Both the position numbers and the translations under genes were made by a program. Under the pieces are notes generated by a model that saw nothing but the letters and a program-made list of their open reading frames with translations, was not told the origin of the DNA and searched no databases. This document shows positions 1 through 64,000 of a stretch of DNA of 64,000 nt, one piece after another; the first letter of the stretch is position 1; every line of letters starts with the position of its first letter. The DNA comes from Pseudovibrio exalbescens DSM 16456 (lineage in GTDB: Bacteria; Pseudomonadota; Alphaproteobacteria; Rhizobiales; Stappiaceae), in NCBI RefSeq assembly GCF_000422785.1, contig NZ_AUGS01000010.1, positions 62,001 through 126,000 on the forward strand, written 5' to 3'.

Positions 1-3000
1 GAATGTACCTTTTTTGGGAACATCGCAGCCAGCACGGCGGGAGACGTGAACCCACCTCGGTATAGTGTCACATTTACTGGGCGAGTAACGGAGGCTGGCA
101 GTTCGGCGGGGTCAGAGCCCCTTCTTGAGATTTCTGGAACAGTCAGCGCCGTAAACGGAACGGATCCGGTTGCTGGCAATAACTCGGCATCAACCGAGAC
201 CCGTGTTTCGCTGGGCACGGATGTGTCAATTGCTGCAGATGCCAAACCGATCGGGATTCTTGGCTATCCGAACAGCCTTGTTTTGACTGCTTCCTATCAG
301 GGGGATGCCCCTGAAACTCTTGAACTACGCAGTGTGATACCCGAGGGTTACGGTGTAGCGCCGGGCGGATGGACAAGTGTGTCTGGTGGGTGGACTTGCG
401 CGTTGAATTTGCGCGAGTTCGTATGTACGCGTCCAACGACAGGGTTGAGCAGTGCACCAAACTCGGCGGCGCTAGGCAGTGTCCGCCTTGAGCTTGAGGT
501 GCTTGATGATCCCTCAGCGCCCAGTTACCGCCTGAAGGACGCTGTGCCGACTACGGCGACGATAAGCTCTACTGGACCGACGGAACTGGATCTTACAAAC
601 AATACGGCTACGATCAGTCAGGACCTGCAGCGCCCGGATGTGCGTTGGCACCTACAGAAGACCATCTCCGACAATGGGCGAGTGCTGGCAACCGACGGTA
701 TTGTTGTAGTCAGCCGCGGTGCTGACGGCTACGACTACACCTATGAGATCCAGGTTCGGAATGACGGCAATGTTGCATTTGATGGTGAACTGGTCGTAAC
801 CGATGTAATACCTTCCGGTGTTCAGTTTCGTGGTTATTCCGGGACAGGGTGGACATGTAGCCCAACGGCCTCTGCTTCAGCCCCTCTGTCATCGCCAAGC
901 CTGACTTGCAGCCGCGACCATTCCACTTCGCAATTGGAGCCGGACGCAACGACGGCACCGCTCGAACTGGTCGTGCGTTTTGAACAGGAAGGTTCGATTA
1001 CGAACCTGGCCACTGCCCGTGCTGTCGATTGGCCAGATGGGGATGGCTCGGGTGATGTAACCGTATCCAGCTTTGAGGTGCCGGACGCCGCGGACATTTC
1101 AGTAAATGCCACTGCCCTTGTGAATCCTGTGGTTACAGGCAGCCCGCAAACCATAAAAATGGAAGTAGTCAATGCGGGGCCCAACACCTCTAGCGATGTG
1201 GTTTTTTCGGCTGACTTTCCCTACCTTTTGAATAATCGAAGTGGTGGGGCGGGTGCCGGATTCCAAGATCTAACAGTTGTTCCCGGGTCCCAGACCAGCG
1301 GGTTTTCAGAGGGGAGTTGTGTAAACTCAAGCAGTGGTGCACGTGGCCGCCAACTGACCTGCACGCTGACAGAACTGCGACCATGTTCAGCCGGAGTGGA
1401 TTGTCCGATCATTCGGGCGGTTGTGTTACCCGGGGATGGACCAGCGAGCAGCCCCAACTCCCTTACAGTCACCGCTTTTGCCCAAGCCCGAGACCTGCCG
1501 GATCTGGTGACGGGAAATCAAGAAGCCACTGCGACATACACAACGATTGACCGCACTGATGTTGAGCTTGAGATAACGGCTTCTACGATGGAGCCAATAG
1601 CTGGCCGCGAATATGCGTATCAGGTAACCGTCGCCAACCCGAATACGGCTCGCTACGTCAATACAGCCGACGATGTTGTCGTGACACAAACCCTTCCCGC
1701 CGGTGTCCATTTCAAGCGTGTCGCTGGAGCGGTTTGTAATACAGCACCGACAGCGGATGCGCTCATAGTGGCGGGGAGCAACGACCAATTAGAGTGCAAT
1801 TTGGCGACTGTTTCTTCCGGTGAAGCGAAAAGCTACAGCGTCTACTTCGAAACCGTTAGACAGGCATCAGACCTGACTCTCGAAACCTCTGCGCAGGCCG
1901 TGAGCTCGACGGAAGATTTGGACCTCAGCAACAACGAGGACAGTCTGACACTGATGCAAAAGGCCGAACCTGCACTGGATTTGATCGTTAACAGTCAGGA
2001 TGACGTCGATCCTATCGATATCGGCAGTGAGATGAACTTCGATGTGACCGTTCGCAACGCGGGCCCTTCTTTCGCTGAGGACGTCACGGTCACCTATAAT
2101 ATGCCATCAGAAAACCTCAGTTTTCAGCGGGTAAGCCCCGGCGCAGCAGCCTGCTCGTCCGAGCCGACTGGTGGAGAGGTCGGCGGACAACTGGTGTGTA
2201 CTTTTGATCGGATCGATGCAGGAGATACCATGAGCCTGCAGATCACTGCTTTGGCCGAGGCCAAGGGGCCGACAAGCAGCAGTGCAATATTGAGCTCTCC
2301 TGCCATAAGCGACGGAGCCGACCGTCTTGCTGGTAACAACAGTGAAAACGAAACGACGACAGTTGTTACGCGGGTAGATGGTGAAGTTGTCAGCAAGACT
2401 GCCAGCCCCGAACGCGTCGAGCGCGGTGAACCATTTACCTACGATATTACCGTGAGGTTTGCGGACGAAGCGCAGTTTCAGGAGGCGGACGACGTCGTTG
2501 TAAAAGACAGTTTGCCCAACAAGATGTATCTGGTTGGAGGTCCCGCCGCGGAGCCGACTGTATCGGTTATTCAAGGGAGCACAACCTTGTCGACCTGCTC
2601 AGTTGCGTCAAATGAGCGTTCGTTCGAATGCACGCTCGGCACGGTAGAAAAGGGTTCTGAATTCAAGATTTCGGTGCCAGTGTACATTGACAATGTCACC
2701 ACATTTCCGCGTTCCATCAAAAACACGGCCACTCTGGATACGACATCGCGCGATGTGAACGAAAACAATAACACCAGAGAGGGTGCGGTGAGGGTCGTTG
2801 GATCGACAATCGAAGGCATGGTCTTCATGGATTTCGATGAAAACGATCTGAACGACAATAATGATATCGGAGCGCGCGATATTGAGATTGCCCTAACGGG
2901 CACGGACCGAAATGGCGATCCGGTCAACCGAACTACCACGACAAACAGCGCCGGTGAGTATTCTTTCTCAAATGTGTTGAGCGGGACGTACTCCCTGACG

Positions 3001-6000
3001 CGGGAGGACGTATCAGGCTCAAAGTTCTTGCTCGATAGCAAGGCTTTTGTCGGCGACATCGTGGCCGGAACAGACGCGCTGCCCATTCCTGCCCGCAATC
3101 CATCAGATGATGGTGTTGTGGCAGGTGCTCGCGAGATTACTGGTATCATTGTGGCCAAGGAGACGGTTGGGTCAAACTACGATTTCTCCGTTATTCCGCA
3201 GGCACGTGTCGGCATTGCTCTTGATGAGTATTCCACGACCTATCCCGAGGTCGCTGCAGATGGGTCCTTCACTACGCGGCTTGTGATGCGAGTGGAGAAT
3301 TTTAGCGAAGAGCCAGTTCAAAATGCGCAAATCATTTTGCCTCTGAATGGCGCAGAGCCACGATTTGGGAGCTTTGTGTCTCTCTCGAACCCAGCTAACG
3401 ACAACCTTGATCCAGGTTCCTACGCCATAACGGTTGCGCCGCGCGATCGCAGTGGTTCCGTCGGTGGTTGTGGTGGATACAATTCTGGATACAACGGTCA
3501 GAGCGATCCTGTCGTCGTAACCGGGGCAACCATTGGTGCGGCCGCAACGTGTGATGTGGAAGTGCATGTTCGGGTTCAGCCGCTGCGTCCGGGCACACCA
3601 GCCTACCCTGGCACCTATCGTCTGCAAGCCGAAGTAAAGGCGCAGGGTAATTATTCCGGCCAGGTTGATACGAGCTACAACCTGTTGGACGACCTGAGCC
3701 ATCATGGCTCCAACCCAGACCCGGACAATGACAACAATCCGACAGAAGCCAGTGAACAAGACCTGACCCCTGTACTGCCCAGTTATCGCTCCCGTCTCTC
3801 CTTGATCATGCAGGCAACGCCGAGCTGGAACACAAGCACGGAAGTGGCTGAGGTTGGGGATACGATCACCTATTCCTATGAGGTCTACAGCCGTAACGGG
3901 GCCAGCGCGAACAATAAGAGTAACATCGAACTGCGTAACGTCATCGTGACCAATGACAAGACCGGTTTGGTGTTAACGGGTGCGCCGCTCACAACACTGG
4001 ATACGGGTAATGCAGGCACAAACTCGGGGTATTTGGGTGTTTACACCCTGACGCAGGCAGACATCGAGGCGGGCGAAGTTACAAACTCTGCGCGTGTCAG
4101 TGCAAGCGATGTTTTCGGTTTTGCATTGAACGATGTTTCAGGCACCGCCGTAGACAATGACACACCTCTGACGACCCCACTAACACAACAGCCATCCGTT
4201 GCGCTTGTCGTCGTTCCTGACGAAAGCGCTCTGAAAACGCCAACGGAAGTTGGCGACAAGATTGCCTACTCCTACAACATCAAAAACACTGGCAATGTGA
4301 TCCTGAAAGATGTTCTGGTCACCGATATCAGATCAAATGTGGAAGGGCTGAGTTCAACTGCGATTGCAGAAATGCAACCGGGTCAAGAAGTCGTGGGCGC
4401 TTTTACCGCCAGTTATCCGGTTACTCAGGCCGATATCGATGTCTTTCAAGTCACCAATACGGCAAAGGTGCAGGCCAAGGCAGTATCGGCTTCAAATGTG
4501 AGCGACCTTGTCGGGACAACTTACGACAATGATGGTCCGGTTGTGACACCTCTTTCCATCAAGCCTGATATTGATCTCGTTCTTAGTGCCGATACATCCG
4601 GTCTTTCGCAGAGTATGGGGCAAGCAGGTGAAACCCTAGTCTATCACTATGAGGTGACAAACAAAGGCAGTGTTACCCTGTCGAATGTTAACATCACCAA
4701 CACCTTGACTGGTGTCGTGATGACAGGAAGTCCGATCACGCTTGCGCCAGACGAGACCAGCACGGGCCACTTTTCTGGAGATTACCTTCTGACAGCAGGG
4801 GATGTCACGGCGCAGGTTGTGGCCAATTCGGCAACGACTACTGGCTATTACGATCGTGGCACCAAGTCGGTAAGCGATACAGAAAACCTCACCACCAGCA
4901 TAGTGTTTATTGAAGCGAAGTCAGAAGCGCCATGGACCTTCACGGAAGATGGAGGCACTACAACAAGTGTTCTGGCATCCGACAGGATAGGAGCCGACCC
5001 GGCGACGTTAACAAATGCAACGCTCTCGGTTGTCAGTACGGATCCAGAACTATCGCTCGATACCAGTACAGGCTTCATCACGCTGTCAGCGGGCAACCCT
5101 GCTGGTCAGTATCAATTGACATATCGCCTCTGTCGGCGTGACGCCCCATCTGTTTGTGCCGATGCTACCGAGACAGTTGTTCAGGCACCGATTGATGAGA
5201 TCGAGACTACCGTTGTTCTTGAACTGTCCGACAATGGTGATGGTATCGACGGCGTCGGTGATCTCGCCACCTATACAATTAGTGTTGAGAACAAGGGCAA
5301 TACAGACCTATTTGATCTGGATCTGAATGGTACGTTCCAAACTCTGGAAAATGAGGTGCCGCTCGTACTGGATAGCGGCCCCATCTATCTGGATCGCTCT
5401 TCCGGTGTTGTGAAACGCGCCTCGCTGGAGCCGTTCAAGGTAGCCATGCTGGGAACGGGTGACCTTGCCTCTCTTGTTCTGGCTCAGGCAACGCCGCCCG
5501 ATGCCTATGATGGGACATTGAAGCTTGGCGAGACGGTTCGATTTACTTCGACCTTCACCATTACTGTTCCAACCGTTGTCAACCGGGGTGCCTCCTATCA
5601 GGTTTTGGCAACGGCTACCCCGATTTATCCAAGCGGAGCGGGAACGCCGGCGGGTGTTTCGGATATCTCAGATGATGGACTTGATGCTGATGGCAACGTC
5701 GTTGATGACCCAACGCTTCTTGAGTTGGCGCCGATGGTCCAAGAAAGCGCATTGCAGATCAGCAAGACGACCACAAGCACTGTTGTGACGCGTGGAGCCA
5801 CAGTGCCGTATACCCTGAAGATATCCAACCGCCTGTCGACCTCCGCGGGACCGCTGGATCTTGTGGACGTACTGCCGTCAGATTTTGTTTACATCGAAGG
5901 TTCTGCGCGTGTTGAGGGAGCAAGCTTCACGCCAAAGGTGGAAGGCCGCCTCGTTACCTTTCAGGATCTGGAAGTGTTACCGAATGGCACCTTGACAGCC

Positions 6001-6735
6001 ACTTTGCGTGCGCGGGTATTGGTCACCGCTGATGTTGGTGAACACACCAACAAAGCGCGTTTGCGTGATGCTGGCTCGGGAGAAATGTTGGCCAGAGAAG
6101 CCGAGGCCACGGTCTCGATTTTGCCGGAACATGTGTTCGATTGTGGGGATGTTTACGGCAAGGTCTTCGATGATCGCAATCGGGATGGCTACCAGAATCC
6201 TCCAGATGGCACGAGAGTCGAGCCCGGCATCCCATCTGTGCGCCTGACGGGCGTCGATGGCACCATCATCACCACGGACAAACATGGCCGCTTCCATGTG
6301 GCTTGCGCCATGTTGCCAAGGGACCGTGGCTCCAACTTCATCTTGAAACTGGATGCCCGCTCCTTGCCAGAAGGGTATCGCGTGACCACCGAGAACCCGC
6401 GTGTTGTCCGCTTGACACCAGGTAAGATGACTGAGCTGAACTTTGGTGCCGCGAGAGCAACTGTATCTCGCATTGGCTTGAACCGGGATGGATTTGTCGG
6501 GACGGAGCTGAGCCCCGCCTTGAAAAAGGCACTCTTGGGTTTGGGGGGCAATCTCGGATACGGTCCGGTCCATTTCGAACTGACATATCATCTGAAAAAT
6601 TACGAAGGCGCGGATGAAACGCCGGTTGCTTTGCGGCGAATGGAGGCGCTGGAGGGATTCCTTCGGGGCCTATGGTCTGAGCATTCCAAAGACACTCCTA
6701 GTTTTGAAGTAATAATTTCCAGGACCAAAGACTAA
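1..6735 (+). CDS. Giant DUF11-repeat surface protein (5' partial)
   Basis: The reading frame is open to the first base of the window, so the gene begins upstream; a GTG at 46 is only the first internal start-like codon. More than 2,230 residues are visible. They form a chain of Ig-like DUF11 (conserved repeat TIGR01451) modules with phrases such as 'TYEIQVRNDGN' and 'VTVRNAGP'. Many modules in the N-terminal half carry a Cys pair ('GWTC...C'), suggesting disulfides outside the cytoplasm. SdrD-B-like modules ('VFMDFDENDLND', 'VFDDRNRDGYQN') lie near residues 922 and 2035, counted from position 46. Such proteins are generally cell-surface or secreted adhesin-like proteins. No membrane anchor is seen, but the C-terminal 150 residues are not repeat-like and could interact with the partner. 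The stop overlaps the start of the next gene (TAATG), so the two are probably co-translated. Function is inferred; the repeat family call is firm. Confidence 0.85.
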   Translation, partial: ECTFFGNIAASTAGDVNPPRYSVTFTGRVTEAGSSAGSEPLLEISGTVSAVNGTDPVAGNNSASTETRVSLGTDVSIAADAKPIGILGYPNSLVLTASYQGDAPETLELRSVIPEGYGVAPGGWTSVSGGWTCALNLREFVCTRPTTGLSSAPNSAALGSVRLELEVLDDPSAPSYRLKDAVPTTATISSTGPTELDLTNNTATISQDLQRPDVRWHLQKTISDNGRVLATDGIVVVSRGADGYDYTYEIQVRNDGNVAFDGELVVTDVIPSGVQFRGYSGTGWTCSPTASASAPLSSPSLTCSRDHSTSQLEPDATTAPLELVVRFEQEGSITNLATARAVDWPDGDGSGDVTVSSFEVPDAADISVNATALVNPVVTGSPQTIKMEVVNAGPNTSSDVVFSADFPYLLNNRSGGAGAGFQDLTVVPGSQTSGFSEGSCVNSSSGARGRQLTCTLTELRPCSAGVDCPIIRAVVLPGDGPASSPNSLTVTAFAQARDLPDLVTGNQEATATYTTIDRTDVELEITASTMEPIAGREYAYQVTVANPNTARYVNTADDVVVTQTLPAGVHFKRVAGAVCNTAPTADALIVAGSNDQLECNLATVSSGEAKSYSVYFETVRQASDLTLETSAQAVSSTEDLDLSNNEDSLTLMQKAEPALDLIVNSQDDVDPIDIGSEMNFDVTVRNAGPSFAEDVTVTYNMPSENLSFQRVSPGAAACSSEPTGGEVGGQLVCTFDRIDAGDTMSLQITALAEAKGPTSSSAILSSPAISDGADRLAGNNSENETTTVVTRVDGEVVSKTASPERVERGEPFTYDITVRFADEAQFQEADDVVVKDSLPNKMYLVGGPAAEPTVSVIQGSTTLSTCSVASNERSFECTLGTVEKGSEFKISVPVYIDNVTTFPRSIKNTATLDTTSRDVNENNNTREGAVRVVGSTIEGMVFMDFDENDLNDNNDIGARDIEIALTGTDRNGDPVNRTTTTNSAGEYSFSNVLSGTYSLTREDVSGSKFLLDSKAFVGDIVAGTDALPIPARNPSDDGVVAGAREITGIIVAKETVGSNYDFSVIPQARVGIALDEYSTTYPEVAADGSFTTRLVMRVENFSEEPVQNAQIILPLNGAEPRFGSFVSLSNPANDNLDPGSYAITVAPRDRSGSVGGCGGYNSGYNGQSDPVVVTGATIGAAATCDVEVHVRVQPLRPGTPAYPGTYRLQAEVKAQGNYSGQVDTSYNLLDDLSHHGSNPDPDNDNNPTEASEQDLTPVLPSYRSRLSLIMQATPSWNTSTEVAEVGDTITYSYEVYSRNGASANNKSNIELRNVIVTNDKTGLVLTGAPLTTLDTGNAGTNSGYLGVYTLTQADIEAGEVTNSARVSASDVFGFALNDVSGTAVDNDTPLTTPLTQQPSVALVVVPDESALKTPTEVGDKIAYSYNIKNTGNVILKDVLVTDIRSNVEGLSSTAIAEMQPGQEVVGAFTASYPVTQADIDVFQVTNTAKVQAKAVSASNVSDLVGTTYDNDGPVVTPLSIKPDIDLVLSADTSGLSQSMGQAGETLVYHYEVTNKGSVTLSNVNITNTLTGVVMTGSPITLAPDETSTGHFSGDYLLTAGDVTAQVVANSATTTGYYDRGTKSVSDTENLTTSIVFIEAKSEAPWTFTEDGGTTTSVLASDRIGADPATLTNATLSVVSTDPELSLDTSTGFITLSAGNPAGQYQLTYRLCRRDAPSVCADATETVVQAPIDEIETTVVLELSDNGDGIDGVGDLATYTISVENKGNTDLFDLDLNGTFQTLENEVPLVLDSGPIYLDRSSGVVKRASLEPFKVAMLGTGDLASLVLAQATPPDAYDGTLKLGETVRFTSTFTITVPTVVNRGASYQVLATATPIYPSGAGTPAGVSDISDDGLDADGNVVDDPTLLELAPMVQESALQISKTTTSTVVTRGATVPYTLKISNRLSTSAGPLDLVDVLPSDFVYIEGSARVEGASFTPKVEGRLVTFQDLEVLPNGTLTATLRARVLVTADVGEHTNKARLRDAGSGEMLAREAEATVSILPEHVFDCGDVYGKVFDDRNRDGYQNPPDGTRVEPGIPSVRLTGVDGTIITTDKHGRFHVACAMLPRDRGSNFILKLDARSLPEGYRVTTENPRVVRLTPGKMTELNFGAARATVSRIGLNRDGFVGTELSPALKKALLGLGGNLGYGPVHFELTYHLKNYEGADETPVALRRMEALEGFLRGLWSEHSKDTPSFEVIISRTKD

Positions 6736-9700
6736 TGGCTGCAGAAAAGCGTATAGATCCCTGCCACAAAGGTGCTGGGAAACGGTTCTACTCGATCTCT
6801 GTAGCCATGTTTGCGGCGTTGCTGAGTGGAACCGCGCTCGCGACGGCAAGCGAAGAAGCGCAGTTGGCGGCTCAGGGGTTTTCGATTTCAATGGAAGCTC
6901 CCGGTACGGCGACCTCAGAAAATTCACCCGCACAGATCTCGGAGCCGGTCAAATTGGGCCCGCCTGCAAAGGTTCAGGTAAACTATAAGGGCATCAACCC
7001 GGTCCGCAGTCTTCGCACGTTTGTTCGTTCCGAAGCGCCAGCTTACAAGCCGGGTGCCACAATCACAATCACGACCGAGAGCAATTATCCTGCTTTCATC
7101 CAGCGGGCTGAGCTGCGTGTACTGAAAAGCGGCGGTCGTGGTGATGAACTGTTGGAAACGCTAGTCGCACCCGTCAATGGCAGCGTTGATTGGGTGTTGC
7201 CTGAGCTGGAAAATACGGCGCTCACTTATGTGTTTCGTGTCTATGACGAACAAGGTCGCTATGACGAAACCTTTGCTCGCCCTTTTTTTTCGGAAGAAGC
7301 AGCGTTTGAAACAAGTGAGCTCCCGAATTCTGTAAATACCGCCATGATGCCGGGCGTCGAGCCGGGAACGATCCGTCAGCGTTACATTCCCATTGAAGGT
7401 GGCGTGGTAGCGGTTTCTGGTCGTGCCGACCCTGATCAACCTGTAAAAGTCATGGGAGAAACGGTGCCAGTCGATGACCAAGGCGAGTTCTCTGTAACTC
7501 GAAATTTGCCGGTGGGAACGGCACTGGTCGAGGTGGACTTCAGCTCTCAAGGTGAAGCCAAGTCGATTATCCGGCCCGTCGAGATTCCGGCGTCTCAGTG
7601 GCACTATGTGGGCATCATCGATATTACTGCAGGTCATCGCCTGCAGGATGATCAAGCTGAAAACACGCCCGACTTTGAGCGGAACTATGTAGACGGACGC
7701 GCTGCCTACTACATTTCTGGAAAAACAGGGAACGGGTGGGCCATTACCTCATCAGCAGATACGGGTGAGGGCGATATCGAGGATATTTTCCGCCGACTGG
7801 ACGAGAAAGATCCCGAAGCAATTTTGGATCGGCTTTCCGATGATGATCTTTATCCAACCTATGGCGATGACAGCAGCAGCTACGATGATACGCCCACATC
7901 GGGTCGCGTTTACTTACGAGCCGAAAAAGGCGACACGAGCGCATTGTGGGGAGACTTCAAGGCGGACCTTTCCTCTGGCGGACTGATTAACAACACACGC
8001 GAACTTTACGGTGCCAAGGTGCGCACTGCCTTGCCATCCCGAACAAAAAGCGGCAAGGCGCGTTTGAGCGGTGTCGTTTACGCGGCTCAGCCAGATACAT
8101 TGCCCCAGACCGATATTCTCAGAGGAACCGGCGGCTCGATCTATTTCTTGTCCAGACAGGATGTAAATGGTCAGTCTGAGAATGTTACCGTCGAAGTGCT
8201 TGACCCAGATACAGGAAGGGTAATTGCAACGCGGTCACTTCAAGCTGGTGTCGATTACTCTCTTAATTATTTGCAGGGCGTAATTTCTCTTGCCGAGCCA
8301 TTGGGTTCAAGTTCCTCAATAGGCAGTCTGGTTCCATCGGCTGGTGGCGACTATGACGTAAACCTTGTTGTACAATATGAATACACCCCCGCTGTTCGTG
8401 ATGTGGACGGTTTCTCTTTGGGCGGGCGCGCTGAATCATGGCTGACTGATCACTTGCGATTGGGCGCAACCGGCATGAAAGAAGGGACGGGGACCGCTGA
8501 TCAGAAAATGTTCAGCACGGATCTGCGGGTTGAATGGGGAGAGCGAAGCTTTCTTGAGGCCGAGGTTGCGCAAACTGAGGGACCGGGTTTCGGTAGAACA
8601 GTTTCATCTGATGGCGGTCTAACCCTCACGGACGAAGCCGGTGCTGAGGGCGAGCGGGCCCGTGCGTACCGGGTTGATGGGTCTTTAGACTTTGAGGATT
8701 TTAACCTGCAGCAAAAAGGCACGGCGCGGTTTTATCTTGAAAGGATAGAGGCGGGCTTTGCCACACTGAACAGAACGGCTACGCATGATCAACTGCTTGT
8801 TGGCGGTGAAACATCGATTGATGTGTCCAGCGCGACTCGCTTGCGTATGGCCGCAGAAAACTACGAGGAAGACGGCGGGGATCGCAAGCGTAGCGCGGAG
8901 GTCATTGCGTCTCACAAGCTTTCTGAAAGCTGGAGCGTGGATGCCGGTGTTGAATATGAGGACAAAAAGACTCTAGGAGAGGAGGAAGAGACAGGTCGGC
9001 GGACTGATGTGAGTAGCCGATTGACTTATTCTGTCAACGATGACGCACGTGTCTGGTTACTAGGTCAAGTTACGGCGGATGTCACCGGCGGTCTTGATCG
9101 GGACGATCGCTACGGTGCCGGCGGTGAATGGCAGTTGAACGACAAATTGCTCGCGGCTGCGGAAGTTACAGAAGGAACAACCGGGCTCGGAGCGACGGGA
9201 CGGTTGACTTACAAGCAGACGGACGATCGTGAGATGTATGTGGGATATACGCTCGACCCAACACGCACGGTGGACGGTTATGATCTTATTGGCGAGGACA
9301 AGGGAAAGATTGTTGTTGGCGCCCGCACAAAGCATTCCGAAAAGCTGAGTTCATTTGGGGAGACGGCGTTTGACCTGTTTGGTGATCGGTACTCCTCCAC
9401 ACGAACTGTTGGCGCAACATATCAACCTTCCGAGCCGTGGAATTTCAGCGGATCCGTTGAGAGCGGGCTGGTTCGAGACCGTCATAACGGCGACATTGAT
9501 CGAGACGCCTTCTCCATTGGAGTGTCCTATAAAACCAAGGATAGCCTGAGCGCGCACTCTCGATTTGAATACCGTCGCGATCGCGGAGATGATCAGGATG
9601 AGGAAGCCGACACGTACGCTTTGAAAGCGGGCCTTGGGTACAGGGGTAATGAGAACGCGCGCCTTCTTGGGAGTGTTAATGCGCTCATCTCTGACAATTT

Positions 9701-10241
9701 GGGTAATAGCTTTCGCGATGGGGAGTATGTGAAAGCAACACTTGGCTATGCCATTCGCCCGACGTTGAGCGAGCAGTTCAACATGCTCTTCAAGTACTCG
9801 TACCTTCATGATCTTCCCGGCGCGGATCAAGTGACCGTCGATGGGTCAACGGAAGGGGACAAGCAAAAAAGCCATGTTATCTCGGTGGATGCTGACTATG
9901 ACTTGACGCAGCAACTGACACTGGGCGGTAAATACGGCTATCGCATTTCACAGGTCGCCGAGCGGGGGACTAATGATTTCGAGGATTCCTCCGCACATCT
10001 GGGCATATTGCGTCTGAACTGGCATGTCGTGAAAAACTGGGATGCCATGGTGGAGGGGCGCCTTCTGTATGGCGTTGAAACGGACACGGTTTCGACGGGC
10101 GCGCTTGCGGGCGTCTATCGCCACATCGGTGACCACCTCAAGGTCGGTGTCGGCTATGAATGGGGGACGGTCTCTGATGACCTGACAGATCTCAACTACA
10201 CCAACTCTGGTGTGTTCCTCAATCTGATCGCCAAGATGTAA
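6735..10241 (+). CDS. Predicted outer-membrane beta-barrel protein paired with DUF11 protein
   Basis: This 1,168-residue protein starts on the ATG that overlaps the upstream stop by one base. An N-terminal signal peptide (hydrophobic core near residues 22-37, ending 'GTALATA') directs export. Residues about 60-330 look like Ig-like or carboxypeptidase-regulatory-like beta modules. Around residues 480-530 is a segment ('GSIYFLSRQDVNG', 'AGVDYSLNYLQGVI') that I have only seen in surface-protein contexts. From about residue 560 to the end it is a run of short alternating polar/hydrophobic strands with acidic and aromatic residues, typical of an outer-membrane barrel of many strands. It ends in 'LIAKM' rather than the usual terminal Phe. 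The coupling suggests it anchors or secretes the DUF11 protein. I do not recognise a named family; the barrel call rests on pattern alone. Confidence 0.7.
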   Translation: MAAEKRIDPCHKGAGKRFYSISVAMFAALLSGTALATASEEAQLAAQGFSISMEAPGTATSENSPAQISEPVKLGPPAKVQVNYKGINPVRSLRTFVRSEAPAYKPGATITITTESNYPAFIQRAELRVLKSGGRGDELLETLVAPVNGSVDWVLPELENTALTYVFRVYDEQGRYDETFARPFFSEEAAFETSELPNSVNTAMMPGVEPGTIRQRYIPIEGGVVAVSGRADPDQPVKVMGETVPVDDQGEFSVTRNLPVGTALVEVDFSSQGEAKSIIRPVEIPASQWHYVGIIDITAGHRLQDDQAENTPDFERNYVDGRAAYYISGKTGNGWAITSSADTGEGDIEDIFRRLDEKDPEAILDRLSDDDLYPTYGDDSSSYDDTPTSGRVYLRAEKGDTSALWGDFKADLSSGGLINNTRELYGAKVRTALPSRTKSGKARLSGVVYAAQPDTLPQTDILRGTGGSIYFLSRQDVNGQSENVTVEVLDPDTGRVIATRSLQAGVDYSLNYLQGVISLAEPLGSSSSIGSLVPSAGGDYDVNLVVQYEYTPAVRDVDGFSLGGRAESWLTDHLRLGATGMKEGTGTADQKMFSTDLRVEWGERSFLEAEVAQTEGPGFGRTVSSDGGLTLTDEAGAEGERARAYRVDGSLDFEDFNLQQKGTARFYLERIEAGFATLNRTATHDQLLVGGETSIDVSSATRLRMAAENYEEDGGDRKRSAEVIASHKLSESWSVDAGVEYEDKKTLGEEEETGRRTDVSSRLTYSVNDDARVWLLGQVTADVTGGLDRDDRYGAGGEWQLNDKLLAAAEVTEGTTGLGATGRLTYKQTDDREMYVGYTLDPTRTVDGYDLIGEDKGKIVVGARTKHSEKLSSFGETAFDLFGDRYSSTRTVGATYQPSEPWNFSGSVESGLVRDRHNGDIDRDAFSIGVSYKTKDSLSAHSRFEYRRDRGDDQDEEADTYALKAGLGYRGNENARLLGSVNALISDNLGNSFRDGEYVKATLGYAIRPTLSEQFNMLFKYSYLHDLPGADQVTVDGSTEGDKQKSHVISVDADYDLTQQLTLGGKYGYRISQVAERGTNDFEDSSAHLGILRLNWHVVKNWDAMVEGRLLYGVETDTVSTGALAGVYRHIGDHLKVGVGYEWGTVSDDLTDLNYTNSGVFLNLIAKM

Positions 10242-10253
10242 TGGCGCTTCATG

Positions 10254-10291
10254 AAGAACGGTCGGCTCTCCAGTGTTTGTCGACCGTTCTT
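10254..10291 (+). terminator. Hairpin after the DUF11/barrel operon
   Basis: A perfect 11-bp inverted repeat (AAGAACGGTCG / CGACCGTTCTT) with a 16-nt loop begins 12 nt after the stop of the barrel gene. No long T tract follows, so it may be a weak or Rho-assisted terminator. Confidence 0.55.
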
Positions 10292-10312
10292 GCAACATGA
10301 CATTCTGAGTTA

Positions 10313-10335
10313 AATACAATTTTATATATTGTATT
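10313..10335. promoter_or_regulatory. AT-rich inverted repeat upstream of the araC-type gene
   Basis: The arms AATACAAT and ATTGTATT are perfect 8-bp inverted repeats separated by 7 A/T bases, ending 74 bp before the AraC-type regulator start. This could be an operator or part of its promoter. No factor can be assigned from sequence. Confidence 0.35.
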
Positions 10336-10409
10336 AACTATATGATAAGGCTAGAAGTTGTGGCGCCTGAGCTAGCTCTTTAATTCGCCTCAAAGACTGC
10401 CACACAAAA

Positions 10410-11426
10410 ATGTCTATGCCTTTGAATGATAGCTTTCATATGGTTTCGCAAAGCCAGCTTCAGCGTTTTGACTGGAGACAATGGCAGGCGTTTCATGAGC
10501 AAATTTCCGGGGACGTCATTTGCAGTGGTCCAAAACATGATCTTGCGGCCTTTGCTGGCGGTATCTCCGGTCTTTTCTTCAATGGCGTTGTTCTTGGTGA
10601 TCTGCGTGCCAATGCCCATTCCTTTCAACGCAGTACCCAACGCATTGGCAAAGATGGCATTAGCTTTTTCTATCTGCAGCATTTCCGGAAAGCGTTCGGC
10701 AGCCAGATAAAGGCATTCAAGGAAATTGACGATATTCGCTCCGGCGATCTGATTTTTCACGATCTCACAGTGCCTTTCGAAACCCATCACACTGATTTTG
10801 AGGTGAGCACTCTCGTTTTTCAAAGAGACATTTTGTCAGCCTATGTTGATGTCGATCGGGGGTATCCAAGTTTCCGGATTTCCAAGGAGAGGGCCGAACA
10901 TGGTTTGCTCGTTGGATTGATTGAAGAACTCCGGCGAACCGCTCCGCTTATGGACCGCAGAGCTGTATCGAGCGTATTACGTTGTCTGACGGAGCTCTTG
11001 GCAAACGTTCTGACGCCCACGTGCCACCAAACCCCTTTGGTGTCTGAAGAGGGGCGACATTTTCTTCAGATGCGGGCGGCTCACAAGCTTTTACAACAGC
11101 ACATCAGCGACCACACATTAAGCAGCACTGAGGTTGCGAAGGCGCTGGGGATTTCGCGCGCGACCGTCTATCGTTTGTTCGAGCCGCAAGGGGGGGTGAT
11201 GCAAACCCTGAAGCGTATGCGCCTCGCTAGGGCGCGCCAGATCCTTGTGGCACGGCCCACCCTAAGCATACAGCGGGTTGCAGAAACGTGTGGTTTCAAA
11301 AACGCTCACCATTTTTCTCGCGCCTTCAAGCAGGAGTTCGATAGCTCGCCTGGCGAATACAGAAAGCGTAGTGCAGCGAACGAGGGTGAAAGCGCGTCGC
11401 GCTATATCTCATGGGCACTGCGTTAG
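10410..11426 (+). CDS. AraC-family transcriptional regulator
   Basis: A 338-residue regulator. The C-terminal ~100 residues are a classic double helix-turn-helix AraC/XylS DNA-binding domain: 'STEVAKALGISRATVYRLF' then 'IQRVAETCGFKNAHHFSRAF', closing with the conserved 'SPGEYRK'. The N-terminal ~200 residues resemble an AraC-binding-2 type sensor domain, but the ligand is not predictable. There is no good ribosome-binding site before 10410; an in-frame ATG 6 bp later is an alternative start. It lies between the surface-protein operon and the AfsA-like module on the same strand and could control either. An inverted repeat lies about 75 bp upstream. Confidence 0.88.
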   Translation: MSMPLNDSFHMVSQSQLQRFDWRQWQAFHEQISGDVICSGPKHDLAAFAGGISGLFFNGVVLGDLRANAHSFQRSTQRIGKDGISFFYLQHFRKAFGSQIKAFKEIDDIRSGDLIFHDLTVPFETHHTDFEVSTLVFQRDILSAYVDVDRGYPSFRISKERAEHGLLVGLIEELRRTAPLMDRRAVSSVLRCLTELLANVLTPTCHQTPLVSEEGRHFLQMRAAHKLLQQHISDHTLSSTEVAKALGISRATVYRLFEPQGGVMQTLKRMRLARARQILVARPTLSIQRVAETCGFKNAHHFSRAFKQEFDSSPGEYRKRSAANEGESASRYISWALR

Positions 11427-11927
11427 CATTCGTATGTTTGCACTGGCTCATGGCCAGCGAAAGACATCAGCGCCCGATGGGTTGAAACAGTCGCAGCGAT
11501 GGCGTGGAAGGTACATTCCATTTTCATAATTGTGCCAATGGCTTCTTGATCCGGAGGTGTGAGATACTCCCTTCATGGCCTCAATGGAGCCTTCATTTTG
11601 CAGAGCGTCTCCACTGAATATGGCCTCAGGCCATAAATCACTTAGTCCTGCAAACGCAGCGCATCCAATCGAGAGTTTGGTAAAGTTTTCTCTACTTCTT
11701 TTTTGACATCGGCTCTGCCGCCGCGTCCGTATTTTGGAATCTCCGTTTTCAGAAACATACCAATGGTTTGGATGCCCATTAGAAGCGGTGTGGTAGATCG
11801 GCCGAGGGGAGCTTTCAGCTGCGGGCACACCTATAAATTGCTGATCGTAAAAATCCTTACAAAAACTTGTTACAATCTACATCTAACGTATGGTTGAAAT
11901 TTTCGATTTACGGAAAGGAGGCTAGCC
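11427..11927. other. Gene-free interval upstream of the AfsA-like operon
   Basis: About 500 bp without a convincing gene. Its right end holds the promoter and box listed separately. On the minus strand a short frame (about 11642-11779, 45 codons from an ATG, ending 'RLDALRLQD') has protein-like composition. It lacks a clear ribosome-binding site and I cannot support it as a gene; it might be a remnant. Nothing else stands out. Confidence 0.4.
11867..11894 (+). promoter_or_regulatory. Promoter with shared 16-bp box (copy 1), AfsA-like operon
   Basis: The box ATCTACATCTAACGTA (11875-11890) sits between a -35-like TTGTTA (11867-11872) and a -10-like TATGGT (11889-11894), 16 bp apart. The same box occurs before the MerR gene (13966-13981) and the MFS gene (14432-14447). 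Its core TAC-AT-NNN-AC-GTA is an imperfect inverted repeat. Binding within the -35/-10 spacer is the usual geometry for MerR-family regulators, so the linked MerR protein is the obvious candidate. A strong ribosome-binding site AAAGGAGG (11914-11921) follows. Confidence 0.65.
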
Positions 11928-12692
11928 ATGTTAGTTGTAGTTGGAAATCGTCTGACTGATTTTGCTCAGGCAACGGGTGCAGTAACTGCTCAGATGGCAA
12001 TTGAACGTTTGGCGCAGGACGAGCCAGGCGCAGGTTTTGTGATTGGTCAGGGAGTGGGTGACGAAGAAGCGCGCGTGATCCGTGTGCTGGGTCAGGCGAA
12101 AGGTGTGCCGATCATCAACTTCGAGCAGGATGGATTGCGAGCCGGACAGACGGTTTGCCACAAGCACCATCCGGAAAACCAACTTATTTCCATGCCACGC
12201 AAAGTTGATCAGGATGTGTTTGAGGCGGATCTCCTTATGGATGATCGGAATGAAATTATGTCCGATCACCTCACCGGATTGCACCTTCAGGGCATGTTGC
12301 TGATTGAAGCAACGCGGCAGATGTTCATTGCAGTTGGTGAAACTCAATACGCCCATTTGGGTGTGCCCCACGGGGGATATGTTGTCTTCAATCGACTGGA
12401 CACACGGTTCGAACAGTTTGCCTTTCCCATTTACTCGATGATCCGTCAAACAGTGACAGATGTAGACCAACCCCGTGATGATCGTACCAGTTTTTCGGCT
12501 GAAATCGAGATTTTCCAGGAACAGGGCCGGGTGGCGCATACCTCGGTGCAATATACAATTTTCGAGAGAGCATCGCTGAAACCGAAGGAAGAGAAACTGG
12601 CGCGCAAGGCCGTGGAGGCTGTTGTTACTCGCGCCGAGGAGAGTTTGGTGGATGAAAGAGCCACCCAATTTCCGGGGAGGGTCGCCGTATGA
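11928..12692 (+). CDS. AfsA-like hotdog protein (putative butyrolactone/butenolide synthase relative)
   Basis: A 254-residue protein with an excellent ribosome-binding site 6 nt before the ATG. Residues about 75-212 match the A-factor biosynthesis hotdog family (AfsA, PF03756): an entry motif 'CHKHH' (77-81) and the family helix 'DHLTG...GMLLIEATRQ' (D113, H114, E127, R130, Q131). In Streptomyces, AfsA joins a beta-ketoacyl-ACP to dihydroxyacetone phosphate, the first step of gamma-butyrolactone signal synthesis. AfsA itself has two hotdog repeats (~300 residues). Here only one is evident, preceded by a ~70-residue Rossmann-like segment ('GAVTAQMAIERLAQD', 'FVIGQGVGDEEARVI') and followed by a charged helix. 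It overlaps the phosphatase gene by 4 bp (ATGA). Family call good; substrate unknown. Confidence 0.8.
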   Translation: MLVVVGNRLTDFAQATGAVTAQMAIERLAQDEPGAGFVIGQGVGDEEARVIRVLGQAKGVPIINFEQDGLRAGQTVCHKHHPENQLISMPRKVDQDVFEADLLMDDRNEIMSDHLTGLHLQGMLLIEATRQMFIAVGETQYAHLGVPHGGYVVFNRLDTRFEQFAFPIYSMIRQTVTDVDQPRDDRTSFSAEIEIFQEQGRVAHTSVQYTIFERASLKPKEEKLARKAVEAVVTRAEESLVDERATQFPGRVAV

Positions 12693-13411
12693 CCCTGACA
12701 GATTTCGGCGTATCCAAACGCAAGCCCCATGCATTTGCTTTTTTTGATGTTGATGAGACACTGGTCGTTGAAAAGACCATGTTTACTGTGTTGGGTGCTT
12801 TGAGCGAGCGGCTCCCCTCTCTGGATGCAGCGTCTCTTATCTCTCATCTCCAGGATCTTAGACGGCAGGGCCGGAGCCGTGCTGAGGTCAATCGTGCCTT
12901 CTACAGAGGGTTGTGTGGGCTGCCGCGCGATGTCGTCGTGTCGATCGCGCGCACGTACATTCAAAGTCGCATTTCGGAAAGTGATAGGCGACCGTTTTTC
13001 ATAGCTGCGTGTGTTGCACAGCTCAAGGCATTGCGTCATCAGGGCGTGGCACCTGTTTTCGTGTCGGGATCTGCCTGCGATTTCCTTGCATCGATTGCTG
13101 AACATCTTAAGGTCGAGCATGTGCTCGCCACACGGTTGCAGGTTTCAGCAGCTGGTCGATACACAGGAGAGATTGACGGACGTTGCATGATTGGTGCGGG
13201 TAAGGCGTCGGCCGTTGCCGAGTTCCTGGCAGAGCATTCTATCGATCCGACACAATGCTTCGGATTTGGTGACCATCCTTCCGATGAGCCTTTTATCTCT
13301 TTGCTGGGTGCTGGGGCTATTGTAGCTGGAAATCCTGACACTGAGCGTTTGGCGCGCGAAAGAAACTGGGTTCTCATCGATAATGTTTCGTCCAGCAGCG
13401 AGGTGGCGTGA
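12689..13411 (+). CDS. HAD superfamily (IB/SerB-like) phosphatase
   Basis: A 240-residue HAD hydrolase with all four motifs: nucleophile D20 and acid D22 in 'FDVDETL', S126 in 'FVSGSA', K172 in 'GAGKA', and D195/D199 in 'GFGDHPSDEP'. The ~100-residue helical cap between motifs I and II fits subfamily IB (phosphoserine-phosphatase-like). The start overlaps the AfsA-like gene stop by 4 bp, implying coupled translation and a shared pathway. In the known butyrolactone route a phosphate from dihydroxyacetone phosphate must be removed, so this is a natural candidate for that step. That role is inference; other small phosphoesters are possible. Confidence 0.85.
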   Translation: MTLTDFGVSKRKPHAFAFFDVDETLVVEKTMFTVLGALSERLPSLDAASLISHLQDLRRQGRSRAEVNRAFYRGLCGLPRDVVVSIARTYIQSRISESDRRPFFIAACVAQLKALRHQGVAPVFVSGSACDFLASIAEHLKVEHVLATRLQVSAAGRYTGEIDGRCMIGAGKASAVAEFLAEHSIDPTQCFGFGDHPSDEPFISLLGAGAIVAGNPDTERLARERNWVLIDNVSSSSEVA

Positions 13412-13923
13412 TGGCGCGTTTGAGTGCGCAACTTCTGCCGCGTGCAGTGCTTCTCACAGGTCTTGCTGTTTGGCTGACAATCGCAGTGCTGAATAACGTC
13501 ACAGATTCTGGCACGAACATAATCCATCTTAACAGAATGTTGTCGATGAGGTTGCTGGCGGATGATCCGCTGTTTGGCAATGGTCTGGAGTGGCGGGCAT
13601 GGCAAACAGTCTCCGCGCAGACCATTCTTTATGTCGTCGTTGTCTGGCAGGTCCTTACAGCCTGCGCGTTATGGTTGGCAGCTTTCCGGATGATGGGGAC
13701 AGCTCTGAGCGGTGAAATGAATGATGCTGCTCTACGCTCGGCAAATCTGGCCCTGTCAATGTTCTTGGCGCTATGGCTTGTTTTCCTTTGTGGTGGACTT
13801 TGGTTCGGCTACTGGATGAAGCAAGGGCCTATTCAAGGTGTACATCTGACCCTAGTCATCATTTCCTTGCTGAGCCTGACTTATGTGAACCAGCCAACGC
13901 AGTGGTTGGACCGGAAATATTGA
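13411..13923 (+). CDS. DUF2165 small integral membrane protein
   Basis: About 170 residues with four predicted membrane helices (roughly 10-30, 68-90, 107-130, 138-155). The signature 'NVTDSGTNIIHLNRMLSM' followed by 'WRAWQTV' and 'VWQVLTA' matches DUF2165 (COG5472), whose function is unknown. The ATG overlaps the phosphatase stop (TGATG); a GTG one codon earlier is an alternative start. It is the third gene of a tightly coupled operon with the AfsA-like and HAD genes, so a role at the membrane in making, sensing or moving the operon's product is possible but unproven. Confidence 0.75.
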   Translation: MARLSAQLLPRAVLLTGLAVWLTIAVLNNVTDSGTNIIHLNRMLSMRLLADDPLFGNGLEWRAWQTVSAQTILYVVVVWQVLTACALWLAAFRMMGTALSGEMNDAALRSANLALSMFLALWLVFLCGGLWFGYWMKQGPIQGVHLTLVIISLLSLTYVNQPTQWLDRKY

Positions 13924-13942
13924 GCTGGATCCACGCCGGCAC

Positions 13943-13981
13943 TTGACACGGCAGCAAGAGACAATATCTTCATCTTACGTT
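13943..13981 (+). promoter_or_regulatory. Promoter of merR-type gene with shared box (copy 2)
   Basis: TTGACA (13943-13948) is a perfect -35. A -10-like TATCTT (13965-13970) follows at 16 bp and overlaps the left end of the box ATCTTCATCTTACGTT (13966-13981), which differs from the other two copies at the outer T and at one central base. Overlap of the box with the -10 would suit autorepression. The start codon of the MerR gene is 13 bp downstream. Confidence 0.6.
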
Positions 13982-13994
13982 AGAAAGGGAAGAT

Positions 13995-14396
13995 ATGTCG
14001 AACCAGCTCATGAAGATCGGCGAGCTTGCCAAGCGGGCCGGGGTCAGTCATCGCACGGTGCACTACTATGAAAACCGTGGCCTGATTTCCCCGGTCTCCC
14101 GTGAGGAAGGGAGCCACCGCATGTATGAGGAAGAGGCATTGCAGCGCCTCGAGAAAATTGCAGCCCTAAAACGACTGGGCCTGTCCCTTGAGGAAATAGC
14201 TGACGTAATCGACCTATATTTCCAGTCGAGCGGGGGAATGCTCGATGGCAAGAAGAAAGTGATCGACATCCTCAAGGCGCAATTGAAGAAGGTGGATGAT
14301 CAGATTGACGAACTGTCAGATTTTCGCAGCGATTTGATCCGAAACATTCGTCATATGGAGCGGCTCTATGAGGAGGCGCTACCTTCCAAAACCTAG
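13995..14396 (+). CDS. MerR-family transcriptional regulator
   Basis: A 133-residue protein with the N-terminal winged helix-turn-helix of MerR regulators ('MKIGELAKRAGVSHRTVHYYE', 'SHRMYEEEAL', 'LKRLGLSLEEI') and a C-terminal antiparallel coiled-coil helix ('DILKAQLKKVDDQIDEL'). It has no cysteine, so it is not a metal-thiolate sensor. It probably has only a minimal or no ligand domain, like the short organic-ligand-type members. It sits between the AfsA-like operon and the MFS exporter, and a common box lies before all three units, so it probably controls the whole module including itself. A good ribosome-binding site (AAAGGGA) precedes the ATG. Confidence 0.9.
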   Translation: MSNQLMKIGELAKRAGVSHRTVHYYENRGLISPVSREEGSHRMYEEEALQRLEKIAALKRLGLSLEEIADVIDLYFQSSGGMLDGKKKVIDILKAQLKKVDDQIDELSDFRSDLIRNIRHMERLYEEALPSKT

Positions 14397-14422
14397 GTAC
14401 AACTGGGCATACGTGCCCAATT

Positions 14423-14451
14423 TTGACTTAAATCTACATCTCACGTAAGGA
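14423..14451 (+). promoter_or_regulatory. Promoter of MFS gene with shared box (copy 3)
   Basis: TTGACT (14423-14428) and TAAGGA (14446-14451) are 17 bp apart and bracket ATCTACATCTCACGTA (14432-14447), which differs from copy 1 at a single base. The box position relative to the -10 is the same as for the AfsA-like operon. The ribosome-binding site AAGGA overlaps the right end. Confidence 0.62.
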
Positions 14452-14457
14452 ATAGAA

Positions 14458-15621
14458 ATGTCGCGTTCCAATGTGTTGATGGCCCTTTTGATGCTTACGG
14501 GCATTCTAGTTGTGGGTCAGCTTTATCTGACTATTCCAATGATTAGCGCCATAGCCGCTGAGTTTTCGGCAAGTAACAGCGCTGCGAGCTGGGCAGGAAC
14601 AGCCTTTGGGTTCGCTTATGCCTGCGGCTTTCTCGTGTTTGGGCCCCTTTCGGACCGCATAGGCCGTCGCGTCGTGTTGGTTTATGGGTTGCTTGCAGTC
14701 GCCATAGCGAGCTTTGGGCTGAGTTTTACCTCGCAAATCTCGGTGTTCCTCGGTGGCCGGGCGGTGCAGGGCTTTCTTGCCGCCAGTTTCCCGCCTGTCG
14801 CGCTCTCTGTCATTGCTGAGGCTTTGCCGCTTGAAAAACGTGCCTTTGGCATTTCGCTGATGAGCTTTGCATTTCTCGTGGCCGCGCCGCTTTCACAGTT
14901 CTTCGGTGCTGGAGTGCCGCAATCGCCAACGTCGATCATGTTCATGTTGTCTCCTTTTTATGTCGTGATGGCTTTGGCATTGTTTGTTGTTGTGCCCAAA
15001 GACCAGCCTGCATTGAGGCCAACGGGCGGAAAGCCCCACAGCCACCTAAGCGAAATGCTTGCCAATGGTCTGGTCTCAACCGGTTGGTTTGCGGCCTTGA
15101 CGGTGCTGTTGGGGTTTGTGGCGTTTCAGGTTGGTACTGTCCTGTTGACGCAGGAGGCTGATTTGAGCGCACAAACAGTCCGTCTGGCCGGATTGCCCCC
15201 GCTTGCGCTCAGCCTTTTTGCTGCCGTGATGTCGAAGCGCCTGACACCCGCAGTGACGGGTCGTGTAGGTATGATTGTCACCGCGTTGGGTCTGGGCATA
15301 GCCATTGTTCCCGGTGCGTTGATTGCCGCCTCTGTGATTGTCTCCAGTGGCGTCGCTTTGGCAGTTCCAGGCCTCATTGCAACAATCGCTGGCGCGGCCA
15401 AAGACCATAACAGAGGGCTGGCAATGTCCATCTACACCTTCTGTTTGTTCGTTGGGGCAAGTATCGCGCCGCCCCTGACCCTTACTCTGTTCAAGTTCGG
15501 AGCGCTGGCTGTGTTTGGTCTGCCTGCTGCTCTTCTGGTGACAGCCGTAGTGATTGTAACGCTGGCTGTATCTCGCCGCGCCAAGTCCGTTTCCATGCAA
15601 CCTGCTACAGGAGAACAGTGA
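14458..15621 (+). CDS. MFS transporter (drug/metabolite exporter type)
   Basis: A 387-residue major facilitator with 12 predicted membrane helices. The loop after helix 2 carries motif A ('GPLSDRIGRRVVLVYG'). A hydrophobic 'GRAVQGFLAASFPPVAL' helix 4 resembles the drug/H+ antiporter 12-TM group. It is an inner-membrane, proton-driven exporter by family; the substrate is not predictable. It shares its promoter box with the AfsA-like operon and MerR gene, so it may export, or protect against, the product of that pathway. The stop is followed after one base by the next gene. Confidence 0.85.
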   Translation: MSRSNVLMALLMLTGILVVGQLYLTIPMISAIAAEFSASNSAASWAGTAFGFAYACGFLVFGPLSDRIGRRVVLVYGLLAVAIASFGLSFTSQISVFLGGRAVQGFLAASFPPVALSVIAEALPLEKRAFGISLMSFAFLVAAPLSQFFGAGVPQSPTSIMFMLSPFYVVMALALFVVVPKDQPALRPTGGKPHSHLSEMLANGLVSTGWFAALTVLLGFVAFQVGTVLLTQEADLSAQTVRLAGLPPLALSLFAAVMSKRLTPAVTGRVGMIVTALGLGIAIVPGALIAASVIVSSGVALAVPGLIATIAGAAKDHNRGLAMSIYTFCLFVGASIAPPLTLTLFKFGALAVFGLPAALLVTAVVIVTLAVSRRAKSVSMQPATGEQ

Positions 15622-15622
15622 T

Positions 15623-16228
15623 ATGAAAACCGCAACCCTACTCGCTCTGCTATTTTTGAACGGTGAACTGCCGGAAAATTTTCGCACCGTCGGCGAGGCC
15701 GATGTTTTGGCGGATGGCATTCCTGTGACCATTACGCGTGCTGAGCGTTCGGACGGCTTGAACGGTGGTATTGGCGGTGAGCACATTTCGCAGGCTGTAT
15801 CGGACAGTGGGAAATTGCTTGGCTATGTGCGCATGACGCGTGAGATGGCGCAGCCTGCGGACTTGCCCGATGAAGAAACGGCGCACCGTGTTGCCATGGA
15901 CGTCTTGCGTCAACACGCGCCGGATCTTTTGGAGGCCCATAAAGTGCATTGGATTGCCCCTCATGATGAGTCCATTACGGTGATGGAGAATGGTAAGCCC
16001 AAGAAACTGGTATTGACGGGTATGAAAGTCAAAATGCGAGCGACCACACCTGACAAGCTTTGGTTCTGGGTTATTGTTGGGCCCAATGAACAAGTAATGG
16101 TGTTCGAGCGCGACATCTACTGGGTTACTCTTCCGGGACATCGGCGTACTGAAAAGTGGCTTCACGACAATTGGTTGAGTGAGCATCCTGAAGTGGTTTC
16201 CCGTTTGCGTGAGGCTGCGGATAGCTGA
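15623..16228 (+). CDS. Uncharacterised protein co-transcribed with MFS exporter
   Basis: A 201-residue protein I do not recognise. It starts one base after the MFS stop with a ribosome-binding site (AGGAGAAC) inside the MFS gene, so it is surely in that operon. The first ~12 residues are hydrophobic, but the segment is short and lacks a clear signal cleavage site. The rest is soluble-looking, mixed alpha/beta, with a strand-rich middle ('KKLVLTGMKVKMRAT', 'KLWFWVIVGPNEQVMVF') and a helical C-terminus. There is no cysteine and no catalytic motif I can name. It is a candidate accessory or ligand-binding component of the AfsA-like module. Confidence 0.75.
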   Translation: MKTATLLALLFLNGELPENFRTVGEADVLADGIPVTITRAERSDGLNGGIGGEHISQAVSDSGKLLGYVRMTREMAQPADLPDEETAHRVAMDVLRQHAPDLLEAHKVHWIAPHDESITVMENGKPKKLVLTGMKVKMRATTPDKLWFWVIVGPNEQVMVFERDIYWVTLPGHRRTEKWLHDNWLSEHPEVVSRLREAADS

Positions 16229-16394
16229 ATATCAGCGCACTGTCTTCGCTCCCGCTGAGTGATCGGGCGCAAGGTGGGCCTGCCGGCGCGGTGCTAGGTA
16301 TGAATGCGCAACCGGCTGGCTCATCTCTTGATGCTTACTCGAACCACTGCCATACCAAAGGCTGTAACCTCAACAAGCCAATGGTAGGCAAGCA

Positions 16395-17279
16395 ATGACA
16401 AGCTCGGCAATTCTTGAAACTGCACCCGTTTCGGGCGTTTCCTTCGCAAAACTTAAAGCCGGAGACGGGCGGCAGGTTCTTGTGATTGAAAACGACCTAT
16501 CGCGAACTGTAATCGCCTTGAATGGCGCGCATGTGATGTCGTTCAGGCCCAAGGGTAAGCCGGATTTGCTTTGGATGTCGCCAAACAGCGAACTGAAGGA
16601 TGCCACGCCTATTCGTGGGGGCATTCCTTTGTGCTTGCCCTGGTTTGGTCCGGGCGTGGATGGCGCCCCATTGCATGGCTTTGCACGTATCGTGGATTGG
16701 GCTGTTTCGAAGGTGGCGACGCTGCCGGATGGCGGAACGACGGTCACGCTTGTCTTGCAAGATAGTGAAGTTTCACGCCAAGTGTGGGCTCATGCGTTCG
16801 CTGCGGAACTTGAAATCCAGTGTGACACGGAACTGACTGCAACGCTGAAATACACCAATACTGGGTCGGATGACCAAAAGGTTGAGTTTGCGTTTCACAC
16901 CTACTTCAATATCGGGGATGTAACACAGATCCGCATTGAAGGTTTGGATGGCTTGAAGGGCATAGATCGCTTGAACGAGGATGCGCCCATTCGTCAGGCG
17001 GGTATCAAAACCTTGAGCGGGGCGACGACCCATTTTTACTCTGGCATTCCCGACTGCCTTTACCTTGATAGCCCGAATGGTCGGATACGCATTGCAGGAA
17101 CACAGCAGTCTGCCATGGTTTGGAATCCCGGCTCCGCAGCCGCCAGTGTGGCGGATATGGGCCCGGGTGTAGAAGCAGAATTTGTTTGCGTTGAACGCGT
17201 CGATGCAATCGATACCGCTGTGACCTTGAAACCTGCACAGACTTATTCCGCCAACATGACCATCGGGTGGTGTGACTGA
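16395..17279 (+). CDS. D-hexose-6-phosphate mutarotase (YeaD family)
   Basis: A 294-residue member of the aldose 1-epimerase superfamily, glucose-6-phosphate 1-epimerase branch, which interconverts alpha and beta anomers of hexose 6-phosphates in the cytoplasm. Family landmarks are 'PIRGGIPLCLPWFGPG', 'LHGFAR' and the catalytic-histidine segment 'EFAFHTYFNIGD', with 'MVWNPG' and a late Glu region ('EFVCVERV') supplying the second catalytic residue. Length is normal. It stands alone between an unrelated operon and the sugar ABC operon; a strong terminator follows it, so it is not part of that operon. Confidence 0.88.
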   Translation: MTSSAILETAPVSGVSFAKLKAGDGRQVLVIENDLSRTVIALNGAHVMSFRPKGKPDLLWMSPNSELKDATPIRGGIPLCLPWFGPGVDGAPLHGFARIVDWAVSKVATLPDGGTTVTLVLQDSEVSRQVWAHAFAAELEIQCDTELTATLKYTNTGSDDQKVEFAFHTYFNIGDVTQIRIEGLDGLKGIDRLNEDAPIRQAGIKTLSGATTHFYSGIPDCLYLDSPNGRIRIAGTQQSAMVWNPGSAAASVADMGPGVEAEFVCVERVDAIDTAVTLKPAQTYSANMTIGWCD

Positions 17280-17363
17280 ACAATGGCGTTGCTGCGTCCT
17301 TTAAGAGCCCGCGGACTTGGTGATGGCGGTGGTTCTTGAAGTCGGTGTTTGGTGAGTTGGGTA

Positions 17364-17398
17364 AATCGCGCCGTTTTTCGACGGCGCGATTATTTTTT
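17364..17398 (+). terminator. Rho-independent terminator after the mutarotase gene
   Basis: A perfect 11-bp GC-rich stem (AATCGCGCCGT / ACGGCGCGATT) with a 6-nt loop is followed by a run of six T. It insulates the downstream ABC operon. Confidence 0.9.
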
Positions 17399-17511
17399 GC
17401 GGCACTCGCAGCCAAATCGGCACTCTTTTGAATTGTAAATAGTAAAAAATCATCTGAGACGAAATGTTACACCTTTTAAAATATATTACGGGTAGACGAC
17501 TCTGAAATTCA

Positions 17512-17531
17512 GAATACAATCGATTACATTC
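17512..17531. promoter_or_regulatory. LacI-type operator for the sugar ABC operon
   Basis: GAATACAATCGATTACATTC is a 20-bp imperfect palindrome (GAAT-NN-AATCGATT-NN-ATTC) with the central CG typical of LacI-family operators. It lies 16 bp before the first gene, directly upstream of the ribosome-binding site GGGAGG, where bound repressor would block transcription. The fifth gene of the operon encodes a LacI regulator, the likely binder. Confidence 0.6.
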
Positions 17532-17547
17532 TACCGGGAGGAATATT

Positions 17548-18573
17548 ATGACATCGATTCGTATCACGGCTTTGTTGGCTTCGGTTGCGTTTGCGTCGGG
17601 TTTAACAGCTGCGTCGGCCGCCGATTACAAGATCGGGCTATCCAACGGGTGGGTTGGTAGTGAATGGCGCACTCAAATGATTTCGGAAGCCGAAGACATG
17701 GCTGAGGCGTGGTCAGAACACGGCATCGAAGTGGATGTTGTGGTCCAGAGCGCGAATGTTGACGTCCCTGGTCAGGTTGCGCATGTTCGCAACTTCATCA
17801 ATGAAGGGGTTGATGCAATCATCATTAACCCAAATAGCCCTACCGCCTTCGATCCTGTATTCGCCCAAGCAAAAGCTCGCGGTATTTTGGTGATTGCAAC
17901 GGATGCTGAAGTTTCGTCACAAGACGCAATGTATGTGGGTATTGACCATAAGGCATATGCAGCTGGTACGGCTCGTTGGCTGGCCGAAACACTTGGTGGC
18001 AAGGGCTCTATCGTCGCGATTAACGGTGTGGCGGGGCATCCGGCCAATGAGATGCGGGTTGAGGGCTACCGGGAAGTTTTTGCAGAATACCCTGACCTCA
18101 AAGTGGTCAATGAAGTAAATGCGAACTGGGAACAGGCCCAAGGCCAGCAAGCGATGCAGAACATCTTGGCCACGTATCCCGATATTAACGGCGTATGGGT
18201 TCAAGATGGTATGGCCGCTGGGGCTTGGCGGGCCATAATGGACGCGAACAAGGCCGAAGACATCGCAGCGACCGGTGAGATCAGAAAGGACTTTCTCGAT
18301 ATTTGGGTTGAGAACGGTTTCACCTCTGCCGCATCCGTGAACCCTCCGGGCGTCATGGCCAGCGCATTGAACGTTGCTGTGAACCTCCTTGAAGGCAAAG
18401 AACTGAAAGAACCTGCTTCGGCTGGCAAATACGGCAACGCAATGTATTTGCCAATCCCCTTCATCGACGGCGACAATGTCGCTGAAGTGCATGCTGAACT
18501 TGAAGGCAAGCCTGGCTATTATTCTTACACCAGTTCCTTGTCGATCGACGAAACAGCTGAGCTTTTTAAGTAA
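17548..18573 (+). CDS. Sugar ABC transporter periplasmic binding protein (RbsB-like)
   Basis: A 341-residue periplasmic-binding-protein-1/RbsB-type protein with a signal peptide (residues 1-25, 'ASGLTAASAADY'). Features of the fold include 'YKIGLSNGWVGSEWR' at the start of domain 1, 'VDAIIINPNSPTAF', the hinge-proximal 'GIDHKAYAAG' and 'NGVWVQDGMAAG'. It delivers a sugar or polyol to the inner-membrane complex encoded just downstream. It is the first gene of the operon, follows a LacI-type operator, and is followed by an intercistronic hairpin that probably keeps its own mRNA level above that of the rest. The sugar cannot be read from sequence. Confidence 0.9.
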   Translation: MTSIRITALLASVAFASGLTAASAADYKIGLSNGWVGSEWRTQMISEAEDMAEAWSEHGIEVDVVVQSANVDVPGQVAHVRNFINEGVDAIIINPNSPTAFDPVFAQAKARGILVIATDAEVSSQDAMYVGIDHKAYAAGTARWLAETLGGKGSIVAINGVAGHPANEMRVEGYREVFAEYPDLKVVNEVNANWEQAQGQQAMQNILATYPDINGVWVQDGMAAGAWRAIMDANKAEDIAATGEIRKDFLDIWVENGFTSAASVNPPGVMASALNVAVNLLEGKELKEPASAGKYGNAMYLPIPFIDGDNVAEVHAELEGKPGYYSYTSSLSIDETAELFK

Positions 18574-18580
18574 ACCATGA

Positions 18581-18616
18581 GTTCAGGTGCGGCGTTAATC
18601 TATGCCGTACCTGAAC
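18581..18616 (+). other. Intercistronic hairpin between binding protein and ATPase genes
   Basis: GTTCAGGTGCGGC (18581-18593) pairs with GCCGTACCTGAAC (18604-18616), 13 bp with one G-U pair and a 10-nt loop. Such hairpins commonly stabilise the abundant binding-protein message or attenuate read-through. The hairpin buries a possible ATG at 18602, which argues for the later ATPase start at 18635. Confidence 0.7.
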
Positions 18617-18634
18617 CATGTTGCTGGGTTTCTC

Positions 18635-20146
18635 ATGTCAAAACTTGTATTGGATAACGTAAGCAAGTCTTACGGGCCGACACGTGCATTCAAAAATGGT
18701 GACTTTGCTCTACAGAGTGGCGAAGTACATGCGCTGATGGGAACAAACGGCTCGGGCAAGAGTACGCTTTGTAAGATTATTGCTGGCAGTGTAAAGCCCG
18801 ACACCGGTTCCATATTTCTGAATGATTGCCGCGTTCAGATTAACTCACCAAAGGATGCGCGCCGCCTTGGTATCGGAACGTTTTTTCAGGAACTGAGCTT
18901 GGCAAAAAACCGCAGCGTGGCTGAGAACATCTTTATCTCACACCTGCCCCTGAACAACTACGTCTTTATAGATAAAACAGCTCTGGAGATGAATGCAGAG
19001 TACTACATTGACATGGTGCGCGATGTCGCTGGTGACGATTTTACGGCGAAAGCCGTGGTTGGAGATTTGCGTGCTGACCAACAACAGCTTGTCGAAATCT
19101 TGAAGACCATAGCAACAGAAGCTCAGGTGTTGATTTTTGATGAGCCAACCTCCGCTCTCGACCGATCTCAGGTGGAACGCTTTTTTGAAATACTGCGAAA
19201 GCTGAAGGCGCAGGGGCGAGCGATCATTTTCATTTCGCACAGAATGGACGAGATTTTTGAAATCAGCGACCAACTGACGGTCATTCGCGATGGTGCAATC
19301 GTGGCTTCCAGGAAAAGAGAAGCTACCACTGCTCAGGAAGTAATTTCCTTGATGGTTGGAGAGCAGACAGATTTGGCTGATCCGACATCAACTTCGCACG
19401 ACGTTTCGCCGATTTCGGATGGACAGTTCGTTGTCACTGCACATGATCTGACCGGCGATGGTTTTTCGGAAGTTTCCTTTGAAGTGCGAGCGGGAGAAAT
19501 TCTTGGGTTCGGAGGACTTCACGGTCAAGGGCAGTCTGCTGTTTTGAGGGCTCTATTTGGTGCCAATGCCATAACGAGAGGCCAAATCCAGGTTGCCGGT
19601 GACAATTATGATGGACGTACACCCCGGGCCGCCATTCGGAACGGCTTTGCATATGTTTCTGGCAATCGTGTTCGAGATGGAGTGATCCAAGGGCGCAGTA
19701 TCTTCGAGAATACGATTCCAGTACATGCGTTCAAAAAACATATGTTGCTGTCCACTCCATCAAGATTATCTCGCCGCGCATTTGAGGCGCTTAATAAGCT
19801 GGCGACCAAATATCACTCCTTGTCGAGCTCCATAGGCTCCTTGTCAGGTGGCAACCAACAAAAGGTGGTGATCGCCAGATGGCTTATGGATACCCCGAGG
19901 GTGCTTCTGCTGGATGATCCGACAAAAGGGATCGATTTGTCCGCCAAGGCAGACTTGTTTGCGCTTATCCGCGAACTCGCCTCAGAAGGGCTGGGCATCA
20001 TTCTGTACTCTTCAGAGGACGCGGAACTGCTGAACAACTCGGACAGGATCCTTGTGTTTAACAGCGGGAGAGCTGTCCGCGAGTTGTCGGGTGAAAACCG
20101 TACGCGTTTCAATCTTTACGACGCAGCCTACGAGGTAGCGCAATGA
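18635..20146 (+). CDS. Sugar ABC transporter ATP-binding protein (RbsA/MglA-like)
   Basis: A tandem-domain ATPase of about 503 residues from the chosen start 'MSKLVLDNVSKSYG'. An ATG at 18602 would add 11 residues but lies in a hairpin. Domain 1 has a good Walker A ('GTNGSGKST'), a degenerate signature ('LRADQQQ') and Walker B ('VLIFDEPTSAL'). Domain 2 has a degenerate Walker A ('GGLHGQGQSAV') but a canonical signature ('LSGGNQQKV') and Walker B ('VLLLDDPTKGID'), the usual asymmetry of carbohydrate-uptake-2 transporters. It energises uptake with the two permeases that follow; its stop overlaps the first permease by 4 bp. Confidence 0.92.
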   Translation: MSKLVLDNVSKSYGPTRAFKNGDFALQSGEVHALMGTNGSGKSTLCKIIAGSVKPDTGSIFLNDCRVQINSPKDARRLGIGTFFQELSLAKNRSVAENIFISHLPLNNYVFIDKTALEMNAEYYIDMVRDVAGDDFTAKAVVGDLRADQQQLVEILKTIATEAQVLIFDEPTSALDRSQVERFFEILRKLKAQGRAIIFISHRMDEIFEISDQLTVIRDGAIVASRKREATTAQEVISLMVGEQTDLADPTSTSHDVSPISDGQFVVTAHDLTGDGFSEVSFEVRAGEILGFGGLHGQGQSAVLRALFGANAITRGQIQVAGDNYDGRTPRAAIRNGFAYVSGNRVRDGVIQGRSIFENTIPVHAFKKHMLLSTPSRLSRRAFEALNKLATKYHSLSSSIGSLSGGNQQKVVIARWLMDTPRVLLLDDPTKGIDLSAKADLFALIRELASEGLGIILYSSEDAELLNNSDRILVFNSGRAVRELSGENRTRFNLYDAAYEVAQ

Positions 20147-21126
20147 CAGTTGGAAAAGCACGTTCAAGGAGTATGTCGGTCAGAGTCCGGCAGGCATGCG
20201 CTACGTTCCCTTTTTTGCCAGCCTTGGTTATTTTGGCTGTCCTATTCATTCTGAACGGCATGTTTAACGCCAATAGTGTGTCTTTTCAGGGAATTAGCGG
20301 TTTATTCAGCACTTATCTTGGCTTGGTATTCTTGGCGGTCGGACAAACTTACGTCATCTATGCTGGCGATATCGACCTGTCAGCTGGGGCCATCCTTTCC
20401 TTGGTGAACGTCGTTATCATTACTCTGATGAACCGTTATGATGGCGGCGTACTATCAACACTCATGATTATGTCGATCGGAGTGTTTGTTGGTGCCGCGT
20501 GTGGTCTGTTTAACGGCTTGATCATTGCAGGTCTTCGTCTTCAGGCAATCGTTGCGAGTTTTGCCAGTTCCATTTTCTTCACCGGGGTAGCGCTTTACGT
20601 CTTGCCAGTCGCTGGTATGCCGGCTCCAATGATCTATTGGCAAACCTATTTTGGATCCATTTTTGGTATTCCTTTTGTGTTTTTCGTGTTGGGCGTGCTG
20701 CTGCTGCTGGTATTCCTGCTATCACGAACACAGGCCATTCTACACTTGTTGACTGTTGGTGATGATCAACAAGCGGCCTATCAGTCGGGCCTTCCAGTTA
20801 CCCGCATTCGTATTCGTGGCTACGTTGTTTGCGGTGTCTTCGCCAGCTTTGCAGCGTTCTGCTTGACTGGGGATACTGCAAGTGGAGACCCCTTGGTGGG
20901 CAGCGCCATGACCTTGTCATCAGTTGCAGCTGCAGTGTTGGGTGGTTCCATGTTGTCGGGTGGTTTTGGCACTGCATTGGGTTCTGTGTTCGGGGCGCTG
21001 ACGATCGGGTTGATTGGGAGCCTTGTCTACTTTGTTGGAACACCCGCCTCTTGGCAAAACCTAGTCCAGGGTTTGGCGATACTTGTTGCCTTGATGGTTG
21101 GAATTTTGATCAGCCGGAGGACTTAG
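20143..21126 (+). CDS. Sugar ABC transporter permease 1 (RbsC-like)
   Basis: A 327-residue inner-membrane permease of the BPD-transp-2 family with about 8-10 membrane helices. Typical motifs are 'YVIYAGDIDLSAGAILSLVNV' (trimmed in the family to G-x-DLS-G), 'GLFNGLIIAGLRLQAIVASFA' and the late glycine-rich 'VAAAVLGGSMLSGGFG'. It overlaps the ATPase by 4 bp and is followed after one base by a second, non-identical permease, so the channel is probably a heterodimer, as in many carbohydrate-uptake-2 systems with two permease genes. Confidence 0.9.
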   Translation: MTVGKARSRSMSVRVRQACATFPFLPALVILAVLFILNGMFNANSVSFQGISGLFSTYLGLVFLAVGQTYVIYAGDIDLSAGAILSLVNVVIITLMNRYDGGVLSTLMIMSIGVFVGAACGLFNGLIIAGLRLQAIVASFASSIFFTGVALYVLPVAGMPAPMIYWQTYFGSIFGIPFVFFVLGVLLLLVFLLSRTQAILHLLTVGDDQQAAYQSGLPVTRIRIRGYVVCGVFASFAAFCLTGDTASGDPLVGSAMTLSSVAAAVLGGSMLSGGFGTALGSVFGALTIGLIGSLVYFVGTPASWQNLVQGLAILVALMVGILISRRT

Positions 21127-21127
21127 G

Positions 21128-22099
21128 ATGCCCAAAATGACGAAAGAAACGATGCTGGGGCTTGCAAAGCAGCCTGTGTTTGTGGCGATTGTCCTCATAC
21201 TCGCGCTGTTTGCAATTGGTGAAACGATGTCGCCCGGTTTCACCTCGCCGGATCAGATCGTACGACTTCTCATTGTAGCGTCACTTCTAGGCATTGTTGC
21301 TGCAGGGCAAAACCTGGTCATTTTGGCTGGCCGTGAAGGCATTGATCTGTCGGTGGGAAGTGTTGTTTCACTCGCAGTTATTGTTGCCGGCAATCTAATG
21401 GACGGCAGCAATGCAAACATACCTCAAGCTGTGCTATTGACGATCTGTGTCGGATGCCTGTTCGGGCTGTTTAACGGCGTTGGTGTTACGCTGCTGCGTA
21501 TTCCGCCGATTGTCATGACACTCGGTATTCTCGGCGTCATTCAGGGGCTATTGGTTGTTATTCGACAGGGTGTTCCGTCTGGTGTCGCGGCCCCGATGCT
21601 GGCGAACTTCGTATCCAAACCGTTCTTGTTTGGCCTGCCGGGCATATTGTGGTTGTGGGCGTTTCTGGGTTTGGCCATGGCATTCCTTTTGAAACGGACA
21701 GTTTTCGGAAATCGTATTTATGCGATTGGTTCTAATGAAAACGCCGCCTTCATGGCTGGCGTGCCCGTGAAACTTGTGCGCATAGGTGTCTATGTATGTT
21801 CTGGGTTTTTCGCGGCCGTGACCGGGATTTGCCTTTTGGGGTATTCAGGGGCGTCCTTCGCCAATGTCGGTGACCAGTACATGCTCACATCAATCATTGC
21901 GGTCGTATTTGGCGGCACTCCACTTTCCGGTGGCAAAGGTGAATATACCGGCACAATGCTAGGGGCTATCTTGTTGGTTATACTTCAAAGCATACTGACG
22001 ACCATCAATATTGATGAGTTTGGGCGCCAGATTATATTTGGCGGAACTTTGCTTGTTTTGATGGTATTCTATGGGCGCGGCAAGGGGTTGCGAGTATGA
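21128..22099 (+). CDS. Sugar ABC transporter permease 2 (RbsC-like)
   Basis: A 323-residue permease paralogous to the preceding gene. It carries the same family landmarks: 'VILAGREGIDLSVGSVVSL', 'FGLFNGVGVTLLRIPPIVMT', 'YAIGSNENAAFMAGVPV' and 'VFGGTPLSGGKGEYTGTM'. It starts one base after the first permease stop and overlaps the LacI regulator by 4 bp. It probably forms the heterodimeric membrane channel with permease 1. Confidence 0.9.
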   Translation: MPKMTKETMLGLAKQPVFVAIVLILALFAIGETMSPGFTSPDQIVRLLIVASLLGIVAAGQNLVILAGREGIDLSVGSVVSLAVIVAGNLMDGSNANIPQAVLLTICVGCLFGLFNGVGVTLLRIPPIVMTLGILGVIQGLLVVIRQGVPSGVAAPMLANFVSKPFLFGLPGILWLWAFLGLAMAFLLKRTVFGNRIYAIGSNENAAFMAGVPVKLVRIGVYVCSGFFAAVTGICLLGYSGASFANVGDQYMLTSIIAVVFGGTPLSGGKGEYTGTMLGAILLVILQSILTTINIDEFGRQIIFGGTLLVLMVFYGRGKGLRV

Positions 22100-23115
22100 A
22101 ACGGCCCGCCACACTTAAGGACATCGCAGAGTATTTGGGCGTCTCGACCGCAACGGTATCTCGTGGCCTGGCGCGAGACCCGCGTGTTACTGAAAGCACG
22201 CAACGTCGGGTATGGGAGGCCGCCAAGACGTTGGATTATCGCCCGAATGTAATCGCGCGTTCGTTGCGGACCAAGAAGACAGGTGTTGTGCTTCTGGTCG
22301 TGCGTGACATTAAGAACTCATTCTATCTGGATGTCATGGTGGGTGTCGAGGCGGCCGCTCGTGAGGCAAATTACAGTGTGCTTATGTGCAACTGCGAAAA
22401 TGACAGTGCACTTGTGTCAACTTATCTGGAGATGCTGAAAGATGGCCGAGCGGATGGGATGATCTTGATGACGGGCAAACTGCCACAGTCCGTTGCCGAG
22501 GATCCTCAACTGGCACAAATGCCCATCGTTTTGGCACTTGAGGCAATCGAGAATTGTTCCTTGCCTTTGGTGCAAATTGACAACGTTGCGGCAGGAATGA
22601 AGGCCGTGCAGCATTTGATCGACCTTGGGCACGAACGAATTGCACATGTTCGTGGACCCGAAGGCGAGCTTATGAGCCAGCGCCGTTTGATTGGCTACCG
22701 CCAGGCCATGCAGCAAGCCGGCCTGCCTGTTCTGCCGGATTATGAACAGGCCGGTACGTTTGAACTGCATTCCGCTGAACACGCCTGTCGTGTCCTCATG
22801 GCGCTGGATACGCCGCCTACGGCCATCTTTTTTGCCAATGATGAAATGGCCGCTGGCGCCATCAAGCTGCTACGGCGCATGGGGTATGCCATCCCCGAGG
22901 ACATTTCCTTGGTGGGGTTCGATAATACATTCTGGTGCGAAGTATCTGATCCAGGGCTAACCACTGTTGATCAGCCGCGCTTTCAAGTAGGGCAGGAGGC
23001 ATTTGGTCTGCTTCATTCGACATTATCGGGTGAAGAAGGGGGAGAGAAAACCATTGTTCTTCCCACGGAACTATACGTGCGTGAGTCAACGACATCACCC
23101 AAATCAAAGAAATGA
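22096..23115 (+). CDS. LacI-family repressor of the sugar ABC operon
   Basis: A 339-residue LacI/GalR regulator. The N-terminal helix-turn-helix is 'LKDIAEYLGVSTATVSRGL' followed by the hinge helix region 'LDYRPNVIARSLR'. The rest is a periplasmic-binding-like sensor ('VRDIKNSFYLDVMVGVEAAA', 'FFANDEMAAGAIKLLRRMGY', 'DISLVGFDNT'). It sits inside the operon it probably controls, overlapping permease 2 by 4 bp, so it would be autoregulated through the operator at 17512-17531. The effector is presumably the imported sugar or a derivative. Confidence 0.92.
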   Translation: MKRPATLKDIAEYLGVSTATVSRGLARDPRVTESTQRRVWEAAKTLDYRPNVIARSLRTKKTGVVLLVVRDIKNSFYLDVMVGVEAAAREANYSVLMCNCENDSALVSTYLEMLKDGRADGMILMTGKLPQSVAEDPQLAQMPIVLALEAIENCSLPLVQIDNVAAGMKAVQHLIDLGHERIAHVRGPEGELMSQRRLIGYRQAMQQAGLPVLPDYEQAGTFELHSAEHACRVLMALDTPPTAIFFANDEMAAGAIKLLRRMGYAIPEDISLVGFDNTFWCEVSDPGLTTVDQPRFQVGQEAFGLLHSTLSGEEGGEKTIVLPTELYVRESTTSPKSKK

Positions 23116-23130
23116 ACGGGAGAGAACACC

Positions 23131-24375
23131 ATGAGTGCTTCACCAAAGGAACGGCTGCGGGTTGGTTTTATCGGGAGCGGCTTTATTGCTCAATTCCACC
23201 TGAAATCCATGATCAATGTGCGCAATGTGGATGTGACAGGCGTCTACGGTCTGAGTCCTGAAGGCAGAAAAGAGTTCTGCGATTTGGTAAGCAGTCTGGA
23301 ATTGGGAGACTGCAAATCATATGAAACTCTTGAGGATATGCTGCGGGCGGATGATGTGGACGCCGTGTGGTTGTTGACGCCAAATCACACACGCGTGGAC
23401 GTCATGAGAACCATCCATAAGGAGATCAAAGACGGGCGATCATCGGTCACAGCAATAGCCTGCGAAAAACCACTGGCGCGGACCATTGGTGAAGCGCGCG
23501 AAATGCTCCATCTAGCTGAGGACGCTGGTCTGAACCACGGCTATTTGGAAAATCAGGTTTTTTGCACTCCCGTGCTGCGCGGTAAGGAAATCATATGGCG
23601 GCGCGCGGCTTCTGCTACAGGCCGTCCCTACCTTGCCCGGGCGGCAGAAGAGCACTCAGGTCCGCACAGTCCTTGGTTTTGGCAGGGTGACAAGCAAGGC
23701 GGTGGTGTTCTTTCCGATATGATGTGCCATTCCGTCGAGGTTGCGCGTCACCTGCTGACGAAACCGGGTGCTGGTCGCAATAGCCTTCGAGTGAAAGAAG
23801 TGAACGGAAGCACGGCGAACCTGAAGTGGACTCGCAGCCACTATGCCGACAAGCTGATGAAGCAGTACGGTCCCGAGGTGGATTACCACAAGCGACCTTC
23901 TGAAGACTTTGCACGTGGCACTGTCTTGCTTGAAGACGAAGAAGGTAATGAAGTTGTTATCGAGGCAACGACCTCCTGGGCCTACGTGGGAGCGGGACTG
24001 CGTATTCAATTGGAACTTTTGGGGCCGGAATATGCAATGGAGTTCAACTCATTGAATACCGGATTGAAGGTGTTCATGTCGCGTGAGGTCAGTGGCTCTG
24101 AAGGTGAGGATCTCGTTGAAAAGCAAAACGCCGAGCAAGGGTTGATGCCTGTTCTTGAAGATGAGGCGGGCGTTTATGGCTACACGGACGAAAATCGCCA
24201 CATGGTGGAGTGTTTCCGAAAAGGTGAGACGCCTCTCGAAACATTCGATGACGGTGTCGCGGTGGTGGAGATTCTGATGGGTCTTTATCGTTCTGCGGAA
24301 ATTGGTGAGACCGTGAAGTTCCCGGCTCATGATCTGACCGACTATGTGCCTGTCGTTGCGCGAACAGGTGCATAA
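23131..24375 (+). CDS. Gfo/Idh/MocA-family oxidoreductase
   Basis: A 414-residue NAD(P)-dependent dehydrogenase. The Rossmann motif 'VGFIGSGFIAQFHLKSM' is at the N-terminus, the family Lys lies in 'ACEKPLART', and a C-terminal substrate domain contains 'GGGVLSDMMCHSVEVARHLL', where family members have catalytic Asp/His. Members oxidise sugars, inositols or sugar acids at a ring carbon. It follows the regulator by 15 bp with a good ribosome-binding site (GGGAG) and probably carries out the first catabolic step on the imported compound. Confidence 0.88.
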   Translation: MSASPKERLRVGFIGSGFIAQFHLKSMINVRNVDVTGVYGLSPEGRKEFCDLVSSLELGDCKSYETLEDMLRADDVDAVWLLTPNHTRVDVMRTIHKEIKDGRSSVTAIACEKPLARTIGEAREMLHLAEDAGLNHGYLENQVFCTPVLRGKEIIWRRAASATGRPYLARAAEEHSGPHSPWFWQGDKQGGGVLSDMMCHSVEVARHLLTKPGAGRNSLRVKEVNGSTANLKWTRSHYADKLMKQYGPEVDYHKRPSEDFARGTVLLEDEEGNEVVIEATTSWAYVGAGLRIQLELLGPEYAMEFNSLNTGLKVFMSREVSGSEGEDLVEKQNAEQGLMPVLEDEAGVYGYTDENRHMVECFRKGETPLETFDDGVAVVEILMGLYRSAEIGETVKFPAHDLTDYVPVVARTGA

Positions 24376-24389
24376 TTCACGGAAGAGCA

Positions 24390-24411
24390 GGGTCAGCATT
24401 GATGCTGGCCC
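24390..24411 (+). other. Intercistronic hairpin before the PfkB gene
   Basis: GGGTCAGCA (24390-24398) pairs with TGCTGGCCC (24403-24411), one G-U pair, loop TTGA. No T tract follows. It probably modulates expression of the last gene rather than ending transcription. Confidence 0.5.
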
Positions 24412-24456
24412 TCACAATTGGTCCGATACCGTGACCTTGAGAGCTGGAAGTACCCA

Positions 24457-25374
24457 ATGAATTGTCAAGATACACGCCAGATACTTGTCTTTGGCAATGT
24501 GAATGTAGATTTGGTGCTTGGCGAATTAGCTGGGTGGCCAGCGGTTGGAACCGAAGTGCAAATGGATCGGAGCGAGACACGGCCAGGCGGATCAGCTGGG
24601 AACACATCGCTGGCACTGAGTGGTTTGAATGTCCTGCATCGGTTGGTTGCTAGTGTAGGACACGATTTCTTTGGTGAATGGCTAAAAGACCAGTTTGATG
24701 GAAAATGCTGTGAATGGCTGTCTTGCCCGGATCCGACAACAGTCACTGTAGGTTTGGTGCATGAAGGCGGAGATAGAGCGTTTTTCACCAGCCAAGGGCA
24801 TTTGTTGAGTGCCCGGGTTGATCAGTTGCTACCCAACATTCACGCAGCTCCTGATGCTTGCTCAATAGCGTTGATTTCCGGGCAGTTTCTGATGCCTTTC
24901 ATACGAGATGATGCTTTGACCCTCATGGGTGCCTTGAAAGATCGCGGGTGGCAGGTTGCTATCGATCCGGGTTGGCCGCCGGAAGGATGGACTGCTGAAA
25001 ATATTGGATTCATGAGAGCGTGGCTCTCAAATTGTGACTATGCGTTGATTAATGAAGACGAGCTGTTTGGTTTGACGGGTGCCGCCGAGTTCGAGGCGGG
25101 AAGCGCCTTGGTGCGTTCTGTGATGCCGGCGGACGGTCATCTTGTCATAAAAATGGGCCAAGCGGGGGCGCGTTGTTACGTTGGCCAGCAAGTCTATAGC
25201 TGCGCAAGTCCCACTGTTGATGTAATTGACAGTGTTGGGGCCGGAGACACCTTCAATGCCGCGTTTATTGCTGGGGTCGTGCGAGGCGTTTCAGTCCAGA
25301 CTGCACTTGCACAAGGAGTTGAAACCGCAGCGCGAGTCATCTCCACATATCCGCGTCGATATACGGCAGATTGA
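24457..25374 (+). CDS. PfkB-family carbohydrate kinase
   Basis: About 305 residues from the ATG at 24457, which has GGAAG 7 nt upstream; an in-frame TTG at 24418 is less likely. It shows the PfkB/ribokinase landmarks: N-terminal 'ILVFGNVNVDLVLG', 'RPGGSAGNTSLALSGL' and the catalytic 'DSVGAGDTFNAAF' with D264 as base. It phosphorylates a sugar, nucleoside or keto-sugar acid using ATP. As the last gene of the sugar ABC operon, it presumably activates the product of the upstream dehydrogenase or the sugar itself. It converges on the opposite-strand DHDPS-family gene, with only ~34 bp between stops. Confidence 0.85.
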   Translation: MNCQDTRQILVFGNVNVDLVLGELAGWPAVGTEVQMDRSETRPGGSAGNTSLALSGLNVLHRLVASVGHDFFGEWLKDQFDGKCCEWLSCPDPTTVTVGLVHEGGDRAFFTSQGHLLSARVDQLLPNIHAAPDACSIALISGQFLMPFIRDDALTLMGALKDRGWQVAIDPGWPPEGWTAENIGFMRAWLSNCDYALINEDELFGLTGAAEFEAGSALVRSVMPADGHLVIKMGQAGARCYVGQQVYSCASPTVDVIDSVGAGDTFNAAFIAGVVRGVSVQTALAQGVETAARVISTYPRRYTAD

Positions 25375-25408
25375 AATACCCTGCTAAAGACGACACGCGT
25401 CGCGATCT

Positions 25409-26395
25409 TCAGTTAGTCGTGGATTCGTTGCTGGCGAACCGCGCACTGAGCACTAACGTCTGCGTTGAGTTCTCCGTGATTTTCTGGCGATAAATCGCGT
25501 TCCCTTCTTCTATGCGCTGCAAAATGTCTTCCAATGCCCAGAATCTTTTAAGGTCCTTATGGTCCATCTTTCTGCAGGTGGTTGTCTTCAAGACACCCTC
25601 CCGCTTCAGGAACCACTTCGCCAGTGCTGGATAACCCATCGGCTCCGCTAAGGCGGAGGTAGCGAGAAAGACCGCCAGTTCATTTGCTAAACTGGAGTTC
25701 TGCTTTCCCTCCCGATAAAGCCATTTGTATAGATCGGGGTGGATATTGTTGAACACGCCGCCGAATCCTGAAGCGCCTGCTTGCATCGCGGGCCACGCGA
25801 TTGCAGCATTTGCATTCATGATCGAGAGCGGCGAGCCAAGCGACATCTCCACTCTTCTCGCGACCACTTCAAGATCGCATGAAACGTCTTTCAACATTGT
25901 GAAGCGGCCGCTATCGGCGCAAAGCTTTATCTGATCATCGGTGAGAAGACGACGATAAGGTGCGGGGCATTCGTAAAGGCCAAGTGGTAGGTCGCGAGGT
26001 AGCTCTGTCATCAAGGATAGAAGACCATGAGTTGCTGTGTCCTCCTCAGCTTCTTCTGATGCCAAACGGTTGGTTACAAGCACAACACCGTCAACTCCTG
26101 TGTCGACCATAGATGTCAGTTCCCGTTTTTGTTCCCTCGGATCTTGGGAAACGTGGCCGGATGCGTAAACGGGTATTCTGTTTTTCACATGGCGGGCTGT
26201 GAACTTGGCCAGAGCAACTCGCTCCTCAAGTGTCAACTCGTGCATTTCACTTGATTGGCAAACGGCAAACAACGCATCTGCGCCCTTGTCAATGTACCAT
26301 TCGAGCAAGCGCGCGTAGCTCTCCCAATCAATGGACGCATCCTCATGAAAGGGGGTGAGCACAACGGGCATGATGCCTGTGATTGGACTAAACAT
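25409..26395 (-). CDS. DHDPS/N-acetylneuraminate-lyase family aldolase (paralogue 1)
   Basis: A 328-residue class I aldolase-fold protein. The Schiff-base lysine is K169 in 'FTMLKDVSCD' and the catalytic tyrosine is Y141 in 'GLYECPAPY'. The usual GTTGE active-site motif is replaced by CQSSE (C46-E50), a change shared with the second paralogue at 33512-34444. Family members cleave or form 2-keto-3-deoxy acids, releasing or using pyruvate. It is the last gene of the TRAP transporter operon, so it probably acts on a compound imported by that transporter. The C-terminal ~40 residues extend beyond the usual ~290-300. Confidence 0.85.
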   Translation of the reverse strand: MFSPITGIMPVVLTPFHEDASIDWESYARLLEWYIDKGADALFAVCQSSEMHELTLEERVALAKFTARHVKNRIPVYASGHVSQDPREQKRELTSMVDTGVDGVVLVTNRLASEEAEEDTATHGLLSLMTELPRDLPLGLYECPAPYRRLLTDDQIKLCADSGRFTMLKDVSCDLEVVARRVEMSLGSPLSIMNANAAIAWPAMQAGASGFGGVFNNIHPDLYKWLYREGKQNSSLANELAVFLATSALAEPMGYPALAKWFLKREGVLKTTTCRKMDHKDLKRFWALEDILQRIEEGNAIYRQKITENSTQTLVLSARFASNESTTN

Positions 26396-26430
26396 TTCTA
26401 GATACTCAGCGTTGTTTGAGGAGGACCAAG

Positions 26431-26455
26431 AGGTCCGGATCGGATATCCGGACCT
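26431..26455 (-). other. Hairpin between dctM and the DHDPS-family gene
   Basis: A perfect 10-bp stem (AGGTCCGGAT / ATCCGGACCT) with a 5-nt loop lies in the 69-bp gap. There is no T tract on the transcript strand, so it may reduce rather than stop transcription into the aldolase gene. Confidence 0.55.
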
Positions 26456-26464
26456 TTGATTACG

Positions 26465-27763
26465 CTATGTCGGTATGTAACCAAACTGCATAGGTAGGTA
26501 GAGAATGATATCTGGCACCAGAACAAGCAGCAGCAAGGCTGCGAGGAGCAGAAGCACGAACGGCCAAACTTCGCGGATAATTTCTCCTAGAGGTATTTCC
26601 GCTATATTGCTGATGACGAACAGGACGACGCCATAGGGTGGCGTGATTAGTCCAATCATGATGTTCAGCGTGATAACAACGCCGAAGTAGATCAAATCAA
26701 TTCCCAGTGCAGTTGCAGTTGGCAAAAACAATGGCACTGCTATAAGGATCAAGGTGGTCGCATCCAGAAGACAGCCGAGCAGAAGGAATAGCACCATGAG
26801 AGCTATCATGAACATCGTGGGGGAGGTATTCAGGCTGCCAAGCCACCCTGCCACCAAGTTTGGGATGTTTTCACTCGCTACCATGTAGTTCAGGATAAGC
26901 GCGGAAGCGATGATCAGGCCGATGACTGAGGTAGACCGCGTGGCTTCAAGGAAGGCCTGATAGAACCCGGCCCATGTGAGGGTGCGGTAGAAGAAAACAG
27001 CCAAGATCAGCGCATAGAACGCAGCGACTGCAGCCGCCTCCGTTGGTGTGGTTGCTCCACCATAGATGCCAGTTAACAGTATGACCGGCAGCATCAGCGC
27101 TGGAAATGCCCGGAAAGTCACTCTTGGTATGTCGCGTAGCTCAACTTTCTCATCTTTTGGAAACTTGCGTTTGTGGGCGATGAGTATGTTGAAAACTATC
27201 AAGAATCCCGCAAGCACCAGCCCTGGAAGAATACCTCCCAAGAACAGATAGCCAATTGAGGTATCGGATACCAAGGCGTACATGATCATCGGAATTGATG
27301 GTGGAATGATTGGCCCGATTACGCTTGAGGCAGCAGTAATCGCTGCTGCAAAACCACGAGGATATCTGTCCTCCTTGACCATCATTTGAATGATGATTTT
27401 TCCCATGCCTGCAGCGTCAGCGATAGCTGACCCTGACATGCCGGAGAATATCAAACTTGCTACGACGTTGACTTGTGCAAGCCCTCCTCGGAAACGCCCA
27501 ACGATGGCTATGCAGAAATCCAATAGCCTATCGGTCACGGCGCTAGCGTTCATGATATTCGCGGCAATGATGAACAATGGCACAGCAAGCAGCACGAACG
27601 AGTTGAAAAGCCCATTAAGGCTCATCTCGGCAACCAGGCCCACATCTTGTCCGCTCAAAAGGAAAAAGGTAATGGCGGCTGCAAAGATGCTCAAGGCAAT
27701 CGGTGCCCCGATCATCGCGACCCCGAAAAGACAGGTAATCGCAGCAATAAAGGAAAAACTCAT
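26465..27763 (-). CDS. TRAP transporter large permease (DctM family)
   Basis: A 432-residue inner-membrane protein with about 11-12 helices, the normal size of DctM. Recognisable segments include 'MSGSAIADAAGMGKIIIQMMV', 'VIGPIIPPSIPMIMYAL' and the late 'LITPPYGVVLFVISNIA'. It is the sodium-coupled transport channel for an organic acid or sugar acid delivered by the binding protein. It follows dctQ by 29 bp. DctP, DctQ and DctM are all present, so the transporter is complete. Confidence 0.93.
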   Translation of the reverse strand: MSFSFIAAITCLFGVAMIGAPIALSIFAAAITFFLLSGQDVGLVAEMSLNGLFNSFVLLAVPLFIIAANIMNASAVTDRLLDFCIAIVGRFRGGLAQVNVVASLIFSGMSGSAIADAAGMGKIIIQMMVKEDRYPRGFAAAITAASSVIGPIIPPSIPMIMYALVSDTSIGYLFLGGILPGLVLAGFLIVFNILIAHKRKFPKDEKVELRDIPRVTFRAFPALMLPVILLTGIYGGATTPTEAAAVAAFYALILAVFFYRTLTWAGFYQAFLEATRSTSVIGLIIASALILNYMVASENIPNLVAGWLGSLNTSPTMFMIALMVLFLLLGCLLDATTLILIAVPLFLPTATALGIDLIYFGVVITLNIMIGLITPPYGVVLFVISNIAEIPLGEIIREVWPFVLLLLAALLLLVLVPDIILYLPMQFGYIPT

Positions 27764-27792
27764 AATCTTGTCTCGCTAAACCCAAATCAGAG

Positions 27793-28269
27793 CTATGTTG
27801 TGTTGCCTTGGTTCATGGCAGCTCTGAAGAGCCCGAATGCGCAGCGGATGATCACTGCAACGGCGAACAGAATGAAGACCGAATAGGCGAGATCGAACCG
27901 GATCCGAAGCATAGGTGTGCGATCAATGGCCATGAATGTTACGAAGTCCAGCATCTGTGGAAGCCCAACGGCGAAGGTGCCTCCCAACGCCAGACAGAAC
28001 AGGCCGGTATAGATGCGTTTGACGTGCGGAGGCGCTGCATCCCGCAGCATGGAAAACGCAACGTGGTCTTCGTTTCGCAACAAGAACGCTCCACCCCAGA
28101 AGACGACCCAGACATAAGCCAGCGTGCACGCTTCTGAGGTCCAGCCAAGCGGGGAGTTCAGGACATAGCGATAAAAAATCTGCAGCAAGAAGCAGAGAAA
28201 CATGGCAATCATCAAAATGACTGCCATGCCTTCCAGTCCGTGCTGCACTCGTTTGAGTGTCTTATGCAC
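27793..28269 (-). CDS. TRAP transporter small permease (DctQ family)
   Basis: A 158-residue membrane protein with four predicted helices. It contains the DctQ landmark 'FCFLLQIFYRYVLNSPLGWTSE' (shortened here: RYV-x-N-x-P-x-x-W-x-E) and 'WVVFWGGAFLLRNEDHVAF'. It pairs with the large permease to form the membrane unit. It lies 8 bp after the binding-protein gene in the same operon. Confidence 0.92.
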   Translation of the reverse strand: MHKTLKRVQHGLEGMAVILMIAMFLCFLLQIFYRYVLNSPLGWTSEACTLAYVWVVFWGGAFLLRNEDHVAFSMLRDAAPPHVKRIYTGLFCLALGGTFAVGLPQMLDFVTFMAIDRTPMLRIRFDLAYSVFILFAVAVIIRCAFGLFRAAMNQGNTT

Positions 28270-28277
28270 GGTTCACC

Positions 28278-29276
28278 TCACTTTACGGCGTTGACACGAT
28301 CAACAATGCCGTCGATCCAATCTTCTGCCAGACTACTGGACAGATACTCAGCTTGAACGTGAGTCCGGAATGCTTCGAGGTCAGGTGAATACACCTTGAG
28401 GCCCTGACTTTCGAAGAATGCTTCAAGCTGGGCTTCGTCCTCAATGCGCTTTTCATTGTTGAAAGCTGTGGCTGCTTGCGCGGCCTTAAGTACATTTTCC
28501 TGCTGTTCTTCGGTCAATGAATCGAATTTCTTCTTGGCCATGGACAGGAAAATGGCATCCACGAGGTGGTTGGTTTTGACTATTTGCTTGGTGACTTCGT
28601 AGAACTTAGCAGCACGTACTGTTGGGAGTGGGTTGTCTTGTCCGTCGACAGCACCGGTTTGAAGCGCGGTGTAAATCTCGCCAAATGCCATTGGCGTCGG
28701 GTTCGCTCCCAGTGCCTTCCCGAGAAATTGCCAAGCATCAGAGCCAGGCATGCGCAGGTTTACACCTTCTAGATCTTCGGGGCGTTGAACTTCCTGCTCG
28801 GTTCTCAGGTTGAGCTGGCGTGTTCCAAGGTAACCAACATCCAGGATCTTGATATTCATTTGATCGGCGACTTTTCCGTAAAACTCATCTCCGATGTCGG
28901 AGCGGAAAACCTTGGTGAGGTGTTCTGGGTCACGGATCAAATAACCAGCTGTAAAAGTCGACCATTCCGGGATTTGTTTCGAAATGTCGAATGCTGATAT
29001 CATTGCCATATCAAGGTTGCCGCGCTGCATTGCGATCGGCTCGGTACCTTGCTTGAACAACGAAGCATTGTAGTGAATTTCTACATCAAACTCACCTGGT
29101 GCGAGTTCCTCCAACTCATCTTTAAAGACAACAAGCATTTTTCCATGCCAATCTGTCTCTACAGCTGGGGTAGAAATTCTGAGTTGAACTGCATCATCGG
29201 CAAATGCTGGAATCCCCATTAGCATTGTTGCACCGAGTGCCGCACTCATTACTGTTTTTGCGGTGAATTTTGTCAC
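28278..29276 (-). CDS. TRAP transporter solute-binding protein (DctP family)
   Basis: A 332-residue periplasmic binding protein. The start is GTG with AGGGAGG 8 nt upstream. The signal peptide spans about residues 1-26 ('GIPAFADD'). The conserved ligand-binding Arg is in 'GVNLRMPGSDAW', followed by the family stretch 'FGEIYTALQTGAVDGQDN'. These features fit uptake of a carboxylate-containing ligand, commonly a sugar acid. It is the first gene of the operon and is divergent from the GntR regulator gene, with a palindromic operator between them. Confidence 0.93.
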   Translation of the reverse strand: MTKFTAKTVMSAALGATMLMGIPAFADDAVQLRISTPAVETDWHGKMLVVFKDELEELAPGEFDVEIHYNASLFKQGTEPIAMQRGNLDMAMISAFDISKQIPEWSTFTAGYLIRDPEHLTKVFRSDIGDEFYGKVADQMNIKILDVGYLGTRQLNLRTEQEVQRPEDLEGVNLRMPGSDAWQFLGKALGANPTPMAFGEIYTALQTGAVDGQDNPLPTVRAAKFYEVTKQIVKTNHLVDAIFLSMAKKKFDSLTEEQQENVLKAAQAATAFNNEKRIEDEAQLEAFFESQGLKVYSPDLEAFRTHVQAEYLSSSLAEDWIDGIVDRVNAVK

Positions 29277-29388
29277 TAAACAATCCTCCCTAGTGATGTT
29301 TGAATGAGATTTTTGCTCCCAGTCGACCGACTCGCAGCAATTCCTCCGCGCTCTGAGATTTCACACTAAACGGTTTCATATCAATTTA

Positions 29389-29413
29389 GTAGTACTACGA
29401 CTAACATGTTAGT
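29389..29413. promoter_or_regulatory. Palindromic operator region between dctP and gntR
   Basis: Two perfect palindromes sit side by side: GTAGTACTAC (29389-29398) and ACTAACATGTTAGT (29400-29413). They lie in the divergent promoter region of the TRAP operon and the GntR regulator. The 14-bp palindrome is the right size and shape for a GntR/FadR-subfamily dimer. Confidence 0.6.
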
Positions 29414-29491
29414 GATAAATCAAGAAAATGATTCCTGATATTTTTTGTTCATTTAGTTGATTCAAAACGGTGGGAGCGAATGTGAACCACA

Positions 29492-30175
29492 ATGGACGGA
29501 CACACAGAGATGAGCACCAAGACACGCACGAGCATGCGAGATAAGGCCTATCAGAACTTTTCTGATCTGCTTTTGAATTCACGCATTCAACCCGGCCAAT
29601 TTCTGACGCAAAAGGAACTGGTCGAGATAACTGATATGTCCTTGAGTACTGTTAGAGAGTTGATTCCGCGACTGGAAGCAGATGGTTTAATCCGTGCGAT
29701 TCCGCAGAGGGGGCTGCAGGTTACGCATATAGACCTGAACCTGATCAAGAACGCATTCGAACTGCGCTTGATCCTAGAAAAGCGTGCTATTGCTCACTTC
29801 ACGGAGTTCGCTGAGCAAGCGCTAATTGAGCGACTTTTGGACGAACATCAAACGGTCTTGGCGGCTGCAGAAAATGGTGCCGACAAATCTCTTTTAGAGA
29901 AAGCTCAGCTCACCGACTGGGAATTTCACGACACGATAATCGACTTTCTCGATAACGAAATCATTTCGAAAATCTATCGTGTGAACTCAATCAAGATCCG
30001 GCTCATTATATCTGAAAAGACGCGAATCTCGCCTTTTAGTCTGACGCGCGTTTTCTCAGAGCATTTGAAAATCTTGAATGCCGTGAAAGCCAGAGATGTG
30101 CAGGCCGCAGAAGTCGCACTCGAAGAACACATCCTCAGCGCTAAGAAACATTCATTTGAGACTAGCTTCCGCTGA
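29492..30175 (+). CDS. GntR-family (FadR/FCD) transcriptional regulator
   Basis: A 227-residue regulator. The N-terminal winged helix-turn-helix ('GQFLTQKELVEITDMSLSTVRELIPRLEADGLI' region, residues about 31-65) is followed by 'PQRGLQVTHID' and an all-helical FCD effector domain (residues 85-215). The FCD domain has metal-coordinating positions such as the Asp/His in 'DWEFHDTII'. FCD regulators usually sense sugar acids or other carboxylates. A start at 29510 is possible. It divides the TRAP/aldolase operon from the kinase/isomerase/aldolase operon and probably controls both through the operator region upstream. Confidence 0.9.
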   Translation: MDGHTEMSTKTRTSMRDKAYQNFSDLLLNSRIQPGQFLTQKELVEITDMSLSTVRELIPRLEADGLIRAIPQRGLQVTHIDLNLIKNAFELRLILEKRAIAHFTEFAEQALIERLLDEHQTVLAAAENGADKSLLEKAQLTDWEFHDTIIDFLDNEIISKIYRVNSIKIRLIISEKTRISPFSLTRVFSEHLKILNAVKARDVQAAEVALEEHILSAKKHSFETSFR

Positions 30176-30244
30176 TGCAATTCGGCGTTGTTTTGGGCGC
30201 TGAGCCGGCGAGCAAAAGCGCGAAGAAAACTATCTGGGGGACAG

Positions 30245-31834
30245 ATGACCCAAAAATATTACCTCGGCGTTGACGTTGGCTCGGCAAGTGTCCGGGCAGG
30301 GATTTTCAATGCAAAAGGACAGCGCCTTTCTTTTGCGGTTGAGGAGATCGACCAATACCATCCTAAGACCAATTTTGTTGAACAGTCCTCATCTAACATT
30401 TGGAAGAAGGTCTGCGTTGCAACCAGAACCGCGATTGCAGAATCCGGTGTCCCCACTGAAAACATCTGCTCGCTGGGTTTTGACGCAACTTGCTCACTGG
30501 TTGCATGCGACGAGAGGGGTATTGGTGTCTCTGTCTCCCAGGATGGCGAACCAGATCGGGATGTCATCATGTGGATGGATCATCGCGCTTCCGATGAAGC
30601 GGAGAAGATAAACGCCACTGGCCACCACGCGCTTAGATATGTTGGCGGCGAAGTTTCCGTCGAAATGCAACTACCCAAAGTGCTTTGGCTCAGGAAGAAC
30701 TTCCCTGATCGCTATGAACGCATATGGCGTTTTTTTGATTTGGCTGACTATCTTGTTTGGCGTGCAACGGGTGTTGATGCTGCAAGTGTATGCACATTGA
30801 CATGTAAGTGGAATTACCTGTCGCACGAGAACAAGATGCCGAGTGATCTTCTCGACTTGATCGGACTTCGTGATCTTCTACCGAAGATCCCTCCACGAGT
30901 AATGCAGCTTGGTGAAGCGGCGGGTCGGGTATCCGCTGACGCTGCCAAGCAGCTTGGCCTGCCAGAGCAGGTTGTTGTGGCAAGCGGCGTAATTGATGCT
31001 CATGCCGGGGGTATCGCTTTGATTGGCGGCGATCCTGAGGGCGGGCTGGCCTTAATCTCAGGAACATCCAATTGTCATATGGTTGTCAGCGCAGAGCCCG
31101 TAATGGTGCCCGGAGTTTGGGGGCCCTATCTGAATGCGATGTTGCCGAACTGGTGGCTCAGCGAAGGTGGGCAAAGTGCGGCTGGGGCTTTGGTGGATTG
31201 GACTGTTTCCCAATGCGGCTTTTGGCCTGAATTGCTACAGCAAGCTAAAGAGCGGGACACGCATCCATTTTCTCTTTTGAATGATTGGGTCAAGGATCTT
31301 CAGAAGGTCGACCAATATCCGACACGTGATTTGCATGTGTTGGGTGACCACCACGGAAATCGCTCTCCAAGAGCGAATCCAAATGCGCGCGGACTGGTGT
31401 CTGGTCTCACGTTGGAGACAGGACCGGACTTTTTGGCACGTATGTATCTGGCAACCCTCCAGGCCGTCGCTTATGGAACGCGGCACATTGTTGATGAGAT
31501 GACAGCGGCAGGGCACGAGATCTCGAAGGTCTATATTTGTGGCGGTGCCACGAAGAACCCTGTTTGGTTGCAGGAGTATGCCAACATAACCGGCCGCGAT
31601 ATCCAGTTAGCAGCAGAAGAAGACATGGTCACACTTGGCGCCGCCATCTTGGGTGCGGTTGCGGCAGAGCGTTTTCCTTCAATTCATGCGGCATGCACTG
31701 CTTTGGTTCGTCCTGGGAAGCGCATCCAATGCGATCCGCAGACGCGGGCGTTCCACGATGCGAAATATGAGGTGTACCTGAAACTCTACGATGAACGGGA
31801 ACACCACAAGGAAATTATGGGCCAGTGGGCTTAG
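30245..31834 (+). CDS. FGGY-family pentulose kinase (D-ribulokinase-like)
   Basis: About 529 residues from the ATG at 30245 (GGGGG upstream). It matches the FGGY pentulose kinase group of TIGR01315: 'YYLGVDVGSASVRAGIF', 'SLGFDATCSLV', 'VIMWMDHRASDEAEKINATG', 'CKWNYLSHE', 'GVIDAHAGGIALIG' and 'YICGGATKNPVWLQEYANI'. D10 is in the phosphate-1 loop and the catalytic Asp is in 'IDAHAGG'. Members phosphorylate D-ribulose or related ketopentoses. It is followed by an isomerase-like gene 28 bp downstream, so the pair may convert an aldose to a ketose phosphate. The exact sugar is unknown. Confidence 0.9.
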   Translation: MTQKYYLGVDVGSASVRAGIFNAKGQRLSFAVEEIDQYHPKTNFVEQSSSNIWKKVCVATRTAIAESGVPTENICSLGFDATCSLVACDERGIGVSVSQDGEPDRDVIMWMDHRASDEAEKINATGHHALRYVGGEVSVEMQLPKVLWLRKNFPDRYERIWRFFDLADYLVWRATGVDAASVCTLTCKWNYLSHENKMPSDLLDLIGLRDLLPKIPPRVMQLGEAAGRVSADAAKQLGLPEQVVVASGVIDAHAGGIALIGGDPEGGLALISGTSNCHMVVSAEPVMVPGVWGPYLNAMLPNWWLSEGGQSAAGALVDWTVSQCGFWPELLQQAKERDTHPFSLLNDWVKDLQKVDQYPTRDLHVLGDHHGNRSPRANPNARGLVSGLTLETGPDFLARMYLATLQAVAYGTRHIVDEMTAAGHEISKVYICGGATKNPVWLQEYANITGRDIQLAAEEDMVTLGAAILGAVAAERFPSIHAACTALVRPGKRIQCDPQTRAFHDAKYEVYLKLYDEREHHKEIMGQWA

Positions 31835-31862
31835 CAAACATAGTAAATTGGGAGGAAATACA

Positions 31863-33503
31863 ATGATTGAACTATCTACGAGCGAGCCATTGATCTCGAC
31901 CGAAGCTGACGAAGTGCTTGTCGTAACAAATGCGGACCTTAGAGAAAGCGCAAATGTCCCGTGTTGGCCTGTATACGAGGAGTTTTCTCATCTGCTGGAA
32001 AGGGAACTGGCCAGGCAGGGTTTCAAGATGAAGCGGGCACATCAATACGATCCTGCACGTAAGCATGGCTTCATCTCCTCACAGAAAGAAGGGTCCGAGT
32101 TGTTTGCGAGGATCGATCCGGACGCGCCGATCATTGTTCTTCTGACCGCTTGGCAGTACTCACACCACATCGCTCCTTCATTGGCTCATCATCGTGGCCC
32201 GATCCTGTTGATGGCGAATTTTGATGGAACCTGGCCGGGGCTTGTCGGCATGCTGTGTATGGCCGGAACACTCACGAGCCTCGGTGTCAACTACTCTCGT
32301 TTGTGGTCTGAAAACTGTGAGGATGTCTTTTTCCGTGATGGCCTGGCGGCCTGGCTGAAAGACGGCAAGATAGAGCACGACCTCTCTTATCTGGAAACCG
32401 TAGACCGTAACCACCCGGTTCTTAGCAGCCCTGCGAGTGAAGCTGGTATTAAAGTTGGCGAGCACATACTGAAACACAAAGCCATCTTGGGTTTGTTTGA
32501 TACCTTCTGCATGGGTATGATGAATGGGTTCTTCCCCCTGAAGGCGCTCACAAGTATCGGGATGCCGCTGGAGGCACTGTCGCAATCCGCACTCCTTGTT
32601 GAGATGGAGAAGGTTCCTCAGAAATTGCGCGAGGATTGTCTGAGCTTTTATGAAGCACGGGGTATGAGGTTCCAATATGGTGAGGACCCGGCCTCCGAGT
32701 TGACTAGGGAACAGGTGCTTGAACAGTGCGCGATGATGATTGCGATGGGCCGGTTCGCCAAGCGGTTTGGGCTCACAGCAGTTGGAGTTCAATATCAGCA
32801 GGGATTGAAAGACAGTTGTGCAGCGTCGGATTTTGCTGAAGGTGCAATCGGATCAACTGAGCGCTTTCCGATACCAGATGAGGATGGATCCATCATCTGT
32901 GAGGGCAAGCCCATCCCCTGCATCAACGAGGTCGACATGGGGACGGCTATTCCCCAAGCGATGCTTTTCCGCCTTCTGGATGCCATGGGATTGCCGTCTG
33001 AGACAACGCTTCACGACGTGCGTTGGGGATCTGAGTTTGACGGGACTTTCTATTGGGACTTTGAGATTTCCGGATCAGTGCCATTTGAGCATTTGAAGGG
33101 TGGTATTGCCGGTGCGACTGGCTATCGCCAGCCAGCGATGTTCTTTCCGAAGGGGGGCTCATCAATCGCTGGTCAATGCAAGGCGGGACGATTTGTTTGG
33201 GCGCGCGCTCACTATGAAGGCACCGCAGTGATCATGCATATTGGTACCGGCACAGCGGTTGAGCTTCCTGACCAGGAGTTTGAGCGGCGCCGTCGTGCCA
33301 CGACCTATGAATGGCCGCTTATGAACTGCGTGCTTGACGGGGTCGGGCGTGATGACTTGATGGCCGGTCATCAATCAAATCACATCACTGTCGCATATGT
33401 TCCAGAAACTGAGTTGCAAACGGTTCTGCAAGCTTTTGTTGCACAGGCCCTCACCCAGGGCATCTCTGTGAAAATAGCTGGCTCTGCCAAGCACCTACTC
33501 TAG
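31863..33503 (+). CDS. L-fucose/L-arabinose isomerase-like protein
   Basis: About 546 residues from the ATG at 31863, which has a strong GGGAGG site; a start at 31791 inside the kinase gene is unlikely. The fold signature is of the FucI/AraA superfamily: an N-terminal domain with 'IIVLLTAWQYSHHIAPSLAHH' (first 20 shown by position), then the metal-ligand region 'CINEVDMGTAIPQAML' with E356 and D358, and a C-terminal barrel. Family members use a divalent metal to interconvert aldoses and ketoses. It follows the pentulose kinase and precedes a DHDPS-family protein by 8 bp. Specificity cannot be assigned; it differs visibly from textbook FucI. Confidence 0.75.
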   Translation: MIELSTSEPLISTEADEVLVVTNADLRESANVPCWPVYEEFSHLLERELARQGFKMKRAHQYDPARKHGFISSQKEGSELFARIDPDAPIIVLLTAWQYSHHIAPSLAHHRGPILLMANFDGTWPGLVGMLCMAGTLTSLGVNYSRLWSENCEDVFFRDGLAAWLKDGKIEHDLSYLETVDRNHPVLSSPASEAGIKVGEHILKHKAILGLFDTFCMGMMNGFFPLKALTSIGMPLEALSQSALLVEMEKVPQKLREDCLSFYEARGMRFQYGEDPASELTREQVLEQCAMMIAMGRFAKRFGLTAVGVQYQQGLKDSCAASDFAEGAIGSTERFPIPDEDGSIICEGKPIPCINEVDMGTAIPQAMLFRLLDAMGLPSETTLHDVRWGSEFDGTFYWDFEISGSVPFEHLKGGIAGATGYRQPAMFFPKGGSSIAGQCKAGRFVWARAHYEGTAVIMHIGTGTAVELPDQEFERRRRATTYEWPLMNCVLDGVGRDDLMAGHQSNHITVAYVPETELQTVLQAFVAQALTQGISVKIAGSAKHLL

Positions 33504-33511
33504 AGAAAGCC

Positions 33512-34444
33512 ATGCAAGATCAAAACAAATATGCTGGTGTCTGGCCGGTAATGCTCACGCCGTTTACAGAGTCCCGGTCTATCGACTGGGACTCACTTGA
33601 GAGGCTGATCGATTGGTATATCGACGCCGGTGTTCATGGGCTCTTCGCGTCCTGTCAGTCTAGCGAGGTGTTTTTCCTTTCAGACCGGGAGAATTACGAG
33701 CTAACGAGGTTCGTGGTAGAGAAAGTTGACAAAAGAGTGCCTGTTGTTGCCTCAGGACATACTGCGACGCATGTTAGCGAGCAACTTGACCAGATAGCGG
33801 GGATTTCAGAAACCGGAGTAGATGCGGTCATTCTGATTTCCAATCGTTTTGCTCAAGAGGGTGAAGCTTCGTCCAAGGCACTCGAATGTGTTCAGAACAT
33901 TACCGAAAACACGCCTCTGGATCTCAATCTGGGTGTTTATGAATGTCCGTATCCATATAAGCGTTTGATGGATGATGCGATGGTGTCTTACTGCGCGACG
34001 AGTGGACGTTTTGTTTTCATCAAGGACACCAGCTGCGATCTTGGGATAATCGAGAAGCGTCTACGCTTGATTGAAGGATCACGCTTACAGCTTGCAAATG
34101 CAAATGCCCAGACGTTGCTTCGTACATACCAATTGGGAGGTAATGCCTATTCGGGGGTGATGGCCAATTTCCACCCTGAACTCTACGTCTGGCTCCATGA
34201 AAACTGGAAAACCAATCCGGAATTGGCTTTGAAGGTCTCAGATTTCCTGACGTTGGCCGCGGGTGTAGAAAGTTTCGGTTATCCAGTAAACGCCAAAGCG
34301 TTTCATCGGACTGCGGGTCGGTTTGACAACATCGCTTGCCGATCACGGCCGTATGCGAACTATGATGAAAGCTTCTTCCCGCTCGTAGTTGATAGTATGA
34401 CCCGCCTCGAAAAGGAGTTGCTGAACGAACTTCGGAAACCGTAA
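33512..34444 (+). CDS. DHDPS/N-acetylneuraminate-lyase family aldolase (paralogue 2)
   Basis: A 310-residue paralogue of the protein at 25409-26395. It has Schiff-base K171 ('FVFIKDTSCD'), catalytic Y143 ('GVYECPYPYKRL') and the same unusual CQSSE (48-52) in place of GTTGE. Both proteins also share 'GHVS/GHTA' and 'NANA' regions. Two copies in divergent operons around one GntR regulator suggest two related substrates or a heteromer. It is the last gene of the kinase/isomerase operon. The aldol or dehydratase reaction on a 2-keto-3-deoxy acid is expected from the family; the substrate is unknown. Confidence 0.85.
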   Translation: MQDQNKYAGVWPVMLTPFTESRSIDWDSLERLIDWYIDAGVHGLFASCQSSEVFFLSDRENYELTRFVVEKVDKRVPVVASGHTATHVSEQLDQIAGISETGVDAVILISNRFAQEGEASSKALECVQNITENTPLDLNLGVYECPYPYKRLMDDAMVSYCATSGRFVFIKDTSCDLGIIEKRLRLIEGSRLQLANANAQTLLRTYQLGGNAYSGVMANFHPELYVWLHENWKTNPELALKVSDFLTLAAGVESFGYPVNAKAFHRTAGRFDNIACRSRPYANYDESFFPLVVDSMTRLEKELLNELRKP

Positions 34445-34883
34445 GGCGGATATGTGCAGGGCCTTTCGGCTGCGGGCAGAACAATCAGTCGCCAAAGTGG
34501 TTTAAATAGGCTGCAGTATATGATTTGCTATTAACATATACTGCAGCATTTATATGAAGTGTTTGTCTGATACATTGTTTTGAAATTGTATTCAGATTTG
34601 TATATAGAGAATCCTACCAAGATATTCATCTTAATACTTTTGATGCTTTGCTCGTTGAGAGGAGCCAAGCGGGCATTGCGGATTTTATAAGGCGGCCTGT
34701 TTTTTAAAAACATATGACGTTTGGCAGTTTCTATTCTGCTACTTTGTATTGAGTAGATCATCTGCCATTTTCCCTTATGGTAGGTCCCCGAAAACTCAAG
34801 GGAATGCTAGAGTTCCCTTGCGCGGGGTCAGGTGTGCTGCTGTTCTGGCCTCCTTGGACCGACGCCAGCGCCGGGGGTGCCTG
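34445..34883. other. Gene-free interval before acetate kinase
   Basis: About 440 AT-rich bases. A strong inverted repeat (listed separately) lies near the left end. A frame opening at 34749 runs into acetate kinase, but its extra 45 residues are rich in Arg and unlike the family, so I treat 34749-34883 as leader. No other gene is supported. Confidence 0.5.
34510..34547. terminator. 13-bp inverted repeat, possible terminator of the kinase/isomerase operon
   Basis: GCTGCAGTATATG (34510-34522) and CATATACTGCAGC (34535-34547) are perfect inverted repeats with a 12-nt loop, 66 bp after the last gene of the operon. AT-rich sequence follows but no clean T run. It could instead be an operator. Confidence 0.45.
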
Positions 34884-36032
34884 ATGCCTGCTCTATTGAC
34901 ACTGAATTCTGGCTCCAGCTCGATCAAGTTTGCGGTGTATCTGCAAAAAGAAGAGCAGTTGCATGAGGTGGCAAGCGGACAAGTAGACGCGTTGGGACCC
35001 AAAGCTTCCTTGATTTTCAAAGAGTCTGGCGTCAGACATCAGACCGAAATTGGCAAGGCTGATCATCTGTTAGGCTTGAAGGCGATACTTGAAGCTCTAA
35101 AGCCTGTCCTTGGCGGTGAGTACATTGCCGGGGTAGGGCATCGTATCGTGCATGGGGGAACGCTGTATGCCGAACCCATACTGTTGACCGGCGCAGTGTT
35201 GCGCGCGCTGGACGATTTATCTCCGCTTGCACCCCTTCACCAACCGCCAAATCTGGCAGGCGTGAAGGCAGCGATGCAGGCGTTTCCCGAGGCCATTCAA
35301 GTCGGCTGTTTTGATACCGGGTTTCATCGCGGGCACCCTTACGAAAACGACACCTACGCCTTGCCCCCCAAATTTTATGAGGACGGGATCCGTCGTTATG
35401 GCTTTCATGGGCTCAGCTATGAGTATGTCTCATCCTACGTGCAACAACATTATCCTGATCTGAAAGATGGACGGATTATTATCGCTCATTTGGGAAATGG
35501 ATGTTCCATGTGCTGCGTCCGTGGCTTCCGGCCGATTGCCTCGACCCTCGGTTTCTCTTCCATGGATGGGTTGCCTATGGGGACGCGGTGCGGGCAGATC
35601 GATCCGGGTGTCATCTTTCACCTGCTCGACAAAGGAATGTCGGCTGATGAAGTAGACGCGCTTCTGCTAAAAAACGCGGGTCTCAAGGGCATGTCTGGGT
35701 TGAGTAATGACATGCGGCAGCTCCTTGCGTCCGACAGTTCTGATGCGGCCAATGCCGTTTCCTATTTTGTCTCGCGCATCCGGCGTGAAATCGGCTCGCT
35801 AACGGCGGCCAATGGGGGGCTGGATGCCCTCGTTTTTACCGGCGGCATAGGAGAGAACGCATGGCAGATCCGCGAGAGGGTATGCGCTGACTTGGACTAT
35901 TTCGGTCTGGCCGTGGACCCCGCTGCCAATAGAGAAAACCAAGAAAGCATCGGGATCGGTCGAACCAAGGTGCTTGTGATCAACACAGACGAGCAGCGCG
36001 TCATTGCTGATGCGCTCGTAAGTTTTCTCTAG
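34884..36032 (+). CDS. ackA: Acetate kinase
   Basis: A 382-residue acetate kinase from the ATG at 34884, where the family N-terminus 'LLTLNSGSSSIKF' begins. Further landmarks are 'GHRIVHGG', the catalytic Asp in 'FDTGFHRG', 'RRYGFHGLSYEYV', 'IAHLGNGCSMC', 'LPMGTRCGQIDPG' with the catalytic Arg, and 'FTGGIGENAW'. It converts acetyl phosphate and ADP to acetate and ATP in the cytoplasm. No phosphotransacetylase or phosphoketolase gene is adjacent, so the source of acetyl phosphate lies elsewhere. Confidence 0.93.
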   Translation: MPALLTLNSGSSSIKFAVYLQKEEQLHEVASGQVDALGPKASLIFKESGVRHQTEIGKADHLLGLKAILEALKPVLGGEYIAGVGHRIVHGGTLYAEPILLTGAVLRALDDLSPLAPLHQPPNLAGVKAAMQAFPEAIQVGCFDTGFHRGHPYENDTYALPPKFYEDGIRRYGFHGLSYEYVSSYVQQHYPDLKDGRIIIAHLGNGCSMCCVRGFRPIASTLGFSSMDGLPMGTRCGQIDPGVIFHLLDKGMSADEVDALLLKNAGLKGMSGLSNDMRQLLASDSSDAANAVSYFVSRIRREIGSLTAANGGLDALVFTGGIGENAWQIRERVCADLDYFGLAVDPAANRENQESIGIGRTKVLVINTDEQRVIADALVSFL

Positions 36033-36182
36033 GAAGCGGGTGAGGTGGGTGTGTAACGCTGCGGGATTGCTCAAACTCGCCATCAAACTCGGGCGCGCGA
36101 CTGAGGCATTGAAAATTCCGTTAGCGGCATTGTCATGGTCAAATCATCGCGGGTGATGCGACCATTCAGGCTGCCAGAGTGT

Positions 36183-36410
36183 CTAGCGATTAGACCAGGT
36201 AGCCCAAAGGTTGATTGCGGACGGCGTTCCGACGGAGACATTAAAACCAAGGGTTTGGCCTTCACAAATCTGTCCGAGCCGTGCGATTCTGACTGCTGAT
36301 TGTTTTACCATGATATCGCGGCCACCACTGTCCGGCTGAATCCAGCCCGTTCCTGACAGGTGGTCATAGCTTTTTACAGTGCCAAATTGCATATTGTTCA
36401 ATAAATTCAT
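36183..36410 (-). CDS. Degenerate cold-shock-domain protein
   Basis: A 75-residue protein with a cold-shock beta-barrel pattern: 'FGTVKSYDHLSGTGWIQPDSG' corresponds to strand 1 plus RNP1, but the RNA-binding aromatics are altered (GWI instead of GFGFI, and 'DIMVKQSAV' instead of 'DVFVHxSA'). It may bind nucleic acid weakly or serve another role. AGAAAAGG directly precedes the ATG; a second Met at residue 7 is possible. It lies downstream of a canonical cold-shock gene on the same strand, separated by a strong hairpin. Confidence 0.75.
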   Translation of the reverse strand: MNLLNNMQFGTVKSYDHLSGTGWIQPDSGGRDIMVKQSAVRIARLGQICEGQTLGFNVSVGTPSAINLWATWSNR

Positions 36411-36437
36411 CCTTTTCTTCGAGAGTGTTAGTTAAAG

Positions 36438-36473
36438 ACTCGGCTCGGCACTTATCGTCGTGCCGAGCCGAGT
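36438..36473 (-). terminator. Strong hairpin between the two cold-shock genes
   Basis: A perfect 13-bp stem (ACTCGGCTCGGCA / TGCCGAGCCGAGT) with a 10-nt loop lies 8 bp after the stop of the canonical cold-shock gene. The T tract is weak (TCTTTAAC), so some read-through to the degenerate paralogue is possible. Confidence 0.75.
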
Positions 36474-36480
36474 TGTGGCA

Positions 36481-36693
36481 TCAGAGCATTTGTAGATCTG
36501 AAGCGGTTTTGCCGCGACCACGTGGGTCGTCGATTGCTTCAAAGCTCAGCTTGTCGCCTTCATCGATTGAGGCAATTCCTGCGCTTTCCATTGCGGTCAC
36601 GTGGACGAATACGTCTTTGCTGCCGCCATCTGGTGCAATGAAGCCAAAGCCGCGAGAATGATCAAAAAACTTAACTGTTCCGTTTATAGGCAT
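36481..36693 (-). CDS. Cold-shock protein (CspA family)
   Basis: A 70-residue CspA-family RNA chaperone from 'MPINGTVKFF', the standard family start, preceded by GGGAAGGA about 9 nt upstream; an 18-residue upstream extension is not family-like. RNP1 'GFGFIAPDGG' and RNP2-like 'DVFVHVTAM' are intact. Such proteins melt RNA structure in the cytoplasm, often at low temperature. The predicted promoter lies about 250 bp upstream, giving a long 5' leader typical of cold-inducible csp mRNAs. Confidence 0.92.
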   Translation of the reverse strand: MPINGTVKFFDHSRGFGFIAPDGGSKDVFVHVTAMESAGIASIDEGDKLSFEAIDDPRGRGKTASDLQML

Positions 36694-37091
36694 GATTGGG
36701 TCCTTCCCGGTTATCATGTTAAAAAGATTTGGTATGAAACCACGCAACGTTCGTTGTGCGTTACTCTGGATTCGCAGATTTTCGGGAAAGATCGATACGT
36801 CAAATAAGTCGCGTTCGGGACGCTGACTTTAGTGAGTCTATAACACTCTTACCGTGACTCTGGGATGCACACTTCCAAATCATCGTGCATCGCATAGACT
36901 CAATTCTACACCTGTATTTCGGAAAACGCAACTCATCAAAATTAAAATTTCGGATTTATTTTTTCGTCAATTTTTATATTTCGATCTTGAAAATATAAAT
37001 ATCGAAAGAAACTAGGAATGAGAGATTGTATTTCTGGTTTTATTTAAGGGCAATTATAGAGGGAGCCCGGGCCGTCCCGGGCTCGTTGTTT
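36694..37091 (-). other. Long leader and promoter region of the cold-shock gene
   Basis: About 400 AT-rich bases without a gene. On the minus strand a promoter-like pair is present: TTGACG (36965-36970) and TTTAAT (36941-36946), 18 bp apart, implying a leader of roughly 240 nt before the ATG at 36693. An AT-rich perfect inverted repeat (TTTATATTT / AAATATAAA, 36973-36999) lies just upstream of the -35. Long structured leaders act as thermosensors in known cspA mRNAs; I did not fold this one. Confidence 0.5.
37063..37084 (-). terminator. Hairpin after the autotransporter-like gene
   Basis: GAGCCCGGG / CCCGGGCTC form a perfect 9-bp stem with a 4-nt loop, 7 bp beyond the stop of the gene at 37092-39290. 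The better T run (GTTGTTTTT) lies on the opposite strand, so direction is uncertain. Confidence 0.65.
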
Positions 37092-39290
37092 TTACTGGTC
37101 ACAAAGTTGATTGAACGCCTCGCGTGTCGCCATCATTTCAGGGGTGATGAGCTTGCCGTTAACTCGAAGCTCGTTTCCGGGTTCTTGCGTCAGGAAGTCT
37201 TCTCCCGTGAAGGCCATGGTTTGACAGAGCGTGGGGGTGTTTCTGATCGTGAGATCCCCGCTGATGTTCTTCATCTGACCCATGGCATGATAGATCCCGG
37301 TTGTGCCGGTTCCATCAATGACAACATTCTCCAGGGAGACGTTGGACATGCCCTCCCACATGTTCAGGAACATGCCATTTTGACCGATATTTGTGATGGT
37401 TACGTCTTTAAGCGCAAGGTCGTCGATGCCTTGAATATACAAGCCATGACCTTCGGCGCCATCAATGCTGATATTTTCAAAACTGTAGTTCTTGTTGGCA
37501 CTCGCACGTGTTGCCTCATCAACTTCCGGATCCCCCGTGTAATCAGTAATGTTGATGCCACTGGACCAGCCATATTCGGGGTTCAGGAGGTGCTTGGTGG
37601 ATGCGTTGCGCACTGTGATGTTGCCGGAAACGACAAACGCCATCGCATCCTGCCCGAGAGTTTCAATGGCGACATTCTCAATCACTGCGTTCTGCACATT
37701 GTGGAACACGAAACCCTCATTTTGCGTGGAAGTGATTGAAATACCATCTATGTTGGCGTTTCTGACCTTGTTGAACAGTGTGCCCATGGCCACTCGATTC
37801 ATATCTACCTGCGCGACATTCACATCGGTGACGTTGTAAAGCCGCAGACCAACACCATTTTCCTTGCCATTGGGGTTGCTGTTCTGGAACTTGGAATCAT
37901 CATCATAAGCAACCTCCCGCATGGCGATGTTCGAGATCGAAACCTCATCGCTGTTCATCACGTTGATGGCAGAGCCCGAGATGTCATGGATGTGCAAGTT
38001 CGATATACGCACATTGTCTGCGCCGTCCGCGAACACCGCGTGTCGTCCGCCAGTGATTTCAAAACCGCTCAAGCTGGTGTCGCTGGTCATGTGGACCATG
38101 TTTTGAGCGGCATTCAACCCATGAAGCTGCAAGGCGCCCCCAAAAGACGCGGTACGCCGGGTTTGTGGATGGATGACATTGAAACCCGATCCGACGGATT
38201 GGCCTGCTCTAAGCGAAATCGGGGAGGTTAAATCAATGCCGCCCTTAGGCCCTTGGACGAAAATGATGTCTCCGGCTTCTGCGCCTTCTATGCCAGCGCG
38301 CAAGGTGGTTTCGTCACTTGCCTCAACGACCTTGACGTCTGACAGCTTGCGGCCCGTTGCGGCATCTACACCAACCGATGTGCGGCCATAAGCACCAACG
38401 CTTGAAACGATATCAACGTCTCGTTGGATCGTGTCGGTCATGCGCTGCTCAAGCGGGCTGAGTGTACCGGCCGGTTGGGCTGTTCCGTAAAGGGGCAGGC
38501 GCAGTTTGGCACCAAAGAATGTCTGGCTACCGCGCGGACTGTCATGTTGATATTCCGCATTGATAGAGAGTCGGCTACCAGGCGTTACTATGTCAGCCAA
38601 AGTGTATTCAGCACGAAAGCGCGGACCGGAAATGGCGTCAACGCCTGTGTCGTCAAAATGATAGCCGCCTGCGTAAAGGCTCAGGGCATCTGTTCCGTCC
38701 TCTGTAAGACTGGTCCATGGAACTTTCACGCCTATTTCGGCATCAAATCCCTGAAGGGCGCGTTCCTGCCCCTCTGTAAACAGTATACTGGATCCGGAGA
38801 GGGCAACCGTATCACCTGCAGCACTGCTGTATTCGGTCGTGCCAATTGGTAGATACACATTCCCGCGAAGCTCAAAGGCCTCCGTTAGAACTTCAGCTCC
38901 GAGCGTGATTTGTTGAAATTGATGCCCATACCCTGAGTTGCGAAGATCGTAAAAACCGTAGCCGCCGATGATGAATTGGTCATTGAACAGTTTTCGAAGG
39001 CCTGCGCCGATGTTGATTTCTTCAGAGCTATTGTTATCGAACCGGCCTCTCACGTCTCCAAAGAGCAGCGTTGTTTCGTTTTGGAAGAGCGGCATGAACA
39101 CCGTCGTCTCACCAATATTCCGGCTATTGCTGAATTTGCCGCCGAACTCCAGATGGGGATGCCATTTATGAGTATCGCCTGCCAGCGCCGTGCTGGCCAG
39201 CAGGCTCAGGGAGATGGCGAGGGAGGATGGTCCTAGGAAATGAGCTTGTGAAAAATCTCTGAGTCGCATGATTGGCTTTCGATTACGCAT
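37092..39290 (-). CDS. Inverse-autotransporter-like barrel with right-handed beta-helix passenger
   Basis: About 732 residues from the ATG at 39290; 39269 or 39398 are other possible starts. A signal peptide follows ('SLAISLSLLASTALAGD'). Residues roughly 40-290 form an outer-membrane barrel resembling the inverse-autotransporter beta domain ('INIGAGLRKLFNDQFIIGGY', 'QFQQITLGAEVL', 'GGYHFDDTG'). From about residue 340 to the end is a right-handed parallel beta-helix with short rungs ('VRISNLHIHDISGSAINV', 'VSISNIAMREV', 'VSLENVVIDGTG'). The barrel-first order matches intimin/invasin-type type Ve secretion, but those passengers are Ig-like; a beta-helix passenger is more usual in classical autotransporters. 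Probably a surface adhesin or polysaccharide-active protein. Confidence 0.75.
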   Translation of the reverse strand: MRNRKPIMRLRDFSQAHFLGPSSLAISLSLLASTALAGDTHKWHPHLEFGGKFSNSRNIGETTVFMPLFQNETTLLFGDVRGRFDNNSSEEINIGAGLRKLFNDQFIIGGYGFYDLRNSGYGHQFQQITLGAEVLTEAFELRGNVYLPIGTTEYSSAAGDTVALSGSSILFTEGQERALQGFDAEIGVKVPWTSLTEDGTDALSLYAGGYHFDDTGVDAISGPRFRAEYTLADIVTPGSRLSINAEYQHDSPRGSQTFFGAKLRLPLYGTAQPAGTLSPLEQRMTDTIQRDVDIVSSVGAYGRTSVGVDAATGRKLSDVKVVEASDETTLRAGIEGAEAGDIIFVQGPKGGIDLTSPISLRAGQSVGSGFNVIHPQTRRTASFGGALQLHGLNAAQNMVHMTSDTSLSGFEITGGRHAVFADGADNVRISNLHIHDISGSAINVMNSDEVSISNIAMREVAYDDDSKFQNSNPNGKENGVGLRLYNVTDVNVAQVDMNRVAMGTLFNKVRNANIDGISITSTQNEGFVFHNVQNAVIENVAIETLGQDAMAFVVSGNITVRNASTKHLLNPEYGWSSGINITDYTGDPEVDEATRASANKNYSFENISIDGAEGHGLYIQGIDDLALKDVTITNIGQNGMFLNMWEGMSNVSLENVVIDGTGTTGIYHAMGQMKNISGDLTIRNTPTLCQTMAFTGEDFLTQEPGNELRVNGKLITPEMMATREAFNQLCDQ

Positions 39291-39808
39291 GACTCCGCCG
39301 GCGCGCCTTCTGTTAATGCGGGCGGAAAAGGACGCGGCCGAATGGGATCGGCTCGTCGGGTTATCTGGGAGTGAGCTGCCTGATGCGTGGGAAAACACGT
39401 ATTGGGTGGCGGTGTTTTCGCTTACCGCTAAGATTAACTTGAGTCAATAATTCATAATTATATTAAACAAAGTTTGACTGCGGAGGTCGTCTTTGAGCGG
39501 CCCGGGCTTCTCGGAATTGATAGCTTTCTGTGTACATCACAGAAAATAGATATAGAACTCATGAGCTTATGTGATGTGTTAATTCATGAATTTCTCGCAT
39601 TGGTTTAGTCTATATTCAGTATCTACCAGTGCACGAGATGATGAACATTAGAAATGCATTGAATAATAAGGTGTTGGCTATCTTGTATACGAAAATATGC
39701 CAGAATATTTCGTAAATAAATGGTTATTACGTATGGTTATCATGCTCTAATAACTGTATGAGTGCCCCCGCAAATCTATTAGTTCTTGTTGCTTGGGAGC
39801 ATTGAGGG
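39291..39808. other. AT-rich divergent promoter region
   Basis: About 520 bp between the autotransporter-like gene (minus) and the SdaC-type transporter (plus). It is strongly AT-rich to the right. The clearest element is an inverted repeat at 39525-39545 (TTTCTGTG, 5-nt spacer, CACAGAAA), a possible operator. No gene is supported. Confidence 0.45.
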
Positions 39809-41083
39809 ATGTCTGACCACGTCATCACAGAAAGTGTACGTGACACTCAAAAAGAAAAATACACGAAACACGACTTGACCTGGTCGTTATCGATGTTTGG
39901 TACGGCCGTCGGCGCTGGTATTCTGTTTTTGCCAATTCGCGCCGGTCTGGAGGGCTTCTGGCCGATCGTGTTGATTGCGGCTCTTGTTGGTCCAATGACC
40001 TACTTCGCACACCGTGCCTTGGGACGGTTTGTCTTGTCGTCTTCTCGCTCGGATGCAGATATCACGCATGTGGTTGAAGAGCACTTTGGTAAAACAGCAG
40101 GGGTCATTATCACCTTCCTGTATTTCTTCGCGATCTATCCGATTGTATTGATTTACGGCGCTGCGATTACCAACACGATTGACAGCTTCATCGTTAACCA
40201 GCTTAACGGGCCAGAGATCCCAAGATTTCTGCTATCCGGTGGTCTTGTCGCGCTCATGATGGGTGTGATGATTTTCGGACGTCGGTTGATGCTGATTGTA
40301 ACCGAGTTTCTGGTTTATCCGCTGGTTCTGATCCTTTTGTTCATGTCGGTATACCTGATCCCGCATTGGTCATTGGAAGCGACATCATTTGCGAGTATTC
40401 CGTCTGTAAGCACGCTGCTGGTTACGGTCTATCTCGCCATTCCAATGCTTGTTTTCTCATTCAACCACAGCCCTGCCGTGTCCTCCATGGCATTGGCTCA
40501 GCGTGAGAAGTATGGCGAGGCGGCAGTTGCGCACTCGGACATGATCCTGAAGCGCGCATCCATCATGCTGCTAGGTTTCGTGATGCTGTTTGTGTTCTCA
40601 TGCGTGCTGGCTTTGTCGCCTGAACAACTGGCCGAGGCGAAGGCACAGAACCTTCCAATCCTGAGCTATCTCGCGAACGAATTCGACAGCCCGTTCATCT
40701 CGTTCCTTGGCCCGTTGGTTGCCTTCCTCGCGATCTTCTCTTCCTTCTTCGGTCACTATCTTGGTGCGAAAGAGGGCTTGGCTGGACTCGTGCGCAAAAC
40801 AGCGCCTGGGGCGGTTACCGGTTTGGGTGAAAAGAAGTTCAACAACGCACTCGTTGGCTTCTTCTTCTTCTCGATCTGGATCATCGCTTATCTGAACCCA
40901 TCAGTCCTGGGCATGATCGAGTCCCTTGGTGCGCCGTTCATCGCTGCTATCTTGTTCCTGATGCCGATGTACGCCATCAAGAAGGTTCCGGCCATGAAGA
41001 AGTATGACGGCGCCCTGTCTAACATCTTCATCACCGTTATGGGCGCGCTGGCAATCAGCTCCATGGTAAGTGGCTTCTTCTGA
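39809..41083 (+). CDS. Serine/threonine-type amino-acid transporter (SdaC/TdcC, HAAAP family)
   Basis: A 424-residue inner-membrane carrier with about 11 helices. It resembles SdaC/TdcC of the hydroxy/aromatic amino-acid permease family: '[20 protein letters not shown]' in helix 1, '[20 protein letters not shown]', '[21 protein letters not shown]' and a C-terminal '[12 protein letters not shown]'. It imports serine, threonine or a related amino acid with H+ or Na+. It is monocistronic, with a strong terminator just after the stop. Substrate assignment is by family only. Confidence 0.88.
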
Positions 41084-41107
41084 AATCTAGGATAAGCCTG
41101 TGATGCG

Positions 41108-41142
41108 AAAGGCTGGTATCGAATGCGATACCAGCCTTTTTC
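41108..41142. terminator. Bidirectional Rho-independent terminator
   Basis: A perfect 14-bp stem (AAAGGCTGGTATCG / CGATACCAGCCTTT), loop AATG, followed by TTTTT on the plus strand and A-rich on the other side. It serves the transporter gene and, in reverse, the convergent TetR gene, whose stop is at 41141. Confidence 0.92.
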
Positions 41143-41710
41143 ATGTTTGTGGCGTTGCCATACCTTGAAAGAGTGTGGTCAGGACGATACGAGCAGCTTC
41201 CTCATGAGAAACCGATCCATCCTGAAGCAGCTCCCATGCGGAAAACAAAAGGCTGTCAATCGTTGCGCTGATCCAGAAAACTGGTAGGTCCTGCCTTAAG
41301 GAGCCTTCGGACTGGGCGTCGATGATGACGTCGTGCATCGCCGTTTCCGCCGCCTGTATTTCCTGAGTTGAAAGGGCTTTTGTTGCCAGTTGATCCCAGT
41401 AGATGCCAACAAATCGAAGATGTTCGGCGTTGGGTAGCAGCCGCTCCACCATAGCCTCCAGTGCACCCCTGCCTCGTGCTCCCGTGGACTGCAAAGCAGT
41501 CATTTCCTGATCCAAGATTTCCAGAGAATCGATGAAGATTGCCAACACCAACGACTCCCGCGTAGTGAAATGTCGATAGAGAGTGGCGCGTCCCACCCCG
41601 GCGAACTTGGCGGTGTCGCTCAGTGACGCGCTGGCATCTCGAAGCAGCAACTGGCGGCCGCCCGTAATCAGAGCATTTCGGGATTGGACGATGCGTTTGT
41701 CTTGTTTCAT
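41141..41710 (-). CDS. TetR-family repressor of the RND efflux genes
   Basis: About 189 residues from the ATG at 41710 (AGG 5 nt upstream), the usual TetR length. The frame is open to 41836, but the ATG at 41746 lies inside an operator and the extra residues are not family-like. The helix-turn-helix reads 'LSDTAKFAGVGRATLYRHF', followed by 'TRESLVLAIFIDSLEILD' and a helical ligand domain. It is divergent from the membrane-fusion/RND pump genes, with two matching operators between them, so it most likely represses both directions until an efflux substrate binds. Confidence 0.88.
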   Translation of the reverse strand: MKQDKRIVQSRNALITGGRQLLLRDASASLSDTAKFAGVGRATLYRHFTTRESLVLAIFIDSLEILDQEMTALQSTGARGRGALEAMVERLLPNAEHLRFVGIYWDQLATKALSTQEIQAAETAMHDVIIDAQSEGSLRQDLPVFWISATIDSLLFSAWELLQDGSVSHEEAARIVLTTLFQGMATPQT

Positions 41711-41738
41711 TCGCCTGTTGGTCATTGCTGAAAAAATG

Positions 41739-41787
41739 TGAGACATTGTTGTATCACAAATACTATATATGATACATGAGTGTCTCG
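41739..41787. promoter_or_regulatory. Twin TetR operators between tetR and the efflux operon
   Basis: TGAGACATTGTTGTATCA (41739-41756) and TGATACATGAGTGTCTCG (41770-41787) are two 18-bp imperfect palindromes of form TGAKACA-N4-TGTMTCR. They are inverted relative to each other and spaced 31 bp start to start, about three helical turns. An A/T-rich stretch (ACTATATAT) between them could hold the -10 elements. Confidence 0.75.
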
Positions 41788-41898
41788 CAATTGATGGGAT
41801 CTGTGACCTAATTGCTCTCCAAATGGGCAAGATCAATTTCTGACGACAGCAACGCGCTTAAGTTTCTCGCCGAAGCGCGGTCGGACAAGGAGCGGAAA

Positions 41899-43038
41899 AT
41901 GGTACGGCGTGTTCTATGGTTTGTCGCAGCGCTCTTGGTCTTGGGCGGGGTACTTGCATATCTGGTCGTACAAGAGGATACGGCTGATGTAAGCAGTTCG
42001 ACCGAGCAGGTAGAAGTCTTGCAGCCCGTGAGCGTGATAGAGGCGGCAGTTGGACCGCATCAAGGGTATGTTTCCGTTTTTGCCGAAGTGAAACCGCGTT
42101 GGTCTGTTGAGCTGAAGGCGCGAATTTCCGGCACAGTACGGAAGGTCTCTCTGGATGCTTTGGCCGGCAAGCGAGTTCGTGAGGGGATGGAGCTGGTGCG
42201 TCTCGACGCAACTCCCTACGAGGCTGAATTGGCGAATGCGCAGTATGAACTTGCCAATGCCGAGTTCACTTTGATGCAAAAGCAGAACAAGAGCCGCATC
42301 GCAGCAAATGATTGGCGCGCAAGCCGTCCAACGGAACAACCTCCGGAGATGGCGATCCATTTACCCGAGGTGGAAGTTGCAGAACGTGCCGTGGAAGCGG
42401 CCCAGCAGCGTGTGGCTTCCGCACGGTATGATGTCAACTCGACCGTTATCGCCGCGCCTTTCAGCGGTATCATAACCAGCCGCTCGGTCAGCATTGGTCA
42501 GAGTGTCTCGGTAGGTGATACGTTGTTCGAGTTGCTTGATGACAGCCAATTGGACATCCACGTTTCTCTCGATTCCCGCCAATGGAACCTTTTGGACAAG
42601 CGTTGGAGCCGAGCCAGTGCGAGCATTCTGGACGAGGAGGGGGCTGCCATCGGAACAGCCACAGTTCAGCGCGGCGGCGGGTTTTTGGATCGGGAGAGCC
42701 GGCGTTATCAGCTCTTCCTGGAAGTTGATGATACCGGCGGCTCTCGCGCTTTGCCGGGACAATTTGTAACGGTGGCATTGCCGGGCAAGGTCATCGACAA
42801 CACAATCAGGATTCCAGAAAGCGCGCTAACCCCGAATGGGTTCGTTTGGCATGTGGACGCTGGCAACGTCCTGCGCCGTTTTGAGGCGCGAGCTCTGTTT
42901 CGCAATGATGGTGATGTGGTAATCCAGCCGCCTGATGCCCTCAGTGAGATGGGGGCTCTGCGGGTATTGGTCATGCCGATGGCGGGATACCTGCCGGGGC
43001 AAAAAGTCGAGCCTCGAGTTGAGGAGGTTCAACAATGA
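41899..43038 (+). CDS. RND efflux membrane-fusion protein (AcrA/MexA type)
   Basis: About 379 residues from the ATG at 41899, preceded by AAGGAG; earlier in-frame starts lack a site. An N-terminal membrane anchor ('VLWFVAALLVLGGVLAYLV') is followed by a biotinyl-lipoyl-like half ('VKPRWSVELKARISGTVRKV'), a coiled-coil hairpin (about residues 105-175), the second lipoyl half ('TVIAAPFSGIITSRSVSIGQ') and beta-barrel domains. It bridges the inner-membrane pump to an outer-membrane channel. No outer-membrane factor gene is adjacent, so a TolC-like protein from elsewhere is expected. The gene overlaps the pump gene by 4 bp. Confidence 0.92.
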   Translation: MVRRVLWFVAALLVLGGVLAYLVVQEDTADVSSSTEQVEVLQPVSVIEAAVGPHQGYVSVFAEVKPRWSVELKARISGTVRKVSLDALAGKRVREGMELVRLDATPYEAELANAQYELANAEFTLMQKQNKSRIAANDWRASRPTEQPPEMAIHLPEVEVAERAVEAAQQRVASARYDVNSTVIAAPFSGIITSRSVSIGQSVSVGDTLFELLDDSQLDIHVSLDSRQWNLLDKRWSRASASILDEEGAAIGTATVQRGGGFLDRESRRYQLFLEVDDTGGSRALPGQFVTVALPGKVIDNTIRIPESALTPNGFVWHVDAGNVLRRFEARALFRNDGDVVIQPPDALSEMGALRVLVMPMAGYLPGQKVEPRVEEVQQ

Positions 43039-46000
43039 CGGCACTGACGAACTGGTTTCTGCGCAACCCAGTCGCCGCCAATCTGCTCATGGTGTTTCTG
43101 CTGGTTGTTGGTCTGACTTCGCTTCTGACCATGCGTATTGAAGGGTTTCCGAAAATACCAGCAGACACAGTCGTGATCACGACAACACTGCCCAACGCCT
43201 ATACCGAGCAAGTTGACAAGCAGATAACACGTCAACTTGAAAGGGCCGTGGAAGGACTGCAGGGTGTCAAGAATATCCGATCTGTTTCCCAACCCGGCTA
43301 CTCGATAATACGAATCCAGCAAGTTGATGGATACGATCTGCAAAAGCTCCTGGATGATGTGCGTTTGAAGGTGGATGGGGTTCATGATCTGCCGAAGGAT
43401 GCCCGGCGCCCTGTCATTCAAACCAATAACTTCGATGTGCCGGCGCTTTACGTTTCGATCCACGGAGATACCGATCTCAAGACACTACAAAGCCTTGCGC
43501 GCTCGTTGCGCCAACAATTGTTGGCGGGAATTGAGATCTCGCGCGTGAATGATTGGGGCCTGCAAGGACAGGAAATCGCTATTGAAATGACCCCAGGCGC
43601 ATTGGAGCGATTGGATCTCACCATTTCCGATGTGATGACCAAGATTCAGGAAAGCTCCTTGTATTTCCAGGGTGGAACCCTTCGGCGTGAAGGGGGGTAC
43701 ATATCGCTGCGTGCGGATAGCCAAGCCTATACCGTTGAAGACTATCGCCAGATCCCGCTGGTCGAATGGCCGGATGGATCGACCACGTATCTGGGCGATG
43801 TCGCATCCATAACCGATGGATTTGAGGAAGTTGATTTTCAGACGCGGTTCAATGGCTTGCAGTCGGTGGGGATGGAGGTTCTCATTGGCCGCAAAGATAA
43901 CCTTCTGGATGTTTCAGCGGAGGCAGGCCAGATCATAGCCGATTTCAATCGAACCCTGCCGGAGGGTGTAACCGCTGAAATCTGGGGTAATTCCAGCCAC
44001 TACATCTCTGATCGTCTGCAGCTTCTCAGTTCCAGCGCTGTGCAGGGTCTTTTGCTCGTTGCGCTCCTTCTGGCGATTTTTCTCAATGTGAAGCTCGCGT
44101 TTTGGGTCGCCATGGGAATTCCCATTTCCATGGCAGGAGCTCTCGCGGTATCGACAACCAGCTGGATTGATTATTCGTTGAACGATATCACCACATTTGG
44201 CTTCATCATCGTGTTGGGCATTCTGGTGGACGATGCTGTGGTCGTGGGAGAAAGCGTTCATGAACAACGTCGTCGTTATCCGGATCCAATCAAGGGAACC
44301 GAGGTCGGTGTCCAGCGCGTTTCAGTTGCCACGGTATTTGGTGTTCTGACTACTGTTGCCGCTTTTGCGCCCATGTTGTTGATCGAAAATCCATTCGGTA
44401 AAGTGTTGGCAAGCTTTGCAGGTGTGGTGATCTTGGCTCTTTTGTTCTCCCTTGTTGAGAGCAAGCTGATCCTGCCTGCGCACTTGGCGCACATCTCCAT
44501 TCACAACGAAGCCCGGAAGACGATACTTGCCCGTCTGTGGTCGTATGTTCAGGCATTCTTCCGCGCGGGGCTTTTTGGCTTTCGAGATCGCGTCTATGCG
44601 CCGGCTTTGAGGGTGGCACTCGCCAATCGTTACGCAGTTCTCATATTGTTTGTGGCCATCGGGACGCTCGTGTTCGGTTTGATGGCGACCGGCCAGATCA
44701 AGTCGACTTTCTTTCCGAATGTGCCGGGTCAGATCCTCTCGGTTTCCATGGAAATGGACCCTCGTGCACCGGTGCAATTGACGCGCACCAATGTGGGGCG
44801 TTTAGAAACCGCAGCGCTTGAACTGAACGAGGAATTTGCGGGTGAAATGGCCTCAGGACAGCCACCCATTGAACATCTTTCCACCTATATGAGCGGAGCT
44901 GGAAAAGCGGATCTATATCTTGAACTTATTCCTGCGGATCAAAGACCGGAGGTAACCACGCGGGATGTCATGGAAGCGTGGCGTGCCCGTGTCGGCGGGT
45001 TGGAAGGCATTTCAGAGCTGTCGTTTTCCGGTTTTGAAGAGTTCGGCGGTGGATTTGAAATCCAACTGCTGGGCGAAGACGCGCAGATGCTGCGCGCCGC
45101 TTCATCTGAGGTGCGAGAGAAGCTGGCGGGCTTCGAGGGCGTGACCAATGTGCGAGATACGTTTAATTCCGGTCAGCCTGAGCTGCGGTTACGCCTGAAA
45201 CCCGAAGCGCGCCATCTGGGCTTTTCCTCGGAGCGCTTGGCGAGCCAGATTGGGTATGCTTTTGGAGGTGGTGAGGCGCAGCGCATTCAGCGCGGCACAT
45301 CTGAAGTGCGTGTGGTTGTGCGATCGGCCTTTGAGGCTCGCAACACCATTGAGGATTTGTTGCAGCTGCGCCTCAAAAGCAGTGACGGTGCCTGGATTCC
45401 CTTGGAGGCGATCGCAGACGTTGAGGCGCGTTACATCAACAACGAGATCACCCTCCACAATGCGCAACAGGTTTCGCTCGTTTCAGCCGACGTGAACCGG
45501 GATGTTGTGGCGCCAGAAGAACTCGGGAAGGCGCTTTTCGGTGCATTCGCGCAGGAAATCGAAAGCAAGTATCCCGGCATATCAATCAAACGTGGTGGTG
45601 AACTGGAAGATATCGGTGAGTTGCAGGGGGGGCTGCTGCGCGCCTTCATCATTGCCGCCCTTTTGATTTACATACTCATCGCCGTGCCGCTGAAATCCTA
45701 CTGGAAGCCGTTTCTCATCATGTCGGTTGTGCCCTTTGGTTTTGTTGGGGCCGTCATCGGGCACGGCATCATGGACTTGCCGTTCTCCCTGCTTTCTTTC
45801 TTCGGTGTTTTGGCGCTTATCGGAGTTGTTGTGAATGACTCCTTGGTCATGATGACTTTCTATCTTCAATCACGCGAAGAAGGCATGTCTCACGATGAGG
45901 CAACGTATCGATGTGGTGTGGATCGGTTTCAAGCCATATTTCTGACGACCGCGACGACAGTTGTCGGATTGATCCCCCTTATGAGCGAAACGTCGGAACA

Positions 46001-46226
46001 GGCGCTCTATCTGGTACCGGCAGCTGTCTCGCTGGCTTTTGGCGAGATATTCGCAACGCTGATCACGTTGATTCTGATCCCGGTCTTACTGTCTATCAGT
46101 GAAGATGTGCGTCAGCTGGTTTGGGGGCGAAACAAGAAAACTGACCCGGTCCGTGAAGGCGTCTTCGCTCACTCAAATCACGCTACCGATGAAAGTTCTG
46201 AACCTGTCTTAGAAGAGAGTCTTTGA
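43035..46226 (+). CDS. RND-family efflux transporter (AcrB/HAE1-like)
   Basis: A 1,063-residue inner-membrane RND pump with the normal 12-helix, two-large-loop plan. It opens with 'MTALTNWFLRNPVAANLLMV'. Helix 4 holds the proton-relay region ('GFIIVLGILVDDAVVVGESV') with the paired Asp residues, and the second half has 'LIGVVVNDSLVMMTF'. The periplasmic porter loops lie at about 40-330 and 550-850. It expels hydrophobic or amphiphilic compounds together with the fusion protein upstream, under control of the divergent TetR regulator. The substrate is unknown. Confidence 0.94.
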   Translation: MTALTNWFLRNPVAANLLMVFLLVVGLTSLLTMRIEGFPKIPADTVVITTTLPNAYTEQVDKQITRQLERAVEGLQGVKNIRSVSQPGYSIIRIQQVDGYDLQKLLDDVRLKVDGVHDLPKDARRPVIQTNNFDVPALYVSIHGDTDLKTLQSLARSLRQQLLAGIEISRVNDWGLQGQEIAIEMTPGALERLDLTISDVMTKIQESSLYFQGGTLRREGGYISLRADSQAYTVEDYRQIPLVEWPDGSTTYLGDVASITDGFEEVDFQTRFNGLQSVGMEVLIGRKDNLLDVSAEAGQIIADFNRTLPEGVTAEIWGNSSHYISDRLQLLSSSAVQGLLLVALLLAIFLNVKLAFWVAMGIPISMAGALAVSTTSWIDYSLNDITTFGFIIVLGILVDDAVVVGESVHEQRRRYPDPIKGTEVGVQRVSVATVFGVLTTVAAFAPMLLIENPFGKVLASFAGVVILALLFSLVESKLILPAHLAHISIHNEARKTILARLWSYVQAFFRAGLFGFRDRVYAPALRVALANRYAVLILFVAIGTLVFGLMATGQIKSTFFPNVPGQILSVSMEMDPRAPVQLTRTNVGRLETAALELNEEFAGEMASGQPPIEHLSTYMSGAGKADLYLELIPADQRPEVTTRDVMEAWRARVGGLEGISELSFSGFEEFGGGFEIQLLGEDAQMLRAASSEVREKLAGFEGVTNVRDTFNSGQPELRLRLKPEARHLGFSSERLASQIGYAFGGGEAQRIQRGTSEVRVVVRSAFEARNTIEDLLQLRLKSSDGAWIPLEAIADVEARYINNEITLHNAQQVSLVSADVNRDVVAPEELGKALFGAFAQEIESKYPGISIKRGGELEDIGELQGGLLRAFIIAALLIYILIAVPLKSYWKPFLIMSVVPFGFVGAVIGHGIMDLPFSLLSFFGVLALIGVVVNDSLVMMTFYLQSREEGMSHDEATYRCGVDRFQAIFLTTATTVVGLIPLMSETSEQALYLVPAAVSLAFGEIFATLITLILIPVLLSISEDVRQLVWGRNKKTDPVREGVFAHSNHATDESSEPVLEESL

Positions 46227-46430
46227 TTGCCAATCCAACGGGAATACGTGTTCTCGAATTGGTCAATGCAAATGTGTGATCGAAATAGTGTATTTGTTTG
46301 AGTAAGTTGGCAAAAGCGCTTTTTATTAGGATAAACTAAAATAAATGAGATTGGGAAATGGTATTCCGAATGGTTGATTGTAATTACCTAATATGTTTCA
46401 CTAATTTTATCTTAGATGAATAGGTGATTC

Positions 46431-46832
46431 TTGGCTTATCTTCACAAATGTATACTCGTCGCTGCATTGGTTATTGGTTATGGATCTGCACATGCCGAAG
46501 GAGATCCTGAGAAAGGCGAAAAGGTATTTCGCAAATGCCAAGCATGTCACGCGGTTGGTGAGGACGCCAGAAGCCGTGTAGGTCCTCCTTTGAACGGAAT
46601 AGTTGGCGCCGAGTGGGGCCATACTGAGGGCTACCGGTATTCCAAGCCCCTCCTTGCTGGCAAAGATGAAGGACGGGTTTGGGATGTAGAGACCCTGACC
46701 GCGTATCTCAAAGATCCCAAGGATGTCATTCCCAGAGGGCGCATGGCGTTTGCTGGCCTGCGTAAGGATGCTGAGATCGAAAACATAATCGCGTATCTGG
46801 ATCAATTCAAAGAAAACGGCGAACTCAAATGA
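46431..46832 (+). CDS. Periplasmic class I c-type cytochrome
   Basis: A 133-residue monohaem cytochrome. The best start is TTG at 46431, with AGGTGA just upstream; no ATG in frame lies near the signal peptide ('ILVAALVIGYGSAHAEGD'). The haem site is 'KCQACHAVG' and the distal Met is in 'RGRMAFAGL', as in cytochrome c2/c550. It lies next to the nos/nsrR region and may carry electrons to nitrous-oxide reductase. A motif resembling those around nsrR (AATAGGTGATT, 46419-46429) overlaps its ribosome-binding site. Confidence 0.85.
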   Translation: MAYLHKCILVAALVIGYGSAHAEGDPEKGEKVFRKCQACHAVGEDARSRVGPPLNGIVGAEWGHTEGYRYSKPLLAGKDEGRVWDVETLTAYLKDPKDVIPRGRMAFAGLRKDAEIENIIAYLDQFKENGELK

Positions 46833-46837
46833 CGCCT

Positions 46838-46880
46838 TGAGCATCGTTATCCAGGAAACGTTGTCGGACAACGGTGCTCA
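46838..46880. terminator. Hairpin between convergent cytochrome and nsrR genes
   Basis: TGAGCATCGTT (46838-46848) pairs with AACGGTGCTCA (46870-46880), 11 bp with one G-U pair and a 21-nt loop. It overlaps the nsrR stop and could end both convergent transcripts. No T run is present. Confidence 0.45.
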
Positions 46881-47300
46881 TTCAGGTCGTTTACCTATTG
46901 GTCTCAGGGCGATGTCAGCAAGGGTCGAGTTGTCCAGATCGGCCAGAAAGGCAGCCTCGGCGCGTCTTAACCGAGCCTTGAGGCGGCATTGGCCATCCAA
47001 AGTGCAGGCTCCGCCGTCTTTGGCGAAGCATTCAACGAGGGGATGGTCCTCCTCTAGCAACCGGACGAGCTCGCCCAATACCAGCTGATCGGGCGATTTT
47101 GCCAATCTTGCGCCACCACCGCCGCCGCGTTGGGTGGTTACGATGCCGACCCGAGCAAGCTGCTGCATGATTTTGCTCAGATGATTGCGGGAGAGTTTTA
47201 ACTCATTGGCCAACTCAGAGGTTGAGTACATACGAGCAGGATCGCTGGCCATCCGCATGAGCATTCTTAAGCCGTAGTCGGTAAAGAGTGTCAGCTTCAT
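46878..47300 (-). CDS. nsrR: NsrR-like Rrf2-family nitric-oxide-sensing regulator
   Basis: About 140 residues from 'MKLTLFTDYGLRMLMRMASD', the family start; a longer frame to 47384 is unlikely. The winged helix region is 'ELKLSRNHLSKIMQQLARVG' and the wing is Gly-rich ('TQRGGGGGARLAK'). Three cysteines (C91, C99, C105) in 'CFAKDGGACTLDGQC' are positioned to hold an Fe-S cluster, as in NsrR, which loses repression on reacting with NO. It is divergent from nnrS and next to nos genes, consistent with control of nitrogen-oxide metabolism. Other Rrf2 members such as IscR have different Cys spacing. Confidence 0.85.
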   Translation of the reverse strand: MKLTLFTDYGLRMLMRMASDPARMYSTSELANELKLSRNHLSKIMQQLARVGIVTTQRGGGGGARLAKSPDQLVLGELVRLLEEDHPLVECFAKDGGACTLDGQCRLKARLRRAEAAFLADLDNSTLADIALRPIGKRPE

Positions 47301-47634
47301 TTGTGATCCATCTCCTGAATAGGTATTTACAATTCCAATTAAAATGGCTAGCCTGATTTCACACTTGGCGGTCTCTAATGTCAACTACACCAATCAATAG
47401 GTATTAGGAAGACTTTTGAGAATTGGCGGTTAAATGAGTGGCAGGCAGTATGTTTATGGCCAGCGTATAGCGCCTATAGTGCGTTTTTCTCGCTGGAAGT
47501 AAGTGGTCTGATTAGGTTGGCGAGATCGGCATAAAGCGAGATGGCGAACTTAAATAGGCAAATTATATGCGTATTGAATTTGCTTTTACCTGTCGGTTTG
47601 GCGCGAAGTGATCAGCGTTGGAATAGGATCCTGA
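47301..47634. promoter_or_regulatory. Divergent regulatory region nsrR/nnrS with AATAGGTATT repeats
   Basis: About 330 bp without a gene. The 10-mer AATAGGTATT occurs twice (47318-47327 and 47396-47405), 78 bp start to start, and a related AATAGGTGATT occurs before the cytochrome gene (46419-46429). These are candidate half-sites for NsrR or another regulator. I found no clear FNR/NNR-type TTGAT-N4-ATCAA palindrome. Confidence 0.4.
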
Positions 47635-48846
47635 ATGTCGACGACATCACAACTCATTCGGTCTTGGCGCGGCCCAGCTGTCTTGAGCTTTGGTTTTCGC
47701 CCATTCTTTCTGGGCGCTGCTCTGTGGGCGGCACTTTCCGGAGTGGTGTGGGTCCTGATGTTGTCGGGCAAGGTGGTCTTGCCAACGGCCTTAGATCCCG
47801 TCTCCTGGCATGCACATGAGTTCTTGTTTGGATACTTAGGCGCGGTAATCGCGGGATTTTTGCTGACCGCGATACCCAATTGGACCGGACGTTTGCCTAT
47901 CGTCGGGTGGCCCTTGGCAACCTTGTTTGGTTTGTGGCTCCTCGGCAGGGCTGTGGTCGCCAGTTCCGCGTTGCTCCCAACCGGTTTGGTAATCATGGTT
48001 GATCTGTCGATGCCCATTGCGTTGGCGATTGCGAGTGCCCGGGAGATTTATGCTGGTCAGAATTGGCGCAATCTGGCAGTGCTGGCCATGCTCGTGGCGT
48101 TTATTGTGGCTAACGGTGTTTTCCATGTCAGTGCAGCTGAGGGTGAGTATGCAGCACAAGGCATAGGCATGCGTCTCGGTGTAGCCGCCGCTGTTATGAT
48201 GGTGGCGGTTATTGGCGGGCGAATTGTTCCGTCATTTACCCGCAACTGGCTGGCGAAGCGCGGCGCTTCAAGAAAAACCTCGTTGCCCGCGGTGCAAGTG
48301 TTCGATCGAGCAGCTCTGATCGTGCTGTTGGCCGCACTGGCCGTATGGGTGTTCGCGCCTTTCGAGCGATTGACTGGGCTGTTTCTACTCGGTGCGGGTG
48401 CTTTTCACCTGCTGCGTTTGGCGAGATGGAAAGGGTGGCTCACATTCGCCGAGCCCTTGGTCTTGATCCTGCACGGCGCGTATTTGTTCCTCCCAATCGG
48501 GCTGCTTGTATTGGGTCTAGAAATACTCGTACCAGGTACTTTGGGTATGGCGACCGCCCAACATGTCCTCATGGCTGGCGTTATTGGGTCCATGACACTC
48601 GCAGTCATGACCCGTGCCACTCTTGGTCATACAGGAAGATCGCTTTCGGCAGGACCTGCGACGACCTTAATTTATGCAGCCGTAATTGTTTCTGTGTTTA
48701 GCCGGGTAGGTGCTGGCGTATGGCTTGAGCACGCCTCTCTTTTCCATGCCGTTTCTGGTTGGGCCTGGTTCGGCGCGTTTGCGGGGTTTGTTTTCGTTTA
48801 TGGCCCCTTGCTGATTTCCGAGCGCAAAAAGTCGGGGGGCTCATGA
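47635..48846 (+). CDS. nnrS: NnrS family haem/copper membrane protein
   Basis: A 403-residue integral membrane protein with about 12 helices. The N-terminus 'GPAVLSFGFRPFFLGAALWA' and 'DPVSWHAHEFLFGYLGAVIAGFLLTAIPNWTG' region, with its conserved His residues, is diagnostic of NnrS, as is the later 'HVLMAGVIGSMTLAVMTR' segment. NnrS is a haem- and copper-containing protein linked to nitric-oxide stress and denitrification. An AGGA site lies 7 nt before the ATG. It overlaps the small unknown gene by 4 bp (ATGA) and so heads the nos transcription unit or a joint one. Confidence 0.9.
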   Translation: MSTTSQLIRSWRGPAVLSFGFRPFFLGAALWAALSGVVWVLMLSGKVVLPTALDPVSWHAHEFLFGYLGAVIAGFLLTAIPNWTGRLPIVGWPLATLFGLWLLGRAVVASSALLPTGLVIMVDLSMPIALAIASAREIYAGQNWRNLAVLAMLVAFIVANGVFHVSAAEGEYAAQGIGMRLGVAAAVMMVAVIGGRIVPSFTRNWLAKRGASRKTSLPAVQVFDRAALIVLLAALAVWVFAPFERLTGLFLLGAGAFHLLRLARWKGWLTFAEPLVLILHGAYLFLPIGLLVLGLEILVPGTLGMATAQHVLMAGVIGSMTLAVMTRATLGHTGRSLSAGPATTLIYAAVIVSVFSRVGAGVWLEHASLFHAVSGWAWFGAFAGFVFVYGPLLISERKKSGGS

Positions 48847-49256
48847 ACAGTATAGGCAGGCTTTGCCAGCTCCGCATACTGGTTGCCTTTGTGTTCGCCA
48901 TAGGTTTCGCTGCACCGCAGGTCAGCGTAGCGCTTGAGTACGCCGCTGGAGCAGAACGCATCTCTGTACTCGCAAATAAAACAATTGGGGGTGCGTCAAA
49001 GCATCAATTCCTGAAGCGCTCTCGCTGTCATTCCAAGTCCGCCAAGGCCAAAGGGCTGCTGTCTGAGCAGGCAAAGTCTGGCGACAGTGGATCAAATTCG
49101 ACCGGATTTGAGGCATTTTCCGGAAAGGGTCTTACAGCTCTGACATATGGGTTGGGATCGCCGGCGCCCGTGTTTCTTTCCTTCGCAAAACCATTTGCCG
49201 TCTTCGGTTCTGCTGTGGCTCGTGCTCCACCGAGGTTCTACTCATGCCCCATCTGA
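48843..49256 (+). CDS. Small exported protein of unknown function between nnrS and nosR
   Basis: A 137-residue protein that I do not recognise. It overlaps nnrS by 4 bp and nosR by 13 bp, so its reading frame is embedded in the operon. It has an N-terminal hydrophobic signal-like segment ('ILVAFVFAIGFAAPQVSVALE'), then a Ser/Lys-rich stretch with little predicted structure and a C-terminus with hydrophobic patches ('APVFLSFAKPFAVFGSAVA') that could be a second membrane segment. Two cysteines are present. The overlap on both sides argues for a real gene, but composition is low-complexity, so its coding status is less sure than that of its neighbours. Confidence 0.5.
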   Translation: MNSIGRLCQLRILVAFVFAIGFAAPQVSVALEYAAGAERISVLANKTIGGASKHQFLKRSRCHSKSAKAKGLLSEQAKSGDSGSNSTGFEAFSGKGLTALTYGLGSPAPVFLSFAKPFAVFGSAVARAPPRFYSCPI

Positions 49257-51460
49257 TCATTTCCCGTGCATTGCGGTTCCTCACTGTTGTTTTCTCCCTG
49301 GCGCTATTAGTGGTACTGCCGACGGATGCTTTTTCCCAGTCGCAGAGCAATCTGTTAAGCCGCTTCCTCGCCCAAACCCCACCCTCATCACTTGTTGAAG
49401 GCGCAGACGCGTACGGCGGTGTGAAAGAAGACTTGCCGGTTGCACCGCTTCTCAAGGATGGAACCCAAATCGGGTGGGTCTGGGTCACATCCGATTTCGT
49501 TGGTACGACTGGCTACTCTGGAAAGCCAATTCACACACTGGTGGCTATTGGGCCCGACGCGACCATCTTGGGCGCGAAACTTGTCGAACACTCGGAGCCA
49601 ATCGTTTTGGTTGGTATTCCCGACGAGAAGATCAAAGCGCTGACAAGAAGTTACGTAGGTGTTGATCTCGTCGAAGAAGCGAGCTCTGGTGGCCAGTCTC
49701 ATGATCTGGACATCATCTCGGGTGCGACAGTTACAATCATTGTCATAGATGACTCTATTGTGCGGTCCGGTCTGAAGGTGGCCCGCGCTCTGGAACTCGG
49801 AGGGCTTAAGCAGGCTAAAGCCCAAGGACCCAAATTCGTAATCAATGAGGATGCTCAGGCTGCGGGCGATTGGACCAGTCTCGTCGGTGACGGCACTGTT
49901 CGGCGTTTGGATTTGGACGTTTCGCAAGTCAATCAAGCTTTCGCGAATTCAGCCGATCCACGTGCTGCCCGTCATCCTGAAAAGGGACCAGATGAGGATA
50001 CCTTCATAAAGCTGGCTGTTGCTCCAGTCAGCGTGCCTGCGATTGGCAAGGTGCTGCTGGGTGAGAACGGTTATTCCGGTCTGTCTAATTGGTTGGCTGC
50101 CGGAGATCATGCATTGATGGTTGTCGGGCGTGGTCGGTATTCATTCAAGGGCTCCGGGTATGTTCGCGGCGGGATTTTTGACCGCATACAAGTAGTCCAA
50201 GGCGACAACAGCTTTCGGTTCAGAGATCGCTCTCACAAGCGGGTTAGCAACATAGCCGTTGACGGCTCCCCCAGCTTTAAGGAAATGGATCTGTTCAAGA
50301 TCCCCGCGGACGCGGGTTTTGATCCAACCAAGCCCTGGCGGCTGGAGCTCTTGGTCCAGCGGCGTGTTGGCGCTATCGACAAGGCGTTCGTCACTTTCGG
50401 CTTGGACTATCGTTTGCCGGAAAAATACTTGAGTCCGGTCATCGCACAAAAGGTCGAACCCACCGGCTCTGCCGCGGCGGCGGTGCAACGAGCGGACCAA
50501 AGCGAAATTGCGGCAAAGCAGGCGCTCTGGAAGCGGATCTGGTGGCAAAAACGCTTTGAAATTGCTGGCCTGCTTGTCATGCTCGGCACGTTGACCATTG
50601 CCTTCTTTTTCCAAAGATGGCTGGTGAAGTCAGAAAAGATCACCTTCTGGTTCCGCATTGGCTTTCTTACGCTCACCCTGTTCTTCCTTGGTTGGTATGC
50701 CAACGCTCAGCTTTCCGTCGTGAATTTGATGGCTCTTGGAGGTGCCCTGGCTACTGGGTTTAGCTGGGACGCGTTCTTGATGGAGCCGCTGACATTCATT
50801 CTCTGGTTCTCTGTAGCCGCAGCGCTCTTGTTCTGGGGGCGCGGAGCTTATTGTGGGTGGTTGTGTCCTTTTGGAGCACTTCAGGAATTGTTGAACCGTG
50901 TCGCGAAGTTGGCGCGTGTTCCGCAATGGACATTGCCATTTGGCCTCAATGAGCGCTTGTGGGCCGTAAAATACATGATCTTTTTGGTGCTGTTCGGCTT
51001 GTCTCTGGCGTCTATGCCTTGGGCTGAGCGGTTTGCCGAGGTCGAGCCATTCAAGACGGCCATTATCCTCAAGTTCGATCGTAGTTGGCCCTTTGTTCTT
51101 TTCGCGTTGGCAATGCTCGCACCCGGACTGTTCATTGAACGATTTTATTGCCGGTATGTGTGTCCACTTGGAGGGGCCCTCGCAATACCGGCGCGTATGC
51201 GGATGTTTGACTGGCTCAAGCGCTACCCTGATTGCGGTAGACCCTGTCAGACGTGTGCAATTGAGTGTCCGGTTCAAGCCATTCATCCAACTGGAGAAAT
51301 CAACCCGAACGAATGTGTGAACTGCCTACACTGTCAGGTTCTCTACCATTCTGAGAAAAAGTGTCCGGTGGTCATTCGACAGGTGAAGAGGCGGGCGAAT
51401 ATCGCGGCTTCTTCCGGAAAAACGGCCGCGCAGAAGCGTGCAGCCTCAACACAACCTTGA
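49244..51460 (+). CDS. nosR: NosR, membrane flavin/iron-sulfur protein for nitrous-oxide reduction
   Basis: A 738-residue protein with full NosR architecture. A signal peptide ends near 'PTDAFSQ'. The periplasmic FMN-binding domain has the flavinylation motif 'SGAT' at S159-T162. Five or six membrane helices (about 440-630) follow, then cytoplasmic Fe-S sites: 'CGWLCPFGALQE' near 537, 'CRYVCPLGGAL' near 636, and ferredoxin-like 'CGRPCQTCAIECP' and 'CVNCLHC' (664-700). NosR feeds electrons to NosZ and is needed for nos expression or activity. It is translated just ahead of nosZ (15-bp gap). NosX is probably its flavin transferase. Confidence 0.95.
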   Translation: MPHLIISRALRFLTVVFSLALLVVLPTDAFSQSQSNLLSRFLAQTPPSSLVEGADAYGGVKEDLPVAPLLKDGTQIGWVWVTSDFVGTTGYSGKPIHTLVAIGPDATILGAKLVEHSEPIVLVGIPDEKIKALTRSYVGVDLVEEASSGGQSHDLDIISGATVTIIVIDDSIVRSGLKVARALELGGLKQAKAQGPKFVINEDAQAAGDWTSLVGDGTVRRLDLDVSQVNQAFANSADPRAARHPEKGPDEDTFIKLAVAPVSVPAIGKVLLGENGYSGLSNWLAAGDHALMVVGRGRYSFKGSGYVRGGIFDRIQVVQGDNSFRFRDRSHKRVSNIAVDGSPSFKEMDLFKIPADAGFDPTKPWRLELLVQRRVGAIDKAFVTFGLDYRLPEKYLSPVIAQKVEPTGSAAAAVQRADQSEIAAKQALWKRIWWQKRFEIAGLLVMLGTLTIAFFFQRWLVKSEKITFWFRIGFLTLTLFFLGWYANAQLSVVNLMALGGALATGFSWDAFLMEPLTFILWFSVAAALLFWGRGAYCGWLCPFGALQELLNRVAKLARVPQWTLPFGLNERLWAVKYMIFLVLFGLSLASMPWAERFAEVEPFKTAIILKFDRSWPFVLFALAMLAPGLFIERFYCRYVCPLGGALAIPARMRMFDWLKRYPDCGRPCQTCAIECPVQAIHPTGEINPNECVNCLHCQVLYHSEKKCPVVIRQVKRRANIAASSGKTAAQKRAASTQP

Positions 51461-51475
51461 GGAGAGGAGATACTC

Positions 51476-53425
51476 ATGGGTGATCAGGTGAACCAAACAA
51501 AACGCAAGGGGCTGAACCGCAGGCAAATGCTCAGTGCCACTGCTGCCGGCGCGGCATTTACGGCAGGCAGTGGGGGCGGAATGGCCCTTCTTGGTGGGGC
51601 TGCTGGCCTTGGTGTGAGCGGGGGGATCAGTCCTGTCCAGGCGGCTACCGGAAAGGTGGAGCTAAGTCCGGGTGAACTCGACCCATATTTCGGCTTCTGG
51701 TCTTCCGGCCAGACTGGTGAGCTAAGAATCCTTGGTTTCCCATCAATGCGCGAGCTCATGCGTGTCCCGGTTTTCAACCGCTGCTCGGCTACCGGATGGG
51801 GGCAAACCAACGAGAGCCTCAAGGTCATGACGGAAGGACTGCTTCCAGAAACGAAGGAGTTTTTGGCCAAGCGCAATCAGGTTACATACGACAACGGCGA
51901 CTTGCATCACCCGCACATGTCCTTCACGGACGGAACCTATGATGGTCGTTATCTTTTCATGAATGACAAGGCCAACACGCGTGTTGCTCGGGTTCGCTGC
52001 GATGTCATGAAATGTGACAAGATTCTCGAAATCCCGAATGCGCATGATATTCACGGCATGCGGCCCCAGAAATACCCGCGGACGGGCTATGTATTCGCGA
52101 ATGGCGAACACGAAGCCCCGCTGGTAAATGATGGCTCCATTCTGGACAGCCCAGAAGAGTACGTGAACATTTTCACGGCAATTGATGGTGACACCATGGA
52201 AGTTGCGTGGCAGGTCATTGTGTCAGGGAACCTTGATAACTGCGACTGCGACTACCAAGGAAAATATGCTTTCTCAACGAGTTACAACTCCGAGATGGGG
52301 ATGAACCTTGCTGAGATGACTGCAAACGAGATGGATCACGTGGTGGTGTTCAACATCGCCGAAATCGAGAAAGCAGTTCAGAGCGGGGACTATCAGGAAC
52401 TGAATGGTGTGCCGGTCATTGACGGGCGCAAGGGTAAGAACAAGAAGTACACCCGCTACATTCCGATCCCTAACAGTCCGCATGGCATCAACACCGCGCC
52501 GGATCAGAAACACGTTGTGGTCAATGGCAAATTGTCTCCCACGTGCTCTGTGCTGGATGTGACGAAGTTCGACGCCTTGTTCGAAGGAGACGTTGATCCG
52601 CGTTCTGCAGTAGTCGCTGAACCAGAGCTTGGTTTGGGGCCACTCCATACGGCTTTTGACGGCAAAGGCTATGCATATACGACCCTGTTCCTGGATAGCC
52701 AGATGGTGAAATGGGACATGGAAAAGGCGATCCGTGCCTTTAATGGTGAGGACGTAAGCCCAATCATCTCGAAGGTGGATGTTCACTATCAACCCGGTCA
52801 TAACCACACAACCATGGGCGAAACCAAGGAAGCCGATGGCACCTGGCTGATTTCCTTGAACAAGTTCTCGAAGGATCGGTTCCTGAACGTAGGGCCGCTC
52901 AAGCCAGAAAATGAGCAGATCATCGATATCTCTACGGATGAGATGAAGGTGGTGCACGATGGTCCAACCTTTGCCGAGCCACATGACGTGATCCTTGTGC
53001 GGAGCGACATTGTGAATCCGGTCTCTGTTTGGGATCGCGCAGATCCGTTCTTCGCGGACGCGGTTGAGCAAGCCAAAGTGGATGGGATTGAGCTGGAGTA
53101 CGACAACAAGGTTATCCGGGATGGAAACAAGGTCCGGGTCTACATGACCTCCATGGCACCTGTGTTCGGTCTTGAGAAGTTCACCGTAAAGCAGGGGGAT
53201 GAAGTAACCGTCATCATCACGAATATCGATGATATCGATGATCTGACGCACGGCTTCACTCTTGGCAACTATGGCGTGGCAATGGAGTTGGCACCGCAGG
53301 CCACGGCTTCGGTGACGTTCACCGCGGATCGCCCAGGCGTCCATTGGTACTATTGTCAGTGGTTCTGCCACGCGCTCCACATGGAAATGCGTGGTCGTAT
53401 GCTTGTTGAGCCGCAAGGAGTATAG
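51476..53425 (+). CDS. nosZ: Nitrous-oxide reductase NosZ (clade I, Tat-exported)
   Basis: A 649-residue periplasmic enzyme that reduces N2O to N2. A twin-arginine signal ('[13 protein letters not shown]') indicates Tat export, as in clade I enzymes. The CuZ histidines are visible in 'DLHHPHMSF' (H144, H145, H147), 'NSPHGIN', 'GPLHTAF', '[11 protein letters not shown]' and 'EPHDVIL'. The C-terminal CuA site has H592 ('LTHGF') and '[12 protein letters not shown]' with C627, C631, H635 and M638. All metal ligands are intact, so the enzyme should be functional. A ribosome-binding site (GGAGAGGAG) precedes the ATG. It is followed by nosD after 3 bp. Confidence 0.97.
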
Positions 53426-53428
53426 CAG

Positions 53429-54682
53429 ATGCAGCTCCTTCGGCTTTTGACAGTGCTTCTTTCCTTGGGCCTAGCAGATGCAAGAGCCCTCGAAGTTTTG
53501 CTTGAGCCGGGGAGCGATCTGGCTGGAACCCTGGAAAGAATTAAACCCGGCGGGACAATTCGTCTTGCCGGGGGTGTTCATGAAGGTCCAATTACAATCG
53601 ACAAACCGCTACGTTTTGTGTGTGACGACGGAGCTATTGTGAAAGGCAATGGTACCGGATCAGTCATTACTGTTTCGAGCCCTTCTGTCCTTGTGAGCGG
53701 ATGTCAGATACGTGGTTCAGGCGATCGCCACGAAACGATCGACTCCGGTGTCCAGTTGCTGGAAGGTGCAACCAACGCCGTTGTTGAAGGCAATCATCTT
53801 ACCGAGAACCTTTATGGAATTGACGTGCATGGCGCACGGAATGCTCAAGTAATAGGAAACACTATTATCGGACCGCAAGGGCACCGAATGAACCGACGAG
53901 GTAATGGTGTATACGTGTGGAATGCACCAGGGGCAAAGGTCATAGGAAATACCATTCGCTTTGGCCGGGATGGTATATTTACAAATACTTCGCGCGATAA
54001 TGTGTTTTCTAAGAATATATTTCGAGATCTACGTTTCGCAGTACATTACATGTATACGCAAGACAGTATCGTATCCGATAATATTTCGATCGGTAACCAT
54101 CTTGGCTATGCGATTATGTTCTCGAAAAGCGTCAGTGTACTGAATAATGCATCGATAGATGATCGAGATCACGGAATAATGTTGAATTACGCAAATGACG
54201 GTGTTGTTCGGGGTAATTATGTAAAGGGTACTTTGGACAGGTCTCTTTTTATCTACAATTCTCACAAGAATTCGATCAACGGCAACCGGTTCGAAGCAAG
54301 CGGAACCGGGATACATTTCACAGCGGGATCTGAGCGCAACGCCATCTACGGAAATGCTTTCATAGATAATCGTCAGCAGGTGAAGTACGTGGGCTCCAAA
54401 TGGGTAGACTGGAGTCAAAACGGCCAGGGGAACTTTTGGTCGGATCATGCTGCTTATGATTTGAATAATGATTCCATAGCGGACGCGCCGTATCGCCCCA
54501 ACGATGCGATCGATCGGATTTTATGGACGCAACCGGCGGCCAAATTATTGTTGGGAAGCCCGGCGGTTCAGCTGGTGCGTTGGGCGCAGAAGGCTTTTCC
54601 GGCGACACTGCCGGGCGGGGTGATTGACCGCAAGCCCCTGATGAAGCCGGTAAATCCTCAAGCGATGGAGAGTGTTCAATGA
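53429..54682 (+). CDS. nosD: NosD, periplasmic beta-helix copper-site maturation protein
   Basis: A 417-residue exported protein with a signal peptide ('LLTVLLSLGLADARA') and a right-handed parallel beta-helix made of repeated rungs ('NAVVEGNHLTENLYGIDV', 'AKVIGNTIRFGRDGIFT', 'DSIVSDNISIGNHLGYAI'). NosD works with the NosFY ABC transporter to assemble the CuZ site of NosZ. Length is typical. Local base composition in the middle of the gene (about 53,950-54,200) appears more AT-rich than its neighbours by eye. The stop overlaps nosF by 4 bp. Confidence 0.94.
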   Translation: MQLLRLLTVLLSLGLADARALEVLLEPGSDLAGTLERIKPGGTIRLAGGVHEGPITIDKPLRFVCDDGAIVKGNGTGSVITVSSPSVLVSGCQIRGSGDRHETIDSGVQLLEGATNAVVEGNHLTENLYGIDVHGARNAQVIGNTIIGPQGHRMNRRGNGVYVWNAPGAKVIGNTIRFGRDGIFTNTSRDNVFSKNIFRDLRFAVHYMYTQDSIVSDNISIGNHLGYAIMFSKSVSVLNNASIDDRDHGIMLNYANDGVVRGNYVKGTLDRSLFIYNSHKNSINGNRFEASGTGIHFTAGSERNAIYGNAFIDNRQQVKYVGSKWVDWSQNGQGNFWSDHAAYDLNNDSIADAPYRPNDAIDRILWTQPAAKLLLGSPAVQLVRWAQKAFPATLPGGVIDRKPLMKPVNPQAMESVQ

Positions 54683-55566
54683 CACTTCAGGTCAGTGGTG
54701 CGTCGATCGTACGGGGCGGCGTTCGAACCCTCAATCAGGTGTCGCTCTCCGTCGCCAGAGGAGAGCGTGTAGCATTGGTTGGCCACAACGGAGCCGGCAA
54801 AACCACCTTGATGAAGGCGGTGCTGGGGCTCTGGCCCCTGGATGAGGGGGAAGTTAGCATTATGGGCGAGCCGCCCGGCAGCAAGGCCGCACAGGAAAGG
54901 ACGGCTTACCTGCCTGAGAATGTGTCTTTTCATCCCGCGCTGACAGGGCGGGAAGTGCTGCAGATGCTTGCCTCCATCCGAAAGGATAGCGCGTCGGTTG
55001 AGCGCCTTTTGGAGCGCGTTGGCATTGCTGACGCTGCATCCCGGCGCATCGGGACGTATTCCAAGGGGATGCGACAAAGACTTGGGTTGGCTCAAGCGTT
55101 GCTGGCACAGCCTCGATTGGCTGTATTGGATGAGCCAACCAGCGGTTTGGATCCGGTGTCCAGAAATGATTTCTACAAGTTGGTGGATGAACTCGCTGGC
55201 AATGGTACGGCGATACTCATTTCTTCACATGCGTTGACCGAACTTGAAGCCAAAACCGATAGAATTGCCATTCTTCGTAATGGGCATCTAGTCGTCAATG
55301 ACACCCTCACTGCGCTCCGCCAGCAAGCGGGTCTCCCAATCAAGGTCCGGATAACAGCCAACTCCATGCTGACTGACGCTATTGCCGAGAGTTTGGGAGG
55401 ACGCAGGATAAACGGTCAGTCATTGGAACTGGTTTGTGCGCCGGAAACCAAGGTGAAGACACTCTCACGGATAACCGAACTTGGTTCGATCATCGAAGAT
55501 GTTGATGTAATCCCGCCATGCCTTGATGAGCTCTATCAATATTACAGTGCGGAGGATCAACAATGA
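54679..55566 (+). CDS. nosF: NosF, ABC ATPase for NosZ maturation
   Basis: A 295-residue ATPase: Walker A 'GHNGAGKTT', signature 'YSKGMRQRLGLAQ', Walker B 'LAVLDEPTSGLDP' and the switch His in 'ISSHALTE'. The C-terminal ~70 residues form the accessory domain usual in NosF. It powers the NosY membrane unit in CuZ-site assembly with NosD. It overlaps nosD and nosY by 4 bp each, so the three proteins are made in a coupled manner. Confidence 0.95.
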   Translation: MTLQVSGASIVRGGVRTLNQVSLSVARGERVALVGHNGAGKTTLMKAVLGLWPLDEGEVSIMGEPPGSKAAQERTAYLPENVSFHPALTGREVLQMLASIRKDSASVERLLERVGIADAASRRIGTYSKGMRQRLGLAQALLAQPRLAVLDEPTSGLDPVSRNDFYKLVDELAGNGTAILISSHALTELEAKTDRIAILRNGHLVVNDTLTALRQQAGLPIKVRITANSMLTDAIAESLGGRRINGQSLELVCAPETKVKTLSRITELGSIIEDVDVIPPCLDELYQYYSAEDQQ

Positions 55567-56384
55567 GAACCGCTTTCGCCTTTGCCGCAAATGAGTTTCG
55601 AATATCCAGGCGCAACAGGTTGTTGTGGGCCTCGGTTCTGATGATGGTGCTTTTTTCTGGAGCTTTGACTCTTTTGAGTTCCGGCTCGGCGGGGAACTTG
55701 GGTGTAGACACGCTGACGGCCGCAAGCGCCAGTTTGGCAACGCTTTCTGTATATCTGGTTCCGTTGATTGCGCTGATCCTGTCTTTCGATGCAATTGCCG
55801 GCGAGCTTGAACGCGGGACGCTTGCTTTGATACTCACCTATCCAGCACCCCGATTTTCCCTGATTTTCGGGAAGTTTCTCGCACACGGCGCCACATTGGC
55901 CATTGCGCTGTGCCTTGGGTACGGCGTGGCTGCAGGCGTTTCGCTGGCAGTAGGCAGTGCATCCATTGAAAGTGCCATGTATCTGCTGCGGCTGCTGGGC
56001 GGGGCATTACTGCTGGGGGCTTCATTTTTGGGCCTTGGCTATGCGCTCTCAGCCTGGACGAGGTCAACTGGGGCGGCCGCAGGATATGCGATCGGCGCTT
56101 GGCTGTTTGTTGTTGTCCTTTACGATGTGGCGCTTTTGGCTGGGCTTGTTGTGGACACTAGTGGCGGCCCGTTCAGCAAAATTTACTTTCCCTGGCTTTT
56201 GATTGCCAATCCGGCCGATGCCTTTCGGTTGGTAACCTTGCCAAGCGGTCAGGCCGCAGAACTTTCCTCCGGCTTCATTTCCTCTGCTGCTGCGATGAGT
56301 GCTGGGCCTCTCGTTTCTCTGCTTGCGTGGCCTGTGGCGATGCTTGTTTTGGCCTGGATGTCCATTCGAAGGATTTCACCATGA
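55563..56384 (+). CDS. nosY: NosY, ABC permease for NosZ maturation
   Basis: A 273-residue inner-membrane protein with six predicted helices, the NosY/ABC-2 type. Notable segments are 'LSFDAIAGELERGTLALILT', which is conserved in NosY, and 'LAYPAPRFSLIFGKFLAHG' (its first residues read LTYPAPRF here). It forms the membrane half of the NosFY transporter that helps NosD load the CuZ site. It overlaps nosF and nosL by 4 bp. Confidence 0.94.
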   Translation: MRTAFAFAANEFRISRRNRLLWASVLMMVLFSGALTLLSSGSAGNLGVDTLTAASASLATLSVYLVPLIALILSFDAIAGELERGTLALILTYPAPRFSLIFGKFLAHGATLAIALCLGYGVAAGVSLAVGSASIESAMYLLRLLGGALLLGASFLGLGYALSAWTRSTGAAAGYAIGAWLFVVVLYDVALLAGLVVDTSGGPFSKIYFPWLLIANPADAFRLVTLPSGQAAELSSGFISSAAAMSAGPLVSLLAWPVAMLVLAWMSIRRISP

Positions 56385-56905
56385 AACCGCTTTTTGCAAT
56401 CGTCTTGTTGTTGTTCGTAACGTCTTGTGCCGACGATCAAAACGCCGGAAAAAGCAAGCCGTCGCCAGTTGAACTTACCGCGGATGCTGTCAGCCACTAC
56501 TGCCAGATGAATGTTTTGGAGCATCCTGGCCCCAAGGCGCAGATACATGTAGCCGGAATGCTGGCGCCCTTGTTCTTCTCTCAAGTGAGGGACGCCATAG
56601 CTTTCATCAAGTCAGAAGAACGTCCCGGCGAAGTGATGGCAGTATACGTTTCGGATATGGCGAAGGCTCCCTCATGGGATGAGCCCGGGAAAAACAATTG
56701 GATAGATGCGGAAAGTGCCTATCTGGTTGTCGGCTCCAACAAGAGGGGGGGGATGGGGGCACCCGAAATCGCACCGTTTGGAACTGGCGAGGCAGCAGCT
56801 CGTTTTGCCGAAAATTACGGCGGCGAAGTTATGACACTAGAGGGCATCCCAAAGGACGCGGTACTGGGCAGTGTGAACCTGTTTGATGAAGGAGCTCAGC
56901 GATGA
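56381..56905 (+). CDS. nosL: NosL, copper-binding lipoprotein chaperone
   Basis: A 174-residue lipoprotein starting at the ATG that overlaps nosY by 4 bp. The signal ends in a lipobox ('LFVTSC', Cys as lipidation site). The Cu(I)-binding motif of NosL (C-x-M) is seen as 'YCQMNVLEHPGPKAQI', and Met/His residues further on ('MGAPEIAPF') are also typical. It delivers copper to NosZ in the periplasm. A frame starting 54 bp earlier exists but would overlap nosY heavily. Confidence 0.93.
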   Translation: MKPLFAIVLLLFVTSCADDQNAGKSKPSPVELTADAVSHYCQMNVLEHPGPKAQIHVAGMLAPLFFSQVRDAIAFIKSEERPGEVMAVYVSDMAKAPSWDEPGKNNWIDAESAYLVVGSNKRGGMGAPEIAPFGTGEAAARFAENYGGEVMTLEGIPKDAVLGSVNLFDEGAQR

Positions 56906-57825
56906 ATAGGCGGCGTTTTCTCTCCATTTTCGCCAGCACGGCTGTAAGTGCTACTATCGCGGGACCGTTCGCTGCCTCTGCCAGTATGTCGCGGTGGCAG
57001 GGTGTTGCGTTGGGCGCGCGAGCCGAAATCCTTATCGATCACCCTTACGCTGAAGAATTGGTCGACGCGGCTCGGGCCGAGATTGTGCGTTTGGAGAAGA
57101 TTTTCAGTCTTTATCTTGAGGACAGTGCGCTGTCGAAACTGAACCGCAAAGGTGAGTTGACATCGCCTCCGCTCGAACTGGTGGAGCTCTTGAGTCTGGC
57201 GCGCCATATCAACCAGAAATCAGATGGACTGTTCGACCCTACAATTCAGCCGCTTTGGCAACTCTATGCAAAGCATGGAGTTGAAGGATCAAAGCCAAGT
57301 TTATCGGAGATCAAGGAGGCAATGATCCGCACAGGGATGGAGCGAGTTGCTGTATCCCCTGACCGGATTGTCTTTGACACAGAGGGAATGGCATTAACCT
57401 TAAATGGGATCGCGCAAGGGTTCATTGCTGACAAGGTGGCCAATCTTCTGGCTCGCGAAGGCCTGACAAACGCCCTTGTTGAGACGGGTGAAATCCGTAG
57501 CCTTGGGCCAAAGCGATCCGGGCGCCCTTGGAAAGTGGGCATAGTACGACCTAACGGCAAGTCAGAAGAGACGATCGAGTTGACAAATGGGGCGCTGGCG
57601 ACGTCGGCGCCGGATGGGACCTTGTTGGATCCCGTTGGAAAACAAGGACATATTTTGCATCCACGCCAAGGTGCGGCGGAGATGAGGTGGCGCCTTGTCA
57701 CAGTGTCTGCACCTCAGGCCGTTGTGGCGGATGCGCTATCGACGGCCTTCTGCTTGATGGAAAAAAAGCAAATGACGGCGACACTAGCTCAGTTCCCAGG
57801 AGCAAAGATCAAGCACCTCGCATAG
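56902..57825 (+). CDS. nosX: NosX, ApbE-family FMN transferase
   Basis: A 307-residue exported ApbE-family protein with a Tat-like signal ('MNRRRFLSIFASTAVSA'). Family motifs are 'LEKIFSLYLEDSALSKLN', 'SDGLFDPTIQPLW', 'LNGIAQGFIADKVA' and 'LVETGEIRSLG', with Mg-binding residues near 'ATSAPDG' and 'VVADALSTAF'. It is expected to attach FMN to NosR at the SGAT threonine. It overlaps nosL by 4 bp and closes the operon; the next gene is on the opposite strand. Confidence 0.94.
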   Translation: MNRRRFLSIFASTAVSATIAGPFAASASMSRWQGVALGARAEILIDHPYAEELVDAARAEIVRLEKIFSLYLEDSALSKLNRKGELTSPPLELVELLSLARHINQKSDGLFDPTIQPLWQLYAKHGVEGSKPSLSEIKEAMIRTGMERVAVSPDRIVFDTEGMALTLNGIAQGFIADKVANLLAREGLTNALVETGEIRSLGPKRSGRPWKVGIVRPNGKSEETIELTNGALATSAPDGTLLDPVGKQGHILHPRQGAAEMRWRLVTVSAPQAVVADALSTAFCLMEKKQMTATLAQFPGAKIKHLA

Positions 57826-57877
57826 TTTGAAGTGAAGCATCAGAGTGTGTGTGCCGAAAGCTGCAGCGCGTTTCCCG

Positions 57878-58486
57878 CTATTTGGGTAATCGGACTGCCA
57901 GATAGGAGGTAACCATACCCTCGACAACCTTTAGGTGAGCTTGAGCGGCCGCCCGGGGCATGTCTTGCACCATATCAAAGATGCTGGTGCAGCATTCTAT
58001 GATGACGCGGGCCATCGTTGTGGCATCATCTGAAGTAATCTCCGGATTATGGCGTGTGATGGCCTCCGCAAAACGTCTGGCGAGGAGCGTGTTGTCCTTC
58101 TGATCCAGCTCGCGGAGTGCGGGAGACGCCTTCATTGCTTTCCTCACCGCAATGAGTGCTGGCCGGCCTGAAAACCTTGCGTGGGTTCGCTGAACCAATG
58201 CTGGCCAGTTTCCAAAGGCTGCAATCTCATCAATGTCATCGAACCACGTATTCCACTCATCCATGGCTTGCTGAGAGAGCGCCGTTACAACAGCCAGCTT
58301 ATTCGGAAAATATCGATAAAGTGTTTGGATGCCGATCCCGCATCGTTCTGCAAGCGCATTCGTCGTAAATCCGTCCCATCCCTTTTCCAGAAGAAGCAAG
58401 GTCGCCGTTTCCAGAATGAGATCAAAGGTTCGCGCAGAGCGTGCCTGCGTGGGGCGTCGGCGAGGTTCGAGTGTGTTGCCTGTCAT
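57878..58486 (-). CDS. TetR-family regulator of the adjacent FAD oxidoreductase
   Basis: A 202-residue TetR protein. The helix-turn-helix is 'TTNALAERCGIGIQTLYRYF' preceded by 'ILETATLLLLEKGWDGF', and the helical sensor domain is normal in length. It is divergent from the FAD-dependent oxidoreductase gene at 58765; an 18-bp palindrome lies 60 bp upstream of its start, so it probably represses itself and that gene. It converges on the nos operon end with only ~50 bp between. Confidence 0.88.
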   Translation of the reverse strand: MTGNTLEPRRRPTQARSARTFDLILETATLLLLEKGWDGFTTNALAERCGIGIQTLYRYFPNKLAVVTALSQQAMDEWNTWFDDIDEIAAFGNWPALVQRTHARFSGRPALIAVRKAMKASPALRELDQKDNTLLARRFAEAITRHNPEITSDDATTMARVIIECCTSIFDMVQDMPRAAAQAHLKVVEGMVTSYLAVRLPK

Positions 58487-58546
58487 GATGGTTCCACTGA
58501 AACTAACGGAATATTAGAACAGAAGTATATGCTTCTATTTTTGGTA

Positions 58547-58564
58547 TTCTGTTATATATCAGAA
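58547..58564. promoter_or_regulatory. TetR-type palindromic operator
   Basis: TTCTGTTATATATCAGAA is palindromic at 16 of 18 positions (TTCTG-N-TATATA-N-CAGAA). It is positioned between the TetR start (58486) and the oxidoreductase start (58765). A weaker palindrome, AGAAGTATATGCTTCT (58521-58536), lies 10 bp closer to tetR. Confidence 0.55.
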
Positions 58565-58764
58565 AACAGGGAGAATAGATTTGCAACAACCCAGCCACGA
58601 TATCCCTGCTCGACCCCGCTTTTTCCAATGGAAGGATCTGGGGGCCAACATGTGCAGATGAGGATTGCCGGGCTGTAAGCAAACTTGATTTCGATCGAAT
58701 GCAACGTTGAACACGGGAGGGGTCGACCTGCGTGAACGGGTGAGGTCGGCCCAGAGGGAGGAAA

Positions 58765-60135
58765 ATGCGCAACGATCCGCTTGTGGCCATGAACCAAAAT
58801 CAGTCTTTCTGGCAGTTTAAATGGGGCGACTACAGACCCAACAAGCCGTTTGGTTCGGGCCGATATTCGGCCGATGTCGTGATAATTGGCGGCGGCTATA
58901 CAGGGTTGACTGCAGCACGTGAGATCAAGGCGGACGCACCTCACAAAAGGGTTGTCGTGCTTGAAGCGCGCGAAATCGGGTTTGGGGCATCTGGGCGGAA
59001 CGGCGGCTTCAACATGACATTGTTCGGCCTTGAACCTGAGGTGACTCTCATGCGGTGGGGGCGCCAGAGAACCGAGCAGGCGCAAGCATATATGCAAAAA
59101 GCGGTCGCCTTCGTGAAAGATCTGATTGAAGACAACAATCTGGATTCAGACTACGAGCACACAGGCATGTGGCGGGTTGCCTACTCTGACAAGCAACGGA
59201 AACGGTTGGAAAAGACATACTCTCTTCTTTCGGAGATTTCGGGACGGAAGAGTTTTGAGTATTTGGATGCACGTGCAGTTGCGTCGAAATTAAGCGCTCC
59301 GCAGATGCGTGCGGCCATATTCGAAAAGGAGTGTGGCATACTGGATCCTTGCAAACACGTGCGCGAACTCAAGCGCTTGGCAATGGAATGCGGCGTTGAG
59401 ATTTTTGAGAATACCGAGGTGATCGGGTTATCGCGGACTGATACCGGCCTTCGGGTGCAAACACATGATGCAAACATCACCTGTGAGAATGTCGTTGTGG
59501 CAACGAATGCCTGGTCTCACCAGTCTCCGGGGCCGAGAAAAATCCGCAACCGGCAATCGCCGGTATGGACCTATCAGATTGTCAGTGAACCGCTGACCTC
59601 AGAAGAGTGGCAGCAGATCGGCTGGTCTGGGCGCATGTCGATTGAGGACAATCGCCAGTTCGTTCATTACATGCGTGTCACAAAGTGCGGCCGAATTACC
59701 ATTGGCGGTGGAGATATTGAGGCGGACATCGGTCGTCGGATGCATCGTTGGCACAGCGAGCAGGTTTGGGATCGCTTGGAAAAGCACTTTCGGTGGCTCT
59801 TTCCAACTTTGCGTCACAAAAAGATTGCCTTCAAATGGGGTGGAGCGGTTTCAGTCAATCTGGATATGACGCCCGAAATCAGTTTCATTGGAGATGAACG
59901 GATCATCATGGCATCGGGATGTATAGGTCATGGTGTCTCGCTGACACAATTGAACGGCCGTCTCATCGCGGATCTGATTGCCGGTAAGGACAGCCCGTTG
60001 ACACGGTTTTGGATTGTCAATCGCCGCGCCGTACCAATGCCGCCGGGCAACCTGCTCAGCTACATAGGGATCAAAACCATCTCCAGCATCCTCCATGGCG
60101 TGGACCGTTATGAGGAACGTGAGCTGAGAGGATGA
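58765..60135 (+). CDS. FAD-dependent amine oxidoreductase (PuuB/DAO family)
   Basis: A 456-residue flavoprotein with a strong ribosome-binding site (AGGGAGG). The FAD-binding Rossmann motif 'VVIIGGGYTGLTAAREI' is near residue 38. The DAO-family pattern 'GFGASGRNGGFNM' and the C-terminal FAD-contact 'ASGCIGHGVSLTQLNGRLIADLI' match gamma-glutamylputrescine oxidase-like and related amine oxidases. The N-terminal 'SFWQFKWGDYRP' segment is also typical. It oxidises an amine or amino-acid derivative to an aldehyde or keto acid with O2. No puu-type partner genes are near, so the substrate is open. Confidence 0.88.
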   Translation: MRNDPLVAMNQNQSFWQFKWGDYRPNKPFGSGRYSADVVIIGGGYTGLTAAREIKADAPHKRVVVLEAREIGFGASGRNGGFNMTLFGLEPEVTLMRWGRQRTEQAQAYMQKAVAFVKDLIEDNNLDSDYEHTGMWRVAYSDKQRKRLEKTYSLLSEISGRKSFEYLDARAVASKLSAPQMRAAIFEKECGILDPCKHVRELKRLAMECGVEIFENTEVIGLSRTDTGLRVQTHDANITCENVVVATNAWSHQSPGPRKIRNRQSPVWTYQIVSEPLTSEEWQQIGWSGRMSIEDNRQFVHYMRVTKCGRITIGGGDIEADIGRRMHRWHSEQVWDRLEKHFRWLFPTLRHKKIAFKWGGAVSVNLDMTPEISFIGDERIIMASGCIGHGVSLTQLNGRLIADLIAGKDSPLTRFWIVNRRAVPMPPGNLLSYIGIKTISSILHGVDRYEERELRG

Positions 60136-60188
60136 CAGGGTGTGGTGTAAAGTGTCGTTGTTCAGATAACCGCAACAACGAACGCGTT

Positions 60189-60223
60189 GAAAATGCGTTC
60201 GTTTGAATAAAACGCGCATTTTC
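60189..60223 (+). terminator. Hairpin after the FAD oxidoreductase gene
   Basis: GAAAATGCG / CGCATTTTC form a 9-bp stem, extended inside by CGTTT / AAACG after a TT bulge. It starts 54 bp after the stop. No T run follows. Confidence 0.5.
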
Positions 60224-60304
60224 GGCGCTGAAGCTGGGAAGCCAGATCCGGTGGGTTGTTATGTGCGATAGATGGTCGATCTCAGCGCGGTTGTTTCAAT
60301 TCTT

Positions 60305-60482
60305 GTCAAAGATGGGCAGTCCTCGTCAGAGTTTTGCAAAACTCGTCAGAGAGTAGCAGTGTGTCGGGTGACTTTGGCCGGTGATTTGTCAGAGTTCGTC
60401 AAACCTGTGCAGTCTTTGTCCGTCTTTTGCAGAATTTGTCAAAGGTGGTCAGATTTTTGCAGAGAGTGTCAGGCTTTGTCAG
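60305..60482. repeat. Helically phased degenerate GTCA/GCA repeat array
   Basis: GTCA or GCA words recur at 60305, 60316, 60325, 60336, 60345, 60356, then after a less regular stretch at 60388, 60398, 60409, 60418 (GTCC), 60429, 60438, 60448, 60459, 60468 and 60478. Steps are 9, 10 or 11 bp, mean near one DNA turn. Typical units are GTCAGAGTTTT and GCAAAACTC. In the last 90 bp a 30-bp period is clear, and the plus frame would read 'SEFVKPVQSL', 'SVFCRICQRW', 'SDFCRECQAL'. I treat it as non-coding because no ribosome-binding site is seen and it lies between convergent genes, but a small repeat protein cannot be excluded. Confidence 0.65.
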
Positions 60483-60502
60483 TTGGGGGACTGGCAGGAT
60501 AG

Positions 60503-60522
60503 GTAAAGTGATATCACTTTAC
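60503..60522. repeat. Perfect 20-bp palindrome
   Basis: GTAAAGTGATATCACTTTAC is a perfect 20-bp palindrome, 20 bp to the right of the phased array, in the gap between convergent genes (60135 and 60726). It resembles an operator but is not near any gene start. It could be a protein-binding site linked to the array. The remaining ~200 bp to 60725 show nothing recognisable. Confidence 0.7.
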
Positions 60523-60725
60523 GGGTTTGGCGGGAACTGCGGAGCGTATCCTTTGCTTATTCGCCCATAATGGGCTCAATGCGGGGTAGGGTGGAGTTCG
60601 GTTGGAGCTAGGCTTGAGGTGGAACGTAGTTGGCTGCGATGCTTAGGGTGTGTTGCGAGACTCTGGAGAAGTCTTGATCAACACGAATGAAATCAGGTGA
60701 TGGTCAGGGGAGATCAGATGGTAAG

Positions 60726-61742
60726 TTACGTTGCTGTTGAGCCGCGCTGCACGAGCGTCACACCTGTGATGACCTCATGGGGCGGGGCCTCTGGCGTTTC
60801 CAACCGGTCGAGGAGCAGGCGCATGGTAACCTCGCTCAGCTCCTCTCGGCTCTGAGCGATGGTGGTCAGATCATAGGCCTTCCAGCTCGACTGCGGAATG
60901 TCGTCATATCCAACCACCTTCAAATCTTCTGGCACTTTCACATTGTGATCGAAGCGAAGGCCGTCGAGAAACCCCAGCGCCATGTAGTCCGCGACGCAGA
61001 AAACACCGTCAATGCCTGATGCTGCCTCCGCAAACGCATGCGCCGCTGCCAGCCCGCCAGCATAGGACTGTCCACCTGCTTCAAGCTTCAAAACGTCCCA
61101 GCCCTCGGCCTTTGCCAAAGTTTCAAAGGCAAGGGCTCTGCCCAGAACCGTGTAGGAAGCGCGTTTTGGGACGACAACCGCCAGCCGGTTACAGCCAATT
61201 TCCCGCAGGTGCTTGAAGGCAAGGCGCCCACCCGCTGCAAAGTCGGTCAGTACACGGTCAACAGGGGCACCCGTGTCCTGCTTGTTAACCACCACCAATG
61301 GCACCCCATGGCTATGGCATTCCATGCAGATTTCCTTTGGCGGTGTATCCGAAGTCACGATCACCCCAGCCACGCTGTATTGAAGCAGTGAACCGATCAG
61401 GTCGGCAACATCATCAGCCCGGTCCCCTCGCAACAGGATCGGTCGGAAGCCCTTTTCCAAGAGCATCGAGGACAAAAAGTCGATCTGCTCGGCTCGAAAG
61501 GGGTTGTCCAGATTGGCGGCCACAATGCCCACCAAATCCGTGCGTTGCTTGTGAAGAGAACGGGCGAGAACGTTCACCCGGTACCCCAGTTCCCGGGCCG
61601 CCTTGATCACCTTTTCCCGGGTTTCCGCAGAAACACTCGCACCATCAGTAAACGTGCGGGAAACGGCAGAGCGGGAAACACCCGCCCTGCGGGCAACATC
61701 GTTTGAGGTCACATGGCGCCGCGACCCAGTCGTATCAGTCAT
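60726..61742 (-). CDS. LacI-family regulator of the glycerophosphodiester operon
   Basis: A 338-residue LacI/GalR protein. The helix-turn-helix is 'SNDVARRAGVSRSAVSRTF', then the hinge 'ELGYRVNVLARSL', and the sensor domain shows 'VGIVAANLDNPFRAEQIDFL', 'VFCVADYMALGFLDGLRF' and 'VVGYDDIPQSSW'. It follows the phosphodiesterase gene by 3 bp in the same orientation, so it is the last gene of the operon headed outside the window and probably regulates it. The sequence is distinct from the LacI protein at 22096. Confidence 0.92.
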   Translation of the reverse strand: MTDTTGSRRHVTSNDVARRAGVSRSAVSRTFTDGASVSAETREKVIKAARELGYRVNVLARSLHKQRTDLVGIVAANLDNPFRAEQIDFLSSMLLEKGFRPILLRGDRADDVADLIGSLLQYSVAGVIVTSDTPPKEICMECHSHGVPLVVVNKQDTGAPVDRVLTDFAAGGRLAFKHLREIGCNRLAVVVPKRASYTVLGRALAFETLAKAEGWDVLKLEAGGQSYAGGLAAAHAFAEAASGIDGVFCVADYMALGFLDGLRFDHNVKVPEDLKVVGYDDIPQSSWKAYDLTTIAQSREELSEVTMRLLLDRLETPEAPPHEVITGVTLVQRGSTAT

Positions 61743-61745
61743 TGC

Positions 61746-63233
61746 TCACTCAGCATCCAACAGCACCTGCGGCCGCTTTTCCAAGAGCCGCTGCGCCAGA
61801 TAGGGGTAGTTCAGGTTCAGTAGGTCCGGGGAAAGGTCCACCACGCGGCCCATCACTTCAATATCATTGCCCTTGTAGGCGATCATCGCCTGCGCTCCAG
61901 CTCTCCGCACCTTTTTGATACTCTCTGGATCTGCATTGGTCGCATTGAACTCTACAATGTCGGGCTGAAGGTCTGCCAGACATTCCTCTACCGAGCCATA
62001 ATCTTCTGCACGGGCCATAAGCCGAGACTGCGGAAACTTCGAGGCGATGGTCGCAAGGTAATCGCGGCAGAACGACCAGTAAAACACCTTTTCCGTTGGC
62101 AGGATCTTGGAGACCTCTTCAACCACGGCGATTGGATCTGCTTCCTTGAGCTCCACATAAAGACCTCCGCCATTGCGGTGGGCACAGTCCACAATCTCTC
62201 TCAGCAAGGGAACTTTTTGACCCTTGTGAAATGAAGAGAGCTTGATCCCGGCATCAGCCTTCCTGACTTCTTCCAGCGGCAACTCCCGAATGGCACCGGA
62301 TCCCGTGGTGGTCCGATCCATCGTCACGTCATGGTGCACCACCAGATGACCGTCCGATGTTTGCTGCAGGTCAATCTCCACGATGTCATAGCCAACGGAA
62401 TAAGCGGCCTGCGCGGATGCCAGAGTATTTTCAGGTGTAAGCGTGCACAGACCGCGATGGCAGACGATCTGCGGACCATTGGGTACGCGATCGCGATAAC
62501 GGCGCATCAACTCGGGTTGGTCGGTGCAGATGCCCAAGACTGGCTTTGCCATAAGGGCACGCAGCACAGGCATGCGTTCTTCATGCCAAGTGACCACCGG
62601 CATGCCATGGCGTCGGGCTTCGGCGAAGAATTCCGGGGTCAAGAGTTGGTCGGGACGTTCACCGACGTGCTCCCAGCACGGATGGACAATGTCGGCGCCA
62701 CACGCCACCGCCCGGTCGATGAGAGGAACACCGGGACCAGCCAGCAGGGACAAGGGATAGGGACACCCTTCCGCACGCAACTCAGCGATGGCCTCGGGCT
62801 GGGCCGTGCCGAGTATCGCTCTTTCAAAACGAGCCGCCAACAGGCGCTTGACGGCAGCACGCATAACCTCAGGTTGCTTGGCGTCGAGGTAGAGTGCCGT
62901 CTCATATTGCTGTGCAAGCGCAATGACCTCATCCAGAAGCGGGGCACGGCGACCGGCAGCTGCGGTAACCTTCGCGATCTGCGCATAGGACAGATCGGAT
63001 AACCTGTCTTCGCGCCCCGTAATCGCCGCCATAGTTTCATCATGGAAGACAACTGGCTCCCCATCTGCAGAAAGCCTAAGATCTACTTCCCACATCTCCG
63101 CACCCAACGCATGTGCGATTTCAAAGGAGGTTAGAGTATTGTCGAATGTATAAGCACTGGCCCCGCGATGAGCGATTGCCAAGGGCGGTTGGTCCGCTGT
63201 ACGGATCCAGCTACGATCAGGAACGAAGCTCAT
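61746..63233 (-). CDS. Tandem-domain glycerophosphodiester phosphodiesterase
   Basis: A 495-residue protein with two GDPD TIM-barrel domains. Domain 1 (about 15-245) has '[17 protein letters not shown]' with H22, then '[20 protein letters not shown]'. Domain 2 (about 250-485) has the canonical '[19 protein letters not shown]' and '[18 protein letters not shown]'. The enzyme hydrolyses glycerophosphodiesters to glycerol 3-phosphate and an alcohol. In domain 1 the usual P-E-N metal-ligand triplet is F-D-N, a conservative change of the Glu ligand. No signal peptide is seen, so it should act in the cytoplasm on imported substrate. It overlaps the ABC ATPase gene by 4 bp (ATGA). Confidence 0.92.
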
Positions 63234-64000
63234 GCCAACGCTCCCATGTGCAGTCGCGCGCCCGAGGCATCGAACGCCAGAATCTGGTTCTCCGCAATGC
63301 CCCAGGAAACTTCATCACCCAAGTGATACCCGCCCCCTTGGCGCTGTATAGACCTCAAAACCGAACCGTTGCTCAAGGTCACGTCGTAAAGCTCCTCTCG
63401 GCCTTGCGTTTCAACAAAGCTGATCCTGCCGGTTACCTTCAACGGGTTCTCCGGCTGAAAATGCTCCGGTCGGATGCCCAATCGAATAGGCATACCGGAA
63501 GACGGTAGGCCATGTTGACCCCGCAATGGCAGCAGTGCTTCCGATGAGGCAAGCTGAACGCCACCATCAGTGACAACTCCATCAAGGAACGCAATGGGTG
63601 GATTGCCAAGGAAACTGGCTACAAACTCGCTATTTGGGTTCTGATACATGTCTTGCGGAGAGCTCAACTGAACGATGTCGCCCTTGTTCATGATGGCAAT
63701 GCGATCACACATGGACATGGCCTCCACCTGATCGTGGGTCACCAGAATGGCGGTGATGCCAGTTTGCTGCTGGATACGGCGGATTTCCGAGCGCATTTCA
63801 AGCCGCAGCTTGGCGTCCAGGTTCGCAAGAGGTTCGTCCAGAAGCAGGATATCTGGCTCCCGCACGAGTGCGCGCGCCAGCGCCACCCGCTGTTGCTGCC
63901 CGCCGGAAAGCTGGGCAGGTTTGCGCTCCATCAGCTCCCCAATATGCACCAGTGCGGCAATCTCGCTGACCTTCTTTTCGATGGTCTTCCTGTCCTCTTT
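63230..64000 (-). CDS. UgpC/MalK-type ABC transporter ATPase (5' partial)
   Basis: The frame is open to the window end, so the N-terminus with Walker A lies outside; a GTG near 63949 is only an internal start-like codon. Visible parts are the signature '[15 protein letters not shown]', Walker B '[16 protein letters not shown]', the switch His '[11 protein letters not shown]' and the C-terminal TOBE regulatory domain ('[12 protein letters not shown]'). This is the carbohydrate-uptake-1 class of ATPase. Its overlap with a glycerophosphodiesterase gene suggests an Ugp-like system for glycerol 3-phosphate or glycerophosphodiesters, with permease and binding-protein genes expected just beyond the window. 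Confidence 0.93.

Follow-up and report, generated by a model that had tools for sequence, protein, structure and literature searches.

The locus examined here raises the question of what an AfsA-family gene is doing in an alphaproteobacterium, next to genes for a phosphatase, a small membrane protein, a regulator and an exporter. The window is the whole 64,000-nucleotide stretch of Pseudovibrio exalbescens DSM 16456 that was analysed, and a preliminary description of it had proposed that synthase, phosphatase, exporter and regulator might make, export and sense a signal. All the genes named there, the gene of a 201-aa protein included, are present where it had placed them (Table 1). The probable function of this cassette is to produce, detect and export a small molecule resembling a butenolide or butyrolactone.

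Table 1. Genes and operator-like sites of the cassette, in window positions.
Feature	Position	Strand	Evidence
Operator-like motif TCTACATCTAACGTATG, upstream of afsA	11876..11892	+	score 22.6
AfsA-like (phosphorylated butenolide synthase-like) protein, 254 aa	11928..12692	+	PF03756 profile match
HAD-IB phosphatase related to MmfP, 240 aa	12689..13411	+	PF12710, TIGR01490
DUF2165 small integral membrane protein, 171 aa	13408..13923	+	PF09933 E 3.6e-23
Operator-like motif TCTTCATCTTACGTTAG, upstream of merR	13967..13983	+	matrix scan
MerR-family regulator, 133 aa, no cysteine	13995..14396	+	PF13411 E 1.4e-20
Operator-like motif TCTACATCTCACGTAAG, upstream of MFS gene	14433..14449	+	matrix scan
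MFS transporter, 387 aa	14458..15621	+	PF07690 E 4.3e-39
201-aa protein, conserved family, hydrophobic N-terminus, perhaps exported	15623..16228	+	weak YcdB/YcdC repeat likeness

The AfsA-like protein and its cassette partners

The first gene product belongs to the AfsA family PF03756, as had been supposed: the profile was matched at E 1.1e-16 with 61.5 bits (curated cut-off 24) over positions 3-131 of 133, and this is the single PF03756 match at E <= 0.001 in the whole 4.16-Mb genome. The match covers residues 78-209, the only hotdog stretch of the protein, and a conserved N-terminal extension of ~75 aa lies ahead of it. An alignment of 11 AfsA relatives, all of the single-hotdog kind, gave 20 invariant columns, putative catalytic positions, which include D113, H114, H119, Q121, G122, E127, R130 and Q131. 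The ScbA/BarX equivalog NF041195 scored 20.7 bits, far under its 200-bit cut-off (positions 8-146 of 290), and a PDB sequence search with the protein matched no solved structure.

The second protein matches PF12710 (E 1.3e-23) and TIGR01490 (104.4 bits, cut-off 98.3) and has all the catalytic motifs that were checked, DVDET, VSGS and GDHPSD. When its relatives on plasmids were searched for (E <= 1e-12), an AfsA-family gene was found nearby in every one of nine records, which is new here, and, counting the best place in each, this gene was adjacent in three, one gene away in five and two genes away in one. Two of these records are mmf loci, recognised by the MmfR and MmyR accessions that the available text of PMC6335953 provides, where HAD identity is 35.6% and 34.2%. 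The AfsA and HAD genes overlap by ATGA, and the HAD and DUF2165 genes by GTGA or TGATG according to the start chosen (the DUF2165 start is GTG, with an in-frame ATG at 13411); because of these overlaps, the proposed translational coupling of the three genes is a fair inference.

The MerR regulator did not reach the metal and redox equivalogs (ZntR, CueR, SoxR), its best score being 79.9 against the 143 bits of the Zn-responsive model, and 10 of the 11 MerR sequences compared, the window protein included and one of them a fragment, are cysteine-free. The top NCBIfam matches of the MFS transporter are drug-efflux families, every one under its cut-off. The 201-aa protein had been called unknown, which can now be refined to a conserved family weakly resembling the YcdB/YcdC repeated domain; this possible likeness is new here, and the window protein by itself gave E 0.21. 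Clathrin, the sole PDB profile match of the family (E 0.4-0.6), was taken as chance.

Conservation and distribution of the cassette

All six genes were found together in seven genomes, including that of the window, so that the conserved linkage expected by the preliminary description is present, as is the AfsA profile match. The six other genomes belong to Pseudovibrio, Salipiger, Rhodobacter capsulatus and one further family. Linkage is all-or-none: among 11 other AfsA-bearing loci, the DUF2165, MerR, MFS and 201-aa genes are all present in six and all missing from five. Downstream, the aldose epimerase and ABC genes at 16395-21126 do not accompany the cassette elsewhere, and five genes flanking it in the window had no match in the four named loci compared. 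An AraC gene at 10410, considered as a cassette regulator, was not found in loci L007-L010.

Within Pseudovibrio the cassette occurs in 4 of 16 genomes. Transfer between orders had been expected from the tree, and this expectation was dropped: a tree built on five concatenated proteins of seven genomes matches taxonomy, with the Pseudovibrio genomes together (support 0.988) and, opposite them, Salipiger and Rhodobacter, and the patchiness may therefore reflect loss as well as transfer. Base composition gave no sign of a genomic island, GC being 0.48-0.56 across 6000-22000. As a further new observation, four other genomes carry the MerR and 201-aa genes, two of them with the MFS gene too, and none of the four has a PF03756 match.

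An operator-like motif ahead of three cassette genes

An operator-like motif common to afsA, merR and the MFS gene is newly described here, and its sites are predicted targets of the MerR protein. With a scoring matrix built partly on the window's own three sites, the next-best site in the window away from these scored 11.7. The motif stands ahead of all three genes in six cassettes, weakly in one of these, and it is clear in loci outside the matrix-building set, namely L022 (25.0, 20.3), L049 (17.4, 16.4) and, before the MFS gene, L050 (17.9). Before afsA of S. mucosus it is weak (12.5), and before merR of L050 it is at background level (10.5, against 11.5 for an unrelated site of this locus). 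Neither L021 nor the complete six-gene locus L020 had a site scoring above 10. Read by eye, the merR motif of the window runs on from a promoter-like TTGACA-N16-TATCTT, and a similar TTGACA-N16/17-TATCTW-like sequence leads into it in several genomes; an offset scan of the afsA and MFS promoters brought out no single promoter-motif arrangement.

Across the 4.16-Mb genome the motif at two mismatches gave 37 matches, against 74 for a reversed control, thus no excess beyond the cassette; this pattern test speaks to lack of enrichment, and weaker MerR sites are still possible. At one mismatch, matches outside the cassettes of eight other genomes numbered 13, fewer than the 19 of the reversed control, and the three of these 13 that were inspected (L076, L077) have no cassette gene there. 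Acting via MerR, the product would therefore have no visible targets beyond its own synthesis and export.

Proposed pathway and role of the product

From family chemistry, the AfsA-like enzyme would join a beta-ketoacyl thioester and dihydroxyacetone phosphate into a phosphorylated 2-acyl butenolide, and the co-translated HAD-IB phosphatase, to judge from homology and gene neighbourhood, would take off the phosphate. Since no reductase is present in the cassette, as had been noted before, the product would be a 2-acyl-3-hydroxymethylbutenolide, with a butyrolactone as the alternative should the host carry out a reduction. The DUF2165 protein may contribute to this pathway at the membrane, as gene overlap and co-conservation suggest. 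The cysteine-free MerR is predicted to sense the product, or a compound close to it, and to govern the synthesis operon, merR and the exporter operon via one common operator, while the MFS transporter and the 201-aa protein may clear the product and protect the cell. Autoinduction and self-protection would accompany a bioactive or self-toxic product.

We give about an even chance to a self-contained cassette that makes, senses, exports and protects against a small AfsA-type butenolide, and whose product is more likely a bioactive or self-toxic compound than a hormone that governs genes across the genome. This preference is drawn because the operator is unenriched outside the cassette and because AfsA-free genomes keep the MerR and 201-aa genes; each of these facts is explained by a self-toxic or antagonistic product no less readily than by a signal. 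The retained MerR and 201-aa genes, with the MFS gene in two cases, look like protection or eavesdropping, and such sensing- and export-only relatives hint at something to defend against, not a pure hormone. The earlier signal proposal is accordingly retained in part: the genes form one conserved unit with a phosphatase of the AfsA-neighbour kind, and the hormone-like role is less supported. A more specific version is offered tentatively, namely a portable unit of chemical antagonism in which an unreduced acyl-butenolide harms competitors, a MerR serves in place of a TetR-type sensor, the MFS and YcdB-like 201-aa proteins give immunity, and the AfsA-free genomes with MerR and 201-aa genes (some with MFS) are immune listeners.

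A true gamma-butyrolactone-type quorum signal, made by AfsA and HAD with a host reductase, exported by the MFS protein and received by MerR with autoinduction, is in our judgement rather unlikely. The operator-like motif ahead of both synthase and exporter is as in autoinduction, the AfsA-HAD-DUF2165 operon of Chromobacterium subtsugae shows the strongest up-regulation of any cluster in late, high-density culture (available text of PMC12114271), and MmfL alone was enough for functional signals in S. coelicolor (available text of PMC6335953), so that missing reductase genes are no bar to a signal. However, the lack of operator excess beyond the cassette leaves no visible downstream regulon, the MerR and 201-aa genes, in two cases with the exporter, persist in AfsA-free genomes, and the cassette is without a TetR receptor; a signal might also act via a receptor other than MerR. 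It is improbable that MerR, MFS and 201-aa genes are a general drug-efflux module, a chance neighbour of the biosynthetic triad unlinked to its product: although MerR-MFS-201aa and MerR-201aa sets occur without AfsA, and an Oligella plasmid has the MFS and 201-aa genes with a MarR, which may make the two an efflux pair of general use, the triad promoter carries the merR/MFS motif in six cassettes (one weak) and the six genes remain together in seven genomes. Least probable of all is a thioesterase- or dehydratase-like hotdog protein that processes a lipid or membrane metabolite with HAD and DUF2165, for which the one hotdog stretch, the score under the ScbA/BarX cut-off, the empty PDB search and the membrane nature of DUF2165 would speak, and against which stand the nearly full-length PF03756 match over cut-off, the plasmid HAD relatives found, all in AfsA clusters, and the requirement for a related Ruegeria pomeroyi protein (32% identity) in diffusible killing (available text of PMC7426152).

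Comparison with known systems

Compared with Streptomyces systems, the cassette has one hotdog, no reductase and, in place of the TetR-family (ScbR/ArpA) receptor that stands beside the synthase in GBL/AHFCA systems, a MerR. The methylenomycin furan genes mmfL-mmfH-mmfP with mmfR/mmyR are alike in an AfsA-family synthase and a HAD phosphatase related to that of the cassette, but differ in a synthase annotated as ScbA/BarX type, the reductase MmfH and TetR-family regulators; an MmfH-type query, searched without a positive control, had no match in the genome at 1e-5. The gladiostatin PBS domain of Burkholderia gladioli is likewise a proteobacterial PF03756 domain, with putative phosphatases in its cluster and dihydroxyacetone phosphate condensation demonstrated in vitro, for whose 3-ketooctanoyl product m/z 213.11 is given, but is fused to a polyketide synthase (available text of PMC7756379), whereas the stretch examined around the cassette (6735-21126) has none.

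In the SPOA0342 cluster of Ruegeria pomeroyi DSS-3, mutants show genes needed for diffusible killing and for immunity, the afsA mutation affects 21 genes, 10 of them inside the cluster, and in the available text the authors do not decide between a toxin and a signal (PMC7426152). The likeness lies in AfsA (E 2.7e-30), HAD-IB (38% identity, E 5.2e-42) and an MFS gene nearby. The cluster's own partners are SPOA0341, SPOA0343, a tautomerase, an aldo/keto reductase and a LysR; the window DUF2165, MerR, MFS and 201-aa proteins had no match in this 18.7-kb locus at E 1e-3, and no homologue of SPOA0341 or SPOA0343 was found among 11 window proteins (blastp, best E 0.30). The R. pomeroyi layout recurs in genome G020 and in Streptomyces sp. 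YIM 121038.

The AfsA-HAD-DUF2165 triad is already published for Chromobacterium subtsugae, where, in the available text of PMC12114271, U6115_04630-04665 of the cdeAB-oprM region encode a hypothetical protein, AfsA, HAD-IB, DUF2165, MarR, OprM, HlyD and MFS, all eight are strongly up-regulated together, and no cluster is more strongly up-regulated in late, high-density culture than the triad operon. Compared by gene order and annotation, both loci place a regulator and an efflux system after the triad; C. subtsugae differs in its MarR (here MerR), tripartite pump (here a single MFS), extra upstream gene and bacterial class. With an AfsA needed for killing competitors in R. pomeroyi (PMC7426152) and one among the most induced genes in Chromobacterium (PMC12114271), as far as the available texts go, the roles of AfsA outside Streptomyces are at stake. 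The present cassette is small, complete at one site and found in bacteria that are in culture, Rhodobacter capsulatus SP108 among them, and its natural AfsA-bearing and AfsA-free versions and predicted operator make synthesis, sensing and immunity separately testable with few constructs.

Gene Content and Conservation of the Cassette

Each of the five families named in the preliminary description (AfsA, HAD, DUF2165, MerR and MFS) gave a clear match to its gene, and the first three genes overlap (ATGA, then GTGA/TGATG). Canonical AfsA consists of two hotdog parts.

Genes of the cassette, in order, with strand and protein length
Product	Location	Strand	Length
AfsA-like protein	gene 1 of six in 11928-16228	+	254 aa
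HAD-IB phosphatase	gene 2 of six in 11928-16228	+	240 aa
DUF2165 protein	gene 3 of six in 11928-16228	+	171 aa
MerR regulator	gene 4 of six in 11928-16228	+	133 aa
MFS transporter	gene 5 of six in 11928-16228	+	387 aa
201-aa protein	gene 6 of six in 11928-16228	+	

A search of public genome contigs returned four named relatives, P. exalbescens M63, Salipiger mucosus, R. capsulatus SP108 and P. stylochi (77, 63, 61 and 60% identity, respectively), and the linkage that had been proposed for checking in relatives was borne out, since all six genes were present in 4/4 of these loci. Five flanking genes of the window (AraC, aldose epimerase and three ABC genes) were unmatched in the same four loci of ~16.7 kb. 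In P. stylochi merR comes after the MFS gene. Two further genomes, G007 and G347, likewise carry all six genes, the latter (36% AfsA identity) belonging to another family; the complete set is thus found in seven genomes, the window's counted. Five other AfsA-bearing loci of 13-19 kb each (R. pomeroyi, Streptomyces YIM 121038 and genomes G020, G642 and G472) showed no match at E 1e-3 to DUF2165, MerR, MFS or the 201-aa protein, and HAD was present in four of the five. The AfsA gene was detected in 4 of 16 genomes of the genus and gave five matches among 101 relatives, the fifth, G020, having the R. pomeroyi layout. PF03756 is rare (3/385 genomes of the class and 2/398 of the phylum, the window's genome in both counts). 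The AfsA layout of G642 and G472 differs from both the window's and that of R. pomeroyi; in these proteobacterial loci (L042, L043) the AfsA genes lie near sensor-kinase-like and GGDEF/EAL-like genes, with domains named by eye.

In the S. mucosus locus (L008) the merR match (10051-10447) was split over two frames and the MFS match (10534-11671) was in two pieces, possibly through frameshift, sequencing error or decay. A second MerR-family match in the P. stylochi locus (L009), at 7523-7720 and 36% identical to the cassette MerR, sits immediately before afsA on the other strand.

An AraC-type regulator lies upstream of the cassette in the window (10410-11426); FeaR is its top NCBIfam match (E 4e-32), short of the cut-off. 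The stretch 16395-21126 holds an aldose-1-epimerase-like gene and, after it, ABC uptake genes for a periplasmic binding protein, an ATPase and a permease. Epimerase relatives at E <= 1e-20 occur in 3/16 genomes of the genus, the window's included. A 1168-aa protein (6735-10241) matches beta-barrel profiles weakly (OMP_b-brl at 7.8e-06, under the cut-off). It is immediately preceded by a 2229-aa ORF (46-6735) sharing one base with it, and together they may be a pair of large proteins of the cell surface or outer membrane.

An Operator-Like Motif Shared by the Cassettes

A 17-base motif with the consensus TCTACAnnTnACGTnAG lies upstream of afsA, merR and the MFS gene in the window (11876, 13967 and 14433) and upstream of the corresponding genes in five other cassettes; in P. 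stylochi the 201-aa gene, standing apart, carries its own copy. The 18 sites used to build the scoring matrix came from these cassettes, which makes the cassette scores circular. Outside the matrix set, the motif was clear before merR (20.3) and the 201-aa gene (25.0) in L022, the locus of genome G212, before merR (17.4) and MFS (16.4) in locus L049, and before MFS (17.9) in locus L050, where the merR site scored only 10.5, lower than an unrelated 11.5 in the same locus. The S. mucosus afsA site was weak (12.5), and no site scored over 10 in L020, which has all six genes, or in L021. Genome-wide, five places with at most one mismatch were found versus one for the reversed control. Three belong to the cassette, and the other two, from a different contig, have the ACGT core broken; at two mismatches there were 37 versus 74. 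When eight other genomes were scanned, matches were obtained in five and none in G032, G035 or G347; all seven zero-mismatch matches fell inside a cassette or the G212 MerR/201-aa locus, and one-mismatch matches outside those loci numbered 13, versus 19 for controls. No cysteine is present in the window MerR, which makes a conventional metal or redox ligand unlikely.

Neighbors of the Phosphatase and of the 201-aa Protein

A tblastn search of 72,556 plasmids with the window HAD protein gave hits in nine records at E <= 1e-12, at 13 places altogether; all but one of these records are Streptomyces plasmids. Counting the best place per plasmid record, an AfsA-family gene was near the HAD relative in 9/9: adjoining in H22, H25 and H26, at one-gene distance in H21, H23, H24, H27 and H28, and at two-gene distance in H20. 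H21 and H23 are mmf loci according to the MmyR and MmfR accessions in PMC6335953. This company places the window HAD with AfsA-cluster phosphatases, and it may dephosphorylate a butenolide phosphate.

By itself, the window 201-aa protein matched no Pfam family significantly (DUF6894, 0.088; DUF4901, 0.21). When 12 family members were scanned singly at a lax limit (E <= 1), ten matched DUF4901, which is the repeated domain of YcdB/YcdC (lowest E 1.6e-5), and six matched DUF6894 (lowest 0.0015); the DUF4901 matches are a weak lead toward a relationship with YcdB/YcdC repeats. By eye, N-termini are signal-peptide-like in members from AfsA-free loci and short and hydrophobic in the window protein, and we therefore think that the protein is perhaps exported.

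The 201-aa gene occurs in 4/385 genomes of the class and 6/87 of the family (the window's in both). MerR-MFS-201aa is present in G032 and G035, and MerR with the 201-aa gene in G128 and G212; PF03756, which detects the window gene, had no match in any of these four genomes. The genes missing from G212 weigh less, since its locus is at a contig end, its 201-aa match is split over two frames (L022 338-866) and the genome is 81% complete. On an Oligella ureolytica plasmid (L026 6062-8522) a MarR gene is followed by MFS and 201-aa genes; the plasmid is conjugative, with a predicted sul2 gene a few kb away.

Nature of the Product and Comparison With Known Systems

The sequence itself establishes the six genes and their linkage, the motif that they have in common, the AfsA neighbors of the phosphatase and the AfsA-free loci; the enzyme chemistry, the binding and ligand of MerR, export and protection are inferred. 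We weigh a bioactive compound above a hormone as the product of the cassette for two reasons: the visible regulon consists of the cassette alone, and other genomes have MerR and the 201-aa protein without the synthase. Both points tell against the signal proposed in the preliminary description; a signal sensed by another receptor is possible.

No description of the six-gene alphaproteobacterial cassette was found in the open-access PMC literature searched, as far as its available text extends. Across 21 surveyed isolates of Pseudovibrio, two butyrolactone clusters were counted (PMC5563371). In vitro work on gladiostatin has demonstrated AfsA-like chemistry in a proteobacterium (PMC7756379), and Chromobacterium cdeR is described as a cdeAB-oprM repressor (PMC7240160). 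Two papers come near the cassette. In C. subtsugae, AfsA, HAD-IB, DUF2165, MarR and efflux genes, in that order, are reported to form one co-expressed operon that is up-regulated from 9 to 18 h and for which an A-factor-like role was suggested (PMC12114271), and both diffusible killing and immunity in R. pomeroyi require an AfsA cluster, whose molecule, according to the authors, may be the antimicrobial or a signal (PMC7426152).
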